From: Leeuwenhoekiella aestuarii
GTDB taxonomy: Bacteria; Bacteroidota; Bacteroidia; Flavobacteriales; Flavobacteriaceae
Direction of reading: 5' to 3'
NCBI RefSeq assembly: GCF_004104055.1
Contig: NZ_QOVJ01000001.1
Coordinates: forward strand, 1,302,001-1,366,000
Length of the DNA stretch: 64,000 nt
Position 1 is the first letter of the stretch; each line of letters opens with the position of its first letter. Under the pieces are notes generated by a model. It made no database searches. It saw only the letters and a list, made by a program, of their open reading frames with translations, and was not told the origin of the DNA. A program made the position numbers and the translations under genes. Below are positions 1 to 64,000 of the stretch, piece by piece.

Positions 1-432
1 ATCCGTGTGATTGAATTTTACATTGTCATCAGAAAGTAGCGATACGCAAATACGATAATCAGGGTATGAGATATACCAACCCCAAAGCACGCCATTTTGC
101 AGATCCAACTCTGACAAATATTCAGGTAGCGAATCTGGCTTTACGGGTTCCGAAAAAGGCGTATGCTTTTCTAAAAGCTCCTTTTCATAATCCAGTATAT
201 TCTCAGAATTATTGTGTGCATATATTTTTCCTTTAGAGAAAGTATACCCACTAATAGAATCTTTGTCGAGTAATAAGATTCTAAATGCTCTGAAGTTGAA
301 GAGATACTTGAGGTGTCTATTGGTTATCTCACCCAGCATTTCAATAGAATCTACCTTCCCTAGACTTCCTGAAAATTTAGAAAATGCTTCATAAGTAATA
401 CGATATTTTGCTCCGGCTAAATTCAAGAACAA
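1..432 (-). CDS. Partial protein with GAF-like N-terminus
   Basis: An open frame runs without stops from a TTG codon at 432 (or 426) through the left edge of the window, so only the first 140 or so residues are visible. No ATG lies near the start. The reading begins a few bases after the stop of the neighbouring AhpD-like gene, in the same direction, so the two are probably co-transcribed. The visible protein has the feel of a GAF-type sensor start (a helix with FSKFSGSLGKVDSIEMLGEI, then an F/L-rich strand with RILLLDKD), as seen in flavobacterial GAF/PP2C or kinase proteins. This assignment is by eye only; the catalytic part, if any, is outside the window. Confidence 0.5.
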   Translation of the reverse strand, partial: MFLNLAGAKYRITYEAFSKFSGSLGKVDSIEMLGEITNRHLKYLFNFRAFRILLLDKDSISGYTFSKGKIYAHNNSENILDYEKELLEKHTPFSEPVKPDSLPEYLSELDLQNGVLWGWYISYPDYRICVSLLSDDNVKFNHTD

Positions 433-437
433 AACTA

Positions 438-1025
438 TTAAGCGTGAGCTTCCAGAAGCTCATTGTCTATCCTTATACCAGAAACATCAGCCAGTGTATT
501 GAGCATATTTACAAGGTCTGCTTGAGCCATAAGTTCTTGAATTTCTAGATTGTCAAAGCCTACATCCTTAAGCTTTTCAAAATCAGCATCTGTAATCTGA
601 TCTGGTTGTAGCGCGGCTTTTGATACCACTTTAATAGCAGTTCTAAAACTTTCAGGAATAAGGGGGCTTTCCAGATTTTCGGTAACCTTAAAATTAGGGT
701 TATCATTAATCATAGCGCTCATGCTATCTGCGAAAATTCCGTGAGCGTGTGCACAATATTGACAATCTCGTTCTTTCGAAACATTGTAAATGATGAGTTG
801 TTTTAAAACGTTAGGAATACTTCCCATCATTAACGTTGATTTTAATTTTGCCCAGTTACCACCTAATAGTGTGGCGTTAGATCCTTGGCACTTAAACCAA
901 TTTAGGACAAACGGTATCTGTAAAGTACGTTTTGTGTCGTCGTAAATCTCCTGAACTTCGGAGGAAGCTTCATTATAATTTACAATTTGAAATCGGGTAG
1001 TGTTACTAAAAGTAGAGTTTTGCAT
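438..1025 (-). CDS. Carboxymuconolactone decarboxylase / AhpD-like protein
   Basis: A 195-residue protein of the AhpD-like superfamily. The peroxidatic motif ExxCxxCxxxH is present as E85, C88, C91 and H95 (ERDCQYCAHAH), which in AhpD relays electrons to peroxiredoxin. The length fits single-domain peroxidase-like members, with a helical C-terminal extension after the core. It is the upstream gene of a pair with the partial GAF-like gene. An AT-rich region of about 250 bp separates it from the divergent metH riboswitch. The physiological substrate cannot be told from sequence. Confidence 0.8.
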   Translation of the reverse strand: MQNSTFSNTTRFQIVNYNEASSEVQEIYDDTKRTLQIPFVLNWFKCQGSNATLLGGNWAKLKSTLMMGSIPNVLKQLIIYNVSKERDCQYCAHAHGIFADSMSAMINDNPNFKVTENLESPLIPESFRTAIKVVSKAALQPDQITDADFEKLKDVGFDNLEIQELMAQADLVNMLNTLADVSGIRIDNELLEAHA

Positions 1026-1280
1026 ATATAGAAGTTTGGGACTGTTAAAATAATAAAATTAATAATTAAAGTTACTTTAAATTTACATATATAAAATTCT
1101 GTAAATCAAGTATTTAGATTTGTTTGAAATTTTTAGGTATTTCAAACAAGTATTTTTAACGATAAAACAGTGTCCTATGTCTTATTATTTTAAGAGATAA
1201 AATTGGAATATTAGTGCTTTAAATGTTTCATATTTAGACAAGGTTTTGCAATATTTGCAGTTCAGTTCATTCTTTAATGC

Positions 1281-1379
1281 GGTTATCAAGAAAGGCAGAG
1301 GGATTAGACCCGTTGAAGCCTTAGCAACCCTCCTCTTGGAGAAGGTGCTACATTCTACTCGATTTTGAGATAGATAACA
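1281..1379 (+). promoter_or_regulatory. SAM-I (S-box) riboswitch upstream of metH
   Basis: The stretch shows the S-box core in order: TTATCAAG, AAGGCAGAGGGA, GACCCGTTGAAGCC, TTAGCAACCCT, and a closing strand. P1 is visible as GTTATC (1282-1287) pairing with GATAAC (1373-1378). P2 pairs GCAGAGGG with CCCTCCTC, and a P3 hairpin follows. Family knowledge: this RNA binds S-adenosylmethionine and turns down methionine synthesis genes. The downstream genes are metH and metF, as expected. A small hairpin followed by T-rich sequence (AAGTC 1387-1391 with GACTT 1397-1401) could serve as the expression platform. Confidence 0.9.
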
Positions 1380-1386
1380 TAAAAAC

Positions 1387-1407
1387 AAGTCTTTGCGACT
1401 TTTCTTT
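1387..1407 (+). terminator. Possible riboswitch-controlled terminator
   Basis: AAGTC (1387-1391) and GACTT (1397-1401) form a short stem with loop TTTGC, followed by TTCTTTT. It sits just after the SAM riboswitch and about 90 bp before metH. The stem is only five pairs, so it is a weak candidate. Confidence 0.35.
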
Positions 1408-1496
1408 TGCCTTCTTAATAACGTATTTTTGCATACTATTCTCAGAGATATGAGCATGTTTTGCAAGCGTTAAAATGCTGTTTTTAGATAAAGATT

Positions 1497-2522
1497 ATGA
1501 GTGAAAATAAAATACATACAGCTTTAAGAAAGCGTATTCTTGTTTTAGATGGTGCAATGGGAACAATGTTGCAACGCTATAAATTTACAGAAGAAGATTT
1601 TAGAGGAGAGCGCTTTAAAGATTGGTCAATTCCTGTGCAGGGTAATAACGATATGTTGAGTATTACGCAACCTGAAGCTATTGCAGATGTTCATACTAAA
1701 TATTTTGCTGCGGGAGCAGATATCGTAGAGACAAATACTTTTAGTGGTACAACCATCGCTATGGCAGATTATGGGATGGAGGAGTTTGTTTACGAGCTTA
1801 ATTATGAGTCTGCTAAAATAGCAAAAAAGGTAGCCCAAGAATTTACAAAAAAAGAACCCGAAAAGCCACGTTTTGTAGCTGGCGCAATGGGGCCTACTAA
1901 CAAAACTGCCAGTATGTCTCCAGATGTAAATGATCCTGGTTTTAGAGCGGTTTCTTTTGATGAGTTACGAGCAGCTTACAAGCAACAAGCAGAAGCCTTA
2001 ATTGATGGTGGTGTAGACATGCTTTTAGTGGAAACTGTTTTTGATACATTGAATGCAAAAGCGGCACTTTTTGCTATTGAAGAACTAAAAGAAGAACGCA
2101 ATATAGACATCCCTGTGATGGTGAGCGGTACCATTACTGATGCTTCGGGAAGAACCTTATCTGGTCAGACAGCTGAGGCATTTTTGATCTCTGTGGGGCA
2201 TATGCCTTTACTTTCTGTAGGTTTTAATTGTGCTTTGGGAGCAGAGCAACTAACTCCCTATTTAGAAGTTGTTTCCAGTAGATCAAACTTTGCAGTTTCG
2301 GCTTATCCTAACGCAGGATTGCCTAACGCATTTGGTGAATATGATGAGACTGCAGAAGAGATGGCAGCTCAGATAAAAACCTATTTAGATAAAAAGCTGA
2401 TCAACATCATTGGTGGCTGTTGTGGTACAACTCCAGAACACATCCACGCCATTGCAGAATTAGTGAAAGATTACGAACCAAGGCCATTGCCTGAGCTTAA
2501 TGAAGCTGAAACAGCGATATAA
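1497..2522 (+). CDS. metH: Methionine synthase, homocysteine-binding subunit (split MetH, N-terminal part)
   Basis: A 341-residue homocysteine S-methyltransferase module. It starts with the typical ILVLDGAMGTMLQ segment and carries the zinc ligands: the Cys of GFNCALG near residue 244 and the Cys pair of GGCCGTT near residues 308-309. In most bacteria this is the first domain of a MetH of about 1200 residues. Here it ends on its own stop, and the folate, cobalamin and activation domains follow in a second gene 9 bp downstream. The product must work with that protein to methylate homocysteine. Expression is expected to be controlled by the SAM riboswitch upstream. Confidence 0.93.
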   Translation: MSENKIHTALRKRILVLDGAMGTMLQRYKFTEEDFRGERFKDWSIPVQGNNDMLSITQPEAIADVHTKYFAAGADIVETNTFSGTTIAMADYGMEEFVYELNYESAKIAKKVAQEFTKKEPEKPRFVAGAMGPTNKTASMSPDVNDPGFRAVSFDELRAAYKQQAEALIDGGVDMLLVETVFDTLNAKAALFAIEELKEERNIDIPVMVSGTITDASGRTLSGQTAEAFLISVGHMPLLSVGFNCALGAEQLTPYLEVVSSRSNFAVSAYPNAGLPNAFGEYDETAEEMAAQIKTYLDKKLINIIGGCCGTTPEHIHAIAELVKDYEPRPLPELNEAETAI

Positions 2523-2531
2523 ATCAGAACG

Positions 2532-5258
2532 ATGAGTGTAGAAGCAATAGCTAAAGCAAAAAAAATAAGACCGCTAAAATTGAGTGGCTTAGAGCCGTTA
2601 GTAGTTACGCCAGAAAGCAATTTTGTAAACGTAGGAGAACGTACTAATGTGGCTGGATCGCGTAAATTTTTAAGACTCATTAATGAAGAGAAATTTGATG
2701 AAGCCTTAGACATTGCACGGGATCAGGTAGAGGGCGGTGCCCAGATCATAGATATTAATATGGACGATGGTCTTATTGATGGTAAAGAGGCGATGGTTAC
2801 TTTTCTCAATCTCATTGCTGCAGAGCCAGATATTTCTAGAGTACCTATTATGATAGACAGCTCTAAATGGGATATCATAGAGGCAGGTTTGCAGGTTGTA
2901 CAGGGTAAATGTGTGGTGAACTCCATTAGTTTAAAAGAAGGCGAAGCCGAATTTATTGACCACGCTAAAAAGATAAAACGATACGGAGCTGCTGTTATCG
3001 TTATGGCATTTGATGAGGTTGGTCAGGCTGATAATTATGAGCGTCGTCTGGAGATTACAAAACGCAGTTATGATATTCTCGTAAATCAGGTGAAATTCCC
3101 ACCGGAGGATATCATTTTTGACTTGAATATTTTTCCGGTTGCTACCGGTATGGAAGAGCATCGTCTCAATGCTATAGATTTTATTAGAGCTACAAAATGG
3201 GTGAAAGAGAATTTACCCTACGCACATGTAAGTGGCGGAGTAAGTAATGTTTCTTTTAGCTTCCGAGGAAATAATGTGGTGCGTGAAGCGATGCACTCCG
3301 TATTTTTATACCACGCTATTAAAGCTGGGATGAATATTGGTATTGTTAACCCAACAATGCTTGAGGTTTATGATGATATTCCTAAAGATTTATTAGAGCA
3401 CGTAGAAGACGTTATTCTTGATCGTCGCGATGATGCAACAGAGCGATTACTGGATTTTGCCGAAAGTGTAAAAGGTAATGCAAAAGAAAGAACAGTTGAC
3501 CTGTCTTGGCGAGAAGAACCTTTACAAGATAGAATTACACGAGCTTTAGTTAAAGGTATTGATGCTTATATTTTAGAAGATGTAGAAGAGGCAAGATTAG
3601 CTTCAGAAAAGCCATTACACGTGATTGAAGGTCATCTAATGACTGGGATGAACGTGGTGGGTGATCTTTTTGGAGATGGAAAAATGTTCCTTCCACAGGT
3701 TGTAAAATCGGCACGGGTGATGAAAAAAGCAGTTGCTTATTTATTGCCATATATAGAAGAAGAAAAACTGAAAAACCCACCGCCGGCGTCGGAAAAGGCA
3801 AAATCCAATCTTGTCCTAATGGCTACCGTAAAAGGAGATGTACACGATATTGGTAAAAATATTGTGAGTGTGGTTTTGGCGTGTAACAACTATGAGATCA
3901 TAGATATGGGAGTTATGGTTCCTCCAGAAAAAATTATCGCCACCGCCAAAGAACGCAACGTTGATATTATAGGTCTCAGCGGGCTCATAACTCCTTCTCT
4001 TGATGAGATGGTTTTTCTAGCTAAAGAAATGAAGCGTCAAGATTTCACCGTTCCATTGCTTATAGGCGGTGCAACCACGAGTAAGGCACATACAGCAGTT
4101 AAAATTGATCCTGAATATCCGGAAGCAGTTGTTCATGTAAATGATGCATCTAGGGCGGTAACGGTTGTTGGAGACCTTCTCAATCCTGATTCAAGATTAA
4201 AATATAAAGCAGATATTAAAGAAGATTATGCTTTGTTTAGAGAACGCTTTTTAACACGAGGAAAGAAACGTGATTTCTTAACTGTGGCTCAAGCACGTGA
4301 GAATAAATGGAAGTTAGATTGGGATAATTTTGAAGCGTTTAAACCTAAAGAATTAGGAGTTCAGGTTATTGAAGAATTTGATCTGAATAAACTTGTTGAT
4401 TATATAGATTGGTCACCGTTTTTCCGCAGTTGGGATTTACACGGTAAGTATCCAGATATATTAGAGGATGATGTAGTAGGCGAGCAAGCACGTGAATTAT
4501 TTGCTGATGCTAAAGAGATTTTGAAAAAGATTTTAGATGAAAAATTATTGACCGCAAAAGCGATTTTTGGACTCTTTGAAGCCAATACAGTAAACGACGA
4601 TGACATCGAGATCATTACTTCAGGTTTAGAAAATAAAACTGAAAAGTTCATTTTTAGAACGCTGCGTCAACAAAGCAAAAAAGCATCGGGAAAGCCCAAT
4701 ATTGCATTAGCAGATTTTATAGCTCCTAAAGAAAGTGGGAAGCAAGATTATATGGGGTGCTTCTGTGTGACAGCAGGTTTTGGTACCCAAGAGTTAGCAG
4801 CAAAATATGAAGCAGATCACGACGATTACAACAGCATTATGGTTAAAGCACTCGCAGATCGTTTTGCAGAAGCATTTGCTGAGTATTTACACGAGCTTGT
4901 TAGAAAAGAATACTGGGGCTATGCAAACGATGAATCGCTAAGTAATCTAGAATTGATCAAAGAAGAATATAAGGGAATAAGGCCTGCACCGGGATATCCT
5001 GCGTGTCCAGACCATTTAGAAAAAATAACCATTTGGGATGTACTTGACGTTGAGGGAAAAATAGGTGTAAAGCTTACCGAAAGTTTAGCCATGTGGCCGG
5101 CCGCTTCGGTAAGTGGGTATTATTTTGCTAATCCTGATGCGCGTTATTTCGGCCTCGGAAAAATCAAAATGGATCAGGTGATCGATTTTGCAGATCGTAA
5201 AGGAATAGAAGTACGCATGGCTGAAAAATGGTTGAATCCTAATATTTCTGACCAATAA
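2532..5258 (+). CDS. metH: Methionine synthase, folate/cobalamin/activation part (split MetH, C-terminal part)
   Basis: A 908-residue protein with, in order: a pterin-binding domain (about residues 20-290; [22 protein letters not shown]), a cap and B12-binding region with the cobalamin-coordinating DVHDIGKN motif near residue 437 and the GLSGLITPS and [11 protein letters not shown] motifs, and a C-terminal SAM-dependent reactivation domain with [12 protein letters not shown] near residue 816. It lacks the homocysteine-binding domain, which is supplied by the gene 9 bp upstream. Together they transfer the methyl group of 5-methyl-THF to homocysteine using cobalamin. A split metH is a recurrent arrangement in flavobacteria. 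Confidence 0.95.
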
Positions 5259-5326
5259 AAGTAAACCACTAAGACAACCAAAAATTAAAATCTGCAAGAG
5301 CAGTTAGCTAAGCAGGTAACCTACTT

Positions 5327-6280
5327 ATGAAAATTACAGATCACATAAAACAAGCAAACGGTAAGACTTTATTTTCTTTTGAACTGATTCCGCCTAGAAA
5401 AGGGAAAAGTATTCAGGAGTTGTATAACAATATTGACCCTTTGATGGAATTTAAACCTCCGTTTATTGATGTTACTACATCGCGAGAGGAATTTGTTTAC
5501 ATAGAAAAAGATGGGTTGTTAGATAAAAAAGTAACCCGGATGAGACCAGGAACTATAGGTATTTGTGCTTCTATAAAGCATAAGTATGATGTAGATACGG
5601 TTCCTCACGTATTGTGTGGTGGTTTTACTAAGGAAGAAACCGAATATATGCTTGTAGACTGCCATTATTTGGGTATTCATAATCTGATGGCTTTGAGAGG
5701 TGATGCTATGCGAGAAGAGCAGTACTTTAAGCCTACTCCCGGAGGTCACGAATATGCTTTAGGTCTTGTAGAACAGGTGGTTGAGATGAATAAAGGGCAT
5801 TATTTAAATGGTATGGTAGAGACCTCAGATTGTTCAGATTTTTGTATAGGTGTTGCCGGCTATCCTGAAAAACATTTAGAAGCTCCATCTTTAAAAACAG
5901 ACTTAAAACGCCTGATTCAAAAAGTTGAGGCTGGTGCAGACTATGTTGTAACTCAAATGTTTTTTGACAATAAAAAGTATTTTGAGTTTGTTGATTTAGT
6001 CCGTGCAGAAGGGATTGATATTCCTATTATTCCGGGAATAAAGCCTATTGCTGTTAAGCGCCATTTACAATTGTTACCACAGGTTTTTAAAATAGATCTT
6101 CCGCAAGAACTGATAGAATCTGTAGAGTCGTGTAAAAGTAATGCAGATGTTCGTCAGGTCGGGATCGAGTGGGCAATTCAACAATCTAAAGAACTTATGG
6201 AAGGCGGTGCGCCGGTATTGCATTATTATTCTATGGGCAAAAGTGATAATGTAAAAGCAATAGCATCTGAGCTTTTTTAA
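5327..6280 (+). CDS. metF: Methylenetetrahydrofolate reductase
   Basis: A 317-residue FAD-dependent reductase that makes 5-methyl-THF, the methyl donor used by the metH products immediately upstream. Recognisable segments are FSFELIPPRKG near the start, PPFIDVTTSREEF, the LMALRGDA folate/flavin motif and ADYVVTQMFFDN followed by IPIIPGIKPI. The length is usual for bacterial MetF. It follows metH by 68 bp and is probably in the same riboswitch-controlled transcript. Confidence 0.95.
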   Translation: MKITDHIKQANGKTLFSFELIPPRKGKSIQELYNNIDPLMEFKPPFIDVTTSREEFVYIEKDGLLDKKVTRMRPGTIGICASIKHKYDVDTVPHVLCGGFTKEETEYMLVDCHYLGIHNLMALRGDAMREEQYFKPTPGGHEYALGLVEQVVEMNKGHYLNGMVETSDCSDFCIGVAGYPEKHLEAPSLKTDLKRLIQKVEAGADYVVTQMFFDNKKYFEFVDLVRAEGIDIPIIPGIKPIAVKRHLQLLPQVFKIDLPQELIESVESCKSNADVRQVGIEWAIQQSKELMEGGAPVLHYYSMGKSDNVKAIASELF

Positions 6281-6305
6281 CAAGTCTATTACTGATAATA
6301 TTTGA

Positions 6306-6313
6306 TACATTTG
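6306..6313 (+). promoter_or_regulatory. Bacteroidota -7 promoter element (TACATTTG)
   Basis: TACATTTG matches the Bacteroidota consensus TAnnTTTG and lies 18 bp before the start codon at 6332. I do not see a clear TTG -33 element at the right distance, so this is a moderate call. Confidence 0.45.
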
Positions 6314-6331
6314 CCGGACACCCTATTTTGA

Positions 6332-7426
6332 ATGAAGTATAGAATTCTTATTGCCCTGTTTACTGTAGGTTTTGCTTATGGTCAGGAGACCGAGGTTAAG
6401 CCTTATAGCTTTGATGTTAATTATACTTACGGAAGTATTCTGGAGCATAATAAAGATATCTCCCACCTTATTACGGGACATCCCACAGGAGTGATTCTAT
6501 CTTATAATCGAATGACTTATGGTTTTAATGATTGGGAAGCACGCTATAATTATCCGGATTACGGATTTTCATTCGTAACTCAAAACCAGAAAAACCCAAA
6601 CTTAGGTGAGAATTATGGGCTGTATGGGCATTTTAACTTTTATGCGCTCAACAGGCATTTGATGGTGCGCATTGCTCAAGGTGTTGCGTTTACAACAAAA
6701 CCTTTTGATCTAGATAAGAACTTTAGGAACAACGCTTATGGCTCTACTTTATTGAGCTCTACCTATATAATGGTAAATTATAAGCAGCCTAATATAATAG
6801 ATAAAATAGGTTTGCAGGCAGGGATTTCTTTAGTGCATTATTCTAATGCAAATGTGCGAGCCCCCAATGCCAGTACAAACTCGTTTACCTTCAATTTAGG
6901 GTTGAATTATCAACTGGATGATGAGGAGTTTCCCGAATACATCCCAAAGGTTAAAAGCCGATATACAGAACCTATCAAATGGAATCTCGTTTTAAGAACA
7001 GGAGTTAATGAAAGTGATTTTATAGGTTTAGGACAAAAAACATTTTTAATAGTTTCTTCATTTTTAGACAAGCGCATTTCCCATAAAAGCAGCCTGCAGG
7101 TAGGAGCTGATTTATTTTTAAGTCCGTTTTTAAAAGATCAGATCGAATATGAATCTATTGCATTTGCCAATCAGTACGGTACTACTGGAGATGAAGATTG
7201 GAAACGGGCCGGTGTATTCGTGGGACACGAGCTACACTTCAATAAAAATGCTTTTGTAACCCAATTTGGGTATTACGCATATTACGACTATGATTTTGAA
7301 GGTCGTGTGTATTTTAGAGGTGGTTTAAAACGTTATTTTTCAGAAAGTATTTTCGGTGCTATTACCCTAAAATCTCACGGGGCAAAAGCCGAAGCAGTAG
7401 AGTTTGGTATAGGTATTAGGCTTTAA
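6332..7426 (+). CDS. PagL-like acyloxyacyl hydrolase / lipid A deacylase, paralogue 1
   Basis: A 364-residue protein with a signal peptide (MKYRILIALFTVGFAYGQ) and many alternating aromatic beta strands, as in outer-membrane barrels. The motif HYSNANVRAPN (His169, Ser171) resembles the catalytic His-Ser region of PagL lipid A 3-O-deacylases, and flavobacterial homologues carry the acyloxyacyl hydrolase annotation. It would remove an ester-linked acyl chain of lipid A at the outer membrane. A close paralogue lies at 9956-11065. The stop codon overlaps that of the convergent glycosyltransferase gene (shared TTAA at 7423-7426). Confidence 0.75.
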   Translation: MKYRILIALFTVGFAYGQETEVKPYSFDVNYTYGSILEHNKDISHLITGHPTGVILSYNRMTYGFNDWEARYNYPDYGFSFVTQNQKNPNLGENYGLYGHFNFYALNRHLMVRIAQGVAFTTKPFDLDKNFRNNAYGSTLLSSTYIMVNYKQPNIIDKIGLQAGISLVHYSNANVRAPNASTNSFTFNLGLNYQLDDEEFPEYIPKVKSRYTEPIKWNLVLRTGVNESDFIGLGQKTFLIVSSFLDKRISHKSSLQVGADLFLSPFLKDQIEYESIAFANQYGTTGDEDWKRAGVFVGHELHFNKNAFVTQFGYYAYYDYDFEGRVYFRGGLKRYFSESIFGAITLKSHGAKAEAVEFGIGIRL

Positions 7427-9045
7427 TAATAGACAGTCCATTTTTTAAATTCTTTTGATTTAAAGCCTTCTAGTAAATGGGTGAACTCCTTTGGGAGAGC
7501 CTTTTTAGTCTTAATAAGCAAAATATTATTCTTATCACGGAGCAAGCTTTTTAAACGCTGTGCTTGACCTTCTTCATTAAGGGGTAAATAACTTTTTTTC
7601 CACGCATCTGTTTTCTCAAAACGAGTATCCCGTTTCGCTTCAAAATTAGTGTCATAAATTGTGATGACGCGCTCGTTGAGATAGAATGGTGCAGATGATA
7701 ATAGGTTGTCGTAAATAAGTACTTTATAATCAGCATCACCGCGTTCTGCTTTTATAAACTCATATTGAGGTTTAGGCGAATTAATTGCAAAACTATTTGC
7801 TGCACTAAAAGATGAATGAATTATAACCACAAAACAGTATGCCAGCGTGCTCAGCAAAAGTATTTTCCATCTAAATTCTATAATAGATTTGTAAAATAAA
7901 TAATAAGCTATGCCTATGGCTGATATCAATAGGATCAGGGCAAGCCAAATGTTGAATGTGACTATTGGTATCGCAATTAATGCAATTATTATAAAAAACA
8001 GTAAAACATAGGCAACTTTAAAAGCATTCAAGTAAATCTTCTCTGAAGTTTGAGAATACTGTATAAATACACTACCAAAAAATACCGCTAATACCGGAAA
8101 TACTGGTAAAATATAAAGGATGAGTTTTGATGAAAAAAGTGAGAAAGCAACTAAAATAGCTAAGGCTGCATACCCACAAGTTTTGGTAGCCCGATCAAAA
8201 GAAATACTATTTTTCTGCTTAACTAAATTCAGTATTATAGGTACAAACCACGGTAAGCAAAGTAGCGGGGCAAAAACCAAATAAAACCAGAACGGCTTTG
8301 CCCGGTGAAAGGTTTCTGCATGAACGCTACGAGCTATAATTTGTTCCTGAATAAAATAATCCCACAAAGCTGGTTTTTCAGCAACGATCGCTGCGAACCA
8401 AGATCCCGAAATAGCTAATAACAAGATCAAGCCAAGAATGCTATGAGTATCCAATTTTGGTTTTTCTCTATAAATAATTTTATAGCATAAAATGAATAGC
8501 GCTGTTGGTAAAAAAGCAACCGGACCTTTAGTAAGAAATCCTAGTCCGAGTGCTATATAGAAAAGGTATAAGTATGCTTTTTTATTATTGATCTTAACCT
8601 GAAGCCACAAATAAATACTCCAGATGATAAAGGTTACTAAATAAGCATCTGTGGTTAAATTTCGGGCTGCTATTAGTGCGATAGGGAATGAAAAGTAGAT
8701 GAGTGCAGCAGCGATAGCGATCTTCTCATCTTTAAACCAAAGTTTGCCAATTTTAAAAATCAGTAATAATTGCAGCATGAGAGCCAAACTCATAAAAAAG
8801 CGTGCGCCAAACTCATTAAAACCAAAAATCTTATACCCAATAGCTGTAATTGCATAGGTGATTGGTGGTTTGTGATAATGACCAATATCTAGCAAAGAAG
8901 GATGAATAAAATCATTACTAAGGGCCATCTCGCGACCTATTTCGGCATAGCGTGCCTCGCTGCTTTCGGTTAGTCCCCAACTGCCTTGTCCCAGATTTAA
9001 AATCGTAAAAAGGAAGAGAAGAACTAGGTAGAATTTTTTTGTCAA
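7423..9045 (-). CDS. Family 39-type glycosyltransferase (ArnT-like)
   Basis: A 540-residue polytopic membrane protein of the GT-C fold. The N-terminal helix leads into a periplasmic loop with ESSEARYAEIGREM, which holds the conserved acidic residue of the ArnT/PMT group, followed by KPPITYAITAIGYKIFG. About ten to twelve hydrophobic segments follow and a soluble C-terminal tail ends the protein. Members move a sugar from a polyprenyl-phosphate carrier to lipid A or to a protein. Its position between two lipid A deacylase-like genes favours lipid A or another envelope lipid as acceptor, but this is inferred from context. Confidence 0.8.
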   Translation of the reverse strand: MTKKFYLVLLFLFTILNLGQGSWGLTESSEARYAEIGREMALSNDFIHPSLLDIGHYHKPPITYAITAIGYKIFGFNEFGARFFMSLALMLQLLLIFKIGKLWFKDEKIAIAAALIYFSFPIALIAARNLTTDAYLVTFIIWSIYLWLQVKINNKKAYLYLFYIALGLGFLTKGPVAFLPTALFILCYKIIYREKPKLDTHSILGLILLLAISGSWFAAIVAEKPALWDYFIQEQIIARSVHAETFHRAKPFWFYLVFAPLLCLPWFVPIILNLVKQKNSISFDRATKTCGYAALAILVAFSLFSSKLILYILPVFPVLAVFFGSVFIQYSQTSEKIYLNAFKVAYVLLFFIIIALIAIPIVTFNIWLALILLISAIGIAYYLFYKSIIEFRWKILLLSTLAYCFVVIIHSSFSAANSFAINSPKPQYEFIKAERGDADYKVLIYDNLLSSAPFYLNERVITIYDTNFEAKRDTRFEKTDAWKKSYLPLNEEGQAQRLKSLLRDKNNILLIKTKKALPKEFTHLLEGFKSKEFKKWTVYY

Positions 9046-9194
9046 AGCTTGATTTTAAAAATGACAAAGTTCTAACTTAAAATACGTATCCTAAAAATTA
9101 TCTGCTCAATTTCATTTAATATTAATAGCAAGTCATATATACAGTGGTCATTCTGTTTCTTTTTGCCGTAATTTGCCTAAAAATTATTGCTTTC

Positions 9195-9947
9195 ATGCGT
9201 AGCCTTGTTTTAGTACTCTTTGTCATCTTTATTTCATGTAATTCAGAAAATGCACCAGACTGTTTTCAAACTTCTGGTGATACCGTTGAGGTAGAATATC
9301 AATTAGAAGAGTTTACTAAACTTCGTGCAGAGACCGATGTGATTGTCTATATCAAGCAAGGTGATGAATATAAGGCTACATTGCGCACTGGTGAGAATTT
9401 GCTTTCAGAAGCCTTGATCGAAGTTCAGGATGGGGTTTTAGTGCTTCGTAATGATACACGTTGTAACCTCTTGAGAGAATATGGCAACTTTGAAGTTTTT
9501 GTTACCGTGCCTAACCTTACTGAGATTCGTCACAATTCTGCTCGCGAGATCTACAGTGATGGCACTTTGGTTTTTCCCGATTTGTATTTAGTGAGTAATA
9601 CTTCAATTAATCTAGATGTCATTCTTAGAAAAACAGGAGAATTTCATTTGGATCTTGATACCGAAAACCTCAGGATAGATGCCAATGGTAAAAGTGTTTT
9701 TTATATGACTGGTGAAGCAGAAAATATGAAGCTTGGCTTTCAGAATGAGAATCCCCGCTTTGAAGGAAGGGATTTTGTAGTTCAAAATATTGATATATAT
9801 CACAGAGCTCCTAACAAAATGATTATAAATCCACAGCAGAGTTTAACGGGGGTAATTACCGGTACCGGAGATGTTATTGCAGTAAATCGGCCTCCGGTGG
9901 TTGATGTAGAAGAGCGTTATACCGGTCGTCTAATTTTTGAGGAATAA
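9195..9947 (+). CDS. GIN-domain (DUF2807-like) lipoprotein
   Basis: A 250-residue lipoprotein starting at the ATG at 9195: MRSLVLVLFVIFISC is a clean lipoprotein signal with the acylated Cys at the end. An in-frame GTG at 9144 would add 17 hydrophobic residues before this signal and is not favoured. The remainder shows repeated short beta strands (FTKLRAETDVIVYIKQG, LTEIRHNSAREIYSDG, LRIDANGKSVFYMTGEAE) typical of the putative auto-transporter adhesin, head GIN domain beta-helix. It lies 8 bp before the second lipid A deacylase paralogue and is probably co-transcribed with it. Function unknown, cell surface or periplasm. Confidence 0.75.
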   Translation: MRSLVLVLFVIFISCNSENAPDCFQTSGDTVEVEYQLEEFTKLRAETDVIVYIKQGDEYKATLRTGENLLSEALIEVQDGVLVLRNDTRCNLLREYGNFEVFVTVPNLTEIRHNSAREIYSDGTLVFPDLYLVSNTSINLDVILRKTGEFHLDLDTENLRIDANGKSVFYMTGEAENMKLGFQNENPRFEGRDFVVQNIDIYHRAPNKMIINPQQSLTGVITGTGDVIAVNRPPVVDVEERYTGRLIFEE

Positions 9948-9955
9948 AAAGACTT

Positions 9956-11065
9956 ATGAAGCACTTTTTACCCGTATTACTAATTTTATCTTTTTTAAAT
10001 CTTACAGCTCAGGAAACTGATTTTACTGAAGAAAAAAAGCCAATTTCTTTAGATGCCTCTTTTTTCTACGGAAGCATCCTTGAGCATAACCCGGATATTA
10101 ATCATTTAATAACAGGCCACCCTACCGGATTCTTGTTGAGTTACAACCGCAAAACTTATGGATTTAATGAGTGGGAGCGACGTTATAATTATCCTGATTG
10201 GGGTTTTTCGATGGCTTATCAAAATTTGCATAACGAGTATCTAGGTGAAAATATAAGTTTCTACGGGCATTTTAATTTTTACTTTTTAAACCGAAATGCT
10301 TACTTCCGGATTGGTCAAGGTTTTGCAGTTGCTGGTAGTCCGTATGATGCAGAAACCAATTACCAGAACAATGCTTACGGTACAAAATTGTTAAGTTCTA
10401 CATACATTGCTTTGCAATACAACAAGCAAAATCTTTATAAAGGTTTTGGCCTTAATGCCGGTTTTACGATCATACATTACAGTAATGCAAACCTTCGGGC
10501 TCCTAACAACAGTACCAATACGTTTGCATTTAATGTGGGAGCTAATTACAATCTGGATTATAAAGACATGCCAGATTTTATTCCGGAAGGAGAACGCACA
10601 AAATACACGGAGCCTATTCATTATAATCTGGTTCTGCGAGGAGGTGTTAATGAGAGTGATATCGTTGGTCAGGGGCAGTTTCCCTTTCTTGTAGTTTCTG
10701 CTTTTGCAGACAAGCGTATCAATCACAAGAGCACCTTAGTTGCCGGTACAGATGTGTTTTTTGCTTACTTCTTTAAAGAATTGATTAAGCTTCAGGCAGC
10801 TTCTTTTCCAGAGTTAGGGGTTAGCGGAGATGAAGATTGGAAACGTGTGGGGCTTTTTATAGGTCACGAGTTGCGGTTTAATAAGATTGCTTTTGTTTCT
10901 CATTTAGGGTATTATATATATTATCCCTATGAATTTGAAAACCGACTCTATAATCGCCTGGGTTTAAAGCGCTATTTTACAGATGATATCTTTGCTTCGG
11001 TAACGGTAAAAGCCCACGGAGCTAAGGCAGAAGGCGTAGAGTTTAGTGTGGGATATCGTTTTTAG
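9956..11065 (+). CDS. PagL-like acyloxyacyl hydrolase / lipid A deacylase, paralogue 2
   Basis: A 369-residue secreted beta-rich protein with signal peptide MKHFLPVLLILSFLNLTAQ. It aligns end to end with the product of 6332-7426: YGSILEHN, HLITGHPTG, RYNYPD.GFS, NAYG..LLSSTY, and the catalytic-type HYSNANLRAPN (His174, Ser176). The C-terminal end (KAHGAKAEGVEFSVGYRF) ends in an aromatic residue, as outer-membrane barrels do. The two copies have drifted well apart, so this is not a recent duplication. It is the second gene of a unit with the GIN lipoprotein. Confidence 0.75.
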   Translation: MKHFLPVLLILSFLNLTAQETDFTEEKKPISLDASFFYGSILEHNPDINHLITGHPTGFLLSYNRKTYGFNEWERRYNYPDWGFSMAYQNLHNEYLGENISFYGHFNFYFLNRNAYFRIGQGFAVAGSPYDAETNYQNNAYGTKLLSSTYIALQYNKQNLYKGFGLNAGFTIIHYSNANLRAPNNSTNTFAFNVGANYNLDYKDMPDFIPEGERTKYTEPIHYNLVLRGGVNESDIVGQGQFPFLVVSAFADKRINHKSTLVAGTDVFFAYFFKELIKLQAASFPELGVSGDEDWKRVGLFIGHELRFNKIAFVSHLGYYIYYPYEFENRLYNRLGLKRYFTDDIFASVTVKAHGAKAEGVEFSVGYRF

Positions 11066-11170
11066 GCAATTCTAAAAAGCAAAAAATCAGCGGCGGAAAA
11101 TGCAACTATTCCTTTTAAAGATATAGTTTAGTTTTATTCCGCACGTTTTCACATCTTTGTAGCTGTTTTT

Positions 11171-11650
11171 ATGGTAAGAAATCTAGTTCTTTTGGCGTTT
11201 GCCGTTTGGGTTACCGGTTGCAAAGATATTGAGACTAAGAAAGTGTCTTCTGATACTTTCCTAAAGGAAGAACTCAAGAATCTCAATATGAATGAAGTTG
11301 AAGAATATCCATCTTTTGCTTCGTGCGATTCAATTAAGGGACAAGATGCGATATACGAATGCTTCAAAACCGAACTCGCACTTAATTTTCAGCGCCAGCT
11401 TTCTACGAAAACGATTATTGTAGAATCTGAATTGAACGACACGATCTGGTTGTATCTGAGTATTTCTGACTTGGGTGACCTCAAGATCGAGCAAGCAGAA
11501 ATCCCTGACACAATCGCTAAACAATTACCACAGTTAGAAGGTTGGCTAAAAGATAGTTTAGATTCTTTGCCAAAAATCTACCCGGCACACAAACGTGGGA
11601 TTCCTGTAAAAACAATGTTTAAAATGCCAGTGGTTATTAAGGTAGATTAG
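11171..11650 (+). CDS. Lipoprotein with TonB C-terminal-like end
   Basis: A 159-residue lipoprotein: MVRNLVLLAFAVWVTGC gives a lipobox at VTGC. The C-terminal 60 residues (…LPKIYPAHKRGIPVKTMFKM, then PVVIKVD) resemble the last strands of TonB C-terminal domains, where a P..RG.PV..xF.iPvvikv pattern is common. There is no proline-rich spanning region, so it is not a conventional TonB. A CATCTTTG sequence at 11150-11157 is close to the -7 promoter consensus. The cellular role is unknown. Confidence 0.65.
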   Translation: MVRNLVLLAFAVWVTGCKDIETKKVSSDTFLKEELKNLNMNEVEEYPSFASCDSIKGQDAIYECFKTELALNFQRQLSTKTIIVESELNDTIWLYLSISDLGDLKIEQAEIPDTIAKQLPQLEGWLKDSLDSLPKIYPAHKRGIPVKTMFKMPVVIKVD

Positions 11651-12823
11651 CTATTTGTTAAACACTCTGCCTTTCCATTCAAATTTACCAAACTGACTTG
11701 CTAGCGCTATATATACAGTAAAAATAGGGTAGGTCACAGCTACAAGAGGAAAGTAAATCAAACTCTTTTTTTGGTTAAAAAGTGATGCAGTTTGCCATAT
11801 TAATAGAAAATCAACAGCTATTTTTAGTAGTATTAGCGGCCATATTTCGGGATAAAAAATAACTAAAAATAGAGAAGCATTGCCTAGTAAAACTAATAAC
11901 GAGATAAGTACTGCAAACCAACTTGTATATGCAGATGCTTTTGCAGCCCAGCGTTTGCGTTGCTCTATCAGGCTTTTCCAGTTAGGCTGTGTTTGAGTGA
12001 GTACAAGTGCTTCAGATGTTTTGAGATAGTGTACTTTTTCAGGTATTTCTTTTATGAATTTTTGCATTAAAAAGACATCATCACCACTGGCTAAATGATC
12101 CGTTTGCGCGTATCCATTCAATATTAAAAATTCTGTTTTAGAGAAAGCAAGATTAGCACCATTACACATAAATGCTTGCAGGAGTCCGAAACTTCCTATT
12201 GTAGCTCCCTGTAAACTTAAAAAGTCAAGTTGCTGAAATCTATCCAGGAATCCTGCAGATGTAAAAAATGAAACCGGGCCGGCGATAAATTTACTATCCT
12301 CGGCTCTAATTTTTTGATCGTAATGCTGTAACCACAAATCCGGTAGTTTACAATCTGCATCTGTTGTGATTATCCACTCAAATTGTGCAGTGTTGATTCC
12401 TTTAGTTAATGCATCTTTTTTGGGAGAGGCCGAAAAGCGTTCGTTTTCTAAAACTATAATAGATACTTCGGCTTGCTGTTTAAACGCTTCAATTAGAGCC
12501 ACAGATGCATCGGTTGAAGCATCGTCAATGAGTATGATTTCAAAATACGACTTTGGATAATTTAAATTTGAAAGTGATTCGAGTAACGTGTTGAGGTTCT
12601 CAGCTTCGTTTCTAAACGGAATAATTATCGAAAATGAAGTAAGATGAGTAGAAGCAGATTTAAGTTTATCAGTTTTCAAACGTTTAAAGCCAAAGCACAA
12701 AAACACAATAAGAAGAGCGTAGAGTATTAAGATGGCAGAGATGAGGATCACGCTTATTATGTTTAGCTTTGTGGCAGCTTCAAAGATGTAAAAAAAATAG
12801 CGCTTGAAATCAGAAAAAATCAT
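11651..12823 (-). CDS. Family 2 glycosyltransferase, membrane-bound
   Basis: A GT-A fold glycosyltransferase of about 390 residues. An N-terminal transmembrane segment is followed by SFSIIIPFRNEAENL, the nucleotide-binding LIDDAS, the metal-binding TDADCKLP and the processive-type EQRKRW motif, then two or three C-terminal membrane segments. It is similar to chitin- or cellulose-synthase-like single enzymes of flavobacteria; the sugar and acceptor are unknown. An upstream in-frame start at 12868 would overlap ruvC by 65 bp. The ATG at 12823 still overlaps it by 20 bp, and a GTG inside the first helix is also possible, so the start is uncertain. Confidence 0.85.
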   Translation of the reverse strand: MIFSDFKRYFFYIFEAATKLNIISVILISAILILYALLIVFLCFGFKRLKTDKLKSASTHLTSFSIIIPFRNEAENLNTLLESLSNLNYPKSYFEIILIDDASTDASVALIEAFKQQAEVSIIVLENERFSASPKKDALTKGINTAQFEWIITTDADCKLPDLWLQHYDQKIRAEDSKFIAGPVSFFTSAGFLDRFQQLDFLSLQGATIGSFGLLQAFMCNGANLAFSKTEFLILNGYAQTDHLASGDDVFLMQKFIKEIPEKVHYLKTSEALVLTQTQPNWKSLIEQRKRWAAKASAYTSWFAVLISLLVLLGNASLFLVIFYPEIWPLILLKIAVDFLLIWQTASLFNQKKSLIYFPLVAVTYPIFTVYIALASQFGKFEWKGRVFNK

Positions 12824-13358
12824 TTTAGGGATCGACCCGGGAACCACAATTATGGGGTTTGGCCTCATTAAAGTGGTGAATAAGAATATGGAGTTTATTC
12901 AGATGAATGAACTGCTGCTCAAAAAATATGATGATCCTTACGTAAAACTGAAACTTATTTTTGAACGCACTATAGAACTTATAGATACCTATCATCCCGA
13001 TGAGATGGCGCTCGAAGCACCTTTTTTTGGTAAAAATGTACAATCTATGCTTAAGTTAGGAAGGGCGCAGGGTGTGGCGATGGCTGCAGGTTTATCCCGA
13101 CAAATTCCTGTGACGGAGTATCTTCCTAAAAAAATAAAAATGGCAATTACCGGAAACGGTAACGCCAGTAAAGAGCAGGTCGCAAAAATGCTACAAAGTC
13201 TTCTCGGCCTTAAAACGCTTCCTAAAAATCTGGATAGTACAGATGGTCTCGCAGCTGCGGTTTGTCATCACTTCAATGCCGGTCGTGTTGAAACCGGTAA
13301 AAGCTATACCGGCTGGGATGCTTTTGTAAAGCAGAACGAGAAACGCGTAAAAAAATAG
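12804..13358 (+). CDS. ruvC: Crossover junction endodeoxyribonuclease RuvC
   Basis: A 184-residue Holliday junction resolvase. The RNase H-like catalytic residues are visible: Asp11 in ILGIDPGTT, a Glu in MALEAPFFGKN, and the C-terminal STDGLAAAVCHH with its Asp. It cuts four-way junctions made by RuvAB-driven branch migration. The start at ATG 12804 gives the normal N-terminus and lies within the 5' end of the divergent glycosyltransferase gene. It is followed by hemW 19 bp downstream. Confidence 0.95.
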   Translation: MKSEKIILGIDPGTTIMGFGLIKVVNKNMEFIQMNELLLKKYDDPYVKLKLIFERTIELIDTYHPDEMALEAPFFGKNVQSMLKLGRAQGVAMAAGLSRQIPVTEYLPKKIKMAITGNGNASKEQVAKMLQSLLGLKTLPKNLDSTDGLAAAVCHHFNAGRVETGKSYTGWDAFVKQNEKRVKK

Positions 13359-13377
13359 CTTTTTCAATTTAAAAATA

Positions 13378-14508
13378 ATGTCTGGACTCTATATTCACAT
13401 TCCTTTTTGCAAGCAGGCATGTCATTATTGTGACTTTCATTTTTCAACATCGTTGAAGAAAAAGAGCACATTGGTTGATGCATTATGCCAGGAAATGATT
13501 CTGCGTAAAGATGAAATCCCCGGTTCATTACAAACCATTTATTTTGGAGGAGGAACTCCCAGTTTATTAGAAGCTGAAGAGTTGGAGCATATTTTTAAAA
13601 CTATTGATGCTCATTTTAAAATAAACGCTAATGCTGAAATCACGCTTGAAGCTAACCCAGATGATTTAAATGAAGCTAAACTGAAAATGCTTGCAGCATC
13701 TCGAATCAATAGGTTGAGTATAGGTGTGCAGTCTTTTTTTGAAGAAGACCTAAAGTTGATGAACCGCGCACATAATGCAACAGAAGCAGTGCAATGTTTA
13801 GAGTTGGCTAAACGCTATTTTGATAATATCTCTATTGATATGATCTATGGGATGCCCGATATGAGTGATGCACGCTGGCATGAAAACTTAGATAAAGCGC
13901 TGGCACTTAATATTCCACATATATCGAGTTACGCCTTGACGGTAGAGCCCAATACTGCTTTGCAGAAATTTATTGAAAAGGGTGTGGTGAAACCTGTTGA
14001 TGATGCAGTGGCACAACGTCATTTTGAGATATTGATAGAACGGATGCAAAAAGCCGGTTTTGAGAATTATGAGTTTTCAAACTTTGGCAAACCGGGCTAT
14101 TATTCACAAAACAATACAGCTTATTGGACGGGCAGATCTTATTTAGGAATTGGTCCTTCAGCGCACAGTTATGACGGTGCTACTCGCAGTTGGAACATCA
14201 ATAACAATCCTAAGTATATTAAAGCGATACAATCTGGAGAACTACCCATTGAGCGTGAAACACTTTCAGTAACGGACAAATACAATGAATATGTGATGAC
14301 TGGGCTACGCACGATCTGGGGGATCTCACTAATAAAGATCGAAGAGTCTTTCGGTTTAAAATATAAAGAATATGTACTACAACAGGCTCAGAAACATATT
14401 CAAGCGCATTTGTTGTATTTAGATCAAGACCGGATTTTGGTCACTCAAAAAGGTAAGTTTTTAAGCGACGGCCTTGCAAGCGATTTATTTTTAATCAATC
14501 TTTCGTGA
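13378..14508 (+). CDS. hemW: Radical SAM heme chaperone HemW (coproporphyrinogen III oxidase-like)
   Basis: A 376-residue radical SAM enzyme. The iron-sulfur cluster motif CxxxCxxC is C11, C15, C18 (FCKQACHYCDFHFS), followed by TIYFGGGTPSLL, TLEANPDDL and RLSIGVQSF. HemW-type proteins lack the extra cysteine of true HemN oxidases and deliver heme. The N-terminal segment with a single Cys before Asp (HYCDF) fits HemW rather than HemN (CxxxCxxCxC). It is downstream of ruvC. Confidence 0.92.
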   Translation: MSGLYIHIPFCKQACHYCDFHFSTSLKKKSTLVDALCQEMILRKDEIPGSLQTIYFGGGTPSLLEAEELEHIFKTIDAHFKINANAEITLEANPDDLNEAKLKMLAASRINRLSIGVQSFFEEDLKLMNRAHNATEAVQCLELAKRYFDNISIDMIYGMPDMSDARWHENLDKALALNIPHISSYALTVEPNTALQKFIEKGVVKPVDDAVAQRHFEILIERMQKAGFENYEFSNFGKPGYYSQNNTAYWTGRSYLGIGPSAHSYDGATRSWNINNNPKYIKAIQSGELPIERETLSVTDKYNEYVMTGLRTIWGISLIKIEESFGLKYKEYVLQQAQKHIQAHLLYLDQDRILVTQKGKFLSDGLASDLFLINLS

Positions 14509-14576
14509 TATTTCTGCTGTAACATTTTGGCGAATTTCTTAACTTATCAAAGTAGATAACCAGCCAGAACCAAAGC

Positions 14577-15326
14577 ATGCGAGCAAAAATAACGATCAAT
14601 TCTCAAGACTATACAGTAGATTTTACAAAACCATTAGATATAAGTATTCCCATCGTTAGCAGTGCTAAAAACCCTGTGGCGTGGTATCTAGATGCTCCTA
14701 ATATAGAACCCGTGAAAGTAGGTAGATGGGTGGCAGCTGTAGCGCAGGGTTCTGTGGTAAATTTTAATAATGTACAGTTTAATCCGCACGCTCACGGTAC
14801 ACATACTGAATGCGCCGGTCATATTACCGAAAAAATTTATAGTGTCAATGAGCATCTCAAAACCTTTATGTTTTCTGCGGAAGTGATCACGTTGGTACCA
14901 GAGTCGTATGCTGATGATTTAGTCTTTACTAAAAAGCAGGCGCAGAAAGCATTGGGAGCCAAACGCCCTGAAGCCATAGTAATACGTACCCTTCCTAATA
15001 CAACAAGTAAAAAAAGTAGAAATTGGTCACACACAAACTGGCCGTATTTACTTGAAGAAGTTGCTGTATTTTTTCGCGAATGCGGTATTAAACATTTGCT
15101 TATAGACCTCCCCAGCGTAGATCGTGAGAGTGATGATGGTGTTTTAGCCAGTCATAATGCCTTTTGGGATACCAAGGGTAAATTGCGATTAGATGCCACT
15201 ATAACCGAAATGATTTTTGTACCACACACTGTAAAAGATGGGTCGTATTTACTGAATTTGCAAATCGCTTCTTTTGAAAATGATGCGAGCCCTAGTAAGC
15301 CAGTACTTTATGCTTTAGAAAGTTAA
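14577..15326 (+). CDS. Cyclase family protein (kynurenine formamidase-like)
   Basis: A 249-residue member of the cyclase/KynB fold. The metal-binding motif is HAHGTHTECAGHI, close to the family HxGTHxDxxxH signature, with a further DLPSVDRESDDGVLASH block typical for the active-site lid. KynB hydrolyses N-formylkynurenine, but no tryptophan degradation genes are nearby, so the substrate remains open. It sits 2 bp before a DUF4260 gene. Confidence 0.75.
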   Translation: MRAKITINSQDYTVDFTKPLDISIPIVSSAKNPVAWYLDAPNIEPVKVGRWVAAVAQGSVVNFNNVQFNPHAHGTHTECAGHITEKIYSVNEHLKTFMFSAEVITLVPESYADDLVFTKKQAQKALGAKRPEAIVIRTLPNTTSKKSRNWSHTNWPYLLEEVAVFFRECGIKHLLIDLPSVDRESDDGVLASHNAFWDTKGKLRLDATITEMIFVPHTVKDGSYLLNLQIASFENDASPSKPVLYALES

Positions 15327-15328
15327 GA

Positions 15329-15679
15329 ATGAAAACACTACTCAAATTAGAAGAATTCGGTTCGCTTCTTTTAGGAATTTATCTTTTTAGTACCCTAGAT
15401 TTAAGCTGGTGGTGGTTTATAGGTTTTTTTTTAGTTCCAGATATTAGTGCTTTGGGGTATTTGGCAGGCCCCAAAATAGGTGCCTGGTGTTATAATTTTC
15501 TGCATTTAAAAAGCTTAGGAATACTCTGCTACCTATTAGGTGCCGCGTTTAGTCTTATAGAATTTCAAGTTGCGGGATTAATTATTTTTTCTCACGCTGC
15601 GTTTGATCGTTTGTTGGGTTATGGGTTGAAATATGAAACCGGTTTTAAAGACACGCATTTAGGGAAAATAGGCAACTAA
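15329..15679 (+). CDS. DUF4260 membrane protein
   Basis: A 116-residue protein of about four hydrophobic segments, matching the DUF4260 pattern: LLGIYLFSTLDLSWWWF, PDISALGYLAGPKIG, NFLHLKSLGI, SHAAFDRLLGYGLKY and the closing FKDTHLGKIG. The function of the family is unknown. It starts 2 bp after the cyclase stop and is most likely translated with it. Confidence 0.85.
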   Translation: MKTLLKLEEFGSLLLGIYLFSTLDLSWWWFIGFFLVPDISALGYLAGPKIGAWCYNFLHLKSLGILCYLLGAAFSLIEFQVAGLIIFSHAAFDRLLGYGLKYETGFKDTHLGKIGN

Positions 15680-15682
15680 CCT

Positions 15683-15690
15683 TATCTTTG
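15683..15690 (+). promoter_or_regulatory. Bacteroidota -7 element just before the start codon (TATCTTTG)
   Basis: TATCTTTG matches TAnnTTTG exactly and ends only 4 bp before the ATG at 15695. If it is used, transcription would begin at or next to the start codon and the mRNA would be leaderless or nearly so. Confidence 0.45.
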
Positions 15691-15694
15691 ATTT

Positions 15695-16327
15695 ATGGAA
15701 TATCTATTCATAGGTTTAGCAGTAGGCAGCGTGGTTGCTTACTTTATTTTCAATAGGTTTAATAAAAGCAAGCGCCAGCAAAATGCGCAGCAGCAGTCTG
15801 TTGTTTTGATGGAAAAAATACGTAGCGTTTGTAAGTTTATAACAGTAGAAGGAGATTTTTCTGAAATTTACCATTATCAGAATGTAAAAGATAAATGGCT
15901 CAATCTGTTTTTAGGAAGTAAGAAAGCATTGGTGCTCATTGATGCTAAAGCTTATGTAGGTTTTGATCTTACCAAGATTAAAATGCACCCTGATGTAAAG
16001 AATAGGATCATTATTTTAACCGATTTTCCACAGCCGGAATTACTCAGTATAGAAACTGATTTTAAATATTACGATAAAAAAGAGGGTTGGGCAAACCCCT
16101 TTACTTCAACAGATCTTACCGAAATAAACAGAGAGGCTAAGCAGCACATTGTAGACAAAGTGCCGCAAAGTGGTTTGTATGATGAAGCTTCAAAGCAAGC
16201 ATTAAGTACAGTATCTCTTATGGAAAATTTAGTGCAGACGATTGGCTGGAAATTAGATTACCAGGCATTAGAAAAAGCAGCTGAAGCACCCCGATTAAAA
16301 GATAAGAATGAGTCAAAAGCAGTTTAG
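15695..16327 (+). CDS. DUF4230 domain protein, membrane-anchored
   Basis: A 210-residue protein with one N-terminal transmembrane helix (LFIGLAVGSVVAYFIF) followed by a basic, glutamine-rich linker and the DUF4230 domain (KFITVEGDFSEIYHY, KKALVLIDAKAYVGFDL, then a helical C-terminal part). The domain is widespread in Bacteroidota and Firmicutes with no established role. The C-terminus overlaps the next gene by 20 bp, so translation may be coupled. Confidence 0.85.
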   Translation: MEYLFIGLAVGSVVAYFIFNRFNKSKRQQNAQQQSVVLMEKIRSVCKFITVEGDFSEIYHYQNVKDKWLNLFLGSKKALVLIDAKAYVGFDLTKIKMHPDVKNRIIILTDFPQPELLSIETDFKYYDKKEGWANPFTSTDLTEINREAKQHIVDKVPQSGLYDEASKQALSTVSLMENLVQTIGWKLDYQALEKAAEAPRLKDKNESKAV

Positions 16328-16841
16328 CATTAAAGAGGTTCAGAAAGAAGATTGGTCACTCTTAAAACAGTTGGTTGATGAGGTCTGGCCAGCAACCTTT
16401 AAAGATATTCTCTCTGAAGCCCAGATTAGCTATATGATGGAGATGATGTACAGCATTACTTCATTAAAGAAACAAACAGAAACCGGAAGCGTATTTTATT
16501 TGCTTTATGATTCAGAAGTCGCTGTGGGGTATTTAGCGATCATTCCGCATTATTCAGATAAACGTTTAAATGCCAAAGCGGCGCTTACCAAGGTTGATAA
16601 AATTTATGTGTTGCCCGAAACACAAGGAACAGGAGCAGGTCGTTTTCTAATGGATTTTGCTTTCGCGGAAGCAAAAAAGGCAGGAGATGGCGGCGTTATG
16701 CTTAACGTGAATCGGGGCAATAATGCTGTGTCTTTTTATGAATATTACGGCTTTAAGAATAGCTATTCCGCAGATTTTGATATTGGTAACGGCTATTTGA
16801 TGGAAGATTATATTATGTATTATCCGTTTAAAAATTCATAA
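16308..16841 (+). CDS. GNAT family N-acetyltransferase
   Basis: A 177-residue acetyltransferase. The acetyl-CoA-binding motif A is around residue 100: KIYVLPETQGTGAGRFLMDF, with Q/RxxGxG/A as TQGTGAG. It is followed by the LNVNRGNNAVSFYEYYGF motif B, typical for RimI/YncA-like enzymes. The acceptor substrate is not predictable. It overlaps the DUF4230 gene by 20 bp. Confidence 0.9.
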   Translation: MSQKQFSIKEVQKEDWSLLKQLVDEVWPATFKDILSEAQISYMMEMMYSITSLKKQTETGSVFYLLYDSEVAVGYLAIIPHYSDKRLNAKAALTKVDKIYVLPETQGTGAGRFLMDFAFAEAKKAGDGGVMLNVNRGNNAVSFYEYYGFKNSYSADFDIGNGYLMEDYIMYYPFKNS

Positions 16842-16881
16842 TAAGCCTCTTCTTTTACAATCACTAATTAAATAGAGCGCT

Positions 16882-17253
16882 ATGAACATCGACAACTTTA
16901 GAGAATACTGTTTGAGAAAACCCGGTACAATCGAAGAATTTCCATTTGATAATGAGACCTTGGTTTTTAAGGTAATGGGTAAGATGTATGCTTTAAGTGG
17001 ACTCAAATCCTGGGAGGGAGGAGAACCGCGTATCAATTTAAAATGCAATCCAGAATATGCTCAGGAATTGCGCGGCGAGTATCCTGAAAGTATTTTGCCT
17101 GGCTGGCATATGAATAAACACCACTGGAATACTATTGTACTCAACGGTGAAATTTCGTTTAATCAACTGCAGGGATTTATTGATCACAGCTACGATTTGA
17201 TCGTAAACAGTCTTACGAAAAAACTAAAAGAACAATTAAAAAGTCTGGATTGA
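16882..17253 (+). CDS. MmcQ/YjbR family protein
   Basis: A 123-residue single-domain protein of the MmcQ/YjbR family: EYCLRKPGTIEEFPFDNETL, KVMGKMYAL, NLKCNPEYAQELR and GWHMNKHHWNTI are the family landmarks. The fold is related to the CyaY-like/double-wing DNA-binding group, but no target is known. Length is normal. Confidence 0.9.
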   Translation: MNIDNFREYCLRKPGTIEEFPFDNETLVFKVMGKMYALSGLKSWEGGEPRINLKCNPEYAQELRGEYPESILPGWHMNKHHWNTIVLNGEISFNQLQGFIDHSYDLIVNSLTKKLKEQLKSLD

Positions 17254-17298
17254 TTCTGAATATCTAGCTTTACAAAAATCATTTCTTCAATCAAACGC

Positions 17299-19074
17299 AT
17301 GCAGAATCCAAAAGAGTATTACAGCTCAAAAATAGCAACGTATCAAGAGCAGCTAAAAAAAATCCAAACGCTATTATTTTCAAGCAGCATGATTCGGCTT
17401 GGCGTTTTTTTAATAGGTGTTGCGGCTATTTATTTTTTATGGGAAAACACGCGTATAATTATCGCCGTAATTGTGGTGGAAATCATTTTGTTTCTGGCTT
17501 TAGTTTCCAGACATTCCCGTTTAAAATATAAGCGAGATTTTATACAAGAAATGATCTCGATTAATGAGACCGAAATCAAAGTGCTCAACCGGGATTATTA
17601 CGATTTGCCAGATGGCGAAAGCTTCAATAATCCGTTGCACGAGTATAGTCAGGATATTGATCTTTTTGGAAGGGGGTCTTTCTTTCAATATTTAAATAGA
17701 ACCGGACTGGAGAGCGGGAAGCAAAAGTTGGCAGCTTTACTTACCTCAAACAGCATAAATGGAATCCCTGAAAAGCAAGAAGCTGCAAAAGAACTTTCAG
17801 ATCAGCCAGATTGGCGTCAGCAATTTAGAGCTACTGCAGCGCTGGTAGAAGCAGATTACAGCGCGAGTTCAATAATAAATTGGTTGAACGGTTATAAAAG
17901 TTTTATTCCGAAAATAATGCGGTGGTTACCCAATGCGTTTTCGGTGGCCTCTGTGACGCTTTTTGTTCTGGCTTATCTGGATTTTATAAGTAGCAATTTG
18001 ATCATTTGGTGGTTTTTTATCGGGCTGGGAGTTTCAGCTATTTACGTCAAAAAAATCACAGATCTTTGGGCAAAATCGAGCAAAACCCAAACAACTTTTG
18101 AGCAATATTATAGGCTGATGTTGTTGCTGGAGGAGCAAGAATTCACTTCGGTTTATTTAAAGCGAGAACAGGATAAAATTAAATCTCAAAAGGCAAAAGC
18201 TTCAACAATTATTGAGCAGTTTTCAAAAATGCTGGGAATTCTCGACCAGCGCTCTAATATGTTTGTTGGTGTGTTTATCAATGCGTTTTTTCTTTCCGAT
18301 TTGAGACAATGTTTCCGCATAGAAAAATGGATTGCTACACATGCAGATGAGGTTGCAAACTGGTTTGAGGTCATTGCCTTTTTTGATGCGCAAAACAGTC
18401 TGGGTAATTTCAGATTCAATCATCCTAATTATGCTTTCGCAGCAATCAAATCAGGAAATCATACTTTAAAAGCGACTGATCTCGCGCACCCATTACTCGA
18501 TCCTAAAAAGGCGATCGCAAATGATTTTAATATTGACAGTGAGCAGTTTTTTATCATTACCGGAGCTAATATGGCTGGAAAAAGTACGTTCTTACGTACC
18601 GTTTCTTTGAGTATTGTCATGAGTAATGCCGGTTTGCCTATTTGTGCGAAAGAAGCGATTTACTGTCCTATAAAATTGATTACGAGTATGCGCACCAGCG
18701 ACTCGCTTACTGATGATGAATCCTATTTCTTTTCAGAATTAAAACGGTTACAGTTTATTGTTAATGCAATTAAAACCGACACCTATTTTATCATTCTTGA
18801 TGAGATTTTAAAAGGAACTAACAGTACCGATAAAGCAATTGGTTCACGCAAGTTTATTGAAAAACTGGTAGCCTCAAATTCTACTGGCATTATCGCTACT
18901 CACGATTTGAGTCTTTGTGAAGCGGCAGACATTCTGGATGACGTTAAAAACTATTATTTTGACGCGCAGATTAAAAACGACGAACTCTTTTTTGACTATA
19001 CTTTTAAAAAGGGAATCTGTCAAAATATGAATGCGTCTTTCCTGTTGCGGAAGATGAATATTATTGATTCTTAG
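17299..19074 (+). CDS. Membrane-anchored MutS-family ATPase
   Basis: A 591-residue protein with only the core-lever and C-terminal ATPase parts of MutS. Two hydrophobic helices near residues 32-72 and another pair near 210-255 indicate membrane anchoring. The ATPase has the Walker A ITGANMAGKSTFLRT near residue 421, Walker B as FIILDEILKGTNS, and the signature region MRTSDSLTDDESYFFSELKR. The mismatch-recognition domain I (FxE motif) is absent, so a mismatch repair role is unlikely; family members of this kind are common in flavobacteria with unknown function. The stop codon directly abuts the next ATG. Confidence 0.85.
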   Translation: MQNPKEYYSSKIATYQEQLKKIQTLLFSSSMIRLGVFLIGVAAIYFLWENTRIIIAVIVVEIILFLALVSRHSRLKYKRDFIQEMISINETEIKVLNRDYYDLPDGESFNNPLHEYSQDIDLFGRGSFFQYLNRTGLESGKQKLAALLTSNSINGIPEKQEAAKELSDQPDWRQQFRATAALVEADYSASSIINWLNGYKSFIPKIMRWLPNAFSVASVTLFVLAYLDFISSNLIIWWFFIGLGVSAIYVKKITDLWAKSSKTQTTFEQYYRLMLLLEEQEFTSVYLKREQDKIKSQKAKASTIIEQFSKMLGILDQRSNMFVGVFINAFFLSDLRQCFRIEKWIATHADEVANWFEVIAFFDAQNSLGNFRFNHPNYAFAAIKSGNHTLKATDLAHPLLDPKKAIANDFNIDSEQFFIITGANMAGKSTFLRTVSLSIVMSNAGLPICAKEAIYCPIKLITSMRTSDSLTDDESYFFSELKRLQFIVNAIKTDTYFIILDEILKGTNSTDKAIGSRKFIEKLVASNSTGIIATHDLSLCEAADILDDVKNYYFDAQIKNDELFFDYTFKKGICQNMNASFLLRKMNIIDS

Positions 19075-20079
19075 ATGGATTCACTAACGCAAATCGTTCT
19101 GGGTGCGGCAGTAGGTGAAGCCGTTTTAGGAAAGAAAGTAGGCAATAAAGCAATGCTTTACGGAGCGATAGCTGGTACGATACCAGACTTGGATACGATC
19201 GTTGGCAAATTTTTAGATCCGTTGACGGCGATAGAAATTCATCGTGGGTTGAGTCATTCTATTGTTTTTAGCATTGTGATGGCTCCGCTTCTAGGCTGGC
19301 TGGTTTCTAAAATTCATAAAAGAGCAGCAGCAACCTGGAAAGACTGGTCCTGGCTTTTCTTTTGGGGATTGATAACACATCCTCTACTCGATGCTCATAC
19401 TACTTGGGGGACACAGCTTTTTTGGCCTTTTGACCTTCGGTTGGCATATCAAAATATATTTGTGATAGATCCTCTATATACACTGCCTTTTCTGGTGTTT
19501 TTGATTTTAGCAATACGGTTGCCTAAAACTTCAGCAAAGCGAAATAAATACAATCGCTTAGGTTTAAGTGTAAGTTCAGGATATATGATGCTGACGTTGA
19601 TTTTAAAGGGCATCAGTTATCAAAAATTCACCGATGCTCTAGATGCTCAACATATCGAATATACCGCGATAGATACACGACCGGCAGCTTTCAATACCAT
19701 TCTATGGTATGCGAATGTAGATATAGGAGATGCTTATTTACTTGGGGATTATTCCTTTTTTGATACCAAACCGATTTCGTTTAAAAAAGTGGAGAAAAAC
19801 AAAGCGGCTTTAGCTAATTATAAAAATTCTGAAACTGTAAAGCGTCTCGCTCAAATTGCTGAAGGTTGGTATGCGATTGAAAAAAGTAATCAGGATTTGT
19901 TTTTTAACGATTTACGTTTTGGTGTTTATGACTTAGAAGCGGAAAATTTAAAGTTTGTATTCAGTTATCAGCTTGTCCCAGATCAATATGATAAGTTAAC
20001 TATAGTTGAAGCCAAACGTGATCCCGAAGCAATGAAGCAGGTTTTAAGTAGTTTGTGGAGCAGGGTTTGGGGGAATTAG
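19075..20079 (+). CDS. YdjM-like metal-dependent membrane hydrolase
   Basis: A 334-residue protein with the DUF457/YdjM N-terminal region: MDSLTQIVLGAAVGEAVLG, GTIPDLDTIVG, HRGLSHSIVF and HPLLDAHTTWG supply the conserved Asp and His residues. Four to five membrane segments follow and then a soluble C-terminal half rich in lysine. The E. coli relative YdjM is an SOS-induced inner-membrane protein. The ATG comes immediately after the MutS-like stop with no gap, so the two are clearly one transcript. Confidence 0.85.
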   Translation: MDSLTQIVLGAAVGEAVLGKKVGNKAMLYGAIAGTIPDLDTIVGKFLDPLTAIEIHRGLSHSIVFSIVMAPLLGWLVSKIHKRAAATWKDWSWLFFWGLITHPLLDAHTTWGTQLFWPFDLRLAYQNIFVIDPLYTLPFLVFLILAIRLPKTSAKRNKYNRLGLSVSSGYMMLTLILKGISYQKFTDALDAQHIEYTAIDTRPAAFNTILWYANVDIGDAYLLGDYSFFDTKPISFKKVEKNKAALANYKNSETVKRLAQIAEGWYAIEKSNQDLFFNDLRFGVYDLEAENLKFVFSYQLVPDQYDKLTIVEAKRDPEAMKQVLSSLWSRVWGN

Positions 20080-20119
20080 ATTTTATCATAGGAAAGAAAA
20101 TATTTAAAGAAATACACTT

Positions 20120-20437
20120 ATGCAGTATAAACTTTCAGAAATAACACCTCAAGAAATTATTCCGGGTTATCATGGTAAATTGGTGCATACTCAAAACACT
20201 TCGTTAGCCTTTTGGGAAGTTGCAGAAGGAGCAGAAGTGCCCGAGCACAGCCATATGAACGAGCAAATCATGCATGTAATTGAAGGTGAATTTGAGTTCA
20301 CTTTAGATGGAAAAACAAAAGTATACTATCCCGGCGATATTGTAGTGATTGCTCCCCACCTACCGCATAGTGGCAAAGCACTTATGCCGTGTAAATTACT
20401 AGATGTGTTTAGTCCTACTCGAGAGGAATATCGATAG
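20120..20437 (+). CDS. Cupin domain protein
   Basis: A 105-residue single cupin. Motif 1 is EHSHMNEQIMHVIEGEFEF with the usual metal-binding histidines and glutamate, and motif 2 is PGDIVVIAPHLPHSGKAL. Small stand-alone cupins of this type bind metals and may have isomerase or regulatory functions; the ligand is unknown. It is separated by 40 bp from the gene before. Confidence 0.88.
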   Translation: MQYKLSEITPQEIIPGYHGKLVHTQNTSLAFWEVAEGAEVPEHSHMNEQIMHVIEGEFEFTLDGKTKVYYPGDIVVIAPHLPHSGKALMPCKLLDVFSPTREEYR

Positions 20438-20550
20438 AAAAAGGGAGATCATGGCTCATAAATTCTATTTGGGTTTCTAAATAAACTGACATTGTGAAAA
20501 CAGAGTCAAATTATACTGAAGCACCTAATAACAAAGTAAAATCAACAAAA

Positions 20551-21336
20551 ATGGAAATAAAGCTGAGCGGAAAAAAGGCATTGGTAGGAGCGAGTACTTC
20601 AGGAATTGGTAAAGCGATTGCTATACAATTGGCAGCCAGCGGAGCTACTGTTACTTTAATGTCGCGTTCTCTTGATAAGTTGGAAGCGGTGAAGTATGTT
20701 TTGTCAACTAGCGAAGGTCAGCAGCATCAGGTCCTTCAGGTAGACTTTACTGATTTTGAAGCCTACCAAGTTTTGATTTCCGAATATTTTGAAAACAATT
20801 CCGTAGATATTTTGGTAAACAATACACAAGGTCCTGCTACCGGTACTGCGTTAGATAAGAGTGTTACAGATTATCAGCAGGCTTTTGATCTGTTGTTTAA
20901 AACTGTAGTTTTTACAACGGAATTAGCTCTAAAATCTATGCAAAAAAATAAGTGGGGTCGTATTATCAATGTAGCTTCGGTTACGGTAAAAGAACCTTTA
21001 TCCTATTTGGTTTTGTCTAATTCTATTAGAGCAGCTTTGGTAACTTGGGCAAAAAGTCTGGCAACCAAAGTCGGTAAAGATGGAATAACCGTAAACAGCA
21101 TTCTTACCGGATATTTTAATACAGAACGTATAAAAGCTTTAAATGCTAAAAAAGCAAAAGAACAGAATATTTCTGAAGAAGAAGTGCTCAAACAACTCGA
21201 AGCAACTGTTCCTGTAAAACGTATTGGAGATCCTGCGGAATATGGTTGTTTAGTTGCATTTTTAGCTTCACAACAAGCTGCATTTATTACCGGGACTCAA
21301 ATACCTATTGATGGAGGGGCATTGTGTAGTGTGTAG
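20551..21336 (+). CDS. SDR family oxidoreductase with altered active site
   Basis: A short-chain dehydrogenase/reductase of 261 residues from the ATG at 20551. An in-frame GTG at 20494 would add a polar 19-residue tail and is less likely. The cofactor-binding GASTSGIGKAIA and the NNTQG motif are normal. The catalytic segment reads VASVTVKEPLSYLVLSNSIR: the active-site Ser is present, but the position of the canonical YxxxK reads LSNSIR, so the usual Tyr and Lys appear to be lacking. It ends with the common GGALCSV instead of a hydride-transfer loop. It may be a divergent or non-classical SDR. Confidence 0.8.
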   Translation: MEIKLSGKKALVGASTSGIGKAIAIQLAASGATVTLMSRSLDKLEAVKYVLSTSEGQQHQVLQVDFTDFEAYQVLISEYFENNSVDILVNNTQGPATGTALDKSVTDYQQAFDLLFKTVVFTTELALKSMQKNKWGRIINVASVTVKEPLSYLVLSNSIRAALVTWAKSLATKVGKDGITVNSILTGYFNTERIKALNAKKAKEQNISEEEVLKQLEATVPVKRIGDPAEYGCLVAFLASQQAAFITGTQIPIDGGALCSV

Positions 21337-21339
21337 ACT

Positions 21340-21516
21340 TTATGATTTAGACTTACTGCTTTTACGTATCTTAACGAGACTTATAAATAGCAGACCTATA
21401 CCAATTCCCATCAAAAAACCTGATAGACTATCATTTAAATGAACGTAAAATGAGTTGATTAAACTAGCCGAAACGAATAGACTTCCAACGGCTATAAGGA
21501 TCTGTGTTTTATTCAT
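21340..21516 (-). CDS. Small two-helix membrane protein, 58 residues
   Basis: A complete small open frame with ATG at 21516 and stop at 21340-21342. The product starts MNKTQILIAVGSLFVSASLI, has a polar turn (YVHLNDSLSG) and a second hydrophobic helix (FLMGIGIGLLFISLV), then a basic tail with KIRKSSKSKS. The positive-inside tail and the two clean helices make a real gene plausible. It sits between the SDR (convergent) and the AraC regulator (same strand). Confidence 0.55.
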   Translation of the reverse strand: MNKTQILIAVGSLFVSASLINSFYVHLNDSLSGFLMGIGIGLLFISLVKIRKSSKSKS

Positions 21517-21565
21517 GTTTTTGGTTTTTATATAAGTAGGAGATTTACCTGGATTGTTACAAAAA

Positions 21566-22417
21566 CTAACCCGTTTCTGCGGTAATATATTCCCGTGGGC
21601 TCATGCCTTTTTGTTTTTTAAAGTATCGATTAAAATTAGAAACCGAATTAAAACCACTCGAGAACGCAATACTTGCGATTGACTCTTGGTTTTCTGGAGT
21701 GCGTAGTAACTGGCAGGCATGTTCAGTGCGCAGCTCTAATAAAAATTGATAGAAGGTTTTATTGGTTCGCTCTTTAAAAAAGCGGCAAAACGCAGTAGGA
21801 CTCATCACAGCAACTTCGGCGATCTCATCTAGTGTTATGCGTTCTTGAAAGTTGCTCAGGCAATAATCAAAAACATTACTCATACGCTGGCCTTCAGTAT
21901 CTGTATATTTAGTGTTTTTTGTGAAATTAGAGAGTAATTCTTTAGGAGCAGTATAAACAGCATAAAGCAGTTTTATAAAACTCATAAAGCGTTCTAGGTT
22001 CGGCAAGCTTTTCAGGGTAATAAATTCTCTTTTTAAATTTTTGCTTTTGTCCTGAATCCTAAAACCTGAAGCTGCCTGCTTGAAGAACAGTTCAAAATCT
22101 TTTAATTCTTCAGTTTCAAAAAAAGAGGAGCCAAAACTTTCCCTGTTAAAGAATATGGTGAGCATATGTGAAAGACCTTCATCTTGGGTATCACTTCTAA
22201 AAACATGCGGAAGATTTCCGCCAAAAACCAATAAGTCTCCAGGACCAAAGCGACTTACCGTATCACCTACCAGTAGTGTTCCTGTTCCGGTTAAGATATA
22301 GCTCATCTGTATCTCAGGATGCTGGTGGAGCTTGTCATAAAACAGCGGCTCCAGATCTTCTTGCAAGATGAGGGCGTTGTTGCCAGACTTCGGTATTTTA
22401 AAAGGTAAAATTTTCAA
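21566..22417 (-). CDS. AraC family regulator with cupin N-terminus
   Basis: A 283-residue regulator. The N-terminal half is a cupin-like sensor (LHQHPEIQMSYILTGTGTLL, GPGDLLVFGGNLPHVF), the C-terminal half has the two helix-turn-helix units of AraC (ITLDEIAEVAVMSPTAFCRF and IASIAFSSGFNSVSNFNRYF). It is divergent from the hydroxyproline degradation genes across a 134-bp region, so it is the natural candidate to control them in response to hydroxyproline or a pathway intermediate. That link is from position only. Confidence 0.88.
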   Translation of the reverse strand: MKILPFKIPKSGNNALILQEDLEPLFYDKLHQHPEIQMSYILTGTGTLLVGDTVSRFGPGDLLVFGGNLPHVFRSDTQDEGLSHMLTIFFNRESFGSSFFETEELKDFELFFKQAASGFRIQDKSKNLKREFITLKSLPNLERFMSFIKLLYAVYTAPKELLSNFTKNTKYTDTEGQRMSNVFDYCLSNFQERITLDEIAEVAVMSPTAFCRFFKERTNKTFYQFLLELRTEHACQLLRTPENQESIASIAFSSGFNSVSNFNRYFKKQKGMSPREYITAETG

Positions 22418-22518
22418 TAGTTAGAATTTGACGTTCTTTTGGTTCAAAATTCTCTAATTATGCTAATATATGCAAACTTTCGGCTAACTGGTACAAAAAG
22501 AAAGCTTTAAAACCCTAC

Positions 22519-22526
22519 TACATTTG
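22519..22526 (+). promoter_or_regulatory. Bacteroidota -7 element for the hydroxyproline genes
   Basis: TACATTTG matches TAnnTTTG and lies 25 bp before the ATG at 22552, giving a short leader. The region upstream up to 22417 is the likely site of action of the divergent AraC regulator. Confidence 0.5.
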
Positions 22527-22551
22527 TAACATCAATAAAAGATAAGAAACT

Positions 22552-23481
22552 ATGCAAATCAATTGGGAAGGCGTTATGCCGGCAGTTACAACAAAATTCA
22601 CAGCAGATGATCAGTTAGATCTTGATCTGTTTGAGGTAAACATAAAAGCACAGCTTGATGCTGGCGTTCACGGTATCGTATTAGGTGGCACGTTAGGGGA
22701 AGCAAGTACGCTTACCGATGAAGAAAAAACGATATTAACTCGTAAAACAGTTGAAATTGTTGCAGGTTCTGTACCGGTTATGATGAACATTGCAGAGCAA
22801 ACTACAAAAGGAGCTATCGCTGCAGCAAAACAAGCTGAAGAAGATGGTGCTGCAGGATTGATGATGTTGCCTCCTATGCGTTATAAAGCAAGTGATCGTG
22901 AGGTTGTAGCATTTTTTAAAGCAGTTGCACAAAGCACTTCTTTACCTATTATGGTATATAACAACCCGGTCGATTATAAAATTGAAGTGACTTTAGATAT
23001 GTTTGAAGAGTTGCTTGAAGAGCCAAATATTCAGGCGGTAAAAGAGTCTACTCGTGATATTTCTAATGTAACACGTATCAAAAACCGTTTTGGAGATCGT
23101 TTAAAAATTATGACAGGTGTAGATACGCTTGCCTTAGAAAGCTTATTAATGGGCGCAGATGGTTGGGTTGCTGGTTTAGTTTGTGCTTTTCCTGCAGAGA
23201 CTGTAGCAATTTACGAGTTGCAAAAAGCAGGTCGTATTGCTGAAGCATTAGAGATCTACCGCTGGTTCTTACCACTTTTAGAGTTGGATATAGATGCTCA
23301 ATTGGTACAAAACATAAAGCTTGCAGAAGTTCATACTAAAATAGGTTCTGAGCACGTGCGTGCACCGCGTTTACCATTAGCTGGTGATCGACGTGAAGAA
23401 GTGTTGCAAATCATAAAAGACGGTTTAGCAAGCAGACCTACATTGCCTGAGTATAAAGGAATCAATGCTCAAATGGCTTAA
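22552..23481 (+). CDS. DapA-family lyase, probable 1-pyrroline-4-hydroxy-2-carboxylate deaminase
   Basis: A 309-residue (beta/alpha)8 enzyme of the DHDPS/NAL superfamily. The family motifs are GGTLGEASTLTDEE near residues 44-57, PIMVYNNPVDYK with the catalytic Tyr, and AVKESTRD with the Schiff-base Lys. Lysine biosynthesis is not the likely role: it is flanked by a semialdehyde dehydrogenase, a 4-hydroxyproline epimerase and a D-amino acid-type dehydrogenase, so the deaminase step of trans-4-hydroxy-L-proline degradation is the best fit. This step gives alpha-ketoglutarate semialdehyde. Confidence 0.85.
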   Translation: MQINWEGVMPAVTTKFTADDQLDLDLFEVNIKAQLDAGVHGIVLGGTLGEASTLTDEEKTILTRKTVEIVAGSVPVMMNIAEQTTKGAIAAAKQAEEDGAAGLMMLPPMRYKASDREVVAFFKAVAQSTSLPIMVYNNPVDYKIEVTLDMFEELLEEPNIQAVKESTRDISNVTRIKNRFGDRLKIMTGVDTLALESLLMGADGWVAGLVCAFPAETVAIYELQKAGRIAEALEIYRWFLPLLELDIDAQLVQNIKLAEVHTKIGSEHVRAPRLPLAGDRREEVLQIIKDGLASRPTLPEYKGINAQMA

Positions 23482-23673
23482 TTGATTTTCGCTAAAGCGG
23501 AAGTTTAAAAGATGGAATAATTGGTGAAAAATTGAGCCTGAAGCGGTTCGTTTAATATTAGATTTTAAGTTTAGCTGTTTGCTGTTTGGAAATTTTCAGG
23601 CTAAAAATTATGCTGAAGGCTCATTTTTAATCAGTCTATAATAGATTGAAAACCAAAATATAAATCATAGATT

Positions 23674-23701
23674 CAAAAGCACCGCACTCGTGGTGCTTTT
23701 G
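23674..23701 (+). terminator. Strong hairpin, probable terminator
   Basis: CAAAAGCACC (23674-23683) pairs perfectly with GGTGCTTTTG (23692-23701) around an 8-nt loop. It is in the 334-bp gap between the deaminase and the aldehyde dehydrogenase, so the later genes may need their own promoter or read-through. Nothing else coding is visible in this gap. Confidence 0.6.
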
Positions 23702-23815
23702 GCGTAAACTACCTCAAGATTAGTTCTAGAGCTGGTTTTGATATTGAATTTTGATTTTCGGGAGAAACCCGATGAAAACGAATCTCACTTTGGTGAGCAA
23801 AAGAAATTGATACCC

Positions 23816-25393
23816 ATGATTACAGGAAAAAATTATATAGGAAGTGAACTTTCTTCTAAAGGGAAAGTGACTTACAAGACCATTAATCCTAAATTAAATA
23901 CTGAGAATGAATGGCAATTTACAGAGGCTATAGAAGCTGAAGTAGATGCTGCTGCACAAAAAGCAACTGAAGCTTTTGCTATATACAAGCAAAAATCTGA
24001 TAAAGAGCGTGCTGCTTTTTTAAAAGCAATAGGTGAGGAAATAGAAGCTTTAGGTCAGCCTCTTATTGATGCTTATACTTCAGAATCTGGCCTGCCAGAA
24101 GGTAGAGCAATGGGTGAGCGTGGTAGAACCATTGGTCAGTTAAATGCTTTTGCTTCTTTATTAGAGCAAGGTGACTGGGTAGATGCTACCATAGATCACG
24201 GTAATCCTGAGCGCACTCCGGCACCTAAGCCAGACTTGCGTAAAATGCAAATTGCTACTGGGCCCGTAGCGGTTTTTGGAGCGAGTAATTTCCCATTTGC
24301 GTTTTCGACAGCAGGGGGAGATACGGCGAGTGCATTAGCTGCAGGTTGCCCGGTGATTGTAAAAAGTCACCCTATGCACGCAGCAACAGGTGAGTTGGTT
24401 TCTTCTGCAGTTATAAAAGCAGCAGAAAAAACAGGAATGCCAGATGGTGTTTTTTCTAACCTAAACAGTAAAGGTATTTCAGTAGGGGAGCAGTTGGTTA
24501 AGCATCCAGCTATTAAAGGTGTTGGTTTTACCGGAAGTATAAAAGCCGGTAAAGCATTAGTTCAGTTGGGAGCAAATCGTGAAGAACCTATTCCTGTTTA
24601 TGCTGAGATGGGAAGTATTAATCCTGTTGTTATTCTTCCAGAAGCTTTAAAAGCGAATGGAGAATCCTGGGCGCAGAAATATGCAGGAAGCATCAATATG
24701 GGAGCTGGGCAATTTTGTACCAATCCCGGGTTAATTCTAGGTATTGCCGGTGCTGAATTAGAAACCTTCGGTAAACATCTTGCAGCAAATCTGGGAGAGC
24801 AGCCTGCAAACTGTATGCTACACCCTAATATTCATTCGGCATACGAGAGTGGAAAGCAGCAAATGCTAGACGCTGAAGGAACCGAGGTACTTGCAGTAGC
24901 CTTAGAAGCAGAAGGAGCTAATGACGGAAAACCAGCTCTTGTAAAAGTAACAGGTGATGATTTTTTAGCAAATGGTAACTTACATACAGAGGTTTTTGGA
25001 CCGTTTTCTATGCTAGTAGAGTGTACTTCTAAAGCGCAATTACTAGAAGTTTTAAACAAATTAGAAGGGCAATTAACAGGTTCTTTGATTGCAGAAACTA
25101 CAGAAGTTGCAGCTTATGAAGATGTGATTGATGCCTTGCGTTCTCGAGTGGGAAGAATTTTGTTTAATGGTGTGCCAACAGGTGTTGAGGTTTGTCCTGC
25201 AATGCACCATGGGGGACCATTTCCATCAACTTCTGATGCTAAATTCACATCAGTAGGTAATGATGCGATTTACCGCTGGGTACGCCCGGTTTCGTATCAG
25301 GACTGGCCTCAGGAATTGCTTCCAGATGCGTTGAAAGATGGTAACCCATTAGGAATTCTTCGTAAAGTAGATGGAGCATATATCAAAGCTTAA
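23816..25393 (+). CDS. Aldehyde dehydrogenase, probable alpha-ketoglutarate semialdehyde dehydrogenase
   Basis: A 525-residue NADP-type aldehyde dehydrogenase from ATG 23816 (MITGKNYIGSELSS). An in-frame TTG at 23738 extends it by 26 unlikely residues. Motifs: FGASNFPFAFSTAGGDTASA, the catalytic Glu in AEMGSINP and the catalytic Cys in GAGQFCTNPG. The sequence type (GDTASALAAGCPVIVKSHP) is that of 2,5-dioxovalerate dehydrogenases, which oxidise the deaminase product to 2-oxoglutarate. It completes the hydroxyproline pathway in this cluster. Confidence 0.88.
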   Translation: MITGKNYIGSELSSKGKVTYKTINPKLNTENEWQFTEAIEAEVDAAAQKATEAFAIYKQKSDKERAAFLKAIGEEIEALGQPLIDAYTSESGLPEGRAMGERGRTIGQLNAFASLLEQGDWVDATIDHGNPERTPAPKPDLRKMQIATGPVAVFGASNFPFAFSTAGGDTASALAAGCPVIVKSHPMHAATGELVSSAVIKAAEKTGMPDGVFSNLNSKGISVGEQLVKHPAIKGVGFTGSIKAGKALVQLGANREEPIPVYAEMGSINPVVILPEALKANGESWAQKYAGSINMGAGQFCTNPGLILGIAGAELETFGKHLAANLGEQPANCMLHPNIHSAYESGKQQMLDAEGTEVLAVALEAEGANDGKPALVKVTGDDFLANGNLHTEVFGPFSMLVECTSKAQLLEVLNKLEGQLTGSLIAETTEVAAYEDVIDALRSRVGRILFNGVPTGVEVCPAMHHGGPFPSTSDAKFTSVGNDAIYRWVRPVSYQDWPQELLPDALKDGNPLGILRKVDGAYIKA

Positions 25394-25408
25394 GCTTTAT
25401 TTAAAAGT

Positions 25409-25433
25409 CCATCTCTCAATGATTTGGGAGATG
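25409..25433 (+). terminator. Hairpin after the aldehyde dehydrogenase
   Basis: CCATCTCTC (25409-25417) pairs with GGGAGATGG (25425-25433) across loop AATGATT, one mismatch. A strong T run is lacking, so it might be a processing or pausing hairpin rather than a full terminator. Confidence 0.45.
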
Positions 25434-25479
25434 GATATATTCTTGCTATTCGGTTATAATAATTAAACATTTTCAGCTT

Positions 25480-27204
25480 ATGAAATACTGTGTACTACTT
25501 CTTATAGTCCTTTTGAGTATGACAACTGCAAAGGCTCAACAAACAGTTTCTTTAGACAGTATAATTAGCGAATATCAACAGCATCGAGATTACGACTGGC
25601 AAGACTATCCTCTAGGTAGACACGATGAAGAGTTGCCTAAAGAACGTGCTCAATTTGCTAAAAGTCTTTTGAATCAATTAGAAGAAATTAATTTGAAGGA
25701 ATTGAACAAGAGCGAGACGATTTCGTTTAAATTACTACGTTTCATTTTACAGGATCAGATTGATGAGTACACATATAAAATGCATCTCAACCCCATTCAG
25801 GCAGATCAGGGATTTCATCTCAATTTGAATTATCAGGTGCGGCCTATTCGTAGTTACGATCAGGCTGTAGGATATTTAAACAGGCTTAAGGCAATTCCCT
25901 ATTTTACAGAAAGTCATTTTGATTTGATGCGTAAAGGTTTTGAAGAAGGTATCATTCAACCTCGTATTATTTTTGACGGATATGAGTCTACTTATGAAAC
26001 ACATATCGTTGACAATCCTACTGAAAGTTATTTTTATTCTCCCTTTTTAGATCTACCGGAAACAATTCCGCAAAAGCGAAAAGATTCCTTGTTAAAAGCT
26101 GCAAAGCAGGTGGTTGCAGATAGTGTGATACCTAGCTTTCAAAAAATAAAGACATTTTTTGAAACTGAGTATATGGTCAATAGCCGTGATGCGATTGGCG
26201 TTTCTGCACAACCGGGAGGAGCAGATTTCTATCAAAACCGAATTAATTATTATACCACTTCAAAAGAATATACAGCAAAAAGCATCCATGAATTAGGACT
26301 AAGTGAAGTCGCTCGCATAAAGTCTCAAATGCAAGAAATTATTGAGGAAGTAGGTTTTGAAGGAAGCTTTTCAGATTTCTTGAAGTTTTTGCGTACAGAT
26401 GATCAGTTTTATGTGAAAACTGGTGATGCGCTCTTGATGCACGCCAGAGATATTGCAAAGCGTATAGACAATGAGTTACCTGCTTTTTTCTCCAGATTAC
26501 CAAGACAGCCTTACGGTGTTGTAAAAGTACCTGATGCGATTGCTCCTAAATATACCGGTGGTCGCTATTCGGGGAGTAATATTAACGGTACCCAGGCCGG
26601 GCATTATTTGGTTAACACGTATCAACTAGAGAGCAGGCCTCTTTATACATTACCTTCTCTTACGGCTCATGAAGCAGTGCCGGGGCATCACCTACAGGGC
26701 GCTTTAAATCAGGAAATCAGTGATGATATTCCGCAGTTTAGAAAAAACTTATACCTGTCTGCTTATGGTGAAGGTTGGGGCTTGTACTCAGAATACCTTG
26801 CTGATGAGATGGGTATTTACAGAACACCTTATGAAAAGTTTGGTCAGTTGACTTATGAGATGTGGCGTGCCTGCCGTCTTGTGGTTGATACCGGTATCCA
26901 CGCAATGGGATGGACAAGACAGGAAGTTGTAGACTATATGTCTGAAAATACAGCACTTTCTATTCACGAAGTGAATACCGAAACTGACCGATATATCGCT
27001 TGGCCGGGACAAGCATTAAGCTATAAAATAGGCGAATTAAAAATACGCGAACTAAGAGAGCGTGCTAAAAAAGCATTGGGCGAAGATTTTGATATTCGTG
27101 CATTTCACAACGTGATTTTAGAAGAGGGAACTGTAACCCTCCCTATTCTTGAAGAGCGCGTGGATGAATATATAGCTATGGCTAAGGCCGAAACTAAAAA
27201 ATAA
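25480..27204 (+). CDS. DUF885 family exported metalloprotein
   Basis: A 574-residue protein with a signal peptide (MKYCVLLLIVLLSMTTAKAQ). The DUF885 core has TAHEAVPGHHLQGALNQE, a thermolysin-like HExxxGHH metal site, then YLADEMGIYRTPYEKFGQL and the closing AWPGQALSYKIGELKIRELR block. Members are thought to be zinc peptidases or related hydrolases. The gene is inside the hydroxyproline cluster, between two pathway enzymes, and could process imported or periplasmic peptides. Confidence 0.85.
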   Translation: MKYCVLLLIVLLSMTTAKAQQTVSLDSIISEYQQHRDYDWQDYPLGRHDEELPKERAQFAKSLLNQLEEINLKELNKSETISFKLLRFILQDQIDEYTYKMHLNPIQADQGFHLNLNYQVRPIRSYDQAVGYLNRLKAIPYFTESHFDLMRKGFEEGIIQPRIIFDGYESTYETHIVDNPTESYFYSPFLDLPETIPQKRKDSLLKAAKQVVADSVIPSFQKIKTFFETEYMVNSRDAIGVSAQPGGADFYQNRINYYTTSKEYTAKSIHELGLSEVARIKSQMQEIIEEVGFEGSFSDFLKFLRTDDQFYVKTGDALLMHARDIAKRIDNELPAFFSRLPRQPYGVVKVPDAIAPKYTGGRYSGSNINGTQAGHYLVNTYQLESRPLYTLPSLTAHEAVPGHHLQGALNQEISDDIPQFRKNLYLSAYGEGWGLYSEYLADEMGIYRTPYEKFGQLTYEMWRACRLVVDTGIHAMGWTRQEVVDYMSENTALSIHEVNTETDRYIAWPGQALSYKIGELKIRELRERAKKALGEDFDIRAFHNVILEEGTVTLPILEERVDEYIAMAKAETKK

Positions 27205-27228
27205 ACAAATCAATACGTGAATTAAAAA

Positions 27229-28236
27229 ATGGCTGTACACACTTTTGAATGTATAGATGCGCACACCTGTGGAAACCCTGTGCGTGTGGTAAAAGCCGGA
27301 GGTCCTGCTTTAGAAGGTAAAACGATGAGTGAGAAACGTCAACACTTTTTAAGAGAGTACGACTGGATTCGCACGGGTTTAATGTTTGAACCTCGGGGAC
27401 ACGATATGATGAGCGGGAGTATTTTATTTCCACCTCACGACCCGGAAAATGATTTTGCAATTTTATTTATAGAAACCAGCGGTTGCCTGCCAATGTGCGG
27501 CCACGGTACTATCGGGACAATTACCATTGCTATAGAAGAAGGCCTTATCACTCCTAAAATTCCCGGTAAGATCAGAATGGAAGCACCGGCAGGACTCGTT
27601 GAGATAGAATATCAGCAAACCGGTAAAAAAGTTGACTGGGTAAAGCTAACCAACGTGAAAAGTTACCTCGCAGCACGTGATTTGACGATAGATTGTGATG
27701 ATTTGGGCGAACTTCATTTTGATGTTTCTTATGGTGGTAACTATTATGCCATCGTAGATCCTCAGCAAAACTTTAGCGGAGTGCACGATTTTAATGCTTC
27801 AAAAATTGTTAGCTTGAGTAAAATTCTCAGAGAAAAAATCAACGAGAAATATAAAGACTGTTTTGTACATCCTGAGAATGATACCATTAGAGATGTAAGC
27901 CATATGTTATGGACGGGAAATCCACTTGACCCTTCTTCTTCAGGGCGTAATGCGGTATTTTATGGCGATAAAGCGATAGATCGTTCTCCCTGTGGTACGG
28001 GTACTTCAGCACGTATAGCGCAATTACACGCAAAAGGCATCATTCAACCCCATACCGATTTTATTCACGAAAGTTTCATAGGCTCTAAGTTTACGGGTCG
28101 TGTAGAAGAAGTAACAAAAATAGGCAATTTTGAAGCTGTAGTTCCCAGTATTAAAGGTTGGGCGCGTATATACGGCTACAATACGATGACCATAGATACT
28201 GACGATCCTTATGCATTTGGGTTTCAGGTTTTATAA
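27229..28236 (+). CDS. 4-hydroxyproline epimerase (proline racemase family)
   Basis: A 335-residue member of the proline racemase superfamily. Both catalytic cysteines are present: the first near residue 90 in LPMCGHGTIGT and the second near residue 255 in SPCGTGTSAR. The second site having Cys rather than Thr excludes trans-3-hydroxyproline dehydratase. It converts trans-4-hydroxy-L-proline to the cis-D form, the first step of the pathway formed with its neighbours. It follows the DUF885 gene by 24 bp. Confidence 0.92.
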   Translation: MAVHTFECIDAHTCGNPVRVVKAGGPALEGKTMSEKRQHFLREYDWIRTGLMFEPRGHDMMSGSILFPPHDPENDFAILFIETSGCLPMCGHGTIGTITIAIEEGLITPKIPGKIRMEAPAGLVEIEYQQTGKKVDWVKLTNVKSYLAARDLTIDCDDLGELHFDVSYGGNYYAIVDPQQNFSGVHDFNASKIVSLSKILREKINEKYKDCFVHPENDTIRDVSHMLWTGNPLDPSSSGRNAVFYGDKAIDRSPCGTGTSARIAQLHAKGIIQPHTDFIHESFIGSKFTGRVEEVTKIGNFEAVVPSIKGWARIYGYNTMTIDTDDPYAFGFQVL

Positions 28237-28249
28237 TAAAAAATAACGT

Positions 28250-30529
28250 ATGAAGGTTTTAAATACTAGAGCAGTTTTTTTTCTGGCAAGCTTATGCTGC
28301 AGTTTAGTGGTTTTTGCTCAGGAGCAAATGACTATGGCAGAGTATCAAGTAGCCATAGATTATACCTACGGAAACCTGATGAACAAAAAGGTATTTAATT
28401 TAGATACCGATGTTTATGAGTTTGAAGATCATTCCGGAATTTGGTTTGTTGATTACGCTAAAGATCAAAAAACCTATAAAACTCTTTCGTTTAAAAGCGG
28501 AAGGGTAAAACCGCTGTTTGATCAGGAAAAACTTGCAGCAGCATTATCTGAAAAGGTAGAGAACCAAGTGGAAGCTAATAAACTTTCAATTTCTAAAATA
28601 AATAGGAGAAAAGAGGGATACCATTTTGAGTTTGATGCTAAAAGCTACATCTGGAATACAAAAACAGGAGTTCTAGATGATGCTGATAAAAAGGAAGAAA
28701 GAAAACGTAAATGGGACAATCAATACGAATCAAAATCACCTGACGGAAAGTGGGTGGCCTTTGTTAAAGAGCATAACTTATTTATAAAAAATACAGAGTC
28801 AGATACTGAATTCTCACTAACCACAGATGGAGAAAAGGGTTACGATTATGCGAGTAGTATTGGCTGGTTTGACATCATTGAAGGAGAAGGTACAGAGCGT
28901 CCTAAACATTTTAATGTGCAATGGTCACCAGACTCAAAATATTTGGTTACTCAGGTCGTAGATACCCGTAATGCCGAAAAAATGTATTTGCTGGATTACA
29001 GCATAGACAGTTTGTATAAACCTAAATTATTAAGTTATTACCGTGGTTCTCCTGGAGACTCTACTATGGTAACGTATAAACCGGTGTTTTTTGACGTGCC
29101 TGCAAGAAAGCAGTTGGATATTGACTTGCCAACAAAAATTCACGTTAACGGGATTTGGCTAAGATGGCTTGAGCAAGAGCCTCATAAAATGATTACTTCA
29201 TATCGTAGCAGAGGCTATAAAGACCAATATATAAAGACTGTTGATTTAGACGCAGAACGTGTTGAGACGTTGTATGAAGAGTCTGTAAAAACCAGTATCG
29301 ATAATTTTGAATATCGTGAAATTGAAGGTTGGCAGGATCTCGTAGTGCTTTCTGAGCGTAGCGGTTGGAAACAATTGTATTTGCTAAACAAAGATAGCAG
29401 AGCTTTAAAAGCATTGACTGATGGTGATTTTGTAGTAAGTGACATCATTTACATTGATGAAAAGAAAAAAGAGATTTATTATACCGCTTCAGGAGTAAAA
29501 GCTGATGCAAACCCTTATCATCAGAAACTTTATCGTATTTCTTTGAATGGAAAAATCACTGAACTAACACCGGAAAATACGAATCACGATATTCAGTTTT
29601 TAGAAGGTTCGGATTATTTTGTAGATGTTATTTCTGCAGTAGATCAAGCTTCAAAAACCGTTTTAAGAAGCAAAAAGAACGGAAAAATAATTCAAACTCT
29701 TACCGAAGCTGATTTTGCAGCAGTTGAGGTAGAAGGCTGGGAAGCTCCAGAGGTTTTTACACTTACTGGTAAAGATGGTAAAACGCCTATCTACGGTGCA
29801 CTTTGGAAACCCATAAATTTTGATGCATCTAAAAGTTATCCTGTGATTGATGCTACCTATACCGGTCCGCATACGCAGCGTTTTCCACGCTCGTTTGGTC
29901 AGGCATTTAGCAATCAGGCAATGGCGAATTTAGGTTTTATAGTTGTTGCTGTAGACGGCTTGGGAACGGCAGGTCGCTCTAAAGCATTTAGAGATGTTTC
30001 CTATATGAATATGGGCGATAACTTGAGAGATCATGTGAATGCGATTAAGTTTTTAGGTGAAAAATATGACTGGATAGATGCAGACCGCGTGGGGATCTTT
30101 GGGCATTCAGCAGGTGGTTTTGATGCCGGTCATGCAGTGTTAGCATTTCCTGATTTTTATAAAGTAGCTGTTGCCAGTAGTGGCGATCACGATTTTAGAA
30201 TGGAAAAAGCCTGGTGGCCTGAGATGTATATGGGATACCCGATAGATTCTCGTTACGAAGAAGTTTCTAACATAACGATGGCTCCCAACCTAAAGGGAAA
30301 ATTACTATTGGTTCACGGCGGTATTGATGATAATGTGAATCCTTCGGCAACTTTTAAATTCGCTGAAGCATTAATCAAAGCAGATAAAGAATTTGATATG
30401 CTCATTATACCGAGTCAACGTCACGGGTATACCGGAAAGCATAATGCATATTTTCAGAAAAAACGCTGGAATTATTTTATAGAAAACTTACTCAATAAAA
30501 AGTCTCTTTGGGACTACAACATCTACTAA
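28250..30529 (+). CDS. S9 family peptidase (dipeptidyl peptidase IV-like)
   Basis: A 759-residue exported protein: a signal peptide (ending LVVFAQ near residue 24), a beta-propeller DPP-IV N-terminal domain, and an alpha/beta-hydrolase domain. The catalytic Ser is in GIFGHSAGGFD near residue 620, the Asp in HGGIDDNVNP and the His in RHGYTG. DPP-IV-type enzymes release X-Pro dipeptides, and hydroxyproline is found at equivalent sites in collagen. Position between the epimerase (13 bp) and the FAD dehydrogenase (1 bp) shows it is part of the cluster, which suggests supply of (hydroxy)proline from peptides. Confidence 0.9.
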   Translation: MKVLNTRAVFFLASLCCSLVVFAQEQMTMAEYQVAIDYTYGNLMNKKVFNLDTDVYEFEDHSGIWFVDYAKDQKTYKTLSFKSGRVKPLFDQEKLAAALSEKVENQVEANKLSISKINRRKEGYHFEFDAKSYIWNTKTGVLDDADKKEERKRKWDNQYESKSPDGKWVAFVKEHNLFIKNTESDTEFSLTTDGEKGYDYASSIGWFDIIEGEGTERPKHFNVQWSPDSKYLVTQVVDTRNAEKMYLLDYSIDSLYKPKLLSYYRGSPGDSTMVTYKPVFFDVPARKQLDIDLPTKIHVNGIWLRWLEQEPHKMITSYRSRGYKDQYIKTVDLDAERVETLYEESVKTSIDNFEYREIEGWQDLVVLSERSGWKQLYLLNKDSRALKALTDGDFVVSDIIYIDEKKKEIYYTASGVKADANPYHQKLYRISLNGKITELTPENTNHDIQFLEGSDYFVDVISAVDQASKTVLRSKKNGKIIQTLTEADFAAVEVEGWEAPEVFTLTGKDGKTPIYGALWKPINFDASKSYPVIDATYTGPHTQRFPRSFGQAFSNQAMANLGFIVVAVDGLGTAGRSKAFRDVSYMNMGDNLRDHVNAIKFLGEKYDWIDADRVGIFGHSAGGFDAGHAVLAFPDFYKVAVASSGDHDFRMEKAWWPEMYMGYPIDSRYEEVSNITMAPNLKGKLLLVHGGIDDNVNPSATFKFAEALIKADKEFDMLIIPSQRHGYTGKHNAYFQKKRWNYFIENLLNKKSLWDYNIY

Positions 30530-30530
30530 T

Positions 30531-31781
30531 ATGGGAAAGAATTGCGTAATTATTGGCGGTGGAATCATAGGTTTATCTAGTGCCTATTATCTTCAAAAAG
30601 CAGGTCATCAAGTAACCGTAATTGATCAGGGAAGCATGGATAGCGGCGCATCATATGTGAATGCCGGTTATCTAACCCCAAGCCATATTATTCCGCTTGC
30701 AGCGCCAGGAGTGATGAAGCAAGGTATCAAGTGGATGTTTAGCAGTAAGAGTCCGTTGTACATAAAACCGCGTATAAATGCTGATTTTTTAAAATGGACA
30801 ATGGCGTTTAATAATTCGTGTTCTGAGAAGAATGTAGCTAAAGCCATTCCGGCAATTCGCGATATCAATTTGCTTTCCCGCGATTTATATTCTGATATAA
30901 AAGCCACTGAAAATTTCAGTTTTCAACTGGAAAAGAAAGGTTTGCTGATGCTTTGTCAAAGTGAGCATATGCTTGAAGAAGAAGGTCACGTGTTAGCATT
31001 GGCTACTAAAGAAGGCTTGCCTGCGCACCTGCTTTCTGCAGCAGAAGTGCAGCAAAAAATGCCTGATGCTAAGCTAAATATAAAAGGTGCAGCTTTCTAC
31101 GAGTGTGATCAGCATACCACACCGGGAGAATTTATGGGAGAACTCAAAACACTCTTGCAGCAAAAAGGAGTAACGTTATTAAAGCAAGAACAAGTAGTTG
31201 ATTTTGATTTCAGCGGAGAGAATATACGTGTTGTAAAAACAGCTTCTGGAAAAACCATTGATGCAGATGAGGTTATTTTGGCTACAGGTGCCTGGGCAGG
31301 ATCTTTAAATAAGAAACTGAAGCTAAATATTTTAATGCAAGCCGGAAAAGGCTACCGCATCAATTCTGAAACTGAAACCGGAATCACATTGCCATCTATT
31401 TTGTGCGAGGCTAAAGTCGCTGTAACTCCTATGAACGGTTTTACAAGATATGCCGGTACTATGGAAATCGCAGGGATCAATCACGACATTAATAAAGCCC
31501 GGGTAGATGCAATTGCCGAAGCGGTGCCAAAATATTTCCCTGAGGTTTCGATTTCAGAACAGGAAAAAGCAGATGCACAATGCGGACTAAGACCGGTAAC
31601 TCCTGATGGATTGCCGTATATTGGCCGCACTTCAAAATGGAAAAATCTAACCATCGCTGCCGGCCACGCCATGATGGGCTGGAGCCTGGGGCCCGCAACA
31701 GGTCTTTTGGTTTCTGAAGTTATTAATGGTAAAAAGCCTTCCTTAGATTTGGGAGTCTACAATCCCGATCGTAAGTTTTAA
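30531..31781 (+). CDS. FAD-dependent oxidoreductase, probable cis-4-hydroxy-D-proline dehydrogenase
   Basis: A 416-residue DadA/GlyOx-like flavoprotein. The Rossmann FAD motif is at the N-terminus (CVIIGGGIIGLSSAYYLQKA), and the C-terminal FAD-binding block is LRPVTPDGLPYIGR with AAGHAMMGWSLGPATG. It follows the peptidase by one base. In this context it oxidises cis-4-hydroxy-D-proline from the epimerase to pyrroline-4-hydroxy-2-carboxylate, the substrate of the deaminase. Electrons probably go to the respiratory chain. Confidence 0.88.
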   Translation: MGKNCVIIGGGIIGLSSAYYLQKAGHQVTVIDQGSMDSGASYVNAGYLTPSHIIPLAAPGVMKQGIKWMFSSKSPLYIKPRINADFLKWTMAFNNSCSEKNVAKAIPAIRDINLLSRDLYSDIKATENFSFQLEKKGLLMLCQSEHMLEEEGHVLALATKEGLPAHLLSAAEVQQKMPDAKLNIKGAAFYECDQHTTPGEFMGELKTLLQQKGVTLLKQEQVVDFDFSGENIRVVKTASGKTIDADEVILATGAWAGSLNKKLKLNILMQAGKGYRINSETETGITLPSILCEAKVAVTPMNGFTRYAGTMEIAGINHDINKARVDAIAEAVPKYFPEVSISEQEKADAQCGLRPVTPDGLPYIGRTSKWKNLTIAAGHAMMGWSLGPATGLLVSEVINGKKPSLDLGVYNPDRKF

Positions 31782-31802
31782 GGCTTACAACCTCATCCTC
31801 AG

Positions 31803-31824
31803 CCCTTCTCCAGAAGGAGAAGGG
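31803..31824 (+). terminator. Perfect 9-bp inverted repeat, probable terminator or short repeat element
   Basis: CCCTTCTCC (31803-31811) and GGAGAAGGG (31816-31824) flank AGAA and are followed by AATTTTA. It lies just after the FAD dehydrogenase, between it and the convergent DUF4407 gene, so a terminator is reasonable. This sequence type (CTTCTCCAGAAGGAGAAG) also recurs as an intergenic repeat in bacteria. Confidence 0.5.
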
Positions 31825-31893
31825 AATTTTACGTCCTGTTGTCTCGAGAATTCGGGAGTTTCAGCATCCCACAAGTATGGGGTTTTCGAAAAC

Positions 31894-32994
31894 CTATAAT
31901 AACTTACTCTGCCGTTTGTAGAAGGAGTCCTGCTGTTTTTGCATCAGCTCGCGGGCCATTTTCTTTTTGTAGTTGTAAAGTTCTTCCTCTTGCGTTAAAT
32001 CGCCGTAAACCTTGTCATTGATTATGTTGTCCGCATCGATGAGGTTTCTACGTTGATTGGCCTTTTGTGTCGCCCAGGATTTGAGCTCGCCTTCGGCATC
32101 AGCCAGTTTAAGATCATATTCTCCTCGGGGTGAAATCAGTTTTGCGAAAATCGGTGTCGTTTCAATGGCTAAAAACAGCAGAAAAATAAAGAACGAAGGC
32201 AGCCAGGGTAATTCGTCCAAAGCTTCAATACGCGCCATCAAACCGTCAAAATTATCTATGATGGGCTGGGTTTCAGCAACGCGGGTTTCGTAATTTGCAG
32301 CGAGTTCGTTTTTCTCGAGTTCGAGAGCGGCAATTTTTTCTGCGTTGGTTTGCTTCAGTTGTTGCAACTCGGCTAAAGCAGCATCATGCTTTTCTCGTTT
32401 TTCTTTATAAACAGGACCTTTACCCAACTTATTGGTTCCTGCGGTACCTTCCGCTTCTGCGATATAGGTGTCGTAAAGGGCGTTGACTTCGGCATCTTTA
32501 GTCGAAATTTCATTTTTTAAACCATCTATTTCAGCATCTAAGGCGGCCGCAGCAGGTGTAAACTGGTCTGCAATCTGGTTTTGATTGGCTAGTGTCAGGT
32601 CGTTTTTTTGTTCAAGAAGTACCCGATCAATTTCTTTCTCAAAAATCTTTAATTCCAGTGGCTTAGAAATCACTACTGCGATTATAACAGCCAGAATCAA
32701 ACGCGGAACGGCCTGCAGGAATTCATCCATTGAGTTGTCCCGTTTCTTGAAAGTGGATACAATAAAGCGGTCGAGATTAAAAATGAGTAATCCCCATAAA
32801 AACCCAAAACCTACGGCGATAGCTACATTATCAAATACGGTATACAAAGCATATCCCGAAGCGATAAATGCCATTAAAGCAGTGAAAAAAACCGTGGCAC
32901 CAATACCGGCATATTTGTTTTGCTCTCCGGGAGCACAGGTGTCTAGTAAAGCGTGATCAGCGCCCGAGCACAGAATAAAGAATTTCTTAAGCAT
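31894..32994 (-). CDS. DUF4407 membrane protein with coiled coil
   Basis: A 366-residue protein. The N-terminal start LKKFFILCSGADHALLDTC is the standard one of the family. Paired membrane helices lie at about residues 30-75, another near 95-115 with a conserved ISKPLELKIFEKEI, then a coiled coil of about 130 residues (DAEIDGLKNEISTKDAEVNA and so on), and a last helix (FFIFLLFLAIETTPIFAKL). The family is bacterial and of unknown function; the topology resembles mechanosensory or scaffold proteins. It has no obvious partner here. Confidence 0.88.
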   Translation of the reverse strand: MLKKFFILCSGADHALLDTCAPGEQNKYAGIGATVFFTALMAFIASGYALYTVFDNVAIAVGFGFLWGLLIFNLDRFIVSTFKKRDNSMDEFLQAVPRLILAVIIAVVISKPLELKIFEKEIDRVLLEQKNDLTLANQNQIADQFTPAAAALDAEIDGLKNEISTKDAEVNALYDTYIAEAEGTAGTNKLGKGPVYKEKREKHDAALAELQQLKQTNAEKIAALELEKNELAANYETRVAETQPIIDNFDGLMARIEALDELPWLPSFFIFLLFLAIETTPIFAKLISPRGEYDLKLADAEGELKSWATQKANQRRNLIDADNIINDKVYGDLTQEEELYNYKKKMARELMQKQQDSFYKRQSKLL

Positions 32995-33155
32995 AATGAT
33001 GATTGATGAATAACTTTTGAGCTAAAATGCAACACAAAGGCGCATGTAATATAAGTAATTAGAACGCTGAACCTATGGGATTTGTTGTAGATGTTATAAA
33101 AATAAATCTTTCATTTATTCAATCATTAAAGATATAATGTTATTTCACGGTCAGG

Positions 33156-35639
33156 TCAATTTTCTTTTTCTGACTTTTTTTTGAGTTCAAGTATATCTTT
33201 TTCACTTAGCTCATTGCCAAAACGATCGTAGTACACGAACTGATTCTGTTTGTTTTTATTGTAGTAATACTTGTACGCACCAATTTTAAATGTCCCTGCA
33301 TTTCTCTTCTTTTGCTGAGGGGTTAAAACAGATGAGTTTTGATCTGGTGTATGTGCCGGAATCAAAGCCTCTTCCTGCGAGTCACCAGCGATAACGACTT
33401 TTAAACTTTTGACGCCATATTCGCGAAGCGCGGACTTTACATCGGTCAATATTGCCATTTCAATTACAGGGTCAACGGTAATCTTTACAGGAAGCATTGC
33501 CTCACGTTCTGACTTAGTTGTCCAGCTGTTGTATTCCATCAATTCCTGCTCAAGATGATGTGGGTCTGCGCGTTTATTATTGATATAAACCTGGTGGGTT
33601 TTATCGATTTCGATATGAATATCTTCAACAACGCGATTTTGTTGAGTTTCCTCATCAGTTGATTTATCCGCCGATTGCTGTTGATTTGAGATTGCCGGTT
33701 TGGGAATTTCTGCAGGACTTACTTTGATTTGTGCTATCCCGTATTGTTGAAGTTTTTGCTGAACCGCTTCAACCGTTTTTGATTTGGTTAAAACATAAGG
33801 ATCTATGCGCGCACTTATTTTTTTACGTCTCTCTTGAGAGGAGTAGGGTTTGTAAAACGCGTCAAGTGCTGATTCTAAATTGGCAAGATCGGTTAGTGTA
33901 TAGCCGTTTAAGAGCAGGGACCCGTCTTTCAATATTTTAAGGCTCAGACCAATTTTTTTATTTTCGGCCGGTACGGGTTTTGATGATTCTTCTGCATCAC
34001 CTTGTGTTAACAGGTCTTGCGACGAATTGATCCTGTAGAGCTGCGTCTTTTTAAACTCGGTATTCAGTTCTTTTACAAAGGCCTCCATACCTTCCTGAGT
34101 TCCCACATCAAGGATATAGTTTTTATAGTTTTCGGCCGACCAGTTTGCGGTTATTTCATTTATATGCGCTACAAATTTTTCAGAGGAAATTGAGTATGCG
34201 TTTATACCTATATAATTCTTAGTCACGATTATCCAAATAAGCTTTGGTGCTTCCTTAATCTTTTTATAGGTATGACCTTCTGAACTGGTCATCGTATCCC
34301 CATTGACTTTAAAATACACGTCACGATTGTTTAGGGTAAAATAAAAACCATCATCATATAAAACCGGAAAATAGGTATTTGTACCAAACTGATCTTTTAT
34401 CTCCCAGCCGATTCCTCCATTATTGGAGCGAATAAAGAATTGCTGCTCTACATCAACTCCCTCCCAGTCCCCGGCAAATAGCTTTCCATACGTGTTTTCA
34501 GGCCGAATAAAGCTTTTTTCATTTAAAAAGAGTTCGTTGTTATTAGGATTATAGCGTAGTGAAACCTTTTTGTTAGTTGTAGAAAGCGGCTTGTTCTTCC
34601 AAACCATCTCATATTGGTTTTCACCTTCTTGCTCCAGTTTAAAGGTGTCTTTCGCAAACTTCATCCAAAGCTGTTTACCCTCTTTGTAGATCGTGAACTG
34701 AGCAAATTCTTTTTTTCGATCAACCCATTTTCCCAATAGAGAAGTAGACTCTTTTTGTACCGGTTTTGCCACAATCTCCTGATTAAAGAAATAAATACAT
34801 AAAGCGAGCACGGGTACAAAAAGTGAGAGACGGGTGGCCAGTTTTTTGACCGAACGGGTTTTTGATAGCATAAGGATTCGCTTTTTGGTTAATGAATAAT
34901 TAATGGGGCTTGATAACGCGGTGTGATGAGCACCACCCGAATAGGTAAATAAAAGATGGGTATAGTTTTCTACAGAATTTTCATTTTTCAGTGCAGCCTG
35001 GTCTGCCAGAAATTCGTGATTGAGCGCAATTTCCTTTTTAACAAACGACAAAAGTGGATTAAACCAAAACACAACCTGTAAAAACTCGATAAACAGAATG
35101 TCCCAACTGTGTTTTTGAGCGACGTGGGCATGTTCGTGCGCTAAAACTTCAGGAGCGATGCTATTGTTCTTGAACTCTTTTTTTGGCATAAATATAAACC
35201 GAAGAAATGAATGTGGAATCACTTTCCCAAGCAGTAATACGTTGATATGTCCTTTTGCCTGTACTTTCTCATTATTAGTTATTTTTCTCCGAAGCCGAAT
35301 CAAATTCCTCAAAAACCGAAATCCAAAAAGCAAGACGCCTGCAGCGTAAAGAACTCCTAAACTGATTGCCAGCCAGTTTGTAGGTTCTTCGACAGGAGTA
35401 GCTACCGTGGTCTCGGTAAGAACTGTCGGCTCAAAAACAGCGGACTCAGCAATCACCGTTTGCGGTTCAACTTCAACCGTATAGCTGAATGTAAGCAAGG
35501 GTAAAGTCAAAGCTATGACCATACTGCCCAACAAGTAAAACCGTTTAAAGTGATGCGCAGCCGTTTGTTCTAAAGCAATTTTATAAAAGCCCCAGAGCAC
35601 CAGCAGGCACAGGATCGATTTGATGAGGTAGGCGGTCAT
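33156..35639 (-). CDS. M56 (BlaR1-like) metallopeptidase, downstream paralogue
   Basis: An 827-residue sensor. The N-terminal 300 residues are the BlaR1/MecR1 membrane peptidase: three or four helices, the zinc motif HEHAH (LAHEHAHVAQKHSWD) and FNPLLSFVKKEIALNHEFLAD with the third ligand. Then follows a large periplasmic or extracellular region that differs from that of the neighbour, ending in basic repeats. The first 270 residues are almost identical to the protein encoded just upstream at 35684-37771, so a duplication happened with divergence of the sensor part. It is the third gene of the BlaI operon. Confidence 0.88.
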   Translation of the reverse strand: MTAYLIKSILCLLVLWGFYKIALEQTAAHHFKRFYLLGSMVIALTLPLLTFSYTVEVEPQTVIAESAVFEPTVLTETTVATPVEEPTNWLAISLGVLYAAGVLLFGFRFLRNLIRLRRKITNNEKVQAKGHINVLLLGKVIPHSFLRFIFMPKKEFKNNSIAPEVLAHEHAHVAQKHSWDILFIEFLQVVFWFNPLLSFVKKEIALNHEFLADQAALKNENSVENYTHLLFTYSGGAHHTALSSPINYSLTKKRILMLSKTRSVKKLATRLSLFVPVLALCIYFFNQEIVAKPVQKESTSLLGKWVDRKKEFAQFTIYKEGKQLWMKFAKDTFKLEQEGENQYEMVWKNKPLSTTNKKVSLRYNPNNNELFLNEKSFIRPENTYGKLFAGDWEGVDVEQQFFIRSNNGGIGWEIKDQFGTNTYFPVLYDDGFYFTLNNRDVYFKVNGDTMTSSEGHTYKKIKEAPKLIWIIVTKNYIGINAYSISSEKFVAHINEITANWSAENYKNYILDVGTQEGMEAFVKELNTEFKKTQLYRINSSQDLLTQGDAEESSKPVPAENKKIGLSLKILKDGSLLLNGYTLTDLANLESALDAFYKPYSSQERRKKISARIDPYVLTKSKTVEAVQQKLQQYGIAQIKVSPAEIPKPAISNQQQSADKSTDEETQQNRVVEDIHIEIDKTHQVYINNKRADPHHLEQELMEYNSWTTKSEREAMLPVKITVDPVIEMAILTDVKSALREYGVKSLKVVIAGDSQEEALIPAHTPDQNSSVLTPQQKKRNAGTFKIGAYKYYYNKNKQNQFVYYDRFGNELSEKDILELKKKSEKEN

Positions 35640-35683
35640 ACCTGTTTATTTTTATTTTATAGCTATACTGATAATGAAGTTTG

Positions 35684-37771
35684 TTATTCTTTGTCATTAA
35701 TAATTAATGCCTTTTTACCTTTAAAACTAGTCATTAGGATATTATAGTTATCACTCTCTTTCATTAACGATTTGGCTTTGGCGGGAGAGATCTTTTTCAC
35801 GTTATAATAAATGTTATCCTTTGCCATGTCTACCATTTCCTGAGTTGACGGTGCCGGTGGCGGAGGAGGCGGGGTTCCTGCATTTGGTGCAGCAGGAACT
35901 GGTGGAGGAGCGGGTAGATCGGTTTCATTCCCTTCCTTTTTTAAGGTAAAACTATTGATTTTAAAATCTTGAATTTCTTTAAAAGCTTTGTGTGCCTGAC
36001 CCTCGGAAACACCTTCAGGTAAATGAAAAATTACAGCACGAGGTTTCTCTGGATTATCTTTTGTCCAATATTTAAAATGCTTTTTAATAAACTTTTTTAC
36101 ATTGGAAATTGTGGTCTGCTGGCCTTCAATTTCAATAGCATCGGTTTTTGAAAGTTTTATATTCAAAAGCGTGTAGTTCTCTTCATTAAAAGATGCCGGA
36201 CTTACAGGAGCAGGTGGTGGCGGTGGAGTGCCTGCATCAGGTGCAGCCGGTACAGGTGGTGGCGGAGGGGGAATTAAACCTTTTGGGTTTGCTTTATATA
36301 AATCAGTGGTCTCAAAAGCGGTTTGTAGTTTTAGCCAAAGCTTTTCGGTGGGATCTGTGGTTCTCACATGAATACTGTAGTTACGTTTTTCGCTAGAAGT
36401 CCAATCTTTGCTTATTGCATCCAGATCCTTTGCAAAATTTTCAACAGAGGTTTCCGTTCCATTAAGCCAAATCTGTGATTCGATTACTATTAGGTTGAGT
36501 ACTTTTTCATTTTGTGCGAGATATGCTTTGACTTCCTCGCCTGAAGGCGGGTTTTGCATCCTTTTATGACTTTGATAGTATTCGTTAGTCACCAAATTAA
36601 CAAATGCATTTACCATTTTCCCAGATACCGTGTCAGTAGTTTTGACTCCGTTATATATTGCGAAATCAGTTGGTTTAAACTCCGCTAATTTTTTTGCTAT
36701 AATATTTTTAGAATCAACCTGTATCTTAAAACTTTCCTCCGTCCATTTTTTAAGTTGCTCTTTAGAAGGATGTTCTCCATTAAACGTTTGACTTTTAAAT
36801 CTCTTTGTAATTTCTGCTCGTTTAAGCGAATCTAATTCGTCATCATATTCAATAGTATAAACATTGGGAGTTTCATTTTCAATAACCTTATAGTGAGGCT
36901 TCGCCACAATCTCCTGATTGAAAAAATAAATACATAAAGCAAGCACAGGTACAAAAAGTGCGAGACGGGTGGCCAGTTTTTTGACCGAACGGGTTTTTGA
37001 TAACATAAGAATTCGTTTTTTAGTTAATGAATAATTAATCGGGCTTGATAACGCGGTGTGATGAGCACCTCCCGAATAGATAAATAAAAGATTGGTATAG
37101 TTTTCTATTGTGTTTTCAGCTTCGAGTGCCGACTGATCTGCCAGGAATTCGTGATTTAAAGCAATGCTTCTTTTCAAAAAAACGAGCAGCGGATTAAACC
37201 AGAAAATTACTTGCAAAAATTCGACGGCCAGGATATCCCAACTGTGCTTTTGGGTGACGTGTGCCTGCTCGTGTGCAAGAATTTCCGGAGCTATGGCATC
37301 TTGTTTAAATGCTTTTCGAGGCAGAAAAATATACTGAAGAAACGAGTGTGGAATTACCTTTCCAGCCAGTAGTACGTTAATGTGTGATTTTGCCTGCACG
37401 TTCTCATTAGTATTTATTTTCTTCCGAAGCTGAATCAAATTCCGCAAAAACCGAAATCCAAAAAGCACGACGCCTGCAGCATAAATGATTCCTAAACTTA
37501 TGGCTAGCCAATTTGTAGGTTCGTCGACAGGAGTAGTTACCGGAACTTCCGTCAAAGCAGTCGGGTTCAAATACATTTCTGCTACCACAGGCTGGGGTTT
37601 AACTTCAACCGTATAGCTGAATGTAAGCAAGGGTAAAGTCAAAGCAATGACCAAACTCCCCAGCAGGTAAAAGCGATTGAATTGATGTGCAGCGGTTTGC
37701 TCTAAAGCGATTTTATAGAAACCCCAGAGAACCAGCAGGCACAGGATAGATTTGATGAGGTAGGCGAGCAT
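35684..37771 (-). CDS. M56 (BlaR1-like) metallopeptidase, upstream paralogue with proline-rich region
   Basis: A 695-residue sensor peptidase. The N-terminus has the same membrane start as its neighbour (LIKSILCLLVLWGFYKIALE) and the zinc site LAHEQAHVTQKHSWD, i.e. HExxH with Gln in the variable place. The C-terminal domain is unlike that of the neighbour and holds two proline-rich stretches (…GTPPPPPAPVSP and …GTPPPPPPAPS), each with a preceding VPAAP[DN]A segment, so an internal repeat. The start codon overlaps the BlaI stop by one base (TAATG). The signal sensed is unknown. Confidence 0.88.
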   Translation of the reverse strand: MLAYLIKSILCLLVLWGFYKIALEQTAAHQFNRFYLLGSLVIALTLPLLTFSYTVEVKPQPVVAEMYLNPTALTEVPVTTPVDEPTNWLAISLGIIYAAGVVLFGFRFLRNLIQLRKKINTNENVQAKSHINVLLAGKVIPHSFLQYIFLPRKAFKQDAIAPEILAHEQAHVTQKHSWDILAVEFLQVIFWFNPLLVFLKRSIALNHEFLADQSALEAENTIENYTNLLFIYSGGAHHTALSSPINYSLTKKRILMLSKTRSVKKLATRLALFVPVLALCIYFFNQEIVAKPHYKVIENETPNVYTIEYDDELDSLKRAEITKRFKSQTFNGEHPSKEQLKKWTEESFKIQVDSKNIIAKKLAEFKPTDFAIYNGVKTTDTVSGKMVNAFVNLVTNEYYQSHKRMQNPPSGEEVKAYLAQNEKVLNLIVIESQIWLNGTETSVENFAKDLDAISKDWTSSEKRNYSIHVRTTDPTEKLWLKLQTAFETTDLYKANPKGLIPPPPPPVPAAPDAGTPPPPPAPVSPASFNEENYTLLNIKLSKTDAIEIEGQQTTISNVKKFIKKHFKYWTKDNPEKPRAVIFHLPEGVSEGQAHKAFKEIQDFKINSFTLKKEGNETDLPAPPPVPAAPNAGTPPPPPPAPSTQEMVDMAKDNIYYNVKKISPAKAKSLMKESDNYNILMTSFKGKKALIINDKE

Positions 37772-38139
37772 TATTTCTTGGATTTTAAGCGTTCGTCAAT
37801 CAGTTTTTTTAGGTCCTCCAGTTCCTTTTGAGACAGATCAGTTTCTTTGGTAAAAAAGGAAGCGAATTGCGCAGCCGAGTCGTTAAAGAAATTTTTAATC
37901 ATCCCGTTTACCTGCTTTGAGAAGTAATCTTTCTTACGTACTAGTGGAAAATACTCCCGCGATCTGCCATATTGCACATAGTTTACAAAATTCTTGTCCT
38001 GCATGCGTTTCAATAATGTGGCGATGGTAGTTGTAGCAGGTCGCGGTTCGGGATACGCCTCTATCAAGTCTTTCATAAAGGCTTTTTCCTGTTTCCACAA
38101 GATTTGCATCAATTGTTCTTCGGCATTAGAAAGGCTCAT
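37771..38139 (-). CDS. BlaI/MecI/CopY family repressor
   Basis: A 122-residue winged-helix repressor. The wing-and-helix core is LSNAEEQLMQILWKQEKAFM, RPATTTIATLLKRMQDKNFV and the dimerisation helices at the C-terminus (LIDERLKSKK). In this family, signal-induced cleavage by the M56 partner releases the repressor. The operon order, BlaI then two M56 genes, is what such a system needs. It is expected to bind its own operators at 38163-38205. Confidence 0.93.
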   Translation of the reverse strand: MSLSNAEEQLMQILWKQEKAFMKDLIEAYPEPRPATTTIATLLKRMQDKNFVNYVQYGRSREYFPLVRKKDYFSKQVNGMIKNFFNDSAAQFASFFTKETDLSQKELEDLKKLIDERLKSKK

Positions 38140-38162
38140 TACGCTATAGTTTTTAGGATATG

Positions 38163-38205
38163 TTCTACAAATGTAGAAATAAATTTTAATTCTACAAGTG
38201 TAGAG
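38163..38205 (-). promoter_or_regulatory. BlaI operator pair overlapping the blaI promoter
   Basis: Two dyads occur upstream of blaI: TTCTACA-AA-TGTAGAA at 38163-38178 and TTCTACA-AG-TGTAGAG at 38190-38205. Both hold the BlaI/MecI core TACAnnTGTA. Read on the minus strand they contain the promoter: TTG of the -33 element falls in the second dyad and TACATTTG of the -7 element in the first, with 19 bp between. Repressor binding would cover both elements. The blaI start codon at 38139 lies about 29 bp downstream. Confidence 0.8.
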
Positions 38206-38431
38206 TAAATTAATTTTGAGATTTATGGCGATCCTGTTCCGGTTTAAAAAAACCAGAACTGTCAGGCTTTCGGCAGTCGCTTTTTTGTACCCGCGGTTGC
38301 GGAGTGATTTTACTGAAAGAAAAATAGTCTTGAACCACCGCGGGACAAAAAGAGCTCCAACAAGGCCTCAATCCCTATCGCAAATTTTTAACATTAACCC
38401 TACCTTTACTACCTTAACTAACAAAGAAATC

Positions 38432-39013
38432 ATGAGCCTGGAACAAGACTTAAGAGACCGCAGCGGTAATGTATGCGAACTGTGTGGTAGTACCGAAGAT
38501 TTAGACATCTATGCCATACCCGAATCCCCATCAACCACAACAGCAGACACCCATATTTTTGCCTGTGGAACCTGCAGAATCCAATTAGAAAATCCCGAGG
38601 CAGTAGAGCCTAATCATTGGCGTTGTTTGAATGATAGTATGTGGAGCCCTGTACCGGCAGTGCAGGTGGTAGCTTTTCGGATGCTGCATCAGCTTAGAGC
38701 CGAAGGCTGGCCTCAGGATCTGCTCGATATGATGTATATGGAAGAGGATACTCGAGAGTGGGCTAAAGCCGGAGTTGCTCAGGAAACTTCGGCAAATGCA
38801 CTTGTGCATCGCGACAGCAATGGGGTGATTTTAGAAGCGGGAGATTCTGTTGTATTGATTAAAGATCTTAAGGTAAAAGGCAGTAGTATGGTTGCTAAAC
38901 AGGGCACCGCTGTGCGTCGTATTTCGTTGGATCATGAAAATGAAAAATACATTGAAGGTAAAGTTGACGGGCAACAAATTGTTTTGGTGACTGATTACGT
39001 GAAGAAAATCTAG
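38432..39013 (+). CDS. PhnA-like zinc ribbon protein
   Basis: A 193-residue protein from ATG 38432 (MSLEQDLRDRSGNVCELCGS). An upstream in-frame start at 38216 lies in the blaI promoter region and adds a low-complexity, arginine-rich stretch, so it is not used here. The N-terminal zinc ribbon has C15/C18 and a second pair in FACGTCRI; the C-terminal PhnA domain reads ILEAGDSVVLIKDLKVKGSS and ends in VLVTDYVKKI. PhnA/YjdM-type proteins are small and their role is unclear in spite of the name. Confidence 0.88.
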   Translation: MSLEQDLRDRSGNVCELCGSTEDLDIYAIPESPSTTTADTHIFACGTCRIQLENPEAVEPNHWRCLNDSMWSPVPAVQVVAFRMLHQLRAEGWPQDLLDMMYMEEDTREWAKAGVAQETSANALVHRDSNGVILEAGDSVVLIKDLKVKGSSMVAKQGTAVRRISLDHENEKYIEGKVDGQQIVLVTDYVKKI

Positions 39014-39171
39014 GACTCATTAAGGCATTTTAAATTTTACGTTCATAAACAGAAGTTTAGTGTTCAATTTCCTGACTTTTAGCACTTTATTTGGTTTATT
39101 ATAACATCAGATTGGGAGAACAGTAGGCTGGCAATGAATAGATTGTAAACAACTAACCAAAATGATGAAAA

Positions 39172-39948
39172 ATGAGCAATAAAAAAGAAAAATTCGCCCG
39201 GGCAGGAATGGTAGCCAAGGGTGCAGTGTATGCAATTATAGGTGTACTTACTGCAATGGCGGCCTTTAATCTGGGCGGTTCAAAAAGCGGAAGCGATAAT
39301 GTGTTACAATTTCTAGCACAACAATCGTATGGGAAAGTACTGCTGGGTGCGCTTGCCATTGGATTATTTGGCTACACATTTTACCGTATATATGAAGCGA
39401 TAAATGGTCCCGGGGACAGCTGGAGTGAACCCAAAGGTTTTGTAAAACGTGCGGGATATATCGTAAGTGGAATTTTTTACGGGATACTGGGGTTTACCGC
39501 CGCCAAGATGGTATTGGGCAATAGTTCAGGTTCTGGTGGAGGTGACTCTATGATTGCTACTTTGATGTCAAAACCCTACGGCCCTTATCTGGTAGGGTTT
39601 GTGGCTTTATGTCTTGCCGGTAAAGCTATTTTTCAATTGTATAAAGCCTACAGCGGAAAATTTAGAGACGATGTTCAGGAAACTAATTTAAGCTCTAAGG
39701 AGCAAAAAACCTTAATTCGTGCCGGTAAAATAGGGTTTACCGCCCGTGGAATCGTTTCGGGTATTGTGGCTTTTTTATTCTTTAAAGTTGCCTTAGGCGA
39801 AGGAGGAGATACCGGAGGGAAAGTTGCAGCTTTTGAATTTCTTCAAAATAACTTTGGCGCAACCGTAATGGGAATTGTCGCTCTAGGTCTTGTGGCTTAT
39901 GCCGTCTTTATGTTTATTCAGGCGAAATATGCGCAGATACGCCTGTAA
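39172..39948 (+). CDS. DUF1206 membrane protein
   Basis: A 258-residue protein with three repeats of about 80 residues, each with two membrane helices (repeats begin FARAGMVAKGAVYAIIGVLT, FVKRAGYIVSGIFYGILGF, and LIRAGKIGFTARGIVSGIVA). This tripled two-helix arrangement is the DUF1206 hallmark. The family has no known function. The gene has a strong terminator after it. Confidence 0.9.
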   Translation: MSNKKEKFARAGMVAKGAVYAIIGVLTAMAAFNLGGSKSGSDNVLQFLAQQSYGKVLLGALAIGLFGYTFYRIYEAINGPGDSWSEPKGFVKRAGYIVSGIFYGILGFTAAKMVLGNSSGSGGGDSMIATLMSKPYGPYLVGFVALCLAGKAIFQLYKAYSGKFRDDVQETNLSSKEQKTLIRAGKIGFTARGIVSGIVAFLFFKVALGEGGDTGGKVAAFEFLQNNFGATVMGIVALGLVAYAVFMFIQAKYAQIRL

Positions 39949-39978
39949 CATTCAAGTTTTGAAATTGAACTAAAATTA

Positions 39979-40013
39979 AAAAACCCGTCGATCGAAAGTC
40001 GTACGGGTTTTTT
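39979..40013 (+). terminator. Intrinsic terminator after DUF1206
   Basis: AAAACCCGT (39979-39988) pairs with ACGGGTTTT near 40003-40011 over a loop of about 14 nt with further inner pairing (TCGA), followed by TTTTT. It is on the downstream side of the DUF1206 gene and may work in both directions. Confidence 0.8.
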
Positions 40014-40147
40014 AATGAGTTAATTTTATTTTTAAACCGCATACAGCTTCGATACAAATTCCGCCTCTCTCTCGTTTGTCAAAATTCACTCATTCACCAA
40101 ATTCTTTATCTAAATACTGTTAACTGAGACTGTTCACTTATCATTTA

Positions 40148-40290
40148 AACCCTGCGTGAGGGATTGAAGCGGCATCCTTTTTAAATGATCTCCGAGTGAT
40201 TTGCTTGATAAAGCAAATGGTATCGAGGTTCCAGATTAAAAAGATAGAGCGTAAAAGCCCGACCTCGCCTTTTGCGGGGTCACGCCCAAA
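40148..40290 (+). ncRNA. Structured RNA candidate, Flavo-1-like
   Basis: The stretch from 40148 to 40290 contains a recurring Bacteroidota motif: CCTGCGTGAGGGATTGAAGC, then GGCATCC, then after an apical arm AAGATAGAGCG, AAAGCCCGACC and a final hairpin. Pairing is visible: GCGTGA (40154-40159) with TCACGC (40280-40285), CTTTTTAA with TTAAAAAG, a GC-rich hairpin GACCTCGC/GCGGGGTC at 40261-40281, and ATTTGCTT with AAGCAAAT at 40198-40217. From memory this resembles the Flavo-1 RNA motif, but I cannot verify the family. The strand is tentative; no protein-coding gene is visible here. Confidence 0.55.
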
Positions 40291-40299
40291 CTCTTAAAA

Positions 40300-41697
40300 T
40301 TAGTTTTCTTCAGATTTTAGCCTAGTGAACTCGTGATAAAAATGCGGAATGGTTTCGATTCCTTTTAAGAAATTCCAAACGCCAAAATGCTCATTCGGGG
40401 AGTGAATGGCGTCGCTGTCCAGACCAAAGCCCATCAAAATGGTTTTACTGTTGAGTTCTTTTTCAAAGAGTGCAACAATGGGAATACTGCCGCCACTACG
40501 TTGTGGGATTGGTGTTTTACCAAAGGTTTTTTCGTAAGCTGCTTCGGCTGCCTGATACCCTATATTGTCAATGGGAGTTACATAAGGTTCACCACCGTGA
40601 TGGGGTTTTACCTTAACTCGTATGCCCTCAGGAGCGATGCTCTCAAAATGTTTTTTAAAGAGCTGGGTGATCTCTTTCCAGTCCTGATCGGGTACGAGCC
40701 GCATACTTATTTTTGCATAGGCCTTGCTGGCAATCACGGTTTTTGCACCTTCGCCAATGTAGCCACCCCAAATACCGTTTACGTCAAGAGTAGGGCGTAT
40801 GCTGTTGCGCTCGTTTGTGCTATAACCGGCTTCGCCATACACCGCGTCAATATCCAGGGCTTTTTGATAGTTTTCTAGCGAGAAAGGAGCTTCGGCCATT
40901 TTTTCCCGTTCTGCTGCGGTGAGTTCATCAACCTGATCGTAAAATCCGGGAATAGTGATGTGATTGTTTTCGTCGTGGAGCGAAGCAATCATTTTGGTCA
41001 GCACATTAATGGGATTGGCCACCGCACCGCCATAAAGTCCGCTGTGAAGGTCTCGGTTGGGACCGGTAACTTCAACTTCCACGTAGCTGAGTCCGCGCAG
41101 ACCTGTGGTGATGCTGGGTACATCTTTTGCGATCATCCCGGTGTCTGAAATCAGGATCACATCGTTAGCCAGTTTCTCCTGGTTTCTGGAGATAAACCAA
41201 CCCAGATTTTCGCTGCCTACTTCTTCCTCACCTTCAATCATAAACTTCACGTTGCACGGCAGATCGTCATTTTGGGTCATATACTCCAGCGCTTTGACGT
41301 GCATATACATTTGCCCTTTGTCGTCACAAGCCCCGCGAGCAAAAATGGCTCCTTCCGGGTGCAATTCGGTTTTTTTGATCACCGGTTCAAAAGGCGCGCT
41401 ATCCCACAAATCCATGGGGTCTGGCGGTTGCACATCATAATGCCCGTAAACTAAGATGGTAGGCAGGTTTTTATCTTTTATAAGTTCGCCATAAACAATT
41501 GGGTAGCCCGGGGTTTCACAGATTTCTACTTTAGCACAGCCGGCTTCCTTAAGGCGTTCTGCAACAGCATCTGCGGTGTTGAACACGTCGTCTTTATAGG
41601 CTTTATCGGCACTGATTGACGGAATTTTTAAAAGCTCAATGAGTTCGTCTAGAAAGCGTTTTTGATGCATATCTATATATTTTTTAATGTCTTTCAT
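40300..41697 (-). CDS. M20 family dipeptidase (carnosinase-like)
   Basis: A 465-residue M20/M25/M40 peptidase. The metal site has H in LVYGHYDVQP, D in GACDDKGQM, E-E in IEGEEEVGS, D in SDTG and H near the C-terminus in SPNEHFGVW. The lid domain is inserted between residues about 210 and 380. It matches the cytosolic dipeptidase/carnosine dipeptidase type. There is no clear operon partner, and the downstream region contains the ncRNA candidate. Confidence 0.92.
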   Translation of the reverse strand: MKDIKKYIDMHQKRFLDELIELLKIPSISADKAYKDDVFNTADAVAERLKEAGCAKVEICETPGYPIVYGELIKDKNLPTILVYGHYDVQPPDPMDLWDSAPFEPVIKKTELHPEGAIFARGACDDKGQMYMHVKALEYMTQNDDLPCNVKFMIEGEEEVGSENLGWFISRNQEKLANDVILISDTGMIAKDVPSITTGLRGLSYVEVEVTGPNRDLHSGLYGGAVANPINVLTKMIASLHDENNHITIPGFYDQVDELTAAEREKMAEAPFSLENYQKALDIDAVYGEAGYSTNERNSIRPTLDVNGIWGGYIGEGAKTVIASKAYAKISMRLVPDQDWKEITQLFKKHFESIAPEGIRVKVKPHHGGEPYVTPIDNIGYQAAEAAYEKTFGKTPIPQRSGGSIPIVALFEKELNSKTILMGFGLDSDAIHSPNEHFGVWNFLKGIETIPHFYHEFTRLKSEEN

Positions 41698-41917
41698 CTG
41701 GTTATTTTTTTATAGTTAAAAATAGGACAGAGCTCATTTTATAAAGTCAATTTCCAATTCCCGCAAAAATACGGATTGGAACCTAAATGGCTTTGAAAGC
41801 AGCCTACAAAGCATAAAATATTAACCGTAATGCTGAGGTAAAAGATTTGGCCGAATTAAATTTTAGGAAGTGCTTAAAATTTCTATCAAAAAATATTCTC
41901 AATATGAAAATCTTTCC

Positions 41918-41925
41918 TATATTTG
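41918..41925 (+). promoter_or_regulatory. -7 element of the tRNA-Leu gene (TATATTTG)
   Basis: TATATTTG matches TAnnTTTG and lies 67 bp before the tRNA. No clear TTG is seen at the usual spacing. The rest of the 295-bp gap between the dipeptidase and the tRNA shows no gene. Confidence 0.5.
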
Positions 41926-41992
41926 CACTCGCATTTTTAGAGATAAAGATGCAGATTTTTAACGGATGTCCTAAGTACGTTGAAAGTAGCAT

Positions 41993-42074
41993 GCAGGCGT
42001 GGTGGAATTGGTAGACACGCTAGACTTAGGATCTAGTGCCGCAAGGTGTGAGAGTTCGAGTCTCTCCGCCTGTA
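41993..42074 (+). tRNA. tRNA-Leu (TAG)
   Basis: An 82-nt class II tRNA. Acceptor stem GCAGGCG (41993-41999) pairs with CGCCTGT, with a discriminator A at 42074. The anticodon loop is CTTAGGA within CTAGA/TCTAG, so the anticodon is TAG (leucine). The variable arm (TGCCGCAAGGTG region) and the T arm (GAGAGTTCGAGTCTCTC) are as expected. No CCA is encoded. The 3' half, from 42024, is repeated at 52915-52968, so the tRNA is the integration target of the following island. Confidence 0.95.
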
Positions 42075-42077
42075 CAA
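42024..42077 (+). repeat. att direct repeat, left copy (tRNA-Leu 3' end)
   Basis: These 54 bases, covering the anticodon loop, variable arm and 3' end of the tRNA plus three bases beyond it, are identical to 52915-52968. The two copies mark the ends of the island. Beyond the core the tRNA terminator (42084-42110) is also repeated at the right end, with about seven differing bases in between. Confidence 0.92.
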
Positions 42078-42083
42078 AGGGAT

Positions 42084-42110
42084 AAGCCGACTTTAACGAG
42101 TCGGCTTTTT
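42084..42110 (+). terminator. tRNA-Leu terminator, island-side copy
   Basis: AAGCCGACT (42084-42092) pairs with AGTCGGCTT (42099-42107), loop TTAACG, then TTT. A twin lies at 52974-53001 at the other end of the island. Confidence 0.88.
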
Positions 42111-42239
42111 TATTTTGGTACAACAATGGTACAACAAATCATCTTCTTCAAAATTTCCTAAACTTTAACATTATTTGCTGTTTTTTGAGATCAATAGCTA
42201 TTGACCTTAAATGCTGCTAGGATTTTAAAGACTAAAAAT

Positions 42240-42452
42240 TTGATGAGACGATGACAGATGAAGATGAACCCACTGTTACAGGGGCTCAAGCTGTCATCAT
42301 TTTATCATCAAACTGTCATCAAAAAATAAGTGATGACAAAAAGAAGATTTAAAAAATCAAAAATGATGAAACGATGAATTTTTGATGACTTGGGAAGGTT
42401 GGTTTCTATAAGGTCTAAGAGGATTTGTCATCAAATCATCAAAAAATACACC
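42240..42452 (+). repeat. Cluster of TGATGA/TCATCA repeats
   Basis: In this 210-bp gene-free stretch, TGATGA or its reverse TCATCA, often as TGTCATCA or TCATCAAAAAATA, occurs many times on both strands (for example 42291-42299, 42305-42310, 42315-42327, 42331-42337, 42364-42369, 42383-42388, 42427-42432, 42437-42448). Pattern and position at the island end suggest iteron-like or regulator-binding repeats. No gene is visible between 42113 and the Fic gene. Confidence 0.4.
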
Positions 42453-42517
42453 CAAGTAGTGTGCTCGTGAAAAAGGAAGGAATTCTCTTTTTTTCTTTTC
42501 ATCAGCAGTGTTTTTTA

Positions 42518-42597
42518 ATATGTCGAAAAATTAATGATATTTCAACATATATTTACAGTGTGTCGATGCCTTCGACATAGTTACTTTTAAATGTCGA
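42518..42597 (+). promoter_or_regulatory. TGTCGA operator-like repeats before the Fic gene
   Basis: Three copies of the same half-site: an 11-bp inverted repeat ATATGTCGAAA (42518-42528) with TTTCAACATAT (42540-42550, one mismatch), the pair TGTCGA (42561-42566) with TCGACA (42572-42577), and a lone TGTCGA (42592-42597) 4 bp before the ATG. Such repetition is typical of binding sites for a regulator; the Fic protein itself carries a C-terminal winged helix. Confidence 0.65.
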
Positions 42598-42601
42598 TAT
42601 C

Positions 42602-43675
42602 ATGTACAGTCCTGAACAAGCCTATAACGATCTTCCTTTATTACCTCCAACTGTTGAGGTTGAAACCAAGAAAATTTTAAAGCAGGCTATTATATCCAAT
42701 AAAGTATTAGCAGAACTCAAGGGTCGAGCGGATGAAATTCCGAATCAGTCTATGCTTTTAAATGCCATTACATTACAGGAAGCAAAGGATAGCTCTGAAA
42801 TAGAAAATATAGTGACGACACAGGACAGCTTATACAAAGCTTTTTCTTCCAACATTTCGACTACAGATGCCCAGACAAAGGAAGTTTTAAGATATCGTCA
42901 GGCCTTGTGGGAAGGGTATACTGATTTAAGTAAACGTCCATTATCTACAAACTCTTTTGTTCAAATCGTACAGACTATAAAAGAGAACAACTCTGGGATA
43001 CGAAATGCGCCCGGAACTAAAATTACGAGTAATGGTAAGACCATCTACACACCACCTGAAGGCGAAGCCGTGATTCGAAATTTACTCAAGAATCTGGAAG
43101 ATTATATACACGGCGAAGAGGATGTGGATCTTCTCATAAAGTTGGCGATTATGCACTATCAGTTTGAAGCGATACATCCCTTTTTTGATGGAAATGGAAG
43201 AACGGGTAGGGTAATCAATATGCTCTTTATGGTTGAGAATGGACTTTTAGAAACTCCAATACTTTATCTAAGTAAATACATCATTGAGCATAAGAATGCG
43301 TATTATACTAATCTTAGAGGAGTAACCGAAAAATCAGAATGGGAAGCCTGGATTCTTTTTATTTTAAAAGGTATAGAAGAAACGGCGTTATATACTGTAG
43401 AAAAGATCAACTCCATTAACAGTTTGATGCAGGAAACCATTGTTTTGGCTAAAGAAAAACTTCCTGCGCGCGTATATTCTAAAGAACTAATCGAATTGCT
43501 ATTTGAGCAGCCCTATTGTAAAGTCAAATATCTGGTTGATAAAGGTATTGCCAAACGTCAGACTGCAGCTGAATACCTCAGTGAGCTTGAAGCAATCGGA
43601 ATCTTAAGATCGCAAAAAGTAGGCGTAGAAAACCTGTATTTGAATGTCAAACTGGTTGAGGTTTTAAAGCAATAA
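42602..43675 (+). CDS. Fic family protein, class II with winged-helix C-terminus
   Basis: A 357-residue Fic/DOC protein. The active-site motif HPFFDGNGRTGR (near residues 190-202) is complete, with the catalytic His, so AMP-transfer (or another nucleotidyl transfer) is possible. An inhibitory helix is present before the core: SSEIEN near residues 64-69 fits the [S/T]xxxE[G/N] motif of class II Fic proteins, which are self-inhibited. The C-terminal part (from about residue 290) reads as a winged helix: VKYLVDKGIAKRQTAAEYLS. The gene is the first cargo gene of the island and has TGTCGA repeats in its promoter, so autoregulation is possible. Confidence 0.9.
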   Translation: MYSPEQAYNDLPLLPPTVEVETKKILKQAIISNKVLAELKGRADEIPNQSMLLNAITLQEAKDSSEIENIVTTQDSLYKAFSSNISTTDAQTKEVLRYRQALWEGYTDLSKRPLSTNSFVQIVQTIKENNSGIRNAPGTKITSNGKTIYTPPEGEAVIRNLLKNLEDYIHGEEDVDLLIKLAIMHYQFEAIHPFFDGNGRTGRVINMLFMVENGLLETPILYLSKYIIEHKNAYYTNLRGVTEKSEWEAWILFILKGIEETALYTVEKINSINSLMQETIVLAKEKLPARVYSKELIELLFEQPYCKVKYLVDKGIAKRQTAAEYLSELEAIGILRSQKVGVENLYLNVKLVEVLKQ

Positions 43676-43814
43676 AAAAATTAAGATGTTTTTGTTTGAG
43701 TGTAAGTTTGATCCTTAATTTGATTTAAATGTATTAGGTATCATTTTCAAAATAAAGAGGATATTTTCGTTAATCCTACAGTAAAAACATAGCATTTTTT
43801 AAGAGCAAAGCGGA

Positions 43815-43870
43815 GAAAAATGTGTAGCAAGAGGGTAACACGCTGCGCGATGTTACAGTACACATTTTTC
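43815..43870 (+). repeat. 12-bp perfect inverted repeat (long hairpin)
   Basis: GAAAAATGTGTA (43815-43826) and TACACATTTTTC (43859-43870) are perfect inverted copies; inside, GTAAC (43835-43839) pairs with GTTAC (43852-43856) around CACGCTGCGCGAT-like sequence. It lies in the roughly 1.07-kb region (43676-44746) without a convincing gene. Confidence 0.6.
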
Positions 43871-43930
43871 ATTTTAAATCACTGATATTCAGCATCTAAT
43901 TTATCTCTCTTGGTGGTTTTTAGGTTTGAA

Positions 43931-43984
43931 TTTGCGACAAATGCGTTTTTAAGCCCTGTAAATAGGTAGATTTTTGCGACAAAT
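43931..43984 (+). repeat. Pair of TTTGCGACAAAT direct repeats
   Basis: TTTGCGACAAAT occurs at 43931-43942 and 43973-43984, 42 bp apart, both followed by related T/A-rich sequence (GCGTTTTTAAG and CCTGTTTAAAG). Possible iterons; nothing else is known. Confidence 0.5.
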
Positions 43985-44204
43985 CCTGTTTAAAGATAGG
44001 TGCAAGGGAGGATAATTCAGGTAGTCCTCACCACATTCTCCTACACTAGGTTTCGGGGAAAAAGGTTCGTCTAGAAGTCTTGAACACAGGCCAAAAAAAT
44101 CAATTAGTATCTTATTGAATGGGTAGGACTTTTTTGACCTGAGTTCGCCGGTCATTCTATCTTGAAATGGCCCTATCTTTTACTTTCGTGATTTATTTTC
44201 TTTT

Positions 44205-44366
44205 TGATCCGCTCCAGACAGCATACCTTTTTTGATCGGAAAGATACAGGATTCTAAATTAGTCGGGCGCATAAACCGGTCGGCTGCGCCTCCCTATTTA
44301 TAGCCCTCTTCTAATTTAAAACCCTGAAAAGATGGCCTATCAAAAGGTAATGCGACGGCTCTGGAG
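44205..44366 (+). repeat. Long imperfect inverted repeat with nested hairpin
   Basis: The left arm (44205-44262) and the right arm (44310-44366) are reverse complements with indels: CTCCAGA, GCAT.ACC, TTTTTTGAT and CAGGATTCTAAATTAG (left) match CTCCAGA, GCATTACC, TTTTGAT and CAGGGTTTTAAATTAG (reverse complement of right). The loop is itself structured (GGGCGCA with TGCGCC). The arms are about 60 nt. It could be an ssDNA-origin, oriT or attC-like fold, or a decayed pair of inverted sequences. No gene is convincing nearby. Confidence 0.55.
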
Positions 44367-44746
44367 GAAGTAAATGAGACAACCAGAACCCGTATGCGTA
44401 TTGATCTACACTACTATTTCAGCGGAGCAAAAAAGGACTTGCTCAGGATGAAATAAGTAAATGTTTTCGTTTAAGACATTTGATTGTGAGCCGTATTTTT
44501 AATGAAATCAGGATGGTTTTTTACAATTTTCCAGAAATTCTATTCGGTGAAATTTACTAATTCTGATGGTCTGTATTCAAGTAGTATAGCTCAACACATT
44601 GTTTTAAATTCTAAAAAACAAACTACTTTTATAGAGTAACACATTCTAAAAGCTGCTTTCTAATCAAATGGAACATATTAGTCGAAATTCAACCCAGTAT
44701 AATGATCAGACTTAAATATTATGAAATTTGAAGCTGCTTTTCAAAA

Positions 44747-45247
44747 TTATTGTTTTACCGGCCTTGAAAATTTCACTTCCCGTAACGTGAGAGTGTCATT
44801 TTTAATCTCGTCCTCATCTATCATAAAAATCACAACATCCTGCTCGTGGCTGTCTTCTTCTTCAAATGTTTTACAAATCTGAGGATAAGGTGTAGTCCTA
44901 AAAAAATTGATGTCAAGTACTTGCTTATCTTTAAGATACGATTTAGACTTTTTTAAAATTAGAGGAGGCTTACCACCGAAAGTTTTATAGGTTAAAGAGT
45001 CTCTTTGAGCGTGAGAAAAGTGAAAATGGGTATCAGACCAAGCATCTTTTTCCATTTGTCTAATAAAATAACCATAGGATTTTGGTATGTGTTCTGGATT
45101 AAATTCTCTCCTTGAAAATTGATATTCGGTTTTGTCCATCACTTTGAATTTTTGATTAAACTGAATATAGACGGTATCTCTTGCCTGTCCTAAAGAAATA
45201 GTACTGTATAAAATAATAGAGAATAGAAATAAAATTTTACTGGCCAT
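44747..45247 (-). CDS. Exported protein downstream of toxin-like module B, candidate immunity protein
   Basis: A 166-residue protein with a signal peptide (MASKILFLFSIILYSTISLG, cleaved after GQA). I do not recognise the mature sequence; it is beta-rich and charged, and ends in a TLTLREVKFSRPVKQ strand. It begins 10 bp after the stop of the broken module at 45258-45924, on the same strand. The same layout (HExxH module, then a small exported protein) occurs four times in this island, which suggests cognate immunity or partner proteins. Confidence 0.65.
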   Translation of the reverse strand: MASKILFLFSIILYSTISLGQARDTVYIQFNQKFKVMDKTEYQFSRREFNPEHIPKSYGYFIRQMEKDAWSDTHFHFSHAQRDSLTYKTFGGKPPLILKKSKSYLKDKQVLDINFFRTTPYPQICKTFEEEDSHEQDVVIFMIDEDEIKNDTLTLREVKFSRPVKQ

Positions 45248-45257
45248 ATTTACTTTA

Positions 45258-45924
45258 TTAATTGCAGTTAGAAGCTTTTGTTGAACCTGCTTCCGTATCA
45301 GAAGAATATTTTGATATATCTAACTGGTTATTATTGTAGTATTCAGATCCTTTAGTAGTTCTATGCAGACCAAAATACGATAGTGACTCGTAGAACTTAT
45401 CCCAATCCCAATAAGGTTCAGCAATGGAATTCCTATCATCAATAAAATTCTGGTCATCTAGATTTTGATGCACATCCTTTAGGGCTTCCTGCATTAGGCC
45501 TGTATAATGATCAGCCATAAATTCATGTTGCCAGCCTTTTTTACCTCTGTAGTTTTCGTAAAGTGCTTCAAAACCAGTATCAGCAGGAACTGTACCATTA
45601 TTTAGTTTTATCACCGTGGCAAAAAGATTTGCATGTATGGCTTCATGAAGTAAAGTCTGCATCGATATCAATAGCATACGAATTATTACCTAAGGGCGTA
45701 GTACAGCCAACAGCATCCGTGCCACCATTGCATTCAAAATTTTCTTGAAGGTTAAAAACTACATCAAAAGCATCTTCCCCAAAGAAATCTTTCAATAAAT
45801 CTATAATTTTATGCTGTTTGACTAATTGATTATAGGTGCAATTTATTTTTTCATTATTTAGAAAATTTGGGGATCTATTGATTTTAAAAACCTCCTCTTC
45901 AATCAAATCTCCATTTTTCATCAA
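45258..45924 (-). pseudogene. HExxH module B, frameshifted orphan toxin-like fragment
   Basis: Two adjoining frames encode successive parts of a module like the one at 49358-50470. The first (45643-45921, starts MKNGDLIEEEVFKI) has the shared junction and ends near YAIDIDADFTS. The second (45258-45677) has the metal motif TLLHEAIHANLF and the follow-up QHEFMADHY. Compared with the parent, about 18 residues before HExxH are missing and the frame shifts there. Upstream the junction DNA continues as SGGFDGDPIIDE in another frame, with an extra A (GATGAAAAATGG against GATGAAAATGG). The module thus has neither an intact start nor an intact core. Confidence 0.7.
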
Positions 45925-45955
45925 TTATAGGGTCACCGTCAAAACCACCAGAGGG
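45891..45955 (-). repeat. Module junction repeat, copy B
   Basis: On the minus strand, GGTGGTTTTGACGGTGACCC, then TATAATTGATG and the AAAAATGGAGATTTGATTGA run, nearly identical to the junction in the parent gene at 50012-50072 (GGCGGTGACCC… GATGAAAATGG). One extra A makes it frameshifted here. Confidence 0.75.
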
Positions 45956-46104
45956 GATTGCTATAATTTTTACCTGTCTAATTCCAAACTCGGTAATAAA
46001 AGCAGCAATTAGTGTAGTTGGTAATAAACTACGTTAAAATATTTTAGATATAATTGATATTAAGAAAATTACACTAGTCGAGAAACTTTACAAAATGAAA
46101 TATT

Positions 46105-46740
46105 TTAAGATATAGCTATTGCTTTTTTATCATCTATGATCCAAACACCATTTTCTTTTCTAAGGTAATAGCGTATTCCAACCCCATCTAGTTTACCTTG
46201 TGAAAAACCGCAGGTTATAATAGCTTTGTTAGCTTTAGTATTTACTACAAAATCAGAAAATGTTAAAATACCATTAGTGGCTTTGGTTTCCCAGTAAAAA
46301 TTTTTGTTTTCATCGAATAATGTTTGATTGAAGTAGAAATGATGATCAGTTGGAACTCTATCAATAAGTTCTAAATTAATCATAACGCCCTTCTTTAGGC
46401 GATTTGAGTCAAAATCTTGAATAAATTGCGAGTCAAATTCCTTAAATTTTTTGAGGTTGGTGTTTTGAACTTTTTTATTAATCGCAAAATTTCTCGATTT
46501 TCCGGCTTTATATTTTTTCCGCTCTGACTGTGGTAGGTGTGGTTCAGTATTTATTTTCAGGTTCTTTGAATTCAAAGGTTTTGGAGGTGGAGGAGGACTT
46601 TTGAATTCTTTAGTAATATCCAAATAGACAACGGTGATTATATTCTCTATTTTATAATCTACTATTTGTCTCTTGGGCTGCTCAGCGCAAGAAAAAATAA
46701 TGATACCTAAAATTAAGAAAATGGGATATTTACGAATCAT
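46105..46740 (-). CDS. Lipoprotein downstream of module C, candidate immunity protein
   Basis: A 211-residue lipoprotein: MIRKYPIFLILGIIIFSCAEQ gives a lipobox with the Cys after FS. A short PPPPPKPL stretch follows. The C-terminal 60 residues end with GIRYYLRKENGVWIIDDKKA, similar to the end of the product of 47336-47971 (CLYELKNKKWKISKVRELTL), so the two are related in this part. It starts 8 bp after the stop of module C. Its function is not established; the location suits an immunity or partner role in the periplasm. Confidence 0.65.
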   Translation of the reverse strand: MIRKYPIFLILGIIIFSCAEQPKRQIVDYKIENIITVVYLDITKEFKSPPPPPKPLNSKNLKINTEPHLPQSERKKYKAGKSRNFAINKKVQNTNLKKFKEFDSQFIQDFDSNRLKKGVMINLELIDRVPTDHHFYFNQTLFDENKNFYWETKATNGILTFSDFVVNTKANKAIITCGFSQGKLDGVGIRYYLRKENGVWIIDDKKAIAIS

Positions 46741-46748
46741 AATTACAT

Positions 46749-47183
46749 TTAATTAAGAGAAATACAATCTGAACCAAAATCGGTTGTGTTATTAACTTGT
46801 TTCTTATTTTCATAGCATTGGGAGTTTTCTTCCTTAGTTAGTGATTTCCATTCACCGTTATCATAATATCCATCATAGCCATATTTTATAAGCCCTTCCC
46901 AAGCAAACGCTAAATAAAATTCAAGATCATAGCGATTATTATCTAATAGTCTGATTGTTTTTGCTATTGGTATAATATAATTGTCCGCCATATATTGATG
47001 TTGAGCATATATTGTTTCAAGACTATTTGAGTTATCTGACTTGTAATAAAAATAGTAATATAATAGGTTAGTTCTGTCTTCTGGATCTATATCACCTTGA
47101 TGATCATTAACATATTTAAATATTTCAGCATGAATCCCTTCGTGCAATAAAGTCGTCGCCATTTCACTCACAAATTCAGCCAT
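46749..47183 (-). CDS. HExxH module C, apparently a recombinant fragment
   Basis: A 144-residue frame starting MAEFVSEMATTLLHEGIHAEIF. In-frame codons before this ATG (…YGRAHHEL) open only after a TAA, so translation can only start here. In the other modules, HELM..F..EMAT comes about 45 residues after HExxH; here HHELMAEFVSEMAT stands directly before TTLLHEGIHA. The order suggests that the end of one module was joined to the inside of another. The rest (QHQYMADNYI, then AFAWEGLIKYGYD) follows the normal module order. Unclear if it is expressed. Confidence 0.6.
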   Translation of the reverse strand: MAEFVSEMATTLLHEGIHAEIFKYVNDHQGDIDPEDRTNLLYYYFYYKSDNSNSLETIYAQHQYMADNYIIPIAKTIRLLDNNRYDLEFYLAFAWEGLIKYGYDGYYDNGEWKSLTKEENSQCYENKKQVNNTTDFGSDCISLN

Positions 47184-47335
47184 TAATTCGTGATGAGCTC
47201 TGCCATAGTTACTTGGTTTGTGTTATTATTTTAAATATTTTACTTGTTGTTGACTTAATTTATCTGACCTCTATATTACTTTTCATTAAACATCAGATTA
47301 GTTACTATACTTATAGGATAATTACCTATTGGGTC

Positions 47336-47971
47336 TTAGCCTAGGGTAAGTTCTCTTACTTTTGAAATTTTCCATTTTTTATTTTTTAACTCATATAGGC
47401 ACATCACACTATAGCCTTCACCCATTGTGGTTTTGCTATACCATATAAGTGCATATTTTCCATCTTTTGAAATTATGGGATTTGTTAAATAAATCCGAGG
47501 TGTTGTATGATACAAATAGTTTTCATTTGAAGATTTATTTATTTCATTTTTACTATCAAAATTCTGAAGCAGCTCTTTCTTTTCATTTGGGAATAGCTTT
47601 TTCAAAGATGTTTTAGGATATTCTAACTGATTCAGCAGGTAATCTTTTTGAGATAATTTAAACAAAGAAGTTGCTTCGTTATTAGTAAAAAAAGAATGAG
47701 GACTTGAAAGTCTCACTTCTTCTTGGAAAAACTTCGACTCAAGATTTTTCTTGAATTCTAATCCGTTCGAGAAAGAGGAGTTTATTTTAAAATCAGAATA
47801 TTGCTCCTCTAAAAAAGCTATTTGAATTACAAGTAACTCTTTTATGTCTTTAGTATTTGAAAATTTGCTTGTTGAAGCACAACTTATTGCCAGAGCTAAT
47901 AAACTAATAACAAGGACTATTTGCCGAATTGATCGCTTTACCTTTAGGCGTTGCAGTATATGATGTTCCAT
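47336..47971 (-). CDS. Lipoprotein downstream of module D, candidate immunity protein
   Basis: A lipoprotein of about 211 residues, taking the ATG at 47971 (MEHHILQRLKVKRSIRQIVL); an upstream in-frame start at 47998 is also possible. The signal ends in SLLALAISC, a lipobox. The mature part is helical and charged, with a C-terminal strand segment KYALIWYSKTTMGEGYSVMC similar to the lipoprotein at 46105-46740. The 5' end overlaps module D (stop at 47904) by about 68 bp. Predicted role as for the other small genes of the array: unknown, possibly immunity. Confidence 0.6.
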   Translation of the reverse strand: MEHHILQRLKVKRSIRQIVLVISLLALAISCASTSKFSNTKDIKELLVIQIAFLEEQYSDFKINSSFSNGLEFKKNLESKFFQEEVRLSSPHSFFTNNEATSLFKLSQKDYLLNQLEYPKTSLKKLFPNEKKELLQNFDSKNEINKSSNENYLYHTTPRIYLTNPIISKDGKYALIWYSKTTMGEGYSVMCLYELKNKKWKISKVRELTLG

Positions 47972-48707
47972 CTGGATAATTATATATTTCTGTTTCATTA
48001 TTTTGCTCGCTTAAAATATCATAAATAATCTTAATATGCTCTGGATTTCTATTTGACGGATTATTGATAGCATCTAAATTATTTAAATATTCAGGATAAG
48101 AATTTTTGAAAGTTTGGGAATTTAAAATTCCTCCAGAATATGAGAGATTTCTATAGTACGAAAATGGTAAATTATAGCCTGCTACATTTCCATAAGCAGA
48201 TAATGATGTAGCCATCTCGTTAATGAAATTATTCATCAGTTCGTGTTGAGTTTTATTGAGATTGACGGTAAAAGAAGTCCTATTGTATTCTATAAAAGCA
48301 TCAAATAGTTCTGAAAAATCAGGATCAGCTTGTCCCGTTATTGTTGAAAGTTTGCCTTCTTCAAACATATATACCAAAATCGCGTGAACAGACTCATGTA
48401 TTGTACTTCTAGTAATAGATAAATCTGTTACATTATTTAAATAACTAGCTCTAAAGGATATATTTACATCCATAGTTTTAGTGATAGGGTAGAAATAGAA
48501 TTGAGGGTCTGTACTGGCGTTACCATTTAAATTTTGATCTACACTAAATGTAAGATTAACTTTATCGTTGGCTTCAAAAATATCAAGCAATAGTTCATTC
48601 AATATTGTGCAACTTCCATAAGCAGATTGAACGATTTGTTGTGCACAAGGATACTGTGAGAATGTGGAGTCTATTACTATCCTGTCCTCTATCTCCTCTT
48701 CAATCAA
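47904..48707 (-). CDS. HExxH module D, orphan toxin-like module
   Basis: A frame of 267 codons with only a TTG at its 5' end (MIEEEIEDRIVIDSTFSQYP). It corresponds to the part of the parent gene after the junction: metal motif HESVHAILV at residues 104-112, then QHELMNNFINEMATSLSAYG, and a C-terminus with its own sequence. Upstream the junction DNA reads SDPIIDK and runs into a stop because two bases (GA) are missing relative to the parent. So the module lacks a normal start and signal peptide and is most likely a silent orphan. Confidence 0.55.
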   Translation of the reverse strand: MIEEEIEDRIVIDSTFSQYPCAQQIVQSAYGSCTILNELLLDIFEANDKVNLTFSVDQNLNGNASTDPQFYFYPITKTMDVNISFRASYLNNVTDLSITRSTIHESVHAILVYMFEEGKLSTITGQADPDFSELFDAFIEYNRTSFTVNLNKTQHELMNNFINEMATSLSAYGNVAGYNLPFSYYRNLSYSGGILNSQTFKNSYPEYLNNLDAINNPSNRNPEHIKIIYDILSEQNNETEIYNYPDGTSYTATPKGKAINSANSPCY

Positions 48708-48745
48708 ATCTCCATTTTATCAATAATAGGGTCACTTTTGGCTGC
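48692..48745 (-). repeat. Module junction repeat, copy D
   Basis: On the minus strand, GTGACCCTATTATTGATAAA and the following ATGGAGATTTGATTGAAGAG reproduce the parent junction with one mismatch and a 2-bp deletion. A neighbouring ACGTAGTTTAT..CTACAC stretch (48761-48785) is also found before copy B (46000-46036), so homology extends further out. Confidence 0.65.
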
Positions 48746-48966
48746 TACTATTTACTCCACAGGAACAGGTGTAGATAAACTACGTTGTTATACCCATATA
48801 CTCTTGGTAGAGGTATTTGACATAAACAATGACGCCTAACAATAAAAAGGTGATTTACATTATTTGTTAAAGGCTCTGTTAGAGCACTCCGCTTACTTAA
48901 TATTAAATAAACCCTATTCTGTATTAGGTAACTAAATTAAAGTTTCATTAGTATTATTAAAGTTCA

Positions 48967-49365
48967 TTAATAATCTATCCACCAAACCCGGGTTCTTTTG
49001 AATTTATCGTTTTGAAGCTTTTCAATAACATAGATGTGTTCAAATAATTGATTATACGTTTCAATTACTTTTAAGCTCTTTTTTTTAACCCCCTCATTAA
49101 TAATAGAATTGTGTAATTTTTCACCTTCCACCCATAGTTTATTTATCGTAGTGAATTCGATATTTTTAAGCCATTTACCAGAGATCGTATCAACTTGTTG
49201 ATATCTGCTTATTTCAAAAAGATTATCGTCAATATTATAATATTTCATATCTCCACTAGTAAAAATACTATCATTACAAATGTCGAAGAGCAAATATTGA
49301 TTTTTTTGACCGTATGAAAAAAAAGGTGTGGTCAAAAAAAACATTAAAAGGATTATCTTATTCAC
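48967..49365 (-). CDS. Exported protein downstream of module A, candidate immunity protein
   Basis: A small exported protein of about 132 residues starting at GTG 49365, which overlaps the stop of the parent gene (TGTGAATAAG). A longer in-frame ATG at 49392 would overlap more. The signal (VNKIILLMFFLTTPFFSYGQ) is clear. The mature part ends in FKRTRVWWIDY. The overlap with the preceding stop suggests translational coupling, as in toxin-immunity pairs. No family recognised. Confidence 0.65.
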   Translation of the reverse strand: MNKIILLMFFLTTPFFSYGQKNQYLLFDICNDSIFTSGDMKYYNIDDNLFEISRYQQVDTISGKWLKNIEFTTINKLWVEGEKLHNSIINEGVKKKSLKVIETYNQLFEHIYVIEKLQNDKFKRTRVWWIDY

Positions 49366-50470
49366 ACAGCTTGCTTCCACTTGCTTTCTCATAGGTTATA
49401 ATTTCTAGGATTTGTTGTTGCTCTTTATCTTTCAGTTCTTCCCACGTTTGAGTATATATTAACTCATGATTATTATTTGCATCTTTAATTTCAGATAACC
49501 CCTCCCAAGCTAAGGCATCATAATAGTCGTCAGAATGTTGTCCATTATCAAAATGTTTTAAACCTGTAGCTATAGTTTCCCTGTAATAGGCAGCCATTTG
49601 CTCATGATCCCAGTTTTTCCCGTGTATTCTCATGTATTCATATAATCCCGGGAAATCGCTTTGACTTACATTTCCACCATTGCGATAGACAAACTCCCAA
49701 AGCCTTGCGTGAATACTTTCGTGTATAATGGTTCTCGCAATAGTTAAGGTAGTATTTCTATTTTCCGCACGATTTTGATTTATACTTATTACAAAAGTAT
49801 TTGAGATACCACTTTGCAAAGGTGTTGCTGTAGAAGCATTTGTTTCATTGCCAAGCGTTGTGGACATTTTAAAAACAAGGTCAAACTGTGACGGCTGATC
49901 CCCATCCTTGAAGTTTTCAAGAATCCAATTAATATTATTGTTATTGTCTACCATTTTTTGGTAAACACAATCAGCCTTTCCGGTCAGTTGATTATCGATT
50001 TTGTAAACAATCTCCTCCTCAATCAAATCTCCATTTTCATCAATTATAGGGTCACCGCCAAAACCACCAGAGCCTCCATTGCCATCGCCCGGCTCACCTG
50101 GCCCACTGGGTCCCCCAGGACCTCCACCACCTGGGTTGCCCCCATCACCAAAGCCCCCGTCACCACCAGTACCAGTGCCGGGTCCACTCGGACCACCAGA
50201 GGAGCAATTACGTTGCTTTACAAAATAATAAGTGCATTTATAGCCATCATATCCTCCCGTACATATAAAATGATCAAATTTGAAAGTGGTGACACAACTA
50301 CTTTTAGAGTTATGCATACTTTTTTTAAAATTGTAGCCCTTGAATTCACCATTCTCCAATATACTTGTACCCATCGTTTTCCCCTCGAGGTTTAAAACTT
50401 CTATCGATCCCGAATACAGAGAAAGTTCACGCGCACTCTTCAACCAATTTTGAGTGGGTCTATAGCGCAA
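49358..50470 (-). CDS. Toxin-like gene, second part (glycine-rich linker, junction and HExxH module A)
   Basis: The 3' part of a lipoprotein gene. The frame is continuous with that of 50603-50872 except for one in-frame TAA (50603-50605), and the codons between 50602 and 50471 are open too; the start at TTG 50470 is therefore artificial. The protein shows an N-terminal domain with several Cys (DHFICTGGYDGYKCTYYF), a glycine/proline-rich linker (residues 91-139), the junction GGDPIIDENGDLIEEE, then a metallopeptidase-like module with TIIHESIHARLW (His250, Glu251, His254), HEQMAAYY and ALAWEGLSEI. The parent-type gene of the array. Confidence 0.65.
   Translation of the reverse strand: MRYRPTQNWLKSARELSLYSGSIEVLNLEGKTMGTSILENGEFKGYNFKKSMHNSKSSCVTTFKFDHFICTGGYDGYKCTYYFVKQRNCSSGGPSGPGTGTGGDGGFGDGGNPGGGGPGGPSGPGEPGDGNGGSGGFGGDPIIDENGDLIEEEIVYKIDNQLTGKADCVYQKMVDNNNNINWILENFKDGDQPSQFDLVFKMSTTLGNETNASTATPLQSGISNTFVISINQNRAENRNTTLTIARTIIHESIHARLWEFVYRNGGNVSQSDFPGLYEYMRIHGKNWDHEQMAAYYRETIATGLKHFDNGQHSDDYYDALAWEGLSEIKDANNNHELIYTQTWEELKDKEQQQILEIITYEKASGSKLCE
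50012..50072 (-). repeat. Module junction repeat, copy A (parent)
   Basis: In the parent gene this DNA encodes GGFGGDPIIDENGDLIEEE, directly between the glycine-rich linker and the variable module. Nearly identical copies begin modules B and D, so it is the recombination or replacement point of the array. Confidence 0.75.
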
Positions 50471-50602
50471 AATGTGACTTTCTATACTACTGTCGTAATC
50501 AACAAAAGTAACCAGGTTATCAAAATGCCTTACAGTTTTTGAGGCTTTGTTTTCTTTTGTTAATCGCTTATTTTGAAGGGCGATAGTGTATATTACACCA
50601 TT

Positions 50603-50872
50603 TTATTCCTGATTTTCAATTGCAGGTATATCGGTACCTGGAGATCCAAAAATGCTGGAGGAGAAATTGTTTGATTTGGTCGCATGTAATTGAGTTAGTT
50701 CTTTATGAACTTCAATCGGCAAATCATCAAATGCAACATATTGCTTATCGGCTGTCGCATTCAAAACCCGGTCATCTTTTAGTTCTTCATCACTTTGACA
50801 GCTGATCATTAAAAGCAAGCAAAGTGCATTTAAAAAAACAAATGTGAATAAGGAGGAGTTGTGTTTAATCAT
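50603..50872 (-). CDS. Toxin-like lipoprotein gene, first part (ends at an in-frame stop)
   Basis: An 89-residue frame with a lipoprotein signal (MIKHNSSLFTFVFLNALCLL then LMISC with the lipid Cys at residue 25). It ends with …IPAIENQE and TAA at 50603-50605. The frame continues with sense codons (NGVIYTIALQNKRLTKENKA) to the second part at 50470-49358. The intact gene would have 505 codons with a lipid anchor, a folded N-terminal region, a Gly-rich linker and a metallopeptidase-like C-terminus. The stop may be a decay mutation or a sequencing error. Confidence 0.65.
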   Translation of the reverse strand: MIKHNSSLFTFVFLNALCLLLMISCQSDEELKDDRVLNATADKQYVAFDDLPIEVHKELTQLHATKSNNFSSSIFGSPGTDIPAIENQE

Positions 50873-51032
50873 TTATAAAGGTATTTAAGGCAATATCTTC
50901 ATAAATATTTAAAGTAAATCTTAAAAAAGTTAAAATATGATTTTTTCTATTTCTGCTTTTGAATTTATATTGTTCTAAATAAGCGAGAAACACTTTTGAA
51001 GTGAAATATTATTTGACAATTAAATTAAAATT

Positions 51033-51338
51033 ATGGATAAATCATTTGTATTAGATTTGGGTCAAAACTCTATTGGTTGGGTAATTATTGATAATAATAC
51101 TGTTGAGGAAATAGGAGTATGTTTGTTTCCAAGTAAAAAAATAATAACAAATAATATAGAGTCAAGTGCAACTAAATTATCGACTTTCATTAATAAGAAT
51201 ATACGGTTAATTTCATTGATTATATTAACTGTGATTTTATTTATGATGGGGGTTCTAATAACTAAATTTTGGCAGTTTTGGATAAATCTTGCAATTGCTG
51301 GGATTTATTCTGTCTTAACAGTTGAAATAAAAAAATAG
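51033..51338 (+). CDS. Small membrane protein with Cas9 RuvC-I-like N-terminus
   Basis: A 101-residue protein. Residues 1-35 (MDKSFVLDLGQNSIGWVIID then NNTVEEIGVCLFPS) closely copy the RuvC-I segment at the start of type II-C Cas9: LDLGxNSIGW with the catalytic Asp at residue 8, and IGVxxFP. The usual bridge-helix region is missing: residues 36-58 are a short polar stretch, then two hydrophobic helices (LISLIILTVILFMMGVLI and FWQFWINLAIAGIYSVLTV) and a KK end. There is no cas gene or CRISPR array nearby. No known family is recognised by me; it could be a Cas9-derived fragment that gained membrane helices. Confidence 0.65.
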   Translation: MDKSFVLDLGQNSIGWVIIDNNTVEEIGVCLFPSKKIITNNIESSATKLSTFINKNIRLISLIILTVILFMMGVLITKFWQFWINLAIAGIYSVLTVEIKK

Positions 51339-51536
51339 TAGAAATTATGAATTGCTTTCATATTCCCATAGGAACTTGTAGGAATGATTCAGATATAGTA
51401 TTTGTAGCTTATTTTCATAATATGAATTTAGTATGAAAGTAACGAGCATTTGGAGTTGGGGGTTGACTGGATCGGTCTTGTATACCTGTAAATTCTTTTG
51501 CAAGTCAAAAAACACCAAAAAAATAGAATTCAACAC

Positions 51537-52751
51537 TTAAAAATTAACCACACTATTTAAAGCTTTATCGGTAGCGGCACTGGCAAAATAGGATTGATAC
51601 ATCATAGTCGTAGTAACGGAGGAATGCCTGTATAACTGCTGTAGCATTTGAACCGGGATTTTATCTCCTGCGATATTGCCAAAACTGTGTCGGGAGATGT
51701 GCATGGTTAGTTTTTTGGTAATGCCTGCCTTTTCTGCAATCGTTTTGAGTTGTTTATTGAGGTGCTTGTTCTCGTTCTTTGACTTAGCGTAGATGGTTTT
51801 GTCGTCCGCTCTATCAATTTCTTTTAACTCCGGGAATACATAATCATGAGGGCTTCTTTTATCTGCCAGATAAGCGTTTAAAATGGGCTTTACTTTTTCG
51901 GGCAATTCCAGAGAGACCAGTTTTGAGTTTTTATTCATGGTGTAATGAATCCGGTTGTCGTAGATATCACTCCAGCGTACTTTTAAGACATCACCCACAC
52001 GGATACCGGCTAAATAGAAACTAAATAACCAAACGTTTTTTGCGTGCGTTTCTTTCTCGGTCAAGCCTCGAAGCTTCTCCAAATTTTGAATTTCCTGAAC
52101 AGATAAGCCCACCTTATGCGATTCCGGAAATTTGATTTTAATCTTACCGGTGCCAAATGGGTAGAATTTTCGGTCAATCATTCCCTTGCGAATGGCTTTG
52201 TTGAAAATCAACCTTATATAGACTAGAACATTGGCAATCGTACGATCTGACAGCTTAGGTTTTTTTTTAAGATAAATCATAAAGTTTTTGAGAAAGTCCT
52301 CATTAATATCTTGGAAAGGGAGATCCTCGGTTTTAGCAAAACTGGCAATGTGATTTTTATACGCTTTATCAACTGCGACCCGGGAAAACTGCTTGGTGTT
52401 AACGATCTCTTCCTGATGCTCGTTAGCAAAATCAAAGAAGTTTTTGTTGCTTTTTATAAAGGCAATGTCGTTTTTGATTTGAAGCGGGGTAAAGTCTTTG
52501 TTTTCGGATTGAAGGTCGATTAAATATTTATTGATCTCCGTAAGTTTAATTAGTAAGAGGTTATTTAAACGGGTGGCATTTGGGTGCGCTGTTTTGACAC
52601 AGCATTTTTTGGAATCCCAATATTTCAAGTCGATATGATGCCCTAAATAGATGTAACTAGATTTTCGATTCTTGGTTATGCGAATGGCTAGTGGAAATTC
52701 TCCTTTTTGATTTGCCTTTCTACGTAGCGTTATGGCTGCTTTTGAATTCAT
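51537..52751 (-). CDS. Tyrosine-type site-specific integrase
   Basis: A 404-residue phage-type integrase. The N-terminal arm-binding part starts MNSKAAITLRRKANQKGEFP and resembles the Arm-DNA-bind domain of Bacteroidota integrases; a core-binding SAM-like domain follows. The catalytic residues are in AGIRVGDVLKVRWSD (Arg near residue 250), HISRHSFG (His and Arg) and HSSVTTTMMYQSYF (Tyr385). It is at the right end of the island, 163 bp from the right att copy and pointing inward, as usual for tRNA-targeted elements. It would catalyse integration at tRNA-Leu. Confidence 0.95.
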   Translation of the reverse strand: MNSKAAITLRRKANQKGEFPLAIRITKNRKSSYIYLGHHIDLKYWDSKKCCVKTAHPNATRLNNLLLIKLTEINKYLIDLQSENKDFTPLQIKNDIAFIKSNKNFFDFANEHQEEIVNTKQFSRVAVDKAYKNHIASFAKTEDLPFQDINEDFLKNFMIYLKKKPKLSDRTIANVLVYIRLIFNKAIRKGMIDRKFYPFGTGKIKIKFPESHKVGLSVQEIQNLEKLRGLTEKETHAKNVWLFSFYLAGIRVGDVLKVRWSDIYDNRIHYTMNKNSKLVSLELPEKVKPILNAYLADKRSPHDYVFPELKEIDRADDKTIYAKSKNENKHLNKQLKTIAEKAGITKKLTMHISRHSFGNIAGDKIPVQMLQQLYRHSSVTTTMMYQSYFASAATDKALNSVVNF

Positions 52752-52914
52752 ACTGCAGATTTAAATACTTACTAAAGGTACTTAAAATTTGGTACAACAT
52801 AGGTACAACAAAATTTGAAATGCCTTGATATCAAATGATTACATAAAATAGCAAATTTTATTTAACTCATTAAATTTCAATTGATTAAGTGTATTTTGTA
52901 GGGCTTTACTGGCA

Positions 52915-52968
52915 ACTTAGGATCTAGTGCCGCAAGGTGTGAGAGTTCGAGTCTCTCCGCCTGTACAA
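52915..52968 (+). repeat. att direct repeat, right copy
   Basis: 54 bases identical to 42024-42077, the tRNA-Leu 3' end. Here the tRNA 5' half is missing, so this copy is the scar that ends the island. The host region resumes with the duplicated terminator. Confidence 0.92.
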
Positions 52969-52973
52969 CGACA

Positions 52974-53001
52974 AAAGCCGACTTTAACGAGTCGGCTTTT
53001 T
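52974..53001 (+). terminator. Duplicated tRNA terminator, host-side copy
   Basis: AAAGCCGACT (52974-52983) pairs with AGTCGGCTTT (52990-52999), loop TTAACG, then TTTT. Read on the other strand it can also end transcription of the aldo/keto reductase, whose frame stops at 53026. Confidence 0.85.
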
Positions 53002-53025
53002 TTATGGTTTGATTTTAACCCTTTT

Positions 53026-54047
53026 TTACTTTCGATATTTAGATTGACGTTCTACCATCCAGCCCGGGTACAGATCCGGTTTGCTGCTTACAGCATCTAT
53101 TTTATTGAGATCTTCTTTACTTAAATCAATCTCCGTTGATTTTATATTCGAGTGCAATTGTTTGAGCGTTTTTGCTCCTATAATGGTGCTGGTCACTCCT
53201 TTTTGATGACGCACCCACGCCAGCGCGATTTCTGCTACAGAAACATTGTGATTTTTAGCTAAATCCTGCATCACATCTACCAGGTCAAAAGCCTTGTCTT
53301 TGTCTATGGTAGGAAAGTCAAAATCTGCTCGGCGCGATCCTTTTTCACTACTTCCTTCTCGGGAATATTTTCCTGTAAGGAAACCACCCGCAAGCGGACT
53401 CCACGGGAAAATGCTCAGATTATGATCTGCTGCCATAGGCACCAATTCGGTTTCTATATCGCGGGTGACCGCAGAATAAAAATATTGTAGACCTATAAAC
53501 CTTTGCCAGTTGTTGTGTTTTGCAATGGCCTGTGCTTTTGCAACCATCCACGCCGGCCAGTTGCAAATCGCAATGTAACGTACTTTACCGGTTGCAACAA
53601 TGTCATTTAAGCTGCGTAAAATTTCTTGTACCGGAACTTTAGGGTCTACCCCGTGTACGTATAAAATATCAATATGATCTAATTGCAAACGCTGTAAACT
53701 GGCATCTACCGAATTGAAGATATGATAGCGTGAAAGCCTACATCATTTGGTTTTTCACTCATGGGTCCCAACACTTTAGTCGCAATGACGACATCGTCTC
53801 TTTTGGTTCCTAAATCTTTCAGTCCCTGACCCAAAAGCTGTTCAGACTGCCCGAAAGAATACACGTTTGCGGTATCTATAAAATTGATTCCGCTATCCAG
53901 CACGGCTTTCAACATTTCATTAACTCCTTTCTGATCTACAGATGCGATCTTGCTCCACATTCCTGCATCTTCGCCGCCAAAGGTCATGGTGCCAAAACAC
54001 AACTCAGATACCATGAGTCCGGTATCGCCTACATAATTAAATTTCAT
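53026..54047 (-). pseudogene. Aldo/keto reductase interrupted by a frameshift
   Basis: An AKR of about 340 residues split in two frames. The N-terminal part (53706-54047, starts MKFNYVGDTGLMVSELCFGT) has the AKR start and DTANVYSFGQSEQLLG; it ends falsely at NDVGFHAIISSIR. The C-terminal part (53026-53688) has LDHIDILYVHG, WSPLAGGFLTGKYSREG and AEIALAWVRHQKGVTS. At 53733-53735 the DNA reads GGCTTTCACGC; one more T would give GGCTTTTCACGC and restore a single frame reading GFSRYHIFNSVDAS. So one deleted base breaks the gene, or the read has an error there. Confidence 0.85.
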
Positions 54048-54120
54048 GATGTTTGTTTTTTCTTAAAGTTAGGCAGCGTGGGTTTTTTCTGTTTTAAATT
54101 GAGGTTAAAATTTGGATGTA

Positions 54121-54148
54121 AAAAAAACCGACGTTCTGCCGGCTTTTA
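54121..54148 (-). terminator. Terminator after the GH2 gene
   Basis: On the minus strand, CCGGC and GTCGG form a five-pair stem with loop AGAAC, extended by AAAAG/TTTTT pairing and followed by a T run. It lies 20 bp after the GH2 stop at 54171. Confidence 0.6.
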
Positions 54149-54170
54149 AAAGTTACTGTAGTTTTTAAAA

Positions 54171-56807
54171 TCAGTTTATGTCTAGCATCTGTTTCGGCAC
54201 ATTCCAACCTTCAATCTCTATTTGTGAGCTTGTAGTTTTTAGTTTATCATAACTCAGCGTGATTTTCTTTTTGCCACCCGGTGTTACTGAAACATAATTG
54301 TCACTGAAAAATGTAGGCAACAATCGTTCACCGGTTTTAGTGTCAATTAATGATATTCTGTTAAAAAAGGCAACTGTGTTTTCTTCAGGAGCAGTAAGTG
54401 TAAGTTCAATTTGGGTAGCAGAAGTCTTTTTTGCCTCAGCCGTGAGGCTTGTTTTCTTCAGGCTCTGCAAACCCGAATAATTTCCGGTAGCATCGGGTAA
54501 CCAGTAAAAGTTATCACTCACTAATTCTTGATTAACATCGAGTAATTGTACCGATAAAAACATCCCGTCTTCTGTGCCTAATGCTTCAATAGATCTCTCA
54601 ACAGACATAATCTGGCGCACACTTGAAGGTTCGATATAATTAAAAACCTGAGTGATCAATTTACTATTACCTTCCATATCATAAGCGGTAATGCGTAACA
54701 TCAGATCGTGTTGTTGTTCAAACGAGTTGTTGACGATCATAATGTTATGTTTTACAGGATCGTACATAGCGTGTACCGGTTCGCTGCCACTGCGTAAACC
54801 GTATAAACACGCATTAGGGTCTAGATAATAATCATACATCTGGCCACGTAATGCGGTCCAGGGATTTTGTGTTTTCCAGATGATCACACCCGTGTACCAG
54901 TCCCACATATGTGAAGAAAAACCTTCTATCAAACCGCGGTATTGATTGTAGTTTACTAATTGTGCTTTGGTCGCGAAATCTTCCATGTCTGTAGGAGTAC
55001 CATAGGGGTCTAAAAAATTAGCGTAGTCAATGTATTTATGGTAGCTCCATACCTCGTCTTCTACTTTTTCGGTGCCTTCTAATTCTTGCGGGATTACCTG
55101 ATTTTCTTTTGGTAAAAAGCGTTTTAAAGAAACCGCATCACCGGTTCCTACCGAGCCAATTTCAGAATTAAAAGGCCAAGTACGCTCTTCCCAAAAGGTG
55201 TTTGTATTTTGTATACCATAAGGGCCGTCACCGTTTCCGCCTTTAAAATTATACGACATTTCATCGGAATTAGAATAGTCTATAAACCATCGGGTATTGT
55301 CGTATTTAGGCAAAATAGAATCTTTTAAAGCGCTTAGAATATCTGCCGGCGGAGTGATCTCGTTACCACCGCACCAAATGGCAAGAGAAGCATAGTTGCG
55401 TAACATTTTAACGGCATCTGTTGCAGACTGTATAAAGAGCTCATGATCATCAGGATACTGCCTTCGCGTCCACTGATCTTCTTTTTTCATCGGGTCTACC
55501 CAGCGCCCGTTGCAATCACCAGACATCCAGAAATCCTGAATAACGAGCAACCCATATTTGTCGCAAGCTTCATAAAACTCAGGTCTCTCGGGTAAGGCGC
55601 CGCCCCAAATACGGATCAGGTTGAGGTTCATATCTCTATGGAAACGAATCTCTGCATCGTAACGCGCTTGAGAGAATCGAAGCATAGCGTCAGAAATAAT
55701 CCAGTTTCCGCCTTTTATAAATAATTTTTGACCATTTACAGCTATTTGCTTGCTTCGGGTATGTTCGTTCCAACTGGTTTGTATTTCACGCACACCGATG
55801 CTCACTTTTTCACTATCGGAAACCGTTCCATTTATAGAAAATTTCATGTCAAGATCATACAGGTTTTGTTCTCCATAACCATTGGGCCACCATAATTTGG
55901 GATTCTCTAAAGTGAAATCAGGTAAGGAAATTTCTTTGATCTCATTTGCGGAAAGTGTAACCGGGCTGCTTATAGTTTTTCCATCTAATTCATATTGAAG
56001 GATTCCGCTAATTGGGGTTGCCTTTGTGTTTTGCAATTCTGCTGAAACTTGAATAGTAGCTGGTTTTTGTTCTGTTCCGGGAGTACGTTTTCCGGGGACC
56101 AATGTCACTATATGTGGATTTTTTAAATTAACGGCCTGCGTTTTTTCAATAAAAACTTTATCCCAAATACCAGTATTGCGGTCGCGTACAGGCTGTATCC
56201 AATCCCAGCCTGCGGTATATTGTAAGGCCACACCCTTGGCGATGGTGCCGTCACCACCCTGACCACCGTTAGGATTACCCACGGCGTCCGCCGGATGTAC
56301 CAAAACAGCTAAGCGGTTCTCTCCATTAGCAGCCAATAATTTTGTGATGTTGAACTGCTTCCGTAGGTACATTCCTTTAAAAGGCAGTTTGTTTACTTTT
56401 TTTCCGTTTATAAAAACATCAACGCTATAATTAATTCCTCTAAAATTCAGCCAAACCTGTTCTCCGGATTTAGCAGTTTCTTTAAAGTCATTAACAAACC
56501 AATAGGTATAATATTCCCGACCGGTGTCATAGATATCTTTAATTTTCTCATTATTCATCCCGTAAAAAGGGTCGGGTATCTCTTCGTTGTTTAAAAGTGT
56601 TGTAAGCACTGTTCCGGGCACGGTAGCTGGCATCCACTTTTTTAGTTTATAGGAAGTTTTAGAAAGTTGATGACCGTTTGCTTTGGTTTCTTTTATAGGG
56701 TTGCAAAACCAATCTGAATTCAATTCATACCGGTTTTGAGCTTGTGTAATGTGAATACTAAAAAGCAGATAGATACAGATTTTTACAACTAGAAGTTTTA
56801 GACTCAT
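54171..56807 (-). CDS. Glycoside hydrolase family 2 (exo-beta-glucosaminidase or mannosidase-like)
   Basis: An 878-residue exported enzyme; signal peptide ends in IHITQAQ. The GH2 sugar-binding N-domain (residues about 30-220), immunoglobulin-like beta-sandwich, and (beta/alpha)8 barrel follow in order. The acid/base region is LAIWCGGNEITPP, with the Glu after Asn, and WSPNGYGEQNLYDLDM-like sequences precede the barrel (LWWPNGYGEQ). The tail WDWYTGVIIWKTQNPWTALR with MYDYYLDPNACLYG resembles exo-beta-D-glucosaminidases and endo-beta-mannosidases. The exact sugar cannot be told; a mannose-containing glycan is possible given the nearby GH92. Confidence 0.85.
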   Translation of the reverse strand: MSLKLLVVKICIYLLFSIHITQAQNRYELNSDWFCNPIKETKANGHQLSKTSYKLKKWMPATVPGTVLTTLLNNEEIPDPFYGMNNEKIKDIYDTGREYYTYWFVNDFKETAKSGEQVWLNFRGINYSVDVFINGKKVNKLPFKGMYLRKQFNITKLLAANGENRLAVLVHPADAVGNPNGGQGGDGTIAKGVALQYTAGWDWIQPVRDRNTGIWDKVFIEKTQAVNLKNPHIVTLVPGKRTPGTEQKPATIQVSAELQNTKATPISGILQYELDGKTISSPVTLSANEIKEISLPDFTLENPKLWWPNGYGEQNLYDLDMKFSINGTVSDSEKVSIGVREIQTSWNEHTRSKQIAVNGQKLFIKGGNWIISDAMLRFSQARYDAEIRFHRDMNLNLIRIWGGALPERPEFYEACDKYGLLVIQDFWMSGDCNGRWVDPMKKEDQWTRRQYPDDHELFIQSATDAVKMLRNYASLAIWCGGNEITPPADILSALKDSILPKYDNTRWFIDYSNSDEMSYNFKGGNGDGPYGIQNTNTFWEERTWPFNSEIGSVGTGDAVSLKRFLPKENQVIPQELEGTEKVEDEVWSYHKYIDYANFLDPYGTPTDMEDFATKAQLVNYNQYRGLIEGFSSHMWDWYTGVIIWKTQNPWTALRGQMYDYYLDPNACLYGLRSGSEPVHAMYDPVKHNIMIVNNSFEQQHDLMLRITAYDMEGNSKLITQVFNYIEPSSVRQIMSVERSIEALGTEDGMFLSVQLLDVNQELVSDNFYWLPDATGNYSGLQSLKKTSLTAEAKKTSATQIELTLTAPEENTVAFFNRISLIDTKTGERLLPTFFSDNYVSVTPGGKKKITLSYDKLKTTSSQIEIEGWNVPKQMLDIN

Positions 56808-56966
56808 GAGATGGTTGTTTTATAGCGTTCTATAAATATGATAAAGCATCTTAAAACATGAGAACTAATTCGACTAATAGCGCTTTCTGACTAATAAATG
56901 AAAGTAAATCGCTCGCTGTATTGCGATTTTTAAATTGAATGTTAAGTATGAGATATGCTAAGTAAA

Positions 56967-57851
56967 TTACCCCAAGTGCTCCTTGAAAAACGCTATGGTG
57001 CGTTCCCAGGCAAGTTCTGCGGCTTCTGCGTCGTAGCGAGGAGTCGTGGTATTGTGAAACCCATGGTTTACGTCGGGATACATAAACATCCCATACTCTT
57101 TGTTGAATTCTTTTAGCTTGGCTTCATAAGCCGGCCAGCCGCTGTTAATGCGCTCGTCAAGACCGGCATATTGTAATAAAAGCGGAGCTTGAATCTGATC
57201 AATATCTTCAGTGGGTTGCCCACCATAAAAAGGTACTGAAGCCGAAAGGTCAGGAACTTTGACTGCCATCATATTGGAGATGGAACCGCCAAAGCAAAAA
57301 CCAACCACACCTACTTTTCCGTTACACTCAGGATGGCTTTTAAGTAATTCGTATCCTGCAATAAAATCTTCCAGCATTTCTGCACCATCCCGTTTGCGTT
57401 GCATCGCACGACCTTCATCATCATTGCCGGGATAACCTCCTAACGGACTCAAAGCGTCTGGCGCAAGGGTAATAAAACCATCAAGTGCTGCTCTTCGTGC
57501 AGTGTCTTCTATGTATGGGTTGAGTCCGCGGTTTTCGTGAACCACGACTATACCACCCAGTTTTTCGGTGGCATCTTTGGGTTTTGAAAGTAAAGCTTTA
57601 ATCTCCCCGCCTCCTTTTGGGGAATCGTAGGTGATAAACTTAGAATCCAGATTGGGGTCTTGCGGATCTACCAGCATCGTGTTTTTATAATCGGGCATCA
57701 GAAAACTCAATAAAGCTGGTACGGTCACACTACCTGTGGCAAATAGAGATAGCTTTTCTACAAACTCCCGGCGCTCCAGCTTGTTGTGGGCATAAGCGTC
57801 ATATAAATCAAAAACTTCCTGCTTGATGTCTTCTTTTTTAAGCCTTCTCAT
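56967..57851 (-). CDS. Dienelactone hydrolase family protein
   Basis: A 294-residue alpha/beta hydrolase. The nucleophile elbow is [16 protein letters not shown] with a Cys nucleophile as in dienelactone hydrolase; the Asp is in [16 protein letters not shown] and the His in DVNHGFHN. The N-terminal 45 residues (…[20 protein letters not shown]) look like a TAT/anchor-type segment. It follows the coiled-coil gene by 18 bp on the same strand. Confidence 0.88.
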
Positions 57852-57868
57852 AACTGAACTTTTTTAGA

Positions 57869-59050
57869 TTATTGTGTAATATACATCACAGCAGAGTCTT
57901 CTATATATTTTGAAGGATTAAAAACCGCATCAAAATTGGCGTCAACCTGATCGATACTGCTTTGTAATTCTTTAAGTTTGGTGCGGAATTCATCAGCAAA
58001 ATTGTCGTTTTTAGAAAACTGAGTAATTAACTCTTTGTATTTTGCAATATTGCTTTTCATACGTAAGGTAAGTTGCCCAAAACGTTGACGCAGCGATTGT
58101 GTTTTTACCATAAAGCGCTCTACTTCGGTAAGCCAGTTTTTATTATGCTGTGCCTCCCAGGCGGCAATTTTGTCGTTAATCGCTTTTCTGAATTTGTTTT
58201 TTATGAGCTCCCGCTCACTGTCTAACGTAGCATTTTGATATTGCTTTACAGCACTCAGAGAAAGTCCGTAATAATTAGCTTGTTCCTCTAGCAGTCTGTT
58301 ATATTCGTTTTCTAGCTTATTGAGTTCTTCGTTGATGCTTTTCCATTCATTATCTATAATACTCTGTTGTTGACTAAATTGACTCGCAGTGTTTAGAACA
58401 TTGAGCATTTGAGGCGTTTTATCTCGTAAGTCTCTGCCAGCACCACCTACGATCTCTAATGCCGAAGTAATTCCGGTAGAAAAGGTTTGATATAACGAAC
58501 CGTAAAGCGGTACGTTGCTTGCGGGCTCATTCAATAATGTGATGCTTTTATTTATGAGATCCATCCAGTTGTCTTTACCTTTTTTGCGTTCGTACCAGTC
58601 TTGATATTCTTTAAACCAACTTTCGTAAGCCGGGTAATTCATAGGATTATTAATCGCAGCAATTTTGCTGAAGAACTCTTGAGATGAAAGAAGCAGGTTG
58701 CTGGGTTTGATATCGCGGTGAATACTCATCAACTCTGTAAAAGCAAGTTGACCGTTTAATTTAAGCTGAATTTTTCTTGAATTCTCAAGTAGTGTGATTC
58801 GGTTTTCTTGTTTAGAAATGATACTGTCTAAACTTCCCAGTCGCTGACTTGTACGGTTGGGGTTTAGATCTGAGAACTCTCCCTGAAGTGATTTTAGTTT
58901 TACAGCATTATCCTCGAGTTGTTTGTTGAGGTTGAGTAAAAGAGAGTCGCGCTCCTTTATAATTTGTGCCGAAACCTGATCCTGAGCATGTACACTAAGT
59001 GCTATTAGTGAGCAGCATATAACTAAGTATATGCGTTGAATGTAATTCAT
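57869..59050 (-). CDS. Exported coiled-coil protein of unknown function
   Basis: A 393-residue protein with a signal peptide (ending VHAQDQ near residue 24). The mature part is mostly helical with heptad-like runs (LLLNLNKQLEDNAVKLKSLQ, LNKLENEYNRLLEEQANYYG, FRTKLKELQSSIDQVDANFD). I do not recognise the family. It is followed by the dienelactone hydrolase gene, 18 bp away, and may share its transcript. The LytTR pair precedes it at 59163. Confidence 0.7.
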   Translation of the reverse strand: MNYIQRIYLVICCSLIALSVHAQDQVSAQIIKERDSLLLNLNKQLEDNAVKLKSLQGEFSDLNPNRTSQRLGSLDSIISKQENRITLLENSRKIQLKLNGQLAFTELMSIHRDIKPSNLLLSSQEFFSKIAAINNPMNYPAYESWFKEYQDWYERKKGKDNWMDLINKSITLLNEPASNVPLYGSLYQTFSTGITSALEIVGGAGRDLRDKTPQMLNVLNTASQFSQQQSIIDNEWKSINEELNKLENEYNRLLEEQANYYGLSLSAVKQYQNATLDSERELIKNKFRKAINDKIAAWEAQHNKNWLTEVERFMVKTQSLRQRFGQLTLRMKSNIAKYKELITQFSKNDNFADEFRTKLKELQSSIDQVDANFDAVFNPSKYIEDSAVMYITQ

Positions 59051-59162
59051 ACAATTATAGTTTTAACCAAAAATAGCAAAATAAGTTTTGGAAAACTGTT
59101 AACTCTTTAGGTCTACTATATTTGTTAAAATGAGTCTTTTTAAGTTTGGGTAATTAACTTTT

Positions 59163-59870
59163 TTAATTATTGGATTGGTTTTTAAGAATTGCATTTTTAG
59201 CATCTTCAAGATAGTTACGCCCTATAGTATATCGCTTATTTGCAATCTCAACACTATTACCTTCTACAGCATCAACTCGTTTAATATTTGCAGTATAAGA
59301 GCGGTGAATACGCACAAATTGAGAGCTCGGTAATTCATCTGTGAAACTACCTAAAGTCTGGTGCACAACATAGTTGACGCTTGTGGTGATGATTTTGATA
59401 TAGTCTTTGAGGCTTTCCACAAGAAGAATATCATCCAGATAGATTTTCTTCATTTTTTTCTTGTCAACTTTTACAAATATGCTGTTATTTTCAACAGTTG
59501 GTTTAGGGCTTTCCTGCGTTTTAGCCAGTGCCTTGTTTGTTGCTTTTAAAAAACGAGGCAGTGAGATGGGTTTAACCAAATAATCTAATACTTCAAGGTC
59601 AAAACCTTGTACGGCATATTCTTCATGGGCAGTGGTGAGAATAACCATAGGTTTTTGATCAAGGCTTTTTAAAAAGCTCAATCCGTCTAAAACAGGCATG
59701 TTGATGTCTAGGAAAAGTAAGTCTACTTCAGTACTTCTGATGAATTCTAGACTGTCTATAGCATTGTCAAAAGTTTGAATGATTTCGAGACCTTTTAGCT
59801 GTGCAATATGATTTTTAATCACATTGATGGCTAGGGGTTCATCGTCTATGATTACACATCTTAGGTTCAT
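59163..59870 (-). CDS. LytTR family response regulator
   Basis: A 235-residue regulator. The receiver domain has the phosphorylation Asp in DLLFLDINMPVLDG (near residue 54) and the Lys in LDYLVKPISL. The LytTR DNA-binding domain is C-terminal (KKIYLDDILLVESLKDYIKI, VRIHRSYTANIKRVDAVEGN). It overlaps the upstream kinase gene by 4 bp (ATGA at 59867-59870), so the two are translationally coupled. Confidence 0.93.
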   Translation of the reverse strand: MNLRCVIIDDEPLAINVIKNHIAQLKGLEIIQTFDNAIDSLEFIRSTEVDLLFLDINMPVLDGLSFLKSLDQKPMVILTTAHEEYAVQGFDLEVLDYLVKPISLPRFLKATNKALAKTQESPKPTVENNSIFVKVDKKKMKKIYLDDILLVESLKDYIKIITTSVNYVVHQTLGSFTDELPSSQFVRIHRSYTANIKRVDAVEGNSVEIANKRYTIGRNYLEDAKNAILKNQSNN

Positions 59871-60952
59871 AATAATTTTAATTTTAAATGTACATTATAT
59901 GCGCCGTCGGCTTCAAAAATCCTGAGGTCATATTCTTCGGGTTTATAGCCCAATTTAAGCCGTTTTTCAACATTCTCAAGACCTATTCCTCCGGCTTCAT
60001 TTAGGTTGTTTTGTGAAATTTTCTGAGGCAACGTGTTACTCATTTTAAAATAGAGAAACTCCTCCTCAATCTTAAGCTTTATGTTGATCTTTACATTACC
60101 AATGTTTTTACTAGCCCCATGTTTAAACCCATTTTCAATAAAATGAATTAAAAGCATCGGGGCTATTTTTTTTCCTTTTGTGTTTCCTTTTACGTCAAAA
60201 TTAAGATCTAGCTTTTTGTTATACCTGATGCGCTCCAGGTCCAGATAGTTCTTGATGAACTTAATTTCCTTATTGAGTGATTGTCGTTTTTCTTTAGTTT
60301 CATAAAGTAAATACCGCATCAGATCAGAAAGTTTTAAGATCGTTTCCGGGGTGTTTTCAGACTTTTCTAAGCTAAGAGAGTAAATATTATTTAAGGTGTT
60401 AAAGAAAAAATGAGGAGAGATCTGAGAGCGTAAAAAGCGTAACTCAGTCTCAAGATTTGACTTAGCCAAATTTGCGGCAAGTTGTCGTTCTCTAAGCCAG
60501 TCTATCGTGATCTTAATGGCTACTCCAAATGAGATTACATACAATTCTCCAAGCATCATAACGATCACATAATTGGTGTTTAAGCTAGTGGTTTCCTCGG
60601 GTCCTTCGGGCCACACATTATTGCTTATTAAAAAATAGGTGAGCTCATATTTTATAATCACCATAACAAAAATAGTAGCTATAAGGCTTATTGAAAAAAG
60701 GATGTATTTCCGCTTATAAATAAAAGTGGGAATGAGCACATACACCGTAAAATAGGTGAGAGACATGTGTATGGGAAAACCCAGTAGGTTAGCTTTAAAC
60801 GAGTAGAGGTAGTCGTTGTAATAACTGCCCCAACGTAAAAAGTTAAACAGAAAATAAACCAACCAGAAAATAGCGTGATGAGTCACGTTTACTTTGTAGC
60901 CGGTATTAGCATTAAGCAGAAAATTATTTTTAAATGAAGCACTTATAGGCAT
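59867..60952 (-). CDS. LytS-type sensor histidine kinase
   Basis: A 361-residue kinase of the His_kinase/HATPase type. Four membrane helices lie in the first 155 residues, then a dimerisation helix and the phosphoacceptor motif LRSQISPHFFFNTLNNIYSL, and a C-terminal ATPase with IENGFKHGASKN and GGIGLENVEKRLKLGY. It pairs with the LytTR regulator (4-bp overlap). In Bacteroidota such pairs often control envelope or glycan genes; the target here is unknown. Confidence 0.93.
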   Translation of the reverse strand: MPISASFKNNFLLNANTGYKVNVTHHAIFWLVYFLFNFLRWGSYYNDYLYSFKANLLGFPIHMSLTYFTVYVLIPTFIYKRKYILFSISLIATIFVMVIIKYELTYFLISNNVWPEGPEETTSLNTNYVIVMMLGELYVISFGVAIKITIDWLRERQLAANLAKSNLETELRFLRSQISPHFFFNTLNNIYSLSLEKSENTPETILKLSDLMRYLLYETKEKRQSLNKEIKFIKNYLDLERIRYNKKLDLNFDVKGNTKGKKIAPMLLIHFIENGFKHGASKNIGNVKINIKLKIEEEFLYFKMSNTLPQKISQNNLNEAGGIGLENVEKRLKLGYKPEEYDLRIFEADGAYNVHLKLKLL

Positions 60953-61093
60953 AGATCTAAAGATGGGTTTTGAGCCGTTTAGCTTTTCAGAACTGTTGTT
61001 TGTCTAATAAAAAACAAAGACCGCGATAATATATCACATATTTATTAAAAATCTTAACATATTATGCCGTTAGGGGCTAAAATAAGCGTACAA

Positions 61094-63349
61094 ATGTTAA
61101 ATAAAACAATTTTTTTACTGGCTTTAATTACACTTTTTTCGTGTAAAGAAAATCAGGAACCTTCTTCTAACGAAAAAGAAGACTTAAATCTTACAGCTTT
61201 TGTAGATCCTTTTATCGGTACCGGTGGTCACGGCCATACTTATCCGGGAGCAACAGTACCTTTTGGAATGGTTCAGGTAAGTCCTGATAACGGGAGAAAC
61301 GGGTGGGACTGGTGCTCAGGTTATCACTATTCAGATTCTATAGTGTCTGGTTTTAGCAATTTACATTTGAGCGGCACAGGTATTGGTGATCTTGCTGATA
61401 TCTTATTTATGCCGGTAGCAGAAGAATTAGACCTTACCGGAACGTATGAAAATCCTCAGGATCGTCCCTACGCATCAAAATATTCTCATAAGCGTGAGCA
61501 AGCAGAACCAGGTTATTATTCGGTTTATTTAGAAGATCCACAAATTAAAGTAGGACTTACCGCTACAAAGAGAACCGGTTATCAGAAATACAATTATGAG
61601 GGTGCAGGTGAAGCATCAGTAGTACTTGATCTGGGCTTTGCCATTAATTGGGATGCGCCTACAGAAACAGCTATCAAAATAGAAAATGAAACCACAATAA
61701 GCGGATATCGCCACAGTACCGGCTGGGCAAAAAATCAAAAAGTGTTTTTTGTTGCAGAGTTCTCTAAGCCTATTGCTCGTCACAATTTGGTTCAAGATAA
61801 AAAAGTTGTTACTGCAGATAGTGTTGCCGGAAAAACTACCGCAGCGCAATTCTTTTTCAATATTGATGGAAGCCGCGATGTGATCGTGAAAGTTTCGGTT
61901 TCTTCGGTAAGCTTAGCAAATGCTAAAGAAAATTTTGCGGTTTCTGAAGCTACAGATTTTGAAACTGCAAAAAAGGATGCAAAGAAACTTTGGGAAGATC
62001 AATTAGAGCATGTCGTTGTAGAGACTCCTACAGATTCTTTAAAAACCATTTTTTATTCGGCATTGTATCACACACAGATTGCTCCGGTAACGTTTAGTGA
62101 TGTTAATGGAGAGTTTCGTCAGGAGAATGATAGCATTGTAAAAGCAGATTTTACAGCATACTCTACACTTTCTCTTTGGGATACCTTTCGTGCAGAAAAC
62201 CCGCTACTAACTCTTTTAGAGCCTGAAAAAGTAAGCGACATTGTAAATTCGATGTTGATGTATTATCAAGTACACAAAAGTTTACCGGTATGGACACTCT
62301 ACGGAAATGAAACCAATACAATGACCGGTAATCACGCAATACCTGTGATTGCTGAAGCCTATTTTAAGGGAATAAAAGGTTTTGATGCGGAGCAAGCATT
62401 TGAAGCGATGAAAAACACGCAAATGCGTGATGAGCGTGGACTTAAATTCTTAAAAGAGTATGGCTATATTCCTTTTGATAAAATTGACGAAAGCGTCACT
62501 TTTAACCTGGAATACGCTTACAACGACTGGTGTGTGGCACAAATGGCTAAAGCATTGGGTCACGATAAAGATTATGAGTATTTCGCTGAGCGCTCCAGAT
62601 CTTATGAGAAATTGTACGATCGAGAAACCGGTTTTATGCGTGGTAAATCTTCTACAGGATCTTGGCATGAGCCTTTTGACCCTAAGTTTTCAAGGCACCG
62701 TGAAAACACAGATTATACCGAAGGAAATGCGTGGCAACACAGTTGGTTTGTACTTCATGATACTGATAATTTTATAAAGCTTCACGGCGGTTCAGAACCA
62801 TTTACAGCAATGCTTGAGCAATTGTTTACAGAGAGTTCTGAGATCACTGGGGATCATATTTCTAATGATATTTCTGGCTTAATTGGTCAATATGCTCATG
62901 GTAATGAGCCTAGTCATCATATAGCTTATTTATTTAACCGTGCAGGCAAGCCCTGGAGAACACAATACTGGATAAATCAGATTTTAAAAACACAATACAA
63001 CACAACGCCTAATGGCTTGAGTGGTAATGAAGATGCGGGGCAGATGTCTGCCTGGTATGTATGGAGTTCTATGGGGCTTTACTCGTTTAATCCGGCAAGT
63101 GCGGCATATGAAATAGGGAGTCCGGTTTATGAGAAATCTACAATTAACCTTCCTTCTGGAAAAACCTTTACCATAGTTGCTGAGGGGGTTTCTCAAGAGA
63201 ATTTTTACATACAATCAGCAACTCTTAACGGGAAAGATTTTAATCAAACGAGTATCACCCACAAGCAAATTATCGCCGGAGGTGAACTTAAATTAGTAAT
63301 GGGAGCGAGGCCTAACAAAAGTTGGGGTGTAGTCACGCAGGCAGAATAA
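61094..63349 (+). CDS. GH92 family glycosidase (alpha-1,2-mannosidase-like)
   Basis: A 751-residue lipoprotein taking ATG 61094; an in-frame ATG at 61064 would add 10 residues before the signal. The signal MLNKTIFLLALITLFSCKE gives a lipobox. The GH92 N-domain starts with VDPFIGTGGHGHTYPGATVP, and the barrel holds YGNETNTMTGNHAIPVIAEA, TEGNAWQHSWFVLHD, and the catalytic GNEDAGQMSAWYVWSSMG. Family members remove alpha-mannose from glycoproteins. It is followed one base later by a sodium symporter gene, which may take up the sugar. Confidence 0.92.
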   Translation: MLNKTIFLLALITLFSCKENQEPSSNEKEDLNLTAFVDPFIGTGGHGHTYPGATVPFGMVQVSPDNGRNGWDWCSGYHYSDSIVSGFSNLHLSGTGIGDLADILFMPVAEELDLTGTYENPQDRPYASKYSHKREQAEPGYYSVYLEDPQIKVGLTATKRTGYQKYNYEGAGEASVVLDLGFAINWDAPTETAIKIENETTISGYRHSTGWAKNQKVFFVAEFSKPIARHNLVQDKKVVTADSVAGKTTAAQFFFNIDGSRDVIVKVSVSSVSLANAKENFAVSEATDFETAKKDAKKLWEDQLEHVVVETPTDSLKTIFYSALYHTQIAPVTFSDVNGEFRQENDSIVKADFTAYSTLSLWDTFRAENPLLTLLEPEKVSDIVNSMLMYYQVHKSLPVWTLYGNETNTMTGNHAIPVIAEAYFKGIKGFDAEQAFEAMKNTQMRDERGLKFLKEYGYIPFDKIDESVTFNLEYAYNDWCVAQMAKALGHDKDYEYFAERSRSYEKLYDRETGFMRGKSSTGSWHEPFDPKFSRHRENTDYTEGNAWQHSWFVLHDTDNFIKLHGGSEPFTAMLEQLFTESSEITGDHISNDISGLIGQYAHGNEPSHHIAYLFNRAGKPWRTQYWINQILKTQYNTTPNGLSGNEDAGQMSAWYVWSSMGLYSFNPASAAYEIGSPVYEKSTINLPSGKTFTIVAEGVSQENFYIQSATLNGKDFNQTSITHKQIIAGGELKLVMGARPNKSWGVVTQAE

Positions 63350-63350
63350 T

Positions 63351-64000
63351 ATGGATAGTATTGATGTTATAATTATTGCGCTTTATCTACTGCTTACCAT
63401 TGCGATTGGTGTATATGTGGCTAAAAAAGCTTCAAAGGGTTTAGATTCTTACTTTTTAGGTGGTAAAAGCATCAAGTGGTATTACTTGGGGCTGAGTAAT
63501 GGTTCTGGGATGTTTGATGTGTCTGGGACTGCCTGGATGGTGGGGATTCTCTTTCTCTACGGAGTAAAGAGTTTTATGTTTATGTGGATGTGGCCCATTT
63601 TCAATCAGGTCTTTGTGATGATGTTTCTTGCAGTCTGGATCAGAAGATCTAACGTAATGACCGGTTCTGAGTGGATTTTATCTCGTTTTGGAGATGATAA
63701 AGCCGGGCGTGCTTCTCACCTGATTGTTGCCATTTTTGCAGTTGTTGCCTCGGTAGGATTTATAGCTTATTTCTTTGAAGGAGTAGGTAAATTTATGACT
63801 GTTATTCTTCCTTGGGATGTGAGCCTTGTTATCAATGATTTTATATTGTTAAATTCTGAACAGGTATATGCGCTTATAATTATCTTATTAACTACGATTT
63901 ATACCATTAAGGGTGGAATGTTCTCTGTGGTTTCTACCGAAGTTTTACAGTTTGGAATTATGGTTCTCGCAGGTGTACTTGTTGCAGGTTATACCTTTTT
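63351..64000 (+). CDS. Sodium:solute symporter (SSS family), partial
   Basis: Starts at ATG 63351, one base after the GH92 stop, and runs past the window end; 216 residues are visible. The product has a helical start (DVIIIALYLLLTIAIGVYVA), SYFLGGKSIKWYYLGLSNGS, and AWMVGILFLYGVKSF, with six or more membrane helices seen. It is of the sodium/glucose-type SSS family. The location directly after a mannosidase suggests sugar uptake. Confidence 0.9.
   Translation, partial: MDSIDVIIIALYLLLTIAIGVYVAKKASKGLDSYFLGGKSIKWYYLGLSNGSGMFDVSGTAWMVGILFLYGVKSFMFMWMWPIFNQVFVMMFLAVWIRRSNVMTGSEWILSRFGDDKAGRASHLIVAIFAVVASVGFIAYFFEGVGKFMTVILPWDVSLVINDFILLNSEQVYALIIILLTTIYTIKGGMFSVVSTEVLQFGIMVLAGVLVAGYTF

Follow-up and report, generated by a model that had tools for sequence, protein, structure and literature searches.

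In this study, we asked what a protein of 101 residues that begins like type II Cas9 and ends in two predicted membrane helices could be for, and whether it is a genuine gene product at all. It is encoded at positions 51033–51338 (+ strand) of the window, by which we mean the whole stretch of 64,000 nt of Leeuwenhoekiella aestuarii DNA analysed here. The open reading frame is a member of a conserved protein family, of which at least 17 loci with at least 16 distinct sequences of 93–121 residues share a common layout, a Cas9 front end joined to a homologous predicted hairpin, and chance is excluded. It is almost certain that this family is real and that the first ~35, perhaps ~70, residues of type II Cas9 are fused in it to a conserved hydrophobic hairpin. 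With respect to function we tentatively favour, at a probability of roughly 0.3, a Cas9-like bait that is attached to a membrane hairpin and serves as an accessory to defence cargo.

The gene in the window and its island

The gene starts with a RuvC-I-like segment of residues 1–35 (51033–51137, +), which holds the motifs LDLGQNSIGW and IGVCLFP and an Asp at residue 8. It is followed by a polar linker of residues 36–58 (51138–51206, +), by a first predicted membrane helix of residues 59–77 (51207–51263, +; hydropathy 2.84, AlphaFold2 helix 40–75) and by a second one of residues 79–97 (51267–51323, +; hydropathy 1.41), in which W.FW.N occupies residues 80–85. Residues 7–35 matched positions 5–34 of the NCBIfam model TIGR01865 (cas_Csn1) with an E-value of 7.5e-5 and 21 bits, the curated cut-off of this model being 100 bits. 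A previous sequence-only reading had described a Cas9 RuvC-I-like N-terminus with the catalytic Asp, in agreement with this match and with the Asp found in all 16 distinct members, and a membrane hairpin, for which AlphaFold2 likewise predicts two helices, the first being clear by hydropathy and the second mildly hydrophobic. Its claim that a polar linker replaces the bridge helix holds for the window copy; in the members of the genomes G634 and G180, alignment extension suggests a basic, bridge-helix-like stretch. A Pfam search with the window protein gave no useful match and a PDB search with the single sequence none at all; the AlphaFold2 model of this protein is weak (pLDDT 66; strands 3–8 and 15–20, two helices), and Foldseek of this weak model against the PDB returned no meaningful match.

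As proposed earlier, the gene resides on a mobile island. An 88-nt direct repeat is present in a left copy (attL, 42024–42111), which covers the 3′ end of a tRNA-Leu (41993–42075, +), the insertion target, and extends beyond it, and in a right copy (attR, 52915–53002) of 95% identity. Their spacing of 10891 delimits an island of 10.9 kb within tRNA-Leu, and in the sister genome G005, whose locus was the one of four sister loci to include the tRNA, this site is empty, the tRNA being followed directly by the right-flank gene. The member gene adjoins a tyrosine integrase (Arm-DNA-bind_5, SAM_5, Phage_integrase; 51537–52751, −), and no co-directional gene is close by. Just inside the left island end, a SoFic-like Fic protein (42602–43675, +) is carried as cargo. 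We found no CRISPR-like array in 41900–53100, no RNA family other than the tRNA in the island and no second RuvC-I motif in the 16 fetched member loci (9.8–19.5 kb each), in line with the earlier statement, made for 50880–51540, that CRISPR repeats and further cas pieces were not seen. The island additionally encodes, within 45258–50470 (−), four predicted proteins with HE[AGS][IV]HA motifs (45258–45677, 46749–47183, 47904–48707, 49358–50470) in a region containing shared repeats of 32 and 39 nt; two of these proteins had no match in Pfam, and they are possibly metallopeptidase-like cargo.

A Cas9 front end on a predicted hairpin

Among the 13 genomes of the window's genus, only the window's own carries a member. 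A family-wide sample of 397 genomes, presumably Flavobacteriaceae, contained 38 with some match at an E-value of 0.01, and G180 provided the sole full-length relative besides the window's own protein (42% over residues 3–100, E 5.1e-14; 41% in the multiple alignment), the remaining matches being classed as Cas9 N-termini or weak noise by frame length and coverage. A two-row alignment query revealed G634 as one new member among 395 genomes of the order, and a three-row query revealed short full-length members in 11 of the 299 genomes of its genus g128, which is Flavobacterium. No new member was present in a phylum sample of 395 genomes; the genus, family, order and phylum samples overlap. Alignment scans gave one member contig (L112) among viral contigs and, in the best 80 of 474 relatives from genome contigs, at least six members, three of them already known and the new ones originating from F. 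succinicans DD5b, with a protein identical to that of G800, from F. croceum and from a Flavobacteriaceae MAG. Single-sequence scans of genome contigs, viral contigs, plasmids and phages yielded nothing full-length except the query; members were reached only via alignment queries or searches of genomes at genus or family level. The frame thus recurs in relatives, from G180 to the 11 Flavobacterium genomes, and this conserved family rules out the chance relic that the sequence-only reading had also considered.

Several candidates were set aside. In 17 weak short-frame loci of the family sample, the RuvC-I motif was absent from the frames shown, and the short-frame matches of L043, L057, L195, L203 and G746 correspond to fragments of Cas9 or to the ends of contigs. 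A 61-aa frame of G415 (L230 268–453, −) has a Cas9-like start without the hairpin and is either a broken cas9 or a free-standing start, while a 73-aa two-helix protein of G1023 (E 6e-4) was judged different by inspection and left out.

The similarity to Cas9 persists in profile comparison. All 16 distinct members matched the Cas9 model of NCBIfam with scores under the cut-off (best E 8e-17; 20–59 bits for 13 member loci against the required 100) as well as two to three PADLOC Cas9 models (best 1.9e-15). In local mode, hhalign aligned columns 1–38 of the family profile to a Cas9 N-terminal alignment with a probability of 99.6% and an E-value of 5.7e-24, the latter referring to one single comparison. 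Residues 1–21 of the members align without gaps, and L7, D8, G10, S13, I14, G15, W16 and D20 are invariant in 16/16. The same positions are conserved to 0.97–1.00 in 116 Cas9 N-termini, except for D20 at 0.66, where the values at D8, G10, S13, G15 and W16 arise partly by construction, the comparison set having been chosen by motif pattern. T11 and N12, at 0.96–0.98 in the Cas9 set, are found in 12/16 members. The register of the start methionine is that of 107 of the 116 Cas9s.

How far the likeness extends differs between members. The alignment of the G634 protein with Cas9 (51% over residues 1–66, E 2e-18) runs into the basic stretch after RuvC-I, which resembles the bridge helix and is also present in G180, whereas the linker of the other members is shorter. 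From residue 37 on, the tails of G634 and G180 have no Cas9 match of their own, and for the corresponding part of the members the best match in the Cas9 set was not significant (E 0.034). The HNH, RuvC-II/III, REC and PAM-interacting regions are missing, all member frames ending at 93–121 residues. In place of the complete RNase H fold of RuvC and RuvX, to which only partial matches were obtained (best E 3.5e-5), three predicted strands are followed by helices. Because RuvC-II, RuvC-III and HNH are absent, a nuclease role is ruled out as judged from the domain content. Of the earlier suggestion of an independent RNase H-fold fragment, an exapted three-strand unit may still apply, but the fragment is too short for a nuclease.

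The F. frigoris member, modelled with AlphaFold2 from a 13-row alignment (mean pLDDT 74, pTM 0.36), displays predicted strands 3–9, 13–20 and 26–33 and helices 48–72 and 77–99. Ranks 1–25 of a Foldseek search of this model against the PDB comprise 22 entries titled Cas9, two titled 'cas and anti-cas complex' and one titled 'protein from bacteria', with a best E-value of 0.011 and none below 0.001. At ranks 1–24, 63–77 columns superimpose at 11–16 Å, so that the real fit is confined to the meander, while rank 25, the SaCas9 entry 8zcy_A, covers 32 columns at 1.1 Å with 47% identity. Acetate and propionate kinases fit this meander equally well (31–33 columns, 0.7–1.1 Å, 15–27% identity), and on the level of these models the meander is structurally not unique to Cas9 but occurs in ASKHA kinases too.

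In the hairpin, W and N of the W.FW.N stretch are invariant in 14/14 rows, and F and the second W reach at least 90%. Hydropathy in 19-residue windows picked both helices in 12/16 members; in the other four the second helix was not picked and residues 1–19 were chosen as second window. Where picked, the second helix is mildly hydrophobic (0.68–1.64). A search of 111 genomes with the hairpin alone gave eight matches, of which four were members with E-values of at most 2e-17. The same search of viral contigs returned L112 again and nothing else. The four weak matches in the genomes (E 0.001–0.007) were discarded, three having internal stops and the one in G779 lying in an unrelated-looking membrane protein. 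Among these 111 genomes, no convincing hairpin occurred apart from the Cas9 segment. The hairpin matched no family of Pfam, NCBIfam, PADLOC or PHROGs at an E-value of 0.001.

Neighbourhoods and host Cas9

The surroundings of the other members were annotated by HMM scans of chosen genes in the fetched loci. In six loci the member follows an AbiEii-like gene (Pfam on the copy of L106, E 7.5e-5), and five of these six members lie near genes which we take to be conjugative-element genes; in L110 the member comes after DUF6577 and AbiEii. In five further loci (L105, L111, L115, L116, L119) it sits 8 bp before a UPF0489-like gene (Pfam on the copy of L116, E 1.7e-5 and 25.7 bits, just under the cut-off of 27), and two of these five encode identical member proteins. 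The G180 member is located between an ABC-3C locus and FRG, the G634 member before DUF6994 with a PADLOC 4TM effector upstream, and the G982 member after DUF6904. In L112 the member lies beside integrase-like genes and follows a Wadjet-like operon; one product of this operon is MksE by Pfam, another matches JetD weakly (E 1.9e-4), and the other subunits remain unmatched. Type I and IIG restriction and SIR2 were identified by HMM as other neighbours, and PADLOC gave no match to the AbiEii pair of L106, to UPF0489, to three Wadjet-like subunits and a further part, or to proteins of 671 aa in L105, 676 aa in L109 and 305 aa in L116. From gene content we infer mobile carriage of the loci other than the window's.

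These neighbours also occur on their own, UPF0489 without a member in G811 and on four plasmids, and AbiEii-like pairs without a member on both of the Pseudomonas plasmids that were inspected out of 49 matching records. A small membrane protein precedes UPF0489 in two of its five member-less loci and is absent in three. These small proteins, directly upstream of UPF0489 at L224 3549–3920 and L223 1406–1846 (−) (Hymenobacter monticola, BREX-adjacent, and G811), have C-terminal hydrophobic segments and N-termini unlike those of the members.

Some further features of the loci were observed. A protein of ~140 aa (IKTH...NKG.NSGKP) lies beyond the member in L102, L103, L105, L110, L111, L115, L116 and L119 and suggests a shared hotspot or element backbone. 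The AbiEii-like gene of G1004 (L109 9919–10683, −) appears to be broken into two short frames, the adjacent member being intact, and an LmuB-like/ABC-3C ATPase at L031 12095–13807 is divided into two frames (12095–12994 and 13058–13807), possibly by interruption.

Short fusion proteins of this kind, whose occurrence with or without type II CRISPR had been raised as a question, exist in Bacteroidota relatives with and without Cas9 in the genome. In genus g128, Cas9 is found above the cut-off in 99 of 299 genomes, namely in 5 of the 11 with a member and in 94 of the 288 without (odds ratio 1.7, Fisher p 0.51). If G180, which has Cas9, and the window's genome G000, which has none over the cut-off, are added, 6 of 13 member genomes carry Cas9, and in all six cas9 is located on another contig than the member. 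A significant excess of Cas9 in genomes with a member was not observed.

Possible functions and known systems

A relic or a chance reading frame, to which we give next to no credence, would fit the short and lone gene in the window and its absence from 12 of the 13 genomes of the genus. It is contradicted by the at least 17 intact diverged loci, by a dN/dS below 1 for linker and hairpin in three groups (0.39, 0.15, 0.46) and by the 8-bp gap before UPF0489 that is kept in five loci, two of them with the same protein sequence. For the N-terminus, dN/dS amounts to 0.12, 0.54 and 1.58 in the three groups and to 2.96 for residues 22–33 in group 1, all resting on few sites. It is improbable, too, that the 5′ end is kept as a cas9-start-like piece of DNA or RNA, such as a guide target or a recombination or regulatory site. 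In favour of this explanation, pS within groups is lower in codons 1–21 than in linker and hairpin in all three cases (0.105 v 0.192, 0.145 v 0.494, 0.052 v 0.240), a comparison of few synonymous sites; the N-terminal codon identity of the g1–g2 pair is 0.85, and motif-anchored codon identity is higher between diverged members (0.55) than between diverged Cas9 pairs (0.445). However, where residues are identical between groups, the same codon is used at a rate of 0.49 for residues 2–21 and of 0.52 elsewhere in the same genes, with 0.39 expected from local codon usage, and members agree with Cas9 codons at 0.40–0.52, about like the diverged Cas9 pairs. Since inter-group codon identity is not raised in the N-terminus, selection acts on the peptide, and there is no convincing extra constraint on the nucleotide level.

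If the peptide is what counts, it could be directed against Cas9 itself. The fragment would then be a decoy of the mobile element, protecting its carrier by disturbing assembly, localisation or synthesis of the host Cas9, either by trapping a Cas9-specific factor at the membrane or by competing as a defective piece. The window copy does sit on an integrated island, Cas9 is present in 5 of the 11 g128 member genomes and in G180, and Cas-homologous anti-CRISPRs exist in AcrIB3 and AcrIB4, as described in the review PMC13131331. We nevertheless consider this unlikely, since Cas9 is not significantly enriched (p 0.51), the near-Cas9 consensus is kept in Cas9-less genomes too, the retained piece of three strands, mostly without bridge helix, seems too small to bind guide RNA or DNA, and the membrane anchor is left unexplained. 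A stronger competitor is exaptation without any present link to Cas9, in which the three-strand unit of RuvC-I would serve as a generic folding, oligomerisation or ligand-binding head of a small pore-forming or stress-type membrane protein of defence operons. This agrees with the 7 of 13 member genomes without Cas9 over the cut-off, with the relaxation of T11 and N12 to 12/16, with D20 being invariant in the family at 0.66 in the Cas9 set, and with the occurrence of the meander in ASKHA kinases. Yet D8, G10, S13, G15 and W16 together with the exact N-terminal register, kept in 16/16, exceed what a generic beta unit needs. We rate exaptation about level with a bait and chose the bait as the more explanatory of the two.

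We propose a model in which the Cas9-like N-terminus would face the cytoplasm as a bait and recognition element; it would be aimed at a phage or mobile-element factor acting against Cas9 via its conserved N-terminus or its RuvC-I sheet. Once bound or removed, the bait would switch the membrane hairpin or an adjacent toxin-like product (AbiEii, FRG, UPF0489), whereby the cell would be protected or shut down, regardless of Cas9 in the host. We prefer the bait since more of what has been retained follows from it; it would account for the Cas9 consensus with its start register, for the action of selection on amino acids, for occurrence irrespective of Cas9 in the host and for the defence genes nearby. 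The small hydrophobic-tailed proteins before UPF0489 in two of the five member-less loci lend weak further support, and it speaks against a bait that no single partner gene is constant across the loci, that partner genes also occur without a member and that the window copy lacks a nearby co-directional gene. A more specific version, which we regard as doubtful, is a guard against anti-Cas9 weapons: mobile defence islands would carry a membrane effector whose exposed N-terminus mimics the Cas9 start, and a phage factor reading the nascent or folded N-terminus of Cas9 would be trapped by this effector or would trigger it and its operon partner. The N-terminus would be an exchangeable module, with other small membrane proteins occupying the corresponding position before UPF0489. 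To our knowledge, recognition of Cas9 through RuvC-I or its N-terminus has been described for no anti-Cas9 protein.

It seems that bacteria have put the beginning of Cas9 to a use other than DNA cleavage. Apparently, this piece of the most widely known CRISPR nuclease was split off and attached to a predicted hairpin, and the fusion was maintained by selection in diverged loci, including those of bacteria that lack Cas9. If it is a bait, anti-Cas9 factors which recognise the start of Cas9 would be expected as a class, and the bait would offer a direct handle on them; if it is a decoy, it would constitute a Cas9-derived anti-CRISPR. The proteins are small and easily expressed and tested, and they are missing from the curated libraries searched. 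No curated family of Pfam, NCBIfam, PADLOC or PHROGs holds the members, matches below 0.001 being those of the N-terminus to Cas9, Cas12d and RuvC/RuvX, and a literature search, lying outside most subscription papers and bioRxiv preprints, gave no description of such a family. The family is thus apparently undescribed, as the sequence-only reading had supposed for this layout.

Compared to known systems, the members resemble Cas9 (TIGR01865) over residues 1–38 by profile, in the register of the start methionine, in the catalytic Asp and perhaps, in G634 and G180, in a bridge-helix-like stretch, but they have a predicted membrane hairpin instead of the REC, HNH, RuvC-II/III and PAM domains. With SLATT and S-4TM proteins, which we take to be small two- and four-helix membrane effectors of defence systems, they would share a short effector-like hairpin, a cytoplasmic head and location in defence loci, as far as predicted, although the hairpin matches no such family at an E-value of 0.001. 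We know of no Cas9 counterpart to a reader of the AcrVA2 type. As described in the review PMC13131331, AcrIB3, which is Cas5-like, and AcrIB4, which resembles the C-terminus of Cas8b, are like the members derived from pieces of Cas effectors and devoid of nuclease action; in contrast to the predicted membrane-anchored type II members, which show no significant association with host Cas9, they belong to type I and target the host Cascade. According to the same review, AcrVA2 reads the nascent N-terminus of Cas12a by its amino acids; this is a precedent in that a Cas effector can be recognised by its conserved N-terminal peptide. The difference is that AcrVA2 is the reader, while the members would replicate the peptide being read.
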